A DNA stretch of 64,000 nt from Sipunculus nudus (taxonomy: Eukaryota; Annelida; Sipuncula; Golfingiida; Sipunculidae). A program made the translations under genes and the position numbers. The stretch lies in the NCBI GenBank assembly GCA_026874595.1, contig CM049312.1, positions 29,825,456 to 29,889,455 on the forward strand, read 5' to 3'. Positions within the stretch are counted from its first letter, which is position 1. Each line of letters opens with the position of its first letter. This document shows, piece after piece, positions 1 to 64,000 of this stretch. The notes beneath the pieces are model-generated. The model was given only the letters and a program-made list of their open reading frames with translations. It ran no database searches and was not told the origin of the DNA.

Positions 1-1
1 A

Positions 2-169
2 ACGTTCATAGACTTAGTGAGGGAAAGGAACGTCAGCGTCAACGTCAAGGAATCAGTATTCAGTAAAAATAAAGTCACAATGACGACTATAGCGACTGTC
101 TTAACAAACTGTTTGCTGGCTGTTACGGCTTCGCTGTGGGTTGCTCTCTACGTCCATTTCTTTAATTAG
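2..169 (+). CDS. possible 3' end of an unidentified gene (partial)
   Basis: This frame is open from the window edge for 55 codons and ends in TAG at 167-169. The last 25 or so residues are hydrophobic (TVLTNCLLAVTASLWVALYV), which could be a C-terminal membrane helix or a GPI-type anchor signal. I recognise no family. A 168-nt open stretch in AT-rich DNA is only mildly unlikely by chance, and there is no splice acceptor to judge because the sequence begins here. An alternative is a 29-codon ORF starting at the ATG at 80. Low confidence. Confidence 0.25.
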   Translation, partial: TFIDLVRERNVSVNVKESVFSKNKVTMTTIATVLTNCLLAVTASLWVALYVHFFN

Positions 170-749
170 ATCCAGCCGGCTGAACAGGTGTATTTAGCGA
201 ATTCTGTGTTTATTTATTATCAGATTTATCTTGTTTTTTTCTTGGAAAACGCGAGGGGTACAATCCACAGCGCAAGCACGATTACACATGATGCTAAAAA
301 GAATGACAATACTGAAGGTCATGTTGTTGACAGTCTGGGTTGTTACATCTTTTTGGTGTGTTATGGCACAGAGTATACCGGTCATATATTAAGGTACGGC
401 GTGTCTTATATACAATGTATTATACTTGAAATCGTCTTATATATGAAATCCTCTGTATGCTTACAACTCAAGGGATATATTCTCAATCATGTGGTCATTC
501 ACATTGCAAAATGCACCATAGGCAGAATGATGAAAGGTCTATTTTGTAAAATTTTTTTTCTTCAATTTCCAATGTTTTACCGAAAGACCTTGTTCTCAAG
601 TAATCCTAACCATAACTTTAAATAGAACGACGGGAGAGAGGCCCTTTATTCAGTAATGACGCACAGGGGAAAATAATGCGTATCTAAGTAAGTATCGAGT
701 ATCGCCAGAAGTGTATTGCAAAATATTTCCATCCGCTGACCAAATATAT
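170..749. other. unassigned flank
   Basis: AT-rich sequence with no recognisable gene or repeat. The 145-codon open frame across most of it has no family resemblance and no coding-like composition. Confidence 0.5.
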
Positions 750-1752
750 TGTTACAGGTACTCTTTATTGTGTGACACGGGCGTAACTCGTGTTGTGAAA
801 CCCTCGCCGGGCCGTTCGTTACATTCGCAGTTTAATCCGTACTGGTTGAACTCTCGTTGTCATGCTAGCCTTGGGCTTTCTCGCCTGGTTGTGAGTCACG
901 TGTGGACCCTGGTATGTAGAGACACACACAGCGATATTCTTCTAGATGATTCCTGTAACGCGTGTTTACTGTGTTGTGTAAAATCCTTAATACTTTTCGA
1001 GAAGTGTAAAATTCTCGGCTTGGAGTGAGAAGGTATATAAAGGGGCTGTGTTTTAGCACCGAGAGAGAGCAGCAGTGAAGATTTCCAGCGGACGCAGAAG
1101 CGTGTGTGTCAGTTTCTGAGACCTTATAAGACGAGTGCGGCAGTAATAGATTTTCTCCAGACTTTCTCCTGGATTTTGTTCATTTGGACTTCAGTTTGCT
1201 TTCTGGATTGTTACAAGAGCTTTACACTGGACTGTCATTCTAGTGAGAGTATACTTTAAAGAACTTATCGTTGTGACAGTGGTGGTATCCAGGTACTGTG
1301 CACTTTGTGTGTTTTACTGTGTGATTGTATTGATTTGTTGTTATACCTCTGTTTTACAGTATAATTGTATTGATTTAGTGTATTGTAATGTTAGGGTTGT
1401 TTTAAGAATAAATTATATTTATTTATTAACAAAAAACCACTGACAAAAACACACAGGCTGTGACAGTGGTGGTATCCAGGCACTGTACACTTTATTTATA
1501 ATACTGTGTAATTGTATTGATTTGCTGTCGTACTGTTGTAATTCGGTGTAATTGTACTGATTTAGTGTATTATAATATTAGTTTTTTTTAAAGAATAAAT
1601 TATAATTATTTGTTAACAAAAATCCACTGACTTCTTTATTCATTCCCCTAGACATTTCACGCTGCCTAGTGTTACAGAATCTGATTTTTTAAAATCTCCA
1701 TTACAAACTTTGTGTTCATCACGCATATTTGATCTGTATTGTTAGGTTCCGT

Positions 1753-1756
<4 letters not shown>
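750..1756 (+). mobile_element. solo LTR of the Gmr1-like Ty3/gypsy family
   Basis: Begins TGTTACAGGT and ends TTCCGTAACA, the same termini as the LTRs of the two larger elements in this window. The 4-bp flanks are ATAT on both sides (746-749 and 1757-1760), a plausible target duplication, though they lie in TA-rich sequence. It carries a TATA-like TATATAAA at 1034 and AATAAA at 1407. It is about 170 bp longer than the LTR at 6233-7070 because the segment from about 1275 to 1450 is repeated at about 1458-1630, giving two copies of the polyadenylation-signal region. No internal retrotransposon sequence adjoins it. Confidence 0.85.

Positions 1757-1784
<28 letters not shown>
1757..1784. repeat. 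TA microsatellite
   Basis: Pure AT dinucleotide run directly abutting the solo LTR. Confidence 0.95.
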
Positions 1785-3773
1785 TCTTTATGTGTGTAGA
1801 TGTGTTGGATATGTGAATGTCTGATATACCCTGTCAAATATGTACAAAATAACATATGATAATATTAAAAACGTTTGTCAAATTGTCAGATTCCATTGCA
1901 AGATTATTTCGAGTACTTGCACAAAAATATGAAGCTCTGTAACGAATTTTTAATTAAAAAAACATGTGCAAGATAAGACTACATCATGGCATGGAGGCCT
2001 CTGTCGGCGTGATTTGCGTCACAGCTACACATGCTCTGGGTATACATTCTACAGCTGACCGACATGACCTTGATCGCTTCAATCTGTGAAAGTATTTCAT
2101 GTTAAATGTACTGTAAATGGTGTTAGAAATAAACGCGTCTGTTATGCATACTGGCCTGAATAAATCAAAAACTGTAGTAGGTCACTGAGCTTACTCCTTT
2201 GTCCCTGCTTGGTTGCATCACAATAATAAAGTTTGTGGTATTTCTGCACTTGTGCAGTTAAGTGTGTTCAACCCTGAGATAATACACGGTCATCGTACAT
2301 ACCATCAGGGATATTAAAGAATTTTCATCATGCCAAATAATATAATACTCTGTGTTCATGGGTGGTATGAGAAAAAGGTCCACATTCCTTTGAAATCTTT
2401 AAATATAATAGGATACTTTTTGTCTGGTAGCATCCATGATATCATATTTGCTTACAAAATTCCTGGAGATTTAGGCCAGGTGACTAAATTTATATACGAA
2501 TTCTCTGTAGATTTTGCAAATTATATTTCAAGAAGTTCCCTGCTTATAAATGTATATTTCTCGTTTTTTTCCGCTTTTTGAAAAAAATTCACAGGTGAGC
2601 TTTGGGTCTTTGAACCCTTGTTTTTTCACTGAACCTTGAATGATTTCAAGAAATTGTATAGAATTGTATAGAATGAATAGACTTCATTGTATAGAATTTA
2701 AAACTTCTGTTATTTAGTATTAGTATATGGAAAATGTTCACTGAATGAACTTTAGTGCCTTAGGCCCTTGTTTAAAACCACTTGAATCTTAATAATTTGG
2801 AACATTGTTGTTTCGTTGCATGTGATAAAGCTAATCATATTTAATATCTTTTTGTTCACCATCATTTTAAAATTTTTCCAGATCTAATGCACCTGTATTG
2901 AGATCAAGTTAAAATTAGCATATTAATATGCCCTTACCATTCCCGTGAAATAAGAACATAGGTATGAAAATTTCACAAAGGTACCCACTTTTTGGTTAAA
3001 ACTGTTTCCCCTCTGGCATTTGGGCCCCAGGCGGTACCTGGTTGACATAACGGTTCCGCCGGACTGCACTCCCATTATGTTCACCAGTACGTAGTTTCTA
3101 AATCAGGACCAAGGCACATGCACTGGAAAGGAGAACACCATAGCATTTTCTTTATTTACTATCACTAGGCATTAAAATTTGAACCGCAAGGCATTATGGG
3201 ATTGAAGGACAGCCCGCATCCTGTGTGTTAGTCTGGAGTTGTTGACCCTGGAGGCGGCACGAACAAATTAATCCTGATATTTTCCCCAAGGTATGTACAT
3301 CTGCATTCTGCACTTGTGGCTAATCAGATGAATTTACAACTGAGGTAATTTCGTTACAGCCGTAAAATTAACAAACATTTGTTTGACTGATATGTATAAA
3401 TACTAAATGAAGATGCAGTCATATATGTTATTTTGTATACAAATATGCTCATTAAATGTTAATTAACCGTGATGTCCTAAATCCGCCATTTCAGCTGAAA
3501 TTAGCTATAAAAAAGAGTATAGCTACGGTAAAAAGCTGTTGAATGCAGGTGCATTAGATACAAAGGTTTATATATATTTTCATACCCAGGGGCGTAGCCA
3601 GGATAGAGGGAGGGGAGGGGGCCGGCGGATCCTGAAATTCGAAAGGGGGGGGGGAGGGCCTTTATGCATGTATTGGTACTATGAAAACTTATATATATAT
3701 ACGTGTATATGTATGTATATATATATTATTATTAATATTATTACTATACGTCATATATTTTAGTGTATGAAAT
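1785..3773. other. intergenic, no gene seen
   Basis: AT-rich sequence without a supportable ORF. Positions 3590-3660 contain GGGGCGTAGCCAGGAT followed by G-rich sequence, a pattern common at the ends of dispersed invertebrate repeats; no boundary could be set. Confidence 0.4.
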
Positions 3774-3828
3774 TGTTACAGGTGCCCTTTTTATTGTGTC
3801 ACACGGGCGTAACTCGTGTTGTAGCGGT

Positions 3829-4485
3829 TAATCTTAAAGGTTATGAGTTAGTTCCGGAGGCTTACCACCAGAAATTCAGAAATATGGAAAAGCGCAAAGA
3901 ACAGACCTACGTCGAATTTGCAACTACAAAAGAGCAGTTGTTTGGTCGCTGGTGTAGTTCTAAAAATGTAATGAAATATTTTGACAATTTGCGCCAGTTG
4001 ATTAAGCTTGAAGAATTTAAGCGCTGCATTAACGCTGTTGTTAAAACTTTTCTTGATGAGAGAAAAGTCCTGAAACACTTGACATTGCTGCTCAATTAGC
4101 TGATGATTATTCATTGACACACAAAATGTCCTTTACTAGCAAATCAAACCAGTCATTCACAAACAAGAATGTAAATCAGTATGGTCAAAAGAAGTTTAAA
4201 GCGCAGTCACCCAGTACTAGTAGTCCTGATAGTTCAGCAAAGTTCATCGCTACATCTCAGTCCACGTCCACTGTGTCTAAGTCCAACCAAGGCCAGTCAT
4301 TTTCAAAGAAAATCTGTAATTACTGCAGGAAGGAAGGTCATCTAATATCTGATTGCTGGAAACTTGCGAATAAACCAAATAGCAAACCATCTGGTTTTGT
4401 TTCAAAATCTATGCATAGCATAGTACAAGAGCCAGGCTGTTTTCATGTGGATCGGGGGTACAACTCCTTTATTGACTCTTATTAA
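3829..4485 (+). pseudogene. gag fragment: SCAN-like capsid end and CCHC zinc knuckle
   Basis: The first frame (to 4099) encodes the C-terminal part of the capsid region, parallel to the minus-strand copy at 22666-23232, and ends in a frameshifted tail. A second frame from 4114 encodes a basic, Ser-rich linker and one zinc knuckle, CNYCRKEGHLISDC (CX2CX4HX4C), which in active elements binds the RNA genome. The start is lost: the 5' LTR stub is fused to mid-gag near GCGGTTAAT, so the first ATG of this frame comes from the flank and LTR rather than from gag. Confidence 0.75.
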
Positions 4486-4492
4486 GAGTTTG

Positions 4493-4918
4493 ATGCTACG
4501 GAGGCCCAAGTGCCATCTGAATCCAAAGAAGAATCCGTAGCTTGTGGGGTAAGAACCTCAGTTGATTCCTGCGAGGAATTTAATAAGACTAGGTCCTTTC
4601 AAAACTCCTGCGAGGAGTATTCTTTAAATAAGGCTAAGTCCTTTGATGAATCTTGTGAGAGTATTTCAAATGAGGTCCTCTTATGACAAAGAGAAGTTTG
4701 TTTCTGCTGAGGAAAATTCCTCTGTTGACTCCTATGAGGAGTTTGATGATAAAAAGGATGTAGATTCCTTAAATGACTCTGAAAAAGAGTTTATGACTGA
4801 CACTGTCAATGTCAGTTCTTTGTTTGATGAAGCTGAGGTAGTAGATTCCTCTCCTGACTCTGAAACGGAGTTATTTGAGCCATTCATACATGATGGTTTT
4901 GTATCACTTTCAAATTAA
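4493..4918 (+). pseudogene. acidic Ser/Asp/Glu-rich spacer between gag and protease
   Basis: Broken frames encode repeats of the type DSCEE / DSxEE, matching the spacer of the fuller copy at about 21900-22289. The DNA shows the same motif as imperfect 60-70 bp units (GATTCCTGCGAGGA-like). Its function in this family is not known to me; it lies between the zinc knuckle and the protease active site. Confidence 0.5.
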
Positions 4919-4944
4919 TTTTAGATTCTATCCCAATTAGAATT

Positions 4945-5385
4945 TTGAGGGAACCTGGTTCAGGCCAGACTCTCATGTTAGCAAACACTTTGCCATTTTC
5001 TATTAGGTCTTTTACTTGTGCACATGGACTTGTTAATGGTGTGTTTGCAGGCAAGCACACTTCAGTTCCGCTTCACTGTATACATTTAAAGTCGGATTTG
5101 ATTTCTGGGAATATTACTGTGGGCATAAGAACTACTTTAGCCTTTAAGGGAATTCAGTTGCTACTAGGCAATGATGTTGCAGGTGATAAAGTACAGCCTG
5201 TACCAATGGTGACAGAAAAGCCGTCACTTGATCAGGACACTGAGAAGAACTCGCCAGCAACGTCCCAGCGCCTCATCCATACAGTTGTCAAGGACATTCT
5301 TGGCTGCGACGCATATATTGATGACCTTATCGTGTACAGCGACACCTGGGAGAAACATCTGCAAATTCTTCGCGACCTCTTCTAA
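4945..5385 (+). pseudogene. protease remnant fused by deletion to the RT YIDD region
   Basis: The retropepsin active-site triad DTG of the sister copy (21861-21869) is replaced here by EPG (4951-4959), so the catalytic Asp is lost. The frame continues through the spacer and at about 5243 joins RT just upstream of the catalytic YIDD (5314-5325). The intervening integrase and N-terminal RT, present in the minus-strand copy, are absent. The junction shows only a base or two of shared sequence. Confidence 0.75.
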
Positions 5386-5435
5386 AGGCTCAGTGAAGCA
5401 CGTCTGACAGTCAACTTAGAGTTTGTTGTGCACAA

Positions 5436-6064
5436 GTGACATTTTTGGGTCATATTGTAGGGCAGGGTCAGATAAAACCTGTTGATGCTAAGATAAGTGT
5501 TATTTCTGCATTTCCTGGACCAGAAAACGGGGGGGGGGGTGCAAATGATGCGTTTTCTTGGTATGGTTGGGTACTACAGGAAGTTTTGTCCAGGTTTTTT
5601 CTGCTGTGGCTGAACCTTAGACTAATTTGTTAGGGAAGACACAAAAGTTTGTATGGAATGTTCAGTGTGAAAATGCATTTCAGAATTTGAAAGCAATTCT
5701 GCAAAGTTCACCTGTTTTGGCAGCTCCGGACTTTTCTGTGCCTTTTACGTTAGCTGTAGATGCTAGTGATACTGCTGCTGGTGCTGTGTTGATACAAGAA
5801 GGCAATGATGGCATAGATCATCCGGTTTGTTATTTCTCAAGAAGGTTTGATGAAAACCAAAAAAACTACTCCACTATTGAAAAAGAATGTGTGGCTTTGA
5901 TTTTGGCGTTGCAACATTTTGAGGTTTATGTTACTTCATCGGTCAGGCCTGTCATTGTCTTCGGTGGTCACAGTCCCCTCACGTTCATGAACAAGCTGAG
6001 CAGTAAAAATGAAAGATTGTTGAGACGGAGTTTGTTCTTACAGGTTTACAACCTTGAAATCTAA
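5436..6064 (+). pseudogene. RT thumb and RNase H remnant
   Basis: Frames 5436-5633 and 5627-6064 encode the connection after RT (FLGHIVGQG) and a Ty3-type RNase H (FTLAVDASDTAAGAVLIQEG, then STIEKECVALILALQHFE). The frame shifts at a poly-G run near 5529. A later active-site region reads FGGHSPLTF where the other copy has FSDHNPLTF, so a conserved Asp is replaced. Confidence 0.75.
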
Positions 6065-6219
6065 CACATTAAAGGGAAGGTACTTGCTGATTGCTTATCG
6101 AGATGGTTATGAAATGTTGTGGACAGGATGTTTAGGTGATGTTGTAAATAAGATGATTTTTGAGATGTTGTAAAAATTTAGTGATTGTGATCGCAAAAAG
6201 AAAGTTTTTCTTTTATCTT

Positions 6220-6232
6220 AAAGGAAGGGGAG
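6220..6232 (+). other. polypurine tract
   Basis: A purine run (AAAGGAAGGGGAG) immediately 5' of the TG of the 3' LTR, the expected plus-strand primer position. Confidence 0.8.
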
Positions 6233-7070
6233 TGTTACAGGTGCCCTTTTTATTGTGTGACACGGGCGTAACTCATGTTGTAGCGCCCGTGTCTGGCCGC
6301 GTATTGCATTCTCTGTTTAATTCGTACTGGTTGAACTCTCGTTGTCATGCTAGCTTGGGGCTTTCTCGCCTGGCCGAGGTCACGTGTGGACCCTGGTATG
6401 TAGAGACACAGCGATGTTCTTCTAGATGATTCCTGTAACGTGTGTTTACTGTGTATTATGTTAGATCCTTTGGACTGTTCGAGAAGTGGAAAATTCTCGG
6501 CTTGGGACAAGAAGTTATAAATAGGGGGCTGTGTTTTAGAGCCGGGAGAGAGGAGAGAAGATTCCAGCGCACACAGACGTGGGTATGTCAGTTTGTGGCA
6601 CATGTCCGATTATCCAGTAATTTCAGGAATTCTACTTTTACTAACTCTATACAATTTAACGCTGCCTGCCTCAAGTTTACTTTCTGGATTGTTACAAGAG
6701 CTTTACATTGGACTGATATTCTCCGAGAGGATTTTTGTAGACTTGTCATCCGGCATATACATTTTACAGGATTTATCGTTGTGGCAGTGGTGGCATCCAG
6801 GTACTGTGCACTTTGTTTATTAGGCTGTGTGATTATATTGATTTGATGGTTTACTGGTACTGTGTGATTGTATTGATTTGGTGTACTGTAATGTTAAGGT
6901 TGTTTTAAGAATAAATTATAGTTATTTGTTAACAAAAAAAAAAACACCGACTTCTTTCCCCTAGAGATTTCACGCTGCCTGGTGTTACAGAATCAGATTT
7001 TTTTTAATCTCCATTACAAAAGTTGTGTTCATCACGCATACGTGATCTGTTTATATTAGGTTCCGTAACA
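6233..7070 (+). mobile_element. 3' LTR of the deleted element
   Basis: 838 bp from TGTTACAGGTGCCC to TTCCGTAACA. Contains TATAAATA at about 6516-6523 and AATAAA at 6910-6915, the spacing expected for a U3 promoter and R-region poly(A) signal. The short 5' stub of the same element is the only other LTR sequence it retains. Confidence 0.85.
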
Positions 7071-7805
7071 AAATATATTTATGTTTATTTTCAAATATAT
7101 GAACCATGGTTTCATTAAGGTTAGTAACAGGTACCTGGGGATATCCTCCTCCCAAATTGGAATTTTTTTTTGATTATGCAATGTAAAGAGGACATTTTGA
7201 GGCAATTTTCAACATAAAATGCCTGAAAAACTGTTCTTTTATGTCTTTGCCTCATGTAGTCAAACTGTAGAGAGGTCCAATATTTATTATTTATATTTCT
7301 TCTAAATAAGGATATAAAATGTCAATCGTTTTCAAACAAGTTAATGGCGCAAAAAAGCGCATTTACGTTTTTTACTTGCAAAATGTTATCTAATAAATGT
7401 AATGCTAGGAGTGAAATAACTGATATGTTGAAGTCTTATGTTAAACTTTGCATTTTACCGGGTCCCATGGTCTCGACAGCACACAAGACTGCTAAGACCA
7501 CAGATCGCGAGTTAGAGTACCGGTATCATCAGAGGAGCCGTGAGAGGGCCTGGGGTTCTACAGTTGTTCTGCAGCTGTTCATAAATATCCTTATATAAGC
7601 TCAACTAATAAATTTGAAAGTTATAAACTGCAGATAACTTTAACCAAATCTTATTGCTATTTAACAAGAAAGAAATATGAAAAACGAAAATAAATCACGA
7701 AAATTGGAAAATTAGATAAAATGAGAGATATTGCAGCTCAACGGGTGGCCGCGCGCCGAAGGCGCCCCCTCTGGATCCGCCACTTATAGCAAAGGCAACC
7801 TAATG

Positions 7806-7917
7806 CATATATAGCGAAGCGGTTGGTACGCCGGCCTTGTGCGTCACCGTTATGGGTTCTAATCCCGGATCGCCCCAGAATTTTCCCCTTAACAATTTGC
7901 CTTCGTAACAAAATGCA
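7806..7917 (+). repeat. tRNA-derived SINE, family 1
   Basis: A-box-like TAGCGAAGCGG (7812-7822) and B-box-like GGTTCTAATCC (7855-7865), followed by a tail ending CTTCGTAACAAAATG. The same head and tail occur, inverted, in the triple array at 54182-54890. It lies alone in intergenic DNA upstream of the choline transporter gene. An intact tRNA is unlikely: no acceptor stem can be closed and the TCGA of the B box has become TCTA. Confidence 0.7.
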
Positions 7918-8642
7918 GGACAGTCCAATCCCACCCCTTCTCTAAATCCCTTGCAAGTACGCAAGTATCACGTCATGGACAGTATATAAAAATGATTTAA
8001 ATATATAATTATATATTTTTTAACCTTTCACTGCACAAATAGTGTGGTGAAATAGTCAGAAATGCTAAGTTTCCATTGAGATCTAGATTCTTGTCTCATG
8101 GGGTTTTCTACTGCTGACAGTGTATTGGAATTATAAAGTGCTGACAGCCCAAGAACAAATCACAAAACCGCCAAGAATTGGTTAGGTGTTTGCAATATTT
8201 ATGAAAAGAAATACCTGGAGAAAAATGTATTATATATTACCTATATTACGTTTTGATATCTGCTTATATAATGGAACCTGGAATTCGTTTCCTTGAACTT
8301 TATGCGAAGTAAACATATCTTACGGACCTCAATATACAAGGCAAGAGCGGATTTTGACCTAAAGATTTTGGGGAACGATACAAAATTATACTTAAAACCG
8401 AAAAAAGAGGCCAAAACTATCCCCAGATGACGCCACTAAAGCCTAAAAATTTCAAAACTTTTATACACCATTGGATTGGAGTGACCCCCTCTCATACGCT
8501 CACCCTCCCTGTTTGAACCCCCCTCCACATTCTCAGGTTTCCACACCTGCCAAAGTCTACTGGCTAAGGTTGTACAGATACCCAAGGCGTAGTTGTACAA
8601 GCGTGAAGGAATATGCACAGCTGTATTGTGAAAACCTGAGCC

Positions 8643-8722
<80 letters not shown>

Positions 8723-9129
8723 ATGTATGTATGTATGTATGTATATAATGCAAATCTTGTAAAGTGTTTATATGATAGCATATGTTATGATGTAATTTTT
8801 ATCAATTTTCGTTTGACATTTACTTATCCTGCATTGATAATAAGTTTCAGATGGCATTAGTATTACACATATATCAATGCGGGAATCTGTCTGAACAAGT
8901 GCACATTGACCAGACACATTTAAGGGTTACACATCTTTATTTGTTCATATTTGTTCGATCCCCTTCTGGACATGCAAGGTTATACCATAGCGCAAGTAAA
9001 AGTTTGTTATGCATGTCTTGTGAAACCTCGTTATAGAAAACTGGTTTATAGTAAAATGAGTTTAAGTAAATTTAGTGTTACACTTCCACATTTGGTCTTT
9101 AATTAAGCAACTGATCTTCTGTTTTGCAG
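7918..9129. other. intergenic, upstream of the choline transporter gene
   Basis: No gene recognised. Besides a microsatellite at 8641-8746, positions 9015-9060 hold GTGAAACCTCGTTATA, resembling one end of a pogo/Tigger-type TIR, without a visible partner. The gene's promoter may lie here but no distinctive element was seen. Confidence 0.4.
8641..8746. repeat. TA/TATG compound microsatellite
   Basis: A long AT run followed by GTAT tetranucleotides. Open frames reported across it encode only Ile-Tyr or Val-Cys repeats and are not genes. Confidence 0.95.
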
Positions 9130-30580
<21,451 letters not shown>

Positions 30581-30936
30581 CCATCATGGAAGGTACTAGT
30601 TGACCGGATGAGCCGATGCGCATGCGCAGTCGCTCGTATATATAAACTGTTAATGTTAAAATAACTACCTTAAGCTCACAGAAGTACTACTACTCTTCCC
30701 CAGGCAGGGGCGTTAACACAATGGGTGGGGGGTGGGGGGTGGGGGTGGGGGTTGGTATATATCTTCCCACATTTTGGCAAGTAGAGATTATGAATGTAAA
30801 CATCCATCCCCTGTTATAATTAGTATAACAGACTTTCGTTTCCTTTCTTAGTTTACTAAGAAATGATATATAAATCTGGTTTAGAATTAACTTATACTGG
30901 AAATATATATTGGAAATGTGTCACACAGACAATAAC

Positions 30937-30938
<2 letters not shown>

Positions 30939-30982
<44 letters not shown>
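30939..30982. repeat. TA microsatellite
   Basis: TA dinucleotide run downstream of the choline transporter. Confidence 0.95.
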
Positions 30983-30989
<7 letters not shown>

Positions 30990-32342
30990 CAAAGGCATAT
31001 ATGTATATATGTATATTTGTTTATAAAAAAAGCTGTCCTAACCTTGATTACCCTCCAATGTCTGCAAGTCATCCCTCCAAGCTTAAACATAAATTGACGT
31101 TACTGTTTCCATCCTAGTTTCGCTGCAATTACCCGTTTTACTGTATTACCACTGTATGATTGATCTTTTTGGAATCTTATCAATACTTTGATTAAAGAAA
31201 GGACAACCAAATAACAACCAAATAACAATTTATTCCTAAATTTTGGAGATAATCTTGATCACCATAATATAAGTGATGACAAACCATTGTGAGAGAGGAC
31301 ATTGTGTTTGTCCCCGCCCATTCATTGGTATTAAGGGCCTTAATTCTTGCCCGAAGAACTGAATTTTTTTATACAAATATTGAACTGTAAAACCGTTACA
31401 CGCGGATTTCTGGGTTTCCATTGGCATATTTCATGTTCGCATTAAGGATTATATGTGGTTTGAGACTGCATGTCCAGTTTACACTAAATGTGCTAGATAA
31501 AAGGCGATATCGGGCATGTTCTCAATAGTTGTCTGGGTGTTTTACATGATTTAAACGTATAAGATTTTAACATATAGGTAGGATTCTTATACCAATTAAA
31601 ATCCTTTTCTGCAATGAAAGGATTTATAATTTTGATGTGTAATAAATATATGCATGACAAAACTCAACGTGCAGTCTTGACTAATTTGTTTTACATTTCC
31701 GTGTCTCTTTCTTCTTTCTTTCTCTCTCTCTCTTTATATGATATATATGTGTGTACGAGTGTGTGTTAGTTTGTGCAGGGGGGTACAGAACGGGTGCGAT
31801 TGTGTATGCGGCTAAAACACAAGACGTTTGACACAATGTATTCACCGGGTGAGCAATATTAGGAGCAAATGTGTGTGTGTGGGGGGGGGGGGGGGGGGTG
31901 ATTGCAAGCATCCAGATTTAAACTTTCCTTCGCTCCAGCTGCTTCGTTCGAAGAACCTATGACGTCATATAACTTGACGCACAAACTCTCAAAGGTATTT
32001 ATATCCAGGGAGAACAAACACATCCGTTGTAATTTTAGGCTGTTAGGGTTTCTTTTTACCAAGAGGGAAGGAGCGAATCATGGATTTGGATCATGGGGTT
32101 ACCATTTCCAGCCAGGATCATTTACAATTTAAAAATAAAGATCCACACCTAAAAGGAGGTGGCCTAACAATATGGGAAACAGTGAAAATATCATCTTCTA
32201 GTAAAAAAGGAGGGGAATGGTTTACCCCCTAGTCCCTGTAACTAATATACTAACAGTCTCGATCAAGACTGAAGGGATCAGGCTACTTCAATCTTAGAAA
32301 AAGCATTCATTTTCCGATCAGATATTTTTTTGTTTTGCAAAT

Positions 32343-32345
<3 letters not shown>

Positions 32346-32383
<38 letters not shown>
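32346..32383. repeat. TA microsatellite
   Basis: AT dinucleotide run. Confidence 0.95.
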
Positions 32384-32387
<4 letters not shown>

Positions 32388-33812
32388 GGTAAAAATAAAT
32401 ACATGTGTATGCATAATGTGTTGTTATCTGTTAAAATTCGGGATAAATGGTGATGCTATTAAAAATTTGAAATCAACTTATATATTCAGATATATATGCT
32501 ATATTGCAAATGTATAAAATATATAATGAGAAAAAATTAGGATCTAATTGAAACATATATTATATTCTTGCCTTAGCAGAAGGACATACCGTAATCAGCT
32601 CTGTCTGTCCATCTCTATTTATCATTAAATATATAAACTATTTATGAATCAACTTAATTTTAAAATGGATAAAACAATTACAGCATTTTATTTCAGTTAA
32701 CAAATTTAATATGTATTATTATACTTCAGCTAATGTCCACTTTCTTCGTTATTTATAATTGACAGGTGTTCGTACATTCCAATGGTTAATATATGCACAT
32801 ATTACTGTTACATAGCTGAAATAATGATACTTTAGAAATATTTGATCATGAGAGACACCTGCACCCTTGAACTAGTCCACAAAAGTGCACAGTATTAGTT
32901 CGGCAAATATATATTTAATATTTGATTATCACCAGTTAGCAGGGCCATTTTCTCTTAGCTTTTCAAATGCTAATATATATTAAAGCATATTTTGCTGTTG
33001 CTAAAATTCTCCAAAATTCAGCTGAGCGACGTGACCCATCGGTCCCTTGTTTTAATACCAGCTGGAAACCCAGGTATCCCTTCTCAATTTATTATCAGCG
33101 CGTAATCTGGATTGCGATGCCTGATTTTAAATACCTACGAAAAGCTAGGCGTTAGCTGTCGATTTACTCTCTTCATAAATAATCCCCCAGGAGTTCCAGG
33201 TGGATTTACCATCAACATATATTGTGGGAATTCAGAGGTCTAGTTTACAGCAACTTCCCTGTTAGCATGGTATCGTGACGTGGCATGCTCTTTTCCGCGG
33301 TTGACACCAGTTTAGTGGCTCACTTGTGTCTTGACTGGTACAAACTCATTCTTTCTCTAGTTAAATGAGGTAGAAAAGGCCAGTTCCAAAGCACTTCCGG
33401 GGACAAGCTCATGACCATATACGCCAAGCGGACCTTACGTAACCGCTTCATCTTGTGGGTCAGATATACATACGTTTCAGCGTGTTGCTTCATAAATAAA
33501 AGCGTTATTTTGTAACTTATCGATAAAATTATCAATACATATTCCTTTTTTGTTTTATGCGGCGTGTCATCCCGGTCTCACTTTGGCTACCACCAGTCTT
33601 GGGTAACATTTTAACGCACGTCCCGTAAACTATCAGCTATGAACTTAAACGTACGTAGGCATGAACATATATATTCTTTAATGATGCTTAGTTAATGATT
33701 ATTGATTATTTAATTTTGATTCCAGTGATACAAACTCTAGAATGACGTATTGGTAAATCTACAATTTTGGCAATAAAAAACCTTTGGATTCCGGATTCGA
33801 CATCTTAATATT

Positions 33813-33813
<1 letters not shown>

Positions 33814-33868
<55 letters not shown>
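33814..33868. repeat. (CT)n(AT)n compound microsatellite
   Basis: CT run followed by AT run, the same compound type as at 9433. Confidence 0.95.
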
Positions 33869-33869
<1 letters not shown>

Positions 33870-35795
33870 TTCTGGGTTACAACAATTTGTTGCTGGTAGG
33901 TTCATGAATATTCATACAATGTGTCAATATGACAACGTAAACCCTGTCTTGAACTGTCCAACAAAATACCAAGAAACTACAGCTTACACACGACAATCGA
34001 GCACAATACGATTCATTCGGTAAACATCTTCAGTCTTAGGCTGTAAAATCTCACATTCACGCCTTCTTATATGCCTTTGAATGTGCAGATTAAAAAAAAA
34101 GCTTTTAATAATCTGATATTCACAAATGAACCATAAGCACATTCACACGTGACACAGAAGATCTTCTGAGTTTCTGACAATTTTTATTCAAAACAACATT
34201 TGATGACCATCTAGTGTTAAAAGAATAAAAGCTGAGTGCCACATGTTACATATTGAATATACATTTCAATTTTATAATGTTTTTACAGGCATACATCATC
34301 CAAAATGTATGAAAAAGAGTAAATTGTGCAACTGGATATTTGGTTTCCAACTCTACCTTTTTTGTTTTTGATTTACTTTTTTTTATTCTTCTTATGCATA
34401 AAGGTTGTAAACCAGTGCAGGGCTCTGATTGTTATTCTCCACCGTGTACTGGTCAATCCCGATATGTTTAGTTTCTTTTATAAATTTCCCGAAAAATAAC
34501 ACCTCACCAATGATGTATAATATATAAAAAGGCAGCTTGTGAGTTAAAGTCTCAACCGAGGATTTCCACGGTTGTAACCCAACCCATGAAGAGTGTTCTG
34601 CAGGTCTAATGGGAAGGCAGTACCCTACAGTCATTTATCAGTCCCCAAACGAGTGACCGAAACGAGGTTTCTCGGTGTCATGACTCATCAATGGGGAGAT
34701 ATTACACACACTCAGGACCTGCAGGTGCGGAAGACACCGAGCCTTTTTGACACTAGGATATGAAATAAAAATGAGAGGATGCGTGTGCCAATGCCCTGTC
34801 ACGCAGTCGCCAACCGAAATCAAACTCACCTGATGCACATACTAGGCTCATGAATTAGACAAGTCAATATTAAAAAGTGGAGGCGGTCACCTTTACCCCA
34901 AAAAAAATATAAAAATTAATTGGTCAAGATCATGCGATTTTATATTTGCGATCATTGTGTCCATTCTAGTGTCTATTTGTACCTTATCTCCACATCACAT
35001 GGTAGGTCAAAATGTAATCCAGTTACACAAAATTCGACTATAAATAAAGCTTAAGTGGATAATATTTAATGTTTGTGCTATACATATAGATGCTACGGAT
35101 TTATGCATTTAGATTAAACGTTCATGTAACGTCGCAGATGCGCATAAGAGGATAAACAAGAATCACTGCACTTGTTTTGGCAGTATTCTCTGCTTTCCAT
35201 GAAAATAATATTTCCGGCATCTTCCTTGACCTTCCCTAGTAGATTTAAAAATCCAGGCTAATTATTTAAACTTTATTGATAGGCGAAACATACTGAATAT
35301 TACTTCACAGATTATCAATTAGATATGTTTCTATTACATGGGACAGCATTTGACAAACTAAACAATTTTAGTGCATTTTCACGCAATTTGTGTTGAAGCC
35401 TTCAATTTGCTTTATTGGAAGATTACATGTCACCTGGACGAGTTCAGCTGGATGATTCCCAGGAAGGACAGTTCACCTGGATGATTCCAAGGAAGACGGG
35501 TTCAGTTAGAGGTTGCAAAAAAATTTATTATTTGCACAGTTTAATAGTTTCTGCTGTCATGGCCAGACAAACCGACCTGGACGGTCTGTCGTACCGTCGA
35601 TTGTATTAAAATTAATATTATCCCCTTGCATATTACCCATCTTGATATCATCCAAATGGTTATCGTCTAAGTGGGAAACGTCAAACTGACACAAAAACGT
35701 CTAAATCGTCTATCTGAATATCGTCCAGCTAGGAAGTGACGGCGAAACTCATTTTCAAAGTTTAAAATATCAAGGACAGCCGGGAAGCAAGCAAC

Positions 35796-36185
35796 TTATT
35801 CTGGGTCAAGAAGAAAGCCCAAGAAAGACGTCTCCGTATAATCACCACTGAGCACCACGGAATTAGCCCCACAGTGCATGTTCAAGAAGTCACCGGCCTC
35901 AAACCTCAGGATGGCAGATCTGCTTGTGGTTTTAAATGATTCTGAGGGTTTGCTGGTTATTCCGATCAGTCTGAGGTTACCATTCAGCATCAGGAAGTAG
36001 TCTGTTGTCGTATTAGCTCGGTTTCCTGCGCTGAGACTGACGTAATAGAGGCCGCTAACCGGGATGTACACCTCGTGATCTTCTTCCATCACAACAAAAC
36101 CATGGTCCACATTTAATTTAGATATCGGCAGCTTTTTTGCTTCCGTGCATTCGGTCGTAGAGATAATGAACGACCAGGCGATTGC
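35796..36185 (-). CDS. gene A exon 6: C1q-like domain 3 and C-terminus
   Basis: 390 nt including stop. [37 protein letters not shown] and [11 protein letters not shown] are C1q consensus blocks, the last being the usual C-terminal strand. Acceptor TTTTTCAG. Confidence 0.9.
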   Translation of the reverse strand, partial: AIAWSFIISTTECTEAKKLPISKLNVDHGFVVMEEDHEVYIPVSGLYYVSLSAGNRANTTTDYFLMLNGNLRLIGITSKPSESFKTTSRSAILRFEAGDFLNMHCGANSVVLSGDYTETSFLGFLLDPE

Positions 36186-39100
36186 CTGAAAAAAAGTTAA
36201 GCAGTTCTATTTGTTTGCAAAATGAATCAAATATAGCAAATTATTGTGATTAAATCTCAGTGAAGAAATAACAATTTCAAAGGTAGGCCATAGTTAAATA
36301 TTGCTAGCTATTACGCTATCTTTTCTATAGAATTTATATAACTTTCGACTTACTCTGCATACCTATAGGTAAGCTCTAGGTAAAGCTTGTCAACAAACGA
36401 TCTTATTACGTCTCTCTGACGGATGTATGAGCTTGTTTATCTACAAACTGTTAGTAAACAGTTTTTTTAATATGTTTGGATTATTGCAGCGCCCCACATA
36501 TTATAAACACGTAGATATAAATACAAAGAACACCTTGTGCGCGGTGTGGCCTGCGTTTTGTGGCCTATTATTATCAAATATGTAATCGATAATGTTCAGG
36601 TATCAGACGACATATAACGGGATAGGCCCTTTCATGTAGAAAGAAGTGACAATGAACAAAAAATATATATATGTAAATGTTGTATAAAAAAAGAAAAAAG
36701 CAAATAAATCATCGACGACAAAGAGAGAACATCGGATTATAACATGTGTTTGTTTTATCATAATGAAAATAATATAATATTAAAATATTAAAAATATTAA
36801 AAATTATAAAATAATAATAATAAAAATGATAAATAAATAAAAAAAAATAATAAATAATATACTTTTCCAGAAGGGAAGATGTGAATCGACCGTTCATTAA
36901 GAGATGTATCTGGCTAAATGACTATATGTATTCTGAAATAAACTCTAGTCATTATTCATCGAACAATAAAGCAAACAATGTTAGTTGCTTGCAGGTTGTA
37001 CAAGTAAGATGGGAATTATCTGCAACATGACCACATACATCATACCAAGTTTGTTAGGACATTTCATGTCCATCTTTCGACAAATTCCAAACTACCTTGA
37101 TTTCTCCAGTAACAGCAACACTTGTATTTGTGAAAGACTGAATCTGACTCTCAATATTAGCATTTCATTTTAAAAAATTGTACACAGGGTGTGTGGTTTA
37201 ACCTTTTTGTGCAACGACTATAGCTACAAAGCTGGGTAGGAGAACATAAATTTTATATAACTTCAGTAAAGAAACTAGAATACGGGTAGTCGACAAGCGA
37301 CTACGTGTATCCGCCTAAATCAGAGTGGAACGGGTGAAGTGAGGCATGGATTGAGTGGCAAGGGGAAATAGAGTGAAGTGTTGCATATTAGCGTGGATGT
37401 CTGCAGCCAAATTGTGTATGTAGGTTGCGCCACCTACCACAAAAACCAGAAAGCCGTCCAAGTTGTATACATATGCAAAATTAAAGGCAGATAGGTCAAA
37501 CCACTACATGTATATGAGTGATTTTAGCCCACGACAGACAAACAGATGGACGCTGTGCAAAAATGGTTCCAGTTTTGTGTATGATAAAGAGCTATGTGAG
37601 AACTATACACATGCAAAACTTTGGCCCAATCGGTCAAACGGTTCCCAAGATATGAGCTTGGATGTCTGCTGCATAAACTAGAATGTAGGTTGCGCCACCT
37701 GTCATAAAATCGAAAAAGCTATCCAGGATGTATAAACCTGCAAAATTGTTAGCAGATATGTCAAATCACTGCCAAGATATGAGTGATTTTATCCCATGGC
37801 AGACAAACAGACGGACGCTGTGCAAAAGTGGTTGCAGGTGGCGCCACCATTTTTAGTGTATTTTATAAAACTATCCAAGGGCTACATTTGTATAAAATTT
37901 TTAGCCTGATCGGTTAAACGGTTCCCAAGATATGAGCTTGGATGTCTGCAGCGTAAACATGAATGTAGGTGGCGCCACCTGTCATAAAATCAGAAAAGCT
38001 ATCCAGGATGTATACGCATGCCGAATTTCAGGTGAATAAGTCCAACCAATGCAGAGATATGACTGATTTTATCCCAAGGCAGATGAACAGATCGACACTG
38101 TTCAAAAATGGTTGCAGGTGGCGCCACCATTTTTTGTGTATTTTATAAAGCTATCCAAGGGCTACATTTGTGTAAAATTTTTAGCCTGATCGGTCAAACG
38201 GTTCCCGAGATATGTGGGTTTATGTGTCGAAACATACGCACAAACGGACGCAGAGCGCAGAGGAAAGGTCAGAGGTCAAAACAAAATCGGAGCGCAGCAG
38301 TTTACATGTGACCCGAAAATAATCCCGGGTTTCGTAAAATTCCGCCCAGCGGTTACGGAGGAGTTCTCCGGACACCTACGCGGCGGCGGCGGCGGCCAGC
38401 TGAAAACATAGTATCCGCAAAACTCTGTTTTGGCGGATACAATAAGAGCAATTACTGGAACAGCATGTTTTTTACGGCTTGATGTTTCACAAAATCCACA
38501 GCACAGATTCTAATTTCTCCTCACCAGATTGTGTTTTGGATTATACCTGAATCCCGACATACGTTCATCATCTGTCCAACCATACCAGCGCTGGGCAGTA
38601 ACTATATCCTGTGCTTCCAGCTCAAGCAGAAAGCAACGGTTTGCCGTTCCACTTCCCATAAACGTTTGTCCTTTTCTCCGAATGATTCCCCCTTTTAGTA
38701 CCGAATTTACTCTGAGCTCTCTGGTTGCATTAATGTCGGCCCGCCATACGAAAGACAAACAGAGCAAGTACACGCCTTGAAACGGTATTGTGTAGGAAGT
38801 TGCGCTGCCATCTACTGGAAGCATCTGAAAAAAAAACCCCAAAGATTCACGTATCATTATCAGCACTCCATTCGCAAGATAGACAGAAAGTAAACACTTT
38901 GACTGACTACTGAAGATAGGCTTTCTGAGATATTTGGAAAAAATGTCTCCCTTTTGTGAAAATTAAATGCTAGATCTAGCTTTGACTATGAGCCCGATGC
39001 CTTAATATGGACGAAGCAGAATATACATTTTAAAGGATTTGTAATTATCGATAGGTGGAGATATTTGTTTTTGACAATATTATCAAGAGCAATGTTATGC

Positions 39101-42100
39101 CTATTCTTTCACACTATCTGTATCAGTTCAGTTTTTCTTTATACAAAAGTTCCTCAGCAAAACCATCCCAACACAAAGCCTCAATACCTCGCATACGGCT
39201 GTTTAACACCTTGTTATGGCTTTGCGTGTTTGTAAACACAGTCCACGTGTGTCTGGTTACCATAGCAAGGCCGGGTAACCAGATGTCCACGTGTGTCTGG
39301 TTACCATAGCAAGGCCGGGCAACACACGAATTTTCAGCCAGCGTGAACATGTTATACATTTTTGGGCCAGGTCAGGGCATCTCATGATTGGCAGGTGTAG
39401 TGGCTCAGCGATGCATGGAGTCCCACGCGCTGTGTTTATGTTGACACCTTTGATCGCGCACGTCCACTGTTTTAACACTCGTTTACAGGAGAAAGCAAAC
39501 GGTTTCAGGGCAATGTTTTGGCATGTACAAAATTTATGGGAAGAAGCTATTTTTCGTGTTATTTCAGCATGCTTTATTTGGTGATTGGGACCCTTAAATC
39601 GATTACTGTTTAACCTTATTTCATTCGAATATGGCCGCCCTTATTGACACACAGTCTAAAATAAAGATTGTAAAATAAACCATTAAAAAACTCTGAAAAT
39701 AAAATACACATTTACCCCGAATAATTCCTGTTACAATAAAGTAAAGAAACGACTTCGCAAAGGTACGCAATGGCAACCACATTTCTTGACGTCCAATTTT
39801 CCTGGTTTCCTTTGTTCAGTTACTTGGCATTTCGATCTAGAATACCAGTGAATAAATCTGGGCAAAGGTACAGCAGCTTTATTTCGGTACGCTTGACTGA
39901 CCACTGCTGACACACGGTGACGCAGTGATTTCCAAATCTCAGTACCCGAGACAGCAAAACACGGTACCCTAGACTTCCAAATCGAGGTAACCGAGATTTT
40001 TGAACGTGTGTCAAAAAGCACTCCGTTCGTACATACCCTGGATGTATCTTACGATGGGGCAATTATTTTGAACTACTTTCAGGGACCTTGAACTGTTCAA
40101 TTTTTTTAAAGTGCATATTTTTTCAGAATTGTAATGTCGACATTCGTTTTATATAAACAGTGACAGACATATGGATAAAAATGCTGTAGCAAATCAGGTT
40201 CCTAACATTTCTATGACAAAATATTTGATTTCACTCATGCGGAACCATACGTGACTCAGCACTATTTTGTAAGGCTACCTTTCCTGATAAACCAATTATC
40301 CATTTTAGACTTTACAGACGTGTCATTAACCATGTAGGAGCGCTGTATCAAGTTTAGTAGCGATATCTTTTATAGTTTTTGAATAATAAGCACATTATGA
40401 AAAATGTTACGTCATAAATTTCACCTCATCTATAAAAAAGCGAAGGAACGACCATTTTATTTCACCTCATCTATAAAAAAGCGAAGGAACGACCAAATTT
40501 TATTTTTCTCCAAAGAACTATACTTAATATCAGTGGGATTACAAAAAATTGTAAAATCGGGCGCCGGCCGTGGAGAAGAGGAAGGGGGTGGGGGGGGGGG
40601 GGGGTGGTGGGGGGGGGGGGCGGATAGGTAGAGATCCGTGACTGTCGTATGACATTTACAAGAAGTCCTGTATTATTTTGCTCTCTGGGTTTCAGCCAAA
40701 CTCTGTCGCTAAAATATTGGAAATACATCGTTTATACTCAAGGATGACAACTGGTCTTTATGAGACGCATGCTTTATAAGATTATAAGTATTTTGTGCTT
40801 AAATGATTTTTATTAAACCTATTTTATTTAACCTATTTTACATTTCTTAATAAATAAAAATGAATAATAAATAATAATCAGAATTACCGTTATTGTTGGT
40901 CCAAGAAGATCCATCATGTTAAACACGCTGAATGATATCAGATGTTTGTCGTCACTGTACAGTCCCTGGGACAAGCTGTGAACCTGCAACACGTCACCCT
41001 GTACCAGCCACACGATGGCCTCACGGCTCATCACTTCTACCTGGCCACTTGCTGCGTAAGTCTGTGTCAGGTTCACCAGGGGACCACCGTTTCTGACCAC
41101 GTTGCAGCTGACGGTTTTACCAGGCAGGTTTCCGACACTGAGACTGATCAGATAGAATCCATAAGAAGGGACCCGTAACTCATTCTTATTTTGATCCCAC
41201 AGGCCATGGACAAGAAGCTTGTTGAATGTGACAGGTGCCTGGGGAGTTGTGATGCTGGTATCGAGCGCAACAGAGGTACAGGCAATATCTAAAACCAAAC
41301 ACATACCGTAGTACTCTTATTAAATAATAGGTCGACTTATGCTCCTTCTACGAAAGCAAAATAAGACCTTTTATTCAATTGGAGTAATATCGTGGTTGCC
41401 TTTTGTAAGGGAATATTTCACTTTCGCAAAACACGCGAAAGGGATGTCATTGCGAAAATAAAACCTCCGTGAAAAAAGAGACATTATCGTCGAAGACAAA
41501 ACCGAAAGACTGGTATCGAAACGATACATCGTTTATGTAACCCCTTAATGTAAAGTTGCTATAATAAAATAAAATATCAGATCTTGCAAATGATTTGACA
41601 ATAAAGAGCAATAATTCCGGACTGGTTCGATATTCCCTTGTGTTCGTCTTATTTTAAGGATTTTATAAATATTGAAACTAATTAATTAATAAAATATTCT
41701 ATCTGTATGTTATTGTAAGGTGTCATCGTGAAAATGAATTAACCCTTGCGAAAGTAAAATCGCGAAATATCAACTTCCCGATATTAAGCAACCTCTACAG
41801 CTTTGTTCAAAATCATCATAGCATGGTAACACTTTAAGATAAGCTGTTCTATATACAGGTAAAGATAAATTTAGGCATATTCAATGGAGGGAAGCTTTCT
41901 TAAGCATAGAGTGTACATAATTTTGCAAACTTAGCTCAGGGATACTTCAAAGGCTGCAGTATACGAGTTTATTGGAAAAAGGTCAATTATCTGAATCATT
42001 AATTTTTTTAATGGACAGCAAAATTGTGCAAATTAGCACAAGTGAACAGATGTATAACAACGTGTGACGTGTGAAAATTCTACAAACCGCTTCTGGTTTT

Positions 42101-42183
42101 GTCCTAATGCCTAATTAAGTAAACGGGCGATAAATGGACGGTAAATTTCCGTTTATAATAATACTAATAATACTAATAATACT

Positions 42184-42236
<53 letters not shown>

Positions 42237-45200
42237 TAATGATTGCATTACATTCAATCAGACAAGGAAATTATTCGTTAGATGGGTATTTAAGCCGGGG
42301 AAGTAGCATTGTCAACTGATAACGAACGGAAAGTGAATATCAACTGTAAAACATTACCTGTACATGTCTTGCCGTCACCCCCGAGGTAACCATGTAGACA
42401 TTGGCATGAATAAGAACCCACCGTATTTACACAGAGGCCAGAGCAGTTGCCGTTGTTTTCAGAACATTCGTCAATGTCTAAATGAAGAGTCAGAGACCAG
42501 GTAAAATGATATATATCAAATATTCACGTAAGACAATAGACCATGTTTTCTATAAATCTAATCGTTTATTTTTCTAAATTGTAACAGTAGATCCAATAAA
42601 GACTGAGAGATTAAATTCCCGCTAAAGTCAAGTGGATTTCGCTGGTGCTTTGTCGACAATAATTCTTACTTTGCCCTATCTAACTGTGTTATGAGCTATT
42701 CAATATGTAAGCTGGAAGCTATCAATAGTCATATCATAAAATTTATCACTGTACCGGTACATTCAGGTCTGTTGTTTGCCAGTTGGAACCCATGCAGACA
42801 TACGCACCGGCCTACAAAGAAAGAACAAAGCTTTTACCATACTTTATCCTCCCTGTGACATTTACTGGAAAGTACCTTAGAAGACAACATATATTATAGG
42901 AAAAAGCCATACAGAAATGATGAATGTAAAGTTTCTTTCCTTTTAGTTTTATACATAAAAAACAAGAATATTAACTGCATTATCCTAGTTAGCGTGCCCC
43001 CGTGTGTACACAATATAACTACTGTAATCATGAACGGAATATCATGAAAATTTCAGGGAAGTTCGGGAACGGGCAATGTAATAATGGTTAATATCGTGTT
43101 TTGGACCCGGCACATGATACGGATCCAGGAACGTCATCCATGAATATTCACAAATGTACAGTTAGATATCCACGAATGAATGTGGCAATATGGGCCGAAT
43201 ATGTGAATGCAAACATCCCTTTAGGGAGCCTCCCACAATAGGGACCTAACACATGGCGGATGTTAACATTCCATAGAATGCAGATTTCTTGTTCAAAATG
43301 GAATGGAAAAATATTAACTTTTAAAGAAACGTGGCATTTACGGTTCCTTTGTTCATATAAATACGCTTGGTTTTCATCTGCATGTCATTCAGTATCTTAA
43401 AACTGTACCAACCAGCAAATCATTCTATTGAAATAAATAGCGACATTATGCTTTAAAAGTAATTTGTACATCAATTGTATTAGTTAGATGCGATAAAAAA
43501 GGAAGGTATACATTTTACTTGACTTCATAAATTAAAGTGTAAACATAACTTCTCCCCTATTTGCATTAGAGCCTTAATCAACTTTGCGTGTGACGAGCAC
43601 CGTCCCGAATAAAGGTGAACCTTATTGTTTCCAATTTATCAAATCACATATGCATTACTGGTGGATCTAACACAGTTGGTAGGTGGTAACAACATACAGT
43701 GGAGGCGGCAATAACGACCACGATAGCAACTGGACAATGTGGTAGTAATTGAGGGCGCTGATGGTGGAGTATTTATGAACATCTGTCTAAATATTGGTAG
43801 ATCTGGCCCATTAGAAGAACGGATAGTTTGCTAGTGGTGAAACAATGTTGTTTCTAGGTTTCCTAAACGTCAGTTACAGGAATAAGGAAAATCAGATGCA
43901 TTCGTTTAGACATAAGAGCGAATCTCTGATGAAACCTGATGGAAGCTTTTCCCGCCATTTTGCTTATCAGGCTGTGTCGGGGAATCAAGGGACCTTCACC
44001 ACGTAAGTCCAACCCCCCAAACAATATATTGTCTTACCATAATAAACCTTTTGAGTTGGAATGTCAATAATTTATGCTGACATTCATTCGTTAAGGGGAT
44101 CGTTTGATATGGTTGCACATAAACACCCGCAAGCATATAGAATTATTTTATAAAGGTAATCTGTTAACAGTTTCCCAAGGTAATGACAGGTTTTATTGTC
44201 CTAAATGTGGCGAAAACTATCAAAAGATCCTGCTAGGTAACGCCCAGCATGTTTCCATGAGGCAGTTATTAAAGCTAGTCCATGCTTAGTGCAAGGCGTT
44301 TTCATATCAAAAGGCCAAGGGACTGAAGCTGCTAATGATTCTGGCCCTCCCAAACCAGAATAAATAGCAGGGGACCACAGCCAGCAATCTTTATTATTCA
44401 TCTATATAACTAGTGCACGCCATTTTACAGAATAAAAAGTTATCCTTGCGTGTTTAGTTCATGTTAGCTGTGAGAATTATATCAAACCCGAATCATACGA
44501 TATATTACTCATGAGAATGCCCTGATTAAAAAACCGAATCTCCGGATGTGAAGTACAATGTTTATGCTACATAATATGATTTGAAGGTACCAAAAATTTG
44601 TTTTTGAATATCCAGTGTCGCATTATAAAATTGATGGTAAAGAAGAAGAAAGAGAATGCACGTCAATGAGAATGATTTAGCTATTGGTATTGAAGTGCTT
44701 GATAAATATGTTGGTGAAACAACTACTAGAAGAATTATTCAGATGAATTGAAATTTTAATATACAGAACATAAAGAGAGACATGGCGGAAGAAATTTCAG
44801 ATTGAAAGAATACGCATAAGAGTTCAGATTAAACGGGAAAGAGTTATGGGAAGAATTAGTAGAATATATAAATAGTCCTGAAAGAACCCCTAGTTTTTTT
44901 GTACCGGGTTATCATAAACCGTACAATGAAAAGAATTTCTTGCAAGAGGCGCCACATAAAGGGATGGGGACAACAAGTATAAACTGATTTATCTTTGGAA
45001 CAATGTATTGATTATGAAATTAAAGAAGAGTTCATGAAGCATATTCACAAATCTATTTTGGACCATATATCAAAAAGCAAATATTACTCATGGAACCGCT
45101 TTATTAACAGATGCATATCTTGAAAATCTTTTACCCTTTTTTCCGACTTGGAATCCCAAGCAAAAGTTCCAGAGTAACTTCTACACAGAGGAATAAGCGT

Positions 45201-47786
45201 TAGTAGGGTAGGACGTAAAAGTAGACTAGGTTAAAGAATGGAAAGATGTTTCCAATTTAAAAGAAAAACGAGAAAGTAAATGTTGCAGCTGTTTTCGAAA
45301 AGTAACTTTTTTCCCAAATGACGGGATAAACTGTTGAAGAAAATAAAAATCAAAGGGGTTTATGTCATGCTGTTTGTATAAGTTACCCCAGTAGCAGCGA
45401 CTTAATTCAATTATTGCCGTTTATTTAAAGGGTATTCACGACAAAACAATGTCCTATGTCTGATTACACAATAGCTCAAAATCTAGTCTGGAGTTACACA
45501 GGCATCATGAAGTTAAGGCCACAACGTTTCCCTGACAAGATGCAGAAAAAAGTGCAGAACAGCTTTCCCCCCTCAGAAACCTTGATAAGTCGGGGTTATG
45601 TGCCTCAGATTCCTTTACTCAAATACCCCAACGAAAGGGAACGGAGATACTCAGTTTTGCAAGTGTTAACTTATAGCGGGGGATGTAGGGACGAAAAAGA
45701 CTATAGAACATTCCTATTGACAGGTAGTTTTTATGATGTCAAATCATTTTGTAAAACCTGTTAGGCAGCTGGAACGCTGGACCAGAACGTACCACAGTTG
45801 AAACACTTGACCAGAAAATACGAAAGTTGGAACGCAAGACCATAAAACACGAGCCAAATTCAAAATTATTGAGTTTCTATATTTTCTATTCGCCAAAGAA
45901 TAAAAAGATCACCAATACATTAACGAATATATGGGCCAAGACGAATAAAAGGCCGTGGTACGATTCCTAACAATTGACAAAATATGTAAAGCCTTATGAT
46001 TAATCACAACAATTTTTTAATTTTATTTATTCTGTTAACTACTCCTTTGTCGCAGTTTATGATATTAATTTACGAGATTCATCTCCTACAAAACGATCTC
46101 CACCATGGCCTATTCCATATTGTTGAAAATAATTAATTGGAGATGACAGAAATGCTGTTGTCTCCACATTGCTGTATTGAACTTAAGTTGCCGGGAGAAA
46201 CCAAATTAGTGGTATCTTCTTCTGATGGATTGTTTTAGAAAATACACCCACGACTTCCAAGATGCTTGGCTAGTTGTGATTGCTATTTTGTTTTTGTTTG
46301 CATTGGTACTTCTCCGGATCACCTACACAGTTTAATGAATATTAATATGAACTACAATATGAATATCTTGAATATTATGCTCATCCTCTGAGTAACCAAT
46401 ATAAAACACAAGGCACCTTTACAAAATGCCTTACAGTACATTCCCACTTAAGCCCATTAATTTTCACTGATCATACAGAAACAATAACTCTTGGTTTCAA
46501 CCAAGAAAACTATTTAATTTCTCTATTTTCACCACATTTCCGTTGATACTTGCATTTTGACTGTATAATCCAATTTATTCGATTAATGAGAGGATGCTTG
46601 TGTTTTGTACAGGTTACTCAGAGGATGTGTACATAATTTATTGTGTGACGATTTTGCACTCGGGAGGACCTGAAACAGTCCACCTCCAAAAAGGTTAAAT
46701 CCAAATATTTATATAGAAATAAACTAATCAAGCCCGTAATTAGGAGAAGCTTCATAAAAGTATCAAGAAAGAATCAAGTAACCGAACTTTTGTTTTTGCT
46801 TAATTGTATACATGTAATACTATGTTTATGTGCAAAAATTGCAAAAAGAAACCTCTGTAAAAAGCTTGAGTGATTTTCGATATGGGATATTTCTATCTAT
46901 ATTTTTTTAAGGAAGTAGATATTCAAATTCTTGAATAAATTATATTAATTAAATTACAAATATACAATAATATTATGTGAATTATGAAATGTTACTCATC
47001 ACAAATATTTATATAATGGTTAAATCCAAATATTTATATAGAAATAAACTAATCAAGCCCGTAATTAGGAGAAGCTTCATAAAAGTATCAAGAAAGAATC
47101 AAGTAACCAAACTTATGTATTTAGCTTATTTGTAAACGTATATGTTTATGTGCAAAAATTGCAAAAAGAAACCTCTGTAAATAGCTTGAGTGATTTTCGA
47201 TAGGGGATATTTATATCTATATATTTTTTTAAGGAAGTAGATCTTCAAATTCTTGAATAAATTATATAAATTAAATAACAAATATACAATAATATTATGT
47301 GAATTATGAAATGTTACTCATCACAAATATTTCACAATAATGCACCCTGTTTAAAAGAATATTTCTGTATGCAATTTAAAAATAATGTATCCAAGAGAGT
47401 TTTATTCATAAATGTATTTTTAAGCTGTTAAAAACTAATTTATGTTAAATGTAAAAACAGATACAAAATATTTTACCTTTATCATGAGTGACCTTTACTT
47501 TGATCGATTCTTCACTAAAACCAAAGCTGTTTATCTCCTTTAACAGGAGACAGACTTCTTTCCCTTCCAGGTTTCTTTCTTGATATCCTTCACAGTCGTG
47601 CAGGTTGGCACATTCATGGGGACAAATCCCGCGGTGAAAACTTGGTATAGTTTTTATGATTTTTCCCGTTGTTTTTAAGTTAGTTTCTCTGAAGGTTTGC
47701 TCACATACTAGGCCAACAACGCAGGCTTGTCGCCATAAGCCAAGAAAGAGCGTAACTAAAACCGGGAACGTGCAACGAAACGCCAT
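35796..47786 (-). CDS. gene A: secreted PAN-EGF-triple C1q domain protein, six exons
   Basis: Minus-strand gene; exons in transcript order 47477-47786, 42755-42811, 42358-42477, 40888-41288, 38525-38824, 35796-36185 (1578 nt, 525 residues plus stop). Every junction is GT-AG and phase-compatible (1,1,1,0,0). Residues 1-25 or so are a signal peptide. Residues 40-100 form a PAN/apple-like module with spaced cysteines. Residues 104-122 are the end of an EGF-like module, 123-162 a calcium-binding EGF (DIDEC...GSYSCQC), and 163-525 three C1q/TNF-like jelly-roll domains, one per exon. No collagen stalk. By analogy with bivalve C1q proteins it is probably a secreted recognition molecule; ligand and role are unknown. 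Gene B is its neighbour and paralogue. Confidence 0.8.
36186..37305. other. gene A intron 5, part
   Basis: AT-rich. Positions 36360-36560 resemble 56750-57010 and 62480-62750 (GTTTATCTAyAA, TTAGTAAACA, CCTGTGTGC-like words), suggesting the larger gene unit was duplicated and then eroded. A low-complexity TAATAA tract lies at 36770-36860. Confidence 0.4.
37306..38441. mobile_element. 1.14 kb TIR element with palindrome-bearing tandem units
   Basis: Ends are TGTATCCGCC... (37306) and ...GGCGGATACA (38441), about 20 bp of imperfect inverted repeat. Inside are units of about 265-281 bp starting at 37420, 37685 and 37965. Each starts GTAGGTKGCGCCACC; the palindrome GGTGGCGCCACC also recurs mid-unit near 37837 and 38117. 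The right end can itself form a hairpin (GTATCCGC ... GCGGATAC, 38410-38441). No ORF of note; intron 5 of gene A. Confidence 0.72.
38525..38824 (-). CDS. gene A exon 5: C1q-like domain 2
   Basis: 300 nt, phase 0-0. [37 protein letters not shown] and MSGFRYNP mark a more diverged C1q-like jelly roll. Acceptor TTTTCAG, donor CTG/GTGAGG. Confidence 0.82.
39241..39325. repeat. short tandem duplication, 44-bp period
   Basis: GTCCACGTGTGTCTGGTTAC and the following CCATAGCAAGGCCGGG occur twice, at 39241 and 39285. Confidence 0.85.
40421..40505. repeat. short tandem duplication, about 42-bp period
   Basis: TTTCACCTCATCTATAAAAA followed by AGCGAAGGAACGACC is present twice in succession. Confidence 0.85.
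40576..40622. repeat. poly-G tract
   Basis: Near-continuous G run with a few Ts on the + strand in intron 4 of gene A; a possible G-quadruplex and a likely sequencing weak point. Confidence 0.85.
40888..41288 (-). CDS. gene A exon 4: C1q-like domain 1
   Basis: 401 nt. Blocks [49 protein letters not shown] and LISFSVF follow the C1q jelly-roll strand pattern. Phase 1 in, 0 out; donor ACG/GTAATT. Confidence 0.88.
41289..42357. other. gene A intron 3
   Basis: AT-rich with a TAATAC run leading into a TA microsatellite at 42189-42233. No other feature. Confidence 0.5.
42189..42233. repeat. TA microsatellite
   Basis: TA dinucleotide run preceded by ACTAATAAT trinucleotide-like units. Confidence 0.95.
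42358..42477 (-). CDS. gene A exon 3: calcium-binding EGF domain
   Basis: 120 nt, phase 1-1, encoding six cysteines with [12 protein letters not shown] and [11 protein letters not shown], a calcium-binding EGF signature. Acceptor TTTAG, donor ACAG/GTAATG. Confidence 0.9.
42755..42811 (-). CDS. gene A exon 2: short EGF-like half module
   Basis: 57 nt, phase 1-1, encoding [18 protein letters not shown], the C-terminal loop of an EGF fold. Acceptor TTTGTAG, donor ACCG/GTACAG (weak). It could be skipped without frame change. Confidence 0.7.
44104..46335 (+). pseudogene. decayed ORF patches of unknown origin in gene A intron 1
   Basis: Several coding-like stretches on the + strand, opposite to gene A. 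44104-44289 has a zinc-ribbon-like CPKCGENY. Around 44780-44985 a frame reads as plausible protein ([20 protein letters not shown]) between stops. 45456-45764 is an uninterrupted 102-codon ORF starting MSDYTIAQN. 46225-46335 is a 36-codon ORF with a single strong membrane helix ([15 protein letters not shown]). I recognise none of these. They could be the remains of one large mobile element or chance ORFs. Confidence 0.25.
46693..47330. repeat. tandem duplication, about 325-bp period
   Basis: Two near-identical units, 46693-47017 and 47018-47330, both starting GGTTAAATCCAAATATTTAT; they differ at scattered bases. In intron 1 of gene A. Confidence 0.9.
47477..47786 (-). CDS. gene A exon 1: signal peptide and PAN/apple-like module
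   Basis: ATG at 47786. A hydrophobic signal ([12 protein letters not shown]) precedes a module with [17 protein letters not shown] and [10 protein letters not shown], the cysteine pattern of PAN/apple folds, which bind carbohydrate or protein. The exon is 310 nt and leaves phase 1 at AAAG/GTAAAA. The paralogous exon at 60 kb has the same length from its corresponding ATG. Confidence 0.85.
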
Positions 47787-50148
47787 CTTGCTTGTCAGTG
47801 ACTCGAGATGGAGCTACCCCAGTCCCCTCACATTGATGTATGGCCACGTAACCAATAATTTATTTAAATGATACTGTTGCGCCTGAAAAGATGTTTTGTG
47901 TGTTACTTGTATTGATAATTACAAAATGATATAAACAGGGCTAAACAAGAATTCGGGACAATCCTATCGATCATATCTAACGACAATTGGGTGTTCAGTA
48001 TTATGACACTGGCTGCAGTATATTTCCTGAGATTCACATTGGTGACTTAGCAACCTCAAACACTAAACGCCGATAGATAATATGGTAGCGAGGGCATGTC
48101 TTTCAAGACATATTAAAGAGTGGCCTAGTGTCTTGAATAAATGTGACAACCAATTGACCTAACCACCAGAGCCATTATGCTCGGCCATTTGACTTAAATA
48201 CAAATGAGCCCCAAAATTTCCCATACGCAGAAGACTTTTCATGGTTATGGCTGCGAGAGCTGTTTATAAGACAATAGTGACGTGACATAGTCGTCAGAAA
48301 GTTCATCCGCGTATGACTTCCCACATATGTACAATGTATCTATTTAACAAGAGGTTTTAGCATCAGGACGAGTTAAACATTGAGATCCGCTGTAAAATTC
48401 ATCGACAATATTTAAGGGGGCTGGGGGTATGTTGAGCCCCCTTGAATTCACTCCCGCATGGTATACGCATTATATCATGACCAATGGATGAGAAACGAGG
48501 CTTTTGGTTGGTCCATTACAGATACTAGAGCATCTGACGCACTTACATTTCATCCTAACATATTATTGCTGTTACATTTAAACTAGGAACTGAACCTTAC
48601 AAGTACAACTTTTTGAGTTTGTTAAGCAACATATTTAGACAGGTCCTGGTAAGATACGAAATAGGGAGCCCCCTCAACATTTGATGAACAGATATTAGAG
48701 GGCACGGGCTTGGTTTGTCCCCTACTAATCATACCCCTGATATTTCTTCACTTTGTGAAAGTGCAGGTCACACACACATACCATCAAACACATAAAAAAA
48801 ATTGGGTATTACTCGGAATATCTAACGTCTCCGCTTGAAGGTATTAATTACGAATGTCTTTCTCACACCTTATTTACCCTAAGGTATAGGTTCCCAGTAT
48901 CGTGAGAAACGTATATGCTGAGATATTGGAGGAACAATACATACAAATAATAACAAACACCAAAACACAATATCGATAATTTTATTAAAGCTTACACATG
49001 CAATAAGATTTGACAAGCTTGAGTAGTCTTATCTATCTAAGTGCGATCAAGTTAGCTTCGCGAATCTACAATAGCTGTGTTTAGTAGTGAGCGTAGTTCA
49101 TTGTGTTGGCACACAACATTGTACACTTCTACTAAGTACATACAATAGAGTGCACATTTTCCCAAATGTATATTAGACTATAACAGAGTCCAGGGTCAAG
49201 ATATCACACACTTGAGAAACAAACATGGATAAGCATCTGCGGTTTTACCTGCTGTTACATTATCTGGGTGAAACCCCTTGCCCCGTTTAACGTAGCGCTA
49301 AGATCTCTCTTACTATATTCTGTAGAAATCCTTATTCTTTTCTTGGAGGGTATAAGCAAAATTTGTCCGCGCAATTAAGTGTACAAAACATCTTCAAGTG
49401 CTTCTCTAAATACGAATTATATTGGATATTATAATAATAAACACATCCTACATTGATACATCACAAACATGTTGTGCCGGACGTATGAGAATAGATGTTG
49501 TATGGTGCAAGCAGAAAGCGATATATTCATAAGTGTCTTTATAAACACCTTGTTAAAATCACGAAACTAATATTATTCTTTTGAATCATTACAGTGTAAA
49601 CTCTTAACAGGTTGTAACTTTTTATCTAATATGTTGGATAACTTTGAAACCCCTAGGCACAGAGGTTGTATTCTCCGTAATACTCCTCGTTTCTGAAAAA
49701 TGATAAACCTAGTAAATCCTCTAACTTAGTTTCAAAAGTGCGCACAATAGTAAGGCGTTTTGTATACGAAGGGTTTATATAGAGAATAACAGTCCATTTA
49801 AGACTAAAAGTAAGCCACGTGACCTAGGAATGGTAGGTGGACAAAACCCGTTGAAATGGGGTTCCACCTATCCAAGGCACCTATATATAGCCTTGAATAT
49901 AAACCGAACCAGATAACCGGATGTCTTTAAGTTAATGTCATCCAGAATTAAACAATTATAAAGGTACCATACTTTGCATATGATTAGGCAATGTCAACAT
50001 ACTGCCATGGTCTTATAAGAATAAATTAAAGGTATTCTACACGAAATAGTCATTTCTGCTCACTGATCATCGCTGTTATGTTGAGCATTTCACAACAACT
50101 CAACCAGAAGGCCTCACTTTAGCCATTAGATGTAGATAGCACGTTATT
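47787..50148. other. intergenic between gene A 5' end and gene B 3' end
   Basis: Head-to-tail spacing of 2.4 kb. It should contain the gene A promoter (near 47.8-48.3 kb on the minus strand) and the gene B 3' UTR. No distinctive promoter motif or ORF was seen. Confidence 0.45.
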
Positions 50149-50541
50149 TTATTCACCTGGTTGAATAAGAAAACCTATAAGAGAAGTTTCCTCTAACGAG
50201 CCGGAATGAACATCCGAGTCTTGGCCACAGCGAAGGGTTAGGCGATCTCCTGACTTAAAAGCCAAGATTGCAGATCTGCTCAAAGTATTGTAATGCCCTG
50301 CGGGTGTACGTGTCAATCCAATCAAAGGACAAGCTTCATTCAGAACCAAAGTGTAATCTAATGCCATCAGTCCGGAGTTTCCACCACTGAGATGGACGAA
50401 GTAGAGGCCACTGACAGGGATGACGATGGTGTTCTCTCTCTGCAACACTACAACGCCACGGTCCACACGGATTTTGGGAAATGTCAGGGTTGTCGATGCC
50501 TTGCACACCGTTGTTTCAACGACAATAGACCACGCTACAGG
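50149..50541 (-). CDS. gene B exon: C1q-like domain 3 and C-terminus
   Basis: 393 nt with stop: VIPVSGLYFVHLSGGN, SRSAILAFKSGDRLTLRCG, TSLIGFLIQPGE. Acceptor TTCCTTAG. Homologous to gene A exon 6 but clearly diverged, so the gene duplication is older than the nearby segmental duplication. Confidence 0.9.
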   Translation of the reverse strand, partial: PVAWSIVVETTVCKASTTLTFPKIRVDRGVVVLQRENTIVIPVSGLYFVHLSGGNSGLMALDYTLVLNEACPLIGLTRTPAGHYNTLSRSAILAFKSGDRLTLRCGQDSDVHSGSLEETSLIGFLIQPGE

Positions 50542-53500
50542 CTAAGGAAAACGCATGCCTTCATAAATAAAACATTTGAATAAAAAATTATTACAGTAAG
50601 TGTTATATATAATATATATTAATTCCCTGTTTTTCCATTTTACGTCCGTGGCCAGTGTCTAGCATTTGTTGTTTAATAAATTTGAATGTAATAAATAATA
50701 AGGATTTCTATCCAGGGAACAATGTATGACTGTGTTATTCAGTGTATAATCGGCCAACCACTTATGTAAGCCCAAGCACACGTGATACGACACGTCTTTT
50801 AAGGTCCATACCAAAGCCCGTAGACGATATGGCTTTGATTGTATCTATACACTCAGTATACTCAGTGACACAACGACCCGGAATGAAATCGAAAAGCTTG
50901 ACAATTCGTGTGACGTCACTGTGTTCTGTGACGCATCGCACAGAAATTGACAACATACTGGGACCCACGTGGCTGCGTGTGTGCACTGTTAAGTGTTTCA
51001 TTTGAGGAATAGTTACTTCGTGAAAATAGAATGTATACGGTTGATTGGTTTGGTAACATGCGTGGCCGTTTAATGAAAATATATAAACCGGCTTGTTCGG
51101 CATTGGCCTTCGGGCAACCCGATCGTCCATTGGCCTGCGAGACCAATACGGACGGCAATACCAAACAAGCCGGTAATAACATATTACATTCCTTTGGTTT
51201 CCTTAGCTTTAATCACTTGTAACTTATAATCTTTTGGCGCAGACAACCAGAGAATTTGAAATAACACATGATTCCCATTCGGATTGGTCAACTTACCGTT
51301 GACCTATCCGTGCCATAACTGGTTAGAAATCTTCAGAAAAATTTGTACAAAACGCGGACTTTTTTTACTTCACATTTCACATCAAACAGAATACTTATTT
51401 ACGGCAACGATGTGTATAACCACCTAAAAGTACAAATGAAATAAAAAAATCCGAATTGAAAAAATAAAAAGAATGACACAATACCAATACAATTCTATAC
51501 TAAAATCAGAAGATATTCTGTTACCTGAGTGCTGACCGGGCTGTACATAAAACCCGAAAGATTTACGTTTTCTGGCGAACCATTATAAATGTTGAGCTCT
51601 ACAGGATATTGTAGTCCCACCTCCATCAGAAAGCAGCGGTTGGCCGTTCCGGTTCCGGTTGTTTCTGCAGGTCTATGATATCGAAGCATACCCTGCATAA
51701 CATTATGTACATTTATGAACTCTGACGCGCCCGTGTCAGCTTTCCATAGAAAGGACATGCACAGAAAGTACACTCCTGTCTCCTTGGGAACGTACTGGGA
51801 AGTCCTACCGGTGAGCTGTATGATCTGAGACAAAAAACAAAAAACCTTCAGACTATTTTTAAAGGCATTAGATCAGTTGATATTTTTTAAATATTGGCAA
51901 AATCACAGGGGCAGACTGGCCCGCCGGAACAAGGCGAAGTTTCCAAATGGGGCGACGGCATAAATAAAATAGGATAAGATTGATGTCAGTTGACCGATGA
52001 TCCTTAAATTTAGCTGAGATGTTATATCAAAGTATATGATAAAAGATAACAATTTAGCAAAATTGCAGAAATGTGACAAAAGTCACTTATTCTAATATAT
52101 TCTATATATTTATTTCCAGTATATTCTGATGACTAGCTTCGGCAGGGTAGTTTTACCACGGGGTTTGGTCCAACGAGATTGCTGATGCTGAACACACTGA
52201 ATGATATCAGCAGTTTGTCGTCACTGTACAGTCCTTGGGACAAGCTTTGAACCTGCAACACGTCACCCTGTACCAGCTCCACGATGGCCTCACGGCTTAG
52301 CACTTCTACCTGGCCACTTGCTGTGTAGGTCTGAGTCAGGTTCACCAGGGGATCACCGTTTCTGACTACGTTGCAGTTGACGGTTGTACCAGGCAGGTTT
52401 CCGACACTGAGACTGATCAGATAGAATCCATCAGAAGGGACCCGGAACTCATTCTTACTTTGATCCCATTGACCATGGACAAGAAGCTTGTTGAATGTGA
52501 CGGGTGTGTGGGGAGTAGTGATGTTGGTGTCGAGAGCCACAGAGCTACAAGCGATGCCTGAATAAAAAATATTCCGTAGATGAAAAGAAATAAATTGCAG
52601 ATCAAAAATACAATGAAAACACCATCACCAATACCTAAATAGGAACTTCGCCGTATAGTGAAGGTAAATTTTATTTAAATCTATCAATTGTAATAGGGCA
52701 ATATTTGATCTTTTTTTTTGTTACGGGCCCGAACAATCGGTGTGCATGTCACCGACAGATGTCTCTATGCAAGAATGATGTATAGTCTTTAAGCGCTTAG
52801 CAGGTAAGACCTTGTAACACATTATAGGTCTCGGAAGAACCAATTTCAAAGCAAGTTTGGAAAAGAGAAGTGTAACTTTACATGTGTTAGTCTTCATTTC
52901 ATTCAAGGCGTATACTTTTGGACACACAGGTGAGTAGACACACGTGTGGGAACACTCTCCATTTTCTTCGGAATATTCGTCCATGCCTGAAACGAATTTT
53001 GTTAATATATCCAATCCTATATGTTATGTAAGGTCATCTGGGACTGAATGTTATAATGTTATCTTTATTATCACATGAAGAAAAGAATTATCATGCCTTT
53101 TGGCGTGGATATTTTTTTTTGGTGAATCAACAAGAAGTCATCCCTTAATTCAGTGGTCTTTGTGTTGTTCATATGTAATACATCATCGGATGGGGGTTTG
53201 GACAGTCGAGTGGCAAAACGCTCGGCCTTCTCCGCTGGCGCCCCGGGTTCGATCCCCGGAGTTGTCATGAGAGCGGGTTGTGGTGGCCTGTCCAAGTACG
53301 TGGTTTTCTCCGGGTGCTCCGGTTTAAGCAATTTACTGCCGAACGCCACCATCCAACCATTTTTAGGCTGTTAAAAAATTATCTTTGTTATCTTCTTTCC
53401 TGTAATTTTTCAAAGTGTAATGTATTTGGTCTCGAACAGCAAATTAAAAAAAAACCTACTGAAGTTAAAGCTTCGCCGGTCAACAGATATATTTATTTTT

Positions 53501-56500
53501 TACCTGGTCTTATTTAGAAGTTATGTCTTCTTATATTAATTTGTATAACATAAATAATGCCTGTAATATTATGAAATTTATGGAAAAAATATTTTTACCC
53601 ATAAGTTATTATTAATAATTATGTAGTGATTGTTTATAACAACCAAGATTTCACCAATATTCCTGTTGCACCAATGTTGAGGCACCGGCTGTTTTCAAAC
53701 CAGATATCTTTTGTTCGTTAAACATTAAACTACGTTCACTCCCCAAAATCACATACTCACCTCCAATGCACTTGGACATCTTGTTCTGGCAGGAACAATG
53801 ACCTGATAAAGAAGAGACGTTTTTATTATGTCACCCTATTTGCACGGTAAACATTGTTACGTTACAAGGAAGGTTGGAGAATGTAAACTAAAGCCATATT
53901 CATGCGAACAGAACAGGTTTTGTGATATATTTCCCATCAAATTTGAATAAAGAAAATGCCGCTCAGAAGATGCCCAATTCTTCAACCCATAACCTAGGCT
54001 TCACCTGTTTTTGAAGGTATTTTGCTGATCCTCCTGTCATTAAGATATGTTTTGTTGTGTACTCTACATTATAAAACTTAGGAGAACATACGTCTGTTCT
54101 GTTGTCAGCATTTTACTGTCTATATGCCGGTGTCTATGTGCCGGTACCTCATGTGTACAAATGTCGGGTTTGACAATGTGAATTTATTCGAAGACAAATT
54201 GCTCAGGGGAAAAGACTGGACCGATCCGGTATTCGAATCCCATGTCGGTGGCGCTCAAGTCCGGCGTACCAACCGCTTCGATAGCAAAGCAAGCTTCACT
54301 AGCGAGACAGTTCGGTTCGCTTTTCTGACACACCGTAGCATACCCCCTCTTAGGAGCGTTCTGCTATCAGAACAAGATTAATTATTCCAGGAGTCACACT
54401 TTGGTGAGCTTATTCCCTGGGCCACAAAGTTTACGTCACGTTGGACGAGTCCCCATTTTGTTACGAAGACAAATTATTCAGGGGAAAATATCGGGCCGAT
54501 CCGGGATTCGAACCTATAACGGTAGCGCACAAGTCCGGCGTACCAACCACTTCGCTAGCAAAGCAGGCTTAACAAGCGAGACAGTTCGGTCCGCTTTTAT
54601 GTCACCCCGTAACACACTCCCTCTTAAGAGCGTTCTGCAATCAGAACAAGACTAATTATCCCAGGAGTCACACTTTGGTGAGCTTATTCCCTGGGCCACA
54701 TAGTTTACTGTCACGTTGGACGAGCTCCGATTTTGTTATGAAGACAAATTGCTCAGGGTAAAACATTGGGCTGATCTCGGATTCGAACCCATGTCGGTGG
54801 CGCTCAAGTCCGGCGTGCCAACCGCTTCGCTAGCAAAGCAAGCTTCACAAGCGAGACAGTTCGGTCCGCTTTTATGTCACCCCGTTACTGTAGACACTGT
54901 AATAGATATGCTAAAAGATGAACAACGTTTGTAGTAAAACTGATCAAGAGCAAACCACTTCAAGGATCAAGATCCGATTAAATATTGCATTATGTCCAGT
55001 AAATCTTCATTAATCAGGATAAAGGACTCATAGGATAAGTTTCATTATCATTCATTGTATCATACAGAGAATTAAAAATATAAAAAAGTTATTTAATTCG
55101 TACCCTTTTTTTCAGCTTGACCTTTACTTTAATTGTTTCATTGCCAAACTCTGCCCTGTTTATCTCCTTCAAGATGAGACAAACATCTTTTCCTTCACGT
55201 TTTGTTTCTTGATATCCTTCACAGTCGTCAAGGTTGGCACATTCATGTGCACAGATCCCGCGGTGAATCCTTGGAATTGTCTTTATGATTGTTCCAAGTC
55301 TTTTCAGTTTAGTTTCCATTAAGGTTTGTGAACTTCCCTTGTTAACGGCATATGCCTGTCGCCATAACCCAACAAAGAGCATCAGTAAAACTAGGCGAAA
55401 GTAAAGAACCGACGTCTTGACTTGCAGCAACAAGCGTGCTGCATGGACCAACTCCAGCCACCCGAATGGCATTGTTTTGTGATCACGTGACTTTTTTTTA
55501 TCCAAATAACAGCGCTTTTTACAGGAGAAAGGGTTTGTTCATTTTATAAACACAAACGTTACCATATCAGCAGACTAAAACAAAGACCAATGTGTCAATC
55601 TGAGATAAAATACCTTACCAGCATCCGTTGGGTACCCAATATTAGGATTGTATATGGTATTTTTATGATATTTTTAATGTTGACTTGGCAACCTGGTAAA
55701 CAAACCGTTCGCTTAACTTCTCACCTTTTTTTTTAGAAAAAAAGTATGTTTAATATTTAATTCTAATCGGGAAGATCCGTGGGTGGATGTGTTTTAAATA
55801 TGGCGAGTGGATAAATGATGATGCTGATGAAAAGAGACAATTCCCCTGTGCATCACTAAAATGGATTCGAAATGGCACCAGAAACAAATTAAGTCTGTAG
55901 CAGGTGGAATGATTTTTTTATTGTTGTACTTTGGGAGTTCGGAAAATAACAGCAATATAAATGGATATAAGATATTACAGCAAAATTTCGCACCTTTTTA
56001 TTTTGTTCTGTTCGAGGTAACCGCTCAATTTTTTAAATGCTAACTTAACTACGTATATGTACATCTGCAGAAGTCCATTCCGGTTTCGGACTACGTGACA
56101 GGGCAGTATCACACGCTTCCTCTCATTATATATCCGGTGACTACTGCACCTGCGGGCCCTGGGTGCGTAATCGTCCCCATTGATGGGTCATGCCACCGAG
56201 GAACCCCGGAAAGTCGCACTTGTTTGTAAATGTTGATTAGAGTTATGCACTTGAACAATGGTATAATGTAAGATACATTTGTTGATTTCAGCCACTCTGT
56301 GGGGAACAGTCAGAAATGAAAACAATCAAGTTAAAATTTATTGAATTTCTTTATAAGCCCTTACAAATAACCTTACAATTTAAGCCCTTACACTTAATAA
56401 TAATAATAATAATAATAAATATAATAATAATAATGTACTCATTGCGGAATTTTACGATCGCATGGATTCTATTAAGGTTATCAGCTTTTAAAAGTTGGCT

Positions 56501-57702
56501 GCCAATGAATGGAAGAGAAGATAAGACTAACCGTTTTATAACCAAAGATAGTACGACAAAAGCGGAGACAAGTTTTCCCCCCATAATTTTGTTAAGCTGA
56601 GTATCTCACTGTTGGCACTGTTTTTTTTTTTGCAGGCCTACTGTTTCATGTTTCCTCACAAGATGAAATAAAGCTATCCATTTACTTACGCTTTCTGCAG
56701 AAGTTATGTGATTTCTGGCTAACCCTCATTGATAAACGGATTTAGGAAACGTTTCTTTAAACACCTCTGTGACAAATGCATAAGTTTGTTTATCTATAAG
56801 CTTTTAGTAAACACGGTACATACGCCTGTGTTGACAGACAGTAAAAATGTACCTTGTTGTTGAATATTTGATGAAATTGAAAGGTCACTAGGTGCAAAAT
56901 ACCCTTTGCAAGCATCTCGGCTGTTTAACTTAACGCAGGTGCCTTTATTAAATGTGTTTGAAATATTTAGTCAGTCCACCAAATGTTATCAGCACAAAAC
57001 GAACAGCCTGTGTGCCGTGGGATCGGCGTTTTCTTGCCTGTATTTATGAAATGTTCAAGGAATTATCTTAATTTTATATGCCCCTTTAAGACACGAAAAC
57101 ACGCAAATCATTCTCACGCCTGCTATTGACTTTCAATACTTCACTATATGAATTACTATTTAATGCATTATTTGAAAGTGATGGATTTGTGCTCAGAGCT
57201 CCACGCGATAACATGCGGTACCAAGTACGCCGTATTAGGCAAAAAGTAAGCCATTTCAGCCAAGCCAGAACAACTTTCATGCACGCACCTCCCCCCCCCC
57301 CCAACACACAAGGACTGGTATAATCGTTTTCTGATATGGCATTGTTGGCTTATTTTGGTTATTAGTTAAAACTTCTCTTGGATGCACATGTGTTGGACGT
57401 GCTCCTATCCTTATGTATGGTAGAGCGAAGATGAGACGCAAACAATAGAAGGTGCCTTCACAATTATCTTAAGTTACTCTGTTTATATGTTTACCATATA
57501 AACTTCTGGCTTGGGAAATAAGAAATAACTGTGTAATTCCAGGCTACGTTTTACCCGGCGTATTATGCCACAATAGGAGGTACGCAAATTCAGGTGAAAA
57601 ATTCAGGCAAAAAATACGACATATAAACTTTACATGATCACAAACACTCACTCATCTCCCATCCACTCACACCCTCACGCACCCTAACACACACACACAC
57701 CC

Positions 57703-57750
<48 letters not shown>

Positions 57751-60693
57751 TGAACTAGCGGATCATTGGCAATATTAACAGTGCGTTTTCAAGTATTTTT
57801 GGTTTATTTATTGTACTCATTGAATAAATGAACATGTAACCATATAAAAATGGGCAAACAAGGTGTCTGTCCCCGATACCGTGCGTATTTGACATCCGCT
57901 ATATACACAACCATCGGCGGATTCAGGGGAGGGGCCACTTCTATTTAAGTTTTTAAAAATTCTTGAAGATCGAACAACAGACGCGTAATACCGAAAAACA
58001 CACAAGATTCTTTGATTACAGCCTATATTTAAAACAAGTTTCGTTAACATTAGATATGGTATTCCCCTCAAAACCAGCTGCTCCCTAACCCCCCCCCCCC
58101 CCTTAGCGCTCCCGGCTCCACGCTATGAGAGCCAGCCCCTCTCATTCTTAAGTCCCGTCCACACTAGGGCCCTGCGCGGGCTAAAAAAATGAAACCCGCA
58201 TAATGCCCTGTCAGCCCGCAGCCCGCCCCGCAATCAAAGAAAAAAAATTCAGCCCGCCCCGCCCCGCAGTTCCTATAATTCTTTAAGCCCGCACCCGCCC
58301 CGCAAAATTTTTTTGTAGCCCGTACAGTCCCAGTCCACATATTTCAAGCTTCCGGCTTGCAATCCAGCCCGCAAAATAATAAAAAAGTGTACGGATCCAA
58401 AGGTTTACATATCAAAAAAATGTAAAACAAATAATTTTTATTCTTTATTAGCAATTATTTAAACCATAATTCATAAAATATTTTAAAAGACATGATTGAT
58501 TGCTTAAATGGATTTAATTTGTACATACTAATTTACCTCGCCTTAAACATGTTTTAGTATTTAACAGGGGAATTAAGCAACATTTAGATTAAGAATGCTG
58601 TTTCTACTTTAATTTATAAAAAAGGTAAAACAAATAAAGATTTCTTATGTGTACCCAAAGTTAACCTTGGGCATAGCATTGGCTAATCACAAGCCTAAGA
58701 TGTGTTTGCTGGTTAAAATCTTTTTAGTCAGAATCTGCTAATTAGCTGGAATGAAGACTAATCAGACGGTCAAGGGTTGAAAAAGGTAATCTGACCGAAT
58801 ATGGTCGATTTCGGCCGCCGACGATATCGGCCGCCGGCCTCAAATCGACCATATCGGCCGCCTGCGCACACCGGGCAACCTTTTCGGCCGCACCCCCGAC
58901 GATGCCACTGCTGGACCCTGACTCTGGTCAGTCAACCATATCGGCCGCGACTTGGGCGGTGGGGCACCATTTTGGCCGCCGGGCTAACTCATTACTGCAA
59001 ACACGGTTTCATCATAATTAGAATATCTTATTCAAGCAGAAATATGATGGACTAAATAAAAATATATATTCATTCAAAATATGATTAGTCATATTTACAA
59101 GAATAATGCGTAAGTAAAAATTTCAAATTACAACACATGTACTTGCATTGAATAATAAAGAACATTACTTTGTGCTGTATAGTTATAGTTACATATATAC
59201 TTTTATACTTTCTATGTTTATATATTAGTTATATATATGTGTGTGTTTGTGTATAATTGCTGCATTTCTAAATAACTGTAAACCGAACCGAATCCATTTA
59301 AACTTCACTTACTTGACCTGGTATACAAAGAGCACAGGCCTCTAAGAATCCAGCGGCTAAAGCTCTGTCCCGTTTCCCTGCTCGTTCATTTTTGTACTCG
59401 ACTGTGATAGTTGAAAAAAAACGTTTTGCATTTTCCAGGAGTAGCCCATTTTTTTATGTTTACTTTATAATTTGTTTGCAAGATGTTATAGTTTAGATGT
59501 TTAATTTATAGTTTTAAGACATAGTTGTATATATTTCGGGATAGAAAGTTTTCTGTTGTTACCTCTGTATATATAGTTATGATTTAAAGTTAGATTTCTT
59601 AATTGCAGTAATTTATATTTCGTTTGAAATAAATTAACACATATGTTATTTCTTTATTTATAATATATGTAAAAAAATTTATTAAAAAGATTTATAACGT
59701 TTTTTTGTTTATTTATTTCAGCTGTTTATTTCTCATTTTTTTTGTTTGAAGGTGTTTGTGGAAATGTGTACTGAAATATGTGCACTTATGTCATCATATT
59801 TGCACGGGAAACATTGTTACGTTATGAGGAAGTTTGGAGAATGACAAACACGTAAACAAAAGCCATATTCATGCAAACAGAACAGGTTTTGTGATATATC
59901 TCCTATCAAATTTGAATCAAATTGAAAATGCAGCTCAGAAGAAGCCCAATTCTTCAACCCAGAACCTAGGCTTCACCTATTTTTTTAAGGTATTTTGCTG
60001 ATCGCCTGTCATTAGGATATGTTTTGTTTGTATACGTACTTTACATTATACAACTTAGGAGAACATAGGTCTGTTCTGCTGTCAGTGTCTCACCGTCGAT
60101 CTGCCGGTGTCTGTGTATGGACATCTCATATGTACCAATGTCGGGTTGACAATGTGAAGACACTGTAATAGATATGCCAAAAGATGAACAACGTTTATAG
60201 TTGATCTGATCAAGAGTAAACCAGGATCAAGATCCAAATAAATGTTGCATGATGTCCTGTCAGATCTTCATTTATCAGGATAAAGGACTCATAGGAAAAC
60301 TGTCATTATCATACATTGTATCATACAGAGAATTAAAAATATAAAAAAGTTATTTAATTCGTTACCTTTTTTCAGCTTGACCTTCACTTTGATTGTTTCA
60401 TTGCCAAACTCTGCCCTGTTTATCTCCTTCAAGATGAGACAAACACCTTTTCCTTCACGTTTTGTTTCTTGATATCCTTCACAGTCGTCAAGGTTGGCAC
60501 ATTCATGTGCACAGATCCCGCGGTGAATCCTTGGAATTGTCTTTATGATTGTTCCAAGTCTTTTCAGTTTAGTTTCCATGAAGGTTTGTGAACTTCCCTT
60601 GCTAACGGCATATGTCTGTCGCCATAACCCAACAAAGAGCATCAGTAAAACTAGGCGAAAGTAAAGAACCGACATCCTGACGGGCAGCAACAT
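50149..60693 (-). CDS. gene B: paralogue with PAN module and three C1q domains
   Basis: Minus strand, upstream neighbour of gene A. Likely exons in transcript order: 60366-60675 (PAN, phase 1 donor), 53761-53802, 52157-52557, 51525-51824, 50149-50541, giving 1446 nt and 481 residues plus stop. Exon lengths of the first and of C1q domains 1 and 2 (310, 401 and 300 nt) are identical to gene A. An EGF-equivalent exon after 52986 is degraded and may be skipped; skipping keeps phase 1. A second PAN exon at 55.1-55.5 kb appears dead. The product would be a secreted protein like gene A without the calcium-binding EGF. The exon chain is inferred. AATAAA overlaps the stop codon on the minus strand. 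Confidence 0.65.
50542..51524. other. gene B last intron
   Basis: Open frames on both strands at 50742-51222 have no recognisable similarity. ACAAGCCGGT occurs near 51086 (inverted) and 51165, flanking a GC-richer stretch; this may be a small inverted-repeat element. Confidence 0.35.
51525..51824 (-). CDS. gene B exon: C1q-like domain 2
   Basis: 300 nt, phase 0-0: [42 protein letters not shown]. Acceptor TGTCTCAG, donor CAG/GTAACA. Confidence 0.85.
52157..52557 (-). CDS. gene B exon: C1q-like domain 1
   Basis: 401 nt, the same length as in gene A and highly similar ([41 protein letters not shown]). Acceptor TTATTCAG, donor GTG/GTAAAA. Confidence 0.88.
52867..52986 (-). pseudogene. degraded EGF exon of gene B
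   Basis: After acceptor CGTTTCAG the frame reads MDEYSEENGECSHTC, aligning with [16 protein letters not shown] of gene A, but the first cysteine is Tyr and the later GSYSCQC block is unrecognisable. The donor expected after 120 nt is missing, though the frame stays open for a further stretch to 52721. Confidence 0.6.
53190..53375 (+). repeat. tRNA-derived SINE, family 2
   Basis: A-box-like TGGCAAAACGC (53211-53221) and perfect B box GGTTCGATCCC (53246-53256), then a central segment GTGGTTTTCTCCGGGTGCTC similar to the conserved core found in several marine-invertebrate SINE superfamilies. ORFs across it on both strands are by-products. Confidence 0.75.
53761..53802 (-). CDS. gene B exon 2: short Cys-rich module
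   Basis: 42 nt, phase 1-1, HCSCQNKMSKCIG between a good acceptor (TTTATCAG) and donor (GGAG/GTGAGT). It corresponds in position to gene A exon 2 but is shorter and diverged. Confidence 0.6.
54182..54890 (-). repeat. tandem array of tRNA-derived SINE, family 1 (2.5 units)
   Basis: Period 275 bp, with units starting at 54189, 54464 and 54739 (the last truncated). On the minus strand each has an A-box-like TAGCGAAGCGG and B-box-like GGTTCGAATCC (unit 1 diverged) and ends TCTTCGTAACAAAATG. The paralogous locus near 60150 reads straight across the insertion point (GACAATGTGA/AGACACTG), providing an empty site. Open frames of 84-85 codons repeat with it and are not genes. Confidence 0.85.
55089..55505 (-). 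pseudogene. decaying second copy of the PAN exon
   Basis: More than 90 percent like 60366-60693 by eye, but both ATGs used there are changed (ATG to TTG/ACG), leaving only upstream ATGs that extend the N-terminus before the signal peptide. At the donor, a run of seven A instead of six and GGGTACGAA instead of GGTAACGAA break the phase-1 GT junction; the only GT available gives phase 0, incompatible with the next exons. The ORF itself remains open. Part of the segmental duplication. Confidence 0.7.
57692..57746. repeat. CA microsatellite
   Basis: ACACAC run, with CACCCTCACGCACCC-type degenerate repeats before it. Confidence 0.95.
58155..58385. repeat. GCCCGC-rich patch
   Basis: AGCCCGCCCCGC and variants recur several times in 230 bp (58210-58320), starting from GGGCCCTGCGCGGGCT. 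It resembles terminal sequence of a dispersed element, but no second end was found. Confidence 0.5.
58800..58985. repeat. cluster of TCGGCCGC motifs
   Basis: TCGGCCGC occurs about six times in 190 bp at irregular spacing, several preceded by CATA or GATA, with ATATGGTCGATTTCGGCCGC and its partial inverse AAATCGACCATATCGGCCGC. The patch is far more GC-rich than its surroundings. Open on the + strand for 84 codons (58801-59055) as a Pro/Arg-rich sequence, which I take as incidental. Confidence 0.6.
60366..60693 (-). CDS. gene B exon 1 candidate: signal peptide and PAN module
   Basis: Signal VLYFRLVLLMLFVGLW, then GICAHECANLDDCEGYQ and KGVCLILKEI. Two in-frame ATGs, at 60693 and 60675; the latter gives 310 nt, exactly as in gene A exon 1, and is preferred. 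Donor AAAG/GTAACG, phase 1, intact. Confidence 0.75.
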
Positions 60694-61404
60694 GCGTGCT
60701 GCTTGGACCTACTCCAGCCACCCGAATGGCATTGTTTTGTGATCACGTGACTATTTTTATCCAAATAACAGCGCTTTTCAAAAAGGGAAAGGGTTTGTTC
60801 ATAGTATGAACACAAACGTTACCATATCAGCAGAGTAAATCAAAGACCAATGTGTCAATATGAGATAAAATACCTTCCCAGCATCCGTTGGGTACCCACT
60901 ATTATATGGTATTCATGACATTTTCAATGTTGACTTGGAAACCTGGTAAACAAACCGTTCTCTTCACTTCTCACTTTTTTGTGAAAAAAACTGTATGTTT
61001 AATATTAATTCCCTTGGGAAGATCCGTGGGTGGATGTTATTTAAATATGGCGAGTGGATGAATGATGATGTTGATGAAAAGAGAAAATTCCCCTGTGCAT
61101 CATTAAATGGGTTCGAAATGGCACGAGAGACCAATTAAGTATTTAGTTTGCAAGTTCGGAAAAATAACAGCAAGATAAATTGATTTAAAATATTTCAGCA
61201 ACATTTTGCACTTTTTTATTTTGTTATATTGGAGGTAACGGCCTCCATTTTGAAATGCTGACTTAACTACGTATATGTATATCTGCAGAATTCCATTCCG
61301 GTTTCGGACTACGTGAGGGGGCAGTATCATCGCTTCCTCTCATTTTATATCCTGGCGTTAAGCAGGCCCAGTGACTACCTTCCCATTAAGCCTGCAGAGC
61401 GCTC

Positions 61405-61525
61405 ACTCTTTGTGGAGGCCGACCGTAAAAAATGTCACCGCCTCGGCTGAAATTCGAACTGACGATCTCACGGCTTTGAGTCAAGTACTCTACCCCTGAA
61501 CCTGAGAGATCGGTTTCAATTTTGT
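61405..61525 (-). repeat. tRNA-like SINE fragment
   Basis: On the minus strand GGTTCAGGGGTAGAGTACTT (A-box region, 61483-61502) and CAGTTCGAATTTC (B-box region, 61449-61461) are spaced as in a tRNA. No closed acceptor stem, so I treat it as SINE-like rather than a tRNA gene. Confidence 0.5.
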
Positions 61526-61642
61526 ACTTGAAACAATCGTTTGTAATTGGACAATAAGTTGTCCAAACTCCTATTTTATATTTAACAAAAGGCATAGTTT
61601 TAACATACATGGCTCAGTTCCTATATATTAAGTATATTCGGT

Positions 61643-61648
<6 letters not shown>

Positions 61649-61712
<64 letters not shown>
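61649..61712. repeat. TA microsatellite
   Basis: Long TA run; the next feature sits in it. Confidence 0.95.
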
Positions 61713-61715
<3 letters not shown>

Positions 61716-61896
61716 TGAAACCTCGTTGTGTCGAAGTCGAAGGGACCATCAGAAAACTTCGACACATCCGAGGTTCGACATAAGCGGGTTTTATTTGGTA
61801 TTAATTTTACTAGATTTGTCCGGAATATCGAGTCTGTAGCTTCGACATAAGCGGGGTATTCGACTTAACCGAGTTCGGCACAACAAGGTTTCACTG
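61713..61896. mobile_element. pogo/Tigger-like MITE
   Basis: 184 bp with inverted ends CAGTGAAACCTCGTTGTGTC and a partner reading GCACAACAAGGTTTCACTG, flanked by TA on both sides (61711-61712, 61897-61898). The CAGTGAAACCTCGTT terminus and TA duplication are those of pogo/Tigger elements of the Tc1/mariner superfamily. Near-palindromic (CTTCGACACATCCGAGG, CTTCGACATAAGCGGG). No coding capacity. Confidence 0.85.
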
Positions 61897-62069
61897 TATA
61901 TATATATATTTATTAGAGTTATGCATTTGAATAATGATATAATGTAAGATACATTTGTTGATTTCTGCCACTCTGTGGTGAACAGTCAGAAATGAAAACA
62001 ATCATGTTTAAATCTATTGAATTTCTTTACAAGCCCTAACAGATAACCTTACAATTTAAGCCCTTCCAC

Positions 62070-62106
<37 letters not shown>

Positions 62107-63430
62107 ACATATGTGATAATAATAATAACTATTATTATAATGTACTTATGCGGAATTTCACGATCGCATGGTTTCTAACCTTAAAAGGTTATATCAGCTT
62201 TAAAACGTTGGCTGCCAGTGAAAGGAAGAGAAGATAAGGCTAACCGGTTTATAACCAAACTTTATACGACCTAAGCGGAGACAAGTTTTTATATCTAAAT
62301 TTTGTTTAGCTGAGTATCTTATTGTTGGCACTATTTCTTTTGCAGGCCCTCCTGTTTCATGTTTCCTCACCAGATGAATTAAAGCTATACATTTACCTAC
62401 GCCTTCTGTTGAATTTTTGTGATTTCTGGCTAGAACTCATTGATAATTGGTAGTTAAATCCTTTTTAGAAACGTTTCTATATACGCCTCTTTGACAAATG
62501 CATAAGTTTCTTTATCAACAAGCTTTTGGTAAGCACGGTACATGCGCCTATGTTGACAGAAAGAAAAAAAATGTACCTGAAGATTGCTAGTTGAAAGGTG
62601 ACTAGGTGCAACACACCTTTGCAAACCTCTCGGCTGCCCTTATTGAATGTGTTTGAATATTTAGTCAGTCCACCAAATGTTAGAAGCACTTAGATATAAA
62701 CAAAACGAACGACCTGTGTGCCGTTGGATCGGCGTTTTCTTGCTTGTATTATGAGAGAAATATCCCAAGTTAATAGACGTCAGAGAGCAAATTATGCCCC
62801 TTTAAGACACAATAACACGCAAATCGTCCTCACGCCTGCTATTGACTATCAATACTTCCCTATATAAAATACTATTTAATGCATTATTATTTGAACATGA
62901 AGGATTTGTCCTCAGAGTCTCACGCAGTACAAGCGGTACAAAGTACGCCGTATCAGGCAAAAAATAAGCCATATTAGCCAAACCAGAACAACTTACATGC
63001 GAGCACCGCCCCCCAACACACACGTCTGGGATATACTTTTCCTGATTGGCATTGTTGGCTTATTTTGGTTATTATTTAAACCTCATTGTTGCACGTGTTA
63101 GACGTGCTCATATCTCTGTGTTGGGTAGAGGGAAGGTGAGACGCCAACACTAGAAGGTGCTTTAAGGAATTATCTAAAGTGACTATGTTTATATGTTTAC
63201 CATATAAACTACAGGGTCTACAAATATATAAACTGTCTTGAAAAATAAGGAATAACGGTTGAATTTTTTTTATTACAGACAGCGTTTTACAAGCGTAGTA
63301 TGCGTAGGAGGTACACAAATTCAGGTGAAACATTCAATCTAAATACGATATATAAACTTTACATGAACGCACACACACTTACTCACTAACCTCCGATCTA
63401 CACACTCATACACACTCGCACGCTAACGCT

Positions 63431-63440
63431 AACGACTACA

Positions 63441-63471
<31 letters not shown>

Positions 63472-64000
63472 TGGGGGGGGGGGGGGGATGTTTGTGTGGG
63501 GATGTTTGTAAAACTGAGCTCTTACCTGTACATGTCTAGTAGACTTTGTTGCGTTACACTGAAAACACTCCAGAACGTCGCCTTATAAATTGTACATTAC
63601 TAACAAGTGTAAAATGAAAATATTTGTCGTCGTGTGATATGATATGTTTGGACTTATCGCCTTGTAGTGTTGTCGCAGCAAACACGTATGGTGACGACCT
63701 GTAGACACTGCGTTTACTATAAGCACGCCACATCAATGTTGTACGTACTTTGCTCTGAGAGGTAACTTAAAGTAAGAGTAGTTTAAATGATTGTACCCCG
63801 GGGTTGGTTAGCAAGCAAGGACACTTTGTTCATAGAAAACGTGTCTATATACACTTCTCCAACCTTGTTCGTTTACGGTATGCACACAGCCTAATTAAGC
63901 GTATAACATGATTATAGCCTCTAAATTAAAGTTTGCAAGTCATGGAAAATAAATTTTCGCTATGTCACTTACGAATACAGAACAGTTACTGTGTTTTTTT
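63431..64000. other. right edge, unassigned
   Basis: A TA run (63440-63471) and poly-G (63472-63487), then single-copy-looking sequence. TTACCTGTACATGTCT at 63524 matches the end and donor of gene A's EGF exon over 14 bp, but a stop lies just upstream in that frame, so it is at most a remnant of another paralogue beyond the window. Confidence 0.3.

Follow-up and report, generated by a model that had tools for sequence, protein, structure and literature searches.

A tandem pair of genes predicted to encode collagen-free proteins with three C1q-like domains in Sipunculus nudus

The window analyzed here, a stretch of 64,000 nucleotides from Sipunculus nudus (assembly GCA_026874595.1, contig CM049312.1, positions 29,825,456 to 29,889,455), carries on its minus strand an exon chain, gene A, that is real. 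We consider it likely that gene A belongs to a pair of related genes in tandem and that its product, by analogy with described C1q-domain proteins, would be a secreted, collagen-free C1q-domain protein behaving as a lectin-like recognition molecule.

Gene A begins with an ATG at 47786 and its stop codon ends at 35796. Splicing of six exons (Table 1), whose junctions all carry AG/GT sites and agree in phase, gives a protein of 525 aa interrupted by its terminal stop only. The initial annotation had indeed proposed six phase-compatible exons, and we recovered them with exact phase continuity and with the same start and stop. The frame also stays open in a five-exon form lacking the 57-nt half-EGF exon, which yields 506 aa. 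Four junction phases would match by chance in about one case in 81, so that phase agreement by itself is weak evidence. The leader and C1q exons of gene A measure 310, 401, 300 and 390 nt, respectively. Upstream of gene A and on the same strand, copy B displays exons of 310, 401, 300 and 393 nt with the phases and splice positions found in A. Since this tandem paralogue repeats these four exons with the same phases, the same splice positions and near-equal lengths, and since the dN/dS ratios of the pair lie between 0.22 and 0.40, a chance assembly or a set of separate genes is unlikely.

Table 1. Exons and exon remnants of the gene pair, numbered from the first letter of the window.
Feature	Position	Strand	Remarks
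Gene A exon 1: hydrophobic leader and Cys-rich (PAN-like) segment	47477..47786	-	ATG, GT donor, phase 0 to 1
Gene A possible exon 2: 57-nt half-EGF (C-terminal half)	42755..42811	-	AG acceptor, GT donor, phase 1-1
Gene A EGF exon, calcium-binding type	42358..42477	-	EGF_CA 2e-10, splice sites, phase 1-1
Gene A C1q domain 1 exon	40888..41288	-	Pfam C1q 2.6e-7, phase 1-0
Gene A C1q-like domain 2 exon, divergent	38525..38824	-	joint shuffle test, phase 0-0
Gene A C1q domain 3 exon and stop codon	35796..36185	-	Pfam C1q 4.7e-6, phase 0
Paralogue leader/Cys-rich exon C	60366..60675	-	ATG and GT donor present
Second leader/Cys-rich copy (B-PAN)	55131..55391	-	ACG at the position of the ATG of C, donor displaced
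Gene B EGF remnant, degenerate, with undefined end	52880..52986	-	38.8% identity over 49 columns, E 7e-4
Gene B C1q domain 1 exon, 401 nt	52157..52557	-	Pfam C1q 4e-11, phase 1-0
Gene B C1q-like domain 2 exon, 300 nt	51525..51824	-	35% aa identity to A, phase 0-0
Gene B C1q domain 3 exon and stop, 393 nt	50149..50541	-	46% aa identity to A

The domain content was analyzed on single exons as well as on the joined protein, Pfam searches with read-through frames, which reached 5000 aa, being less sensitive than those on single exons. The joined 525-aa protein matches Pfam C1q at 3.6e-15 in two stretches, and BclA_C also exceeds its cut-off (40.8 bits versus 38). Two Pfam C1q stretches are likewise present in joined B, so that each chain holds two or more C1q domains. 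The EGF part of the initial claim is confirmed by the EGF_CA match of the dedicated exon and by two cEGF stretches in the joined protein, one of which we take to be the half-EGF exon. The absence of a collagen region stands as well: the translated 525-aa model contains no Gly-X-Y run and matches no collagen family at E<=1. The N-terminus following the ATG is hydrophobic according to its hydropathy and may be a signal peptide for the presumed secretion of the protein. NCBIfam searches with five exons returned only matches far below cut-off.

Comparison with the PDB of a profile built from C1q domains 1 and 3 of both copies retrieved adiponectin (2.9e-20), cerebellin-1 (5.4e-15) and C1q (6e-11). 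The lowest E-values belong to chains holding several C1q copies, these three proteins being matched in two or three stretches per chain; among single-domain chains, collagen X comes first (4.1e-7). Caprin-2 was matched too. The entries 5hkj and 4dou, also matched by this profile, are presumably engineered single-chain C1q and adiponectin, judging from their chain length. Domains 1 and 3 are dissimilar, with 27-30% identity. A protein database search, which relies on shared 5-residue words and can thus miss distant relatives, provided no homologue for the C1q part (2486 candidates) or for the leader with the half-EGF (43 candidates); a further search gave 10 matches, all of which carried EGF families and none PF00386, and a homologue with the architecture of gene A was thus not found.

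The three consecutive C1q-like exons of the initial annotation have to be qualified in the middle. Pfam recognizes C1q in domains 1 and 3, and a domain search thus sustains C1q in exon 4, but exon 5, the middle C1q-like exon, gave no Pfam match at E<=10 in gene A or in copy B. Its likeness to C1q is supported by shuffling: when columns were shuffled jointly, none of 500 shuffles reached the sum of its scores with the other C1q exons, three of the eight single pairs not standing out from shuffles. It obtained an E-value of 0.016 with a probability of 2.9 in hhalign. The exon encodes only 100 aa, and a counterpart of strand A was not seen. Its AlphaFold2 model is poor (mean pLDDT 51.7). Fold comparison gave weak TNF/C1q matches, and Foldseek placed cereblon and other unrelated chains first. 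Against PDB sequences, the exon alone had no match at E<=10, and the profile of the pair of middle exons had three unrelated matches only (E 1 to 1.5). When domains 2 and 3 were joined, the matches to C1q chains were confined to the domain 3 part. Altogether, the middle exon seems to be C1q-like, divergent and trimmed at its N-terminus, without the first strand. By splice criteria, no separate exon for strand A is present in the B intron, of whose 332 bases 329 were covered, and the A intron holds six weak candidates, none of them C1q-like by eye.

The leader exon consists of a hydrophobic start followed by four (copy C) or five (copy A) cysteines with C-x3-C-x5-C spacing. In PAN domains, the central cysteines are spaced approximately as C-x3-C-x(4-8)-C-x-aromatic-C. 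Such a spacing occurs in the three leader exons and in two other places of the window's six frames, the pattern having been written with these exons in view. The three leader copies have no Pfam match at E<=10, PAN families included. Compared with one plasminogen PAN domain, the leader of copy A scored at z -0.94 (1685 of 2000 shuffles reached its score) and that of copy C at a marginal z of 2.25 (64 of 2000). As no PAN family matches and the scores do not exceed those of shuffles (A) or do so marginally (C), we call the leader PAN-like by its spacing only, and the PAN/apple-like module that had been annotated was not substantiated. The AlphaFold2 model of this exon is unusable (mean pLDDT 44.6), and the exon alone has no match among PDB sequences at E<=10. 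A match of the leader profile to LptF in the PDB (E 0.024) was taken as chance.

Two homologues of the leader exon lie upstream, and the aligned stretches (55391-55131 and 60651-60364) share 64-65% of their amino acids with the leader of gene A. Exon C is probably the first exon of gene B, by a splice that we infer, and the nearer copy has probably decayed. Copy B would thus be composed of a leader and three C1q domains without EGF, for 467 aa in total with this splice. Its EGF remnant gives one EGF-type Pfam match below cut-off (E 0.07), and the half-EGF exon of gene A has no convincing counterpart in copy B in the comparison of minus-strand ORF pieces. With only this remnant in copy B, the EGF was not kept in the pair. 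The third C1q exon of gene B, taken alone, matches Pfam C1q at E 0.0051 and BclA_C at 1.8e-5, both below cut-off. Domain 1 is 84% identical in amino acids between A and B. For each C1q exon, the best match is its positional counterpart in the other copy, which indicates that the order of the three C1q domains predates the duplication.

The gene pair is under coding constraint. According to Nei-Gojobori estimates between A and B, dN/dS equals 0.32 for the leader, 0.40 for domain 1, 0.22 for domain 2 and 0.23 for domain 3, the last two values being rough since dS is near saturation (3.0 and 2.0, respectively). In domain 1, dS is only 0.21, and 353 of the 399 aligned bases of the two exons are identical. 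The 150 intron bases on either side of this exon align at 73-75%, and downstream shuffles average 76% (n=50); in blastn, the 88% block of domain 1 extends 23 bases into the upstream intron. Gene conversion limited to about the domain 1 exon, or a later copy of this exon, would explain its likeness. Perhaps domains 2 and 3 diversify within the pair while domain 1 is kept alike by such exon-confined conversion.

One could also wonder whether the model joins on paper what are in fact two or more genes, either a leader/Cys-rich/EGF gene followed by a separate multi-C1q gene or a series of tandem single-C1q genes. The 4.7-5-kb intron after exon 1, the presence in copy B of an EGF remnant only, and the in-frame ATGs shortly upstream in the unspliced frames of domains 1 and 2 would suit such a division, as would the frequency of tandem C1q genes in bivalves (PMC6835236). 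However, the phase 1 end of the leader fits the EGF and domain 1 exons in A and the domain 1 exon in B, domain 2 seems to be without strand A while the B intron offers no candidate exon for it, and the paralogue has the same set and order of C1q exons with near-equal lengths. We therefore regard separate genes as improbable. That the locus is decaying, with gene A or gene B a pseudogene in progress, appears more improbable still. The broken leader copy and the EGF remnant of B, together with the half-EGF exon of A, could be read in this way, but no stop interrupts gene A or the three C1q exons of either copy, their splice sites are in place, and the dN/dS ratios given above also speak for maintained genes.

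Retaining gene A as one gene of a tandem pair, we compared it with described proteins. The initial annotation knew of no described family with this arrangement, which is only partly correct. Collagen-free proteins with three C1q domains are known from the immunity of shellfish. HcC1qDC6 of Hyriopsis cumingii, encoded by at least five exons, is a collagen-free protein of 444 aa made up of a signal peptide and three C1q domains, which bind LPS, peptidoglycan and bacteria (PMC5519582). HcC1qDC5 from the same species and CfC1qDC-2 from Chlamys farreri also contain three C1q domains each (PMC10672478), and all three proteins resemble gene A in uniting three C1q domains in one protein. Unlike for gene A, no EGF is mentioned in the accessible description of HcC1qDC6, whose domains, of 136, 136 and 139 aa, are longer than the product of the middle exon of gene A, at about 100 aa (PMC5519582). 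In Crassostrea virginica, the smultiC1q genes reported number 21, most of them encoding three C1q domains, and 14 form a dense cluster on chromosome 8; these proteins occur with or without a coiled coil and, in contrast to gene A, the available text mentions neither a PAN nor an EGF module for them (PMC6835236, Gerdol 2019).

On the other hand, the PAN-like/EGF front was not found described in the literature searched, and a combination of a PAN or apple domain with C1q was not found in the open-licence PMC literature, the restriction to which makes this a weak negative. New here appear to be the PAN-like/EGF front, the trimmed middle domain and the neighbouring duplicate copy. Multimerin-1, of the EMILIN/Multimerin family, shares with gene A a calcium-binding EGF-like repeat and a C-terminal gC1q (PMC13326518), but differs by its N-terminal EMI domain, its long coiled coil and its single gC1q; the joined gene A model has no EMI match at E<=1. 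Other N-terminal partners of C1q have been described in molluscs, among them the SUEL domain of oyster proteins and the immunoglobulin-like domains of QREPs in gastropods (PMC6835236, PMC10672478). A C1q expansion in the pearl oyster and single-C1q proteins in rotifers have been described as well (PMC4759782, PMC8878817).

By analogy with such proteins, of which the bivalve ones with three C1q domains are the nearest guide to function, the product of gene A most likely works as a secreted lectin-like recognition molecule bearing three non-identical C1q-type jelly rolls. Its C1q heads would recognize glycans, microbial or self, or further surface ligands, and partner binding or oligomerisation would fall to the Cys-rich/EGF front. 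Ligand binding and an immune role are accordingly put forward here as suppositions drawn from these relatives. Read from the sequence, about five residues separate domain 2 from domain 3. Given this short link, and as domain 1 runs almost directly into the trimmed domain 2, the three C1q heads are most likely close neighbours.

This proximity raises the question of whether the three domains pack against one another within the chain as a pseudo-heterotrimer, which would make a natural single-chain C1q trimer head. We hold this to be plausible, though less likely than not. The short links and the dissimilarity of the three domains (illustrated by domains 1 and 3) are in its favor. So is an engineered single-chain C1q head, C1q-scGR, in which three C1q domains connected by 3-residue linkers adopt a structure nearly identical to that of the three-chain head and which was modelled on an earlier single-chain adiponectin (PMC4774423). 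Both constructs have, like gene A, three C1q domains in one chain, but they are man-made, with complete domains and no PAN-like/EGF front. Pairing between chains is, however, also conceivable for C1q domains. Strand A of the C1q fold belongs to the sheet that makes the trimer contacts; as domain 2 seems to lack it, a regular trimer may be disturbed, and the loss of this strand could be either a help or a hindrance to a single-chain trimer. The more specific proposal of a natural single-chain pseudo-heterotrimeric head, in which domain 2 would have lost its first strand so as to continue domain 1 directly and the three domains would form an obligate intramolecular trimer without collagen or coiled coil on a PAN-like/EGF stalk, is doubtful.

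If the domains do pack together, gene A would be nature's one-chain counterpart of the heads engineered from C1q and from adiponectin, presenting three distinct faces in a fixed order. If they do not, it would simply add another C1q lectin born of domain shuffling, as is usual in C1q families that have expanded. The gene pair would offer a way to ask whether single-chain heads replace oligomerisation through collagen or coiled coils in the large C1q repertoires of molluscs.

Finally, the comparison of the minus-strand ORF pieces of A with those of B (308 versus 336) yielded 20 rows at E<=0.05. Six are in the frame of the genes (the leader twice, the EGF remnant and the three C1q exons), 12 are shadows of the leader, EGF or C1q exons in other frames, and in two weak ones (E 0.002 and 0.048) a piece of intron resembles sequence at 62.7 and 57.0 kb.

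The first of the three C1q-like exons (C1q1) is far closer between gene A and its upstream tandem paralogue, gene B, than are the C1q2 and C1q3 pairs: it is 84% identical at the amino acid level, with a dS of 0.21 against 3.0 for C1q2 and 2.0 for C1q3. Since these exons are much alike whereas their flanking introns display no detectable likeness past ~23 bases, the sequences suggest a possible gene conversion confined to the C1q1 exon. The leader/Cys-rich exon, for its part, sits inside a segmental duplication; one of the duplicated leader exons lacks the other's ATG, and in the same copy the donor is displaced.

Features of the window
Feature	Position	Strand	Remarks
C1q1 exons, genes A / B	40888-41288 and 52157-52557
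Tandem repeat, period 322 bases	46693-47332		gene A intron
Tandem repeat, period 280 bases	37629-38214		another gene A intron
Tandem repeat, period 275 bases	54189-54885		between B leader copy and B EGF remnant
Segmental duplication, two copies	53826-57688 and 59786-63427		blocks 77-88% identical
High-affinity choline transporter exon	29219-29554	+	PDB match 1.9e-19; SSF just below cut-off
Retrotransposon pieces	17935-23232	-	RVT_1, Integrase_H2C2, SCAN

The choline transporter gene perhaps spans 12121-30580, with 12121-12531 and 30017-30580, neither of which has a Pfam match, presumably being further parts of it. The retrotransposon pieces we take to be Ty3/gypsy-like.
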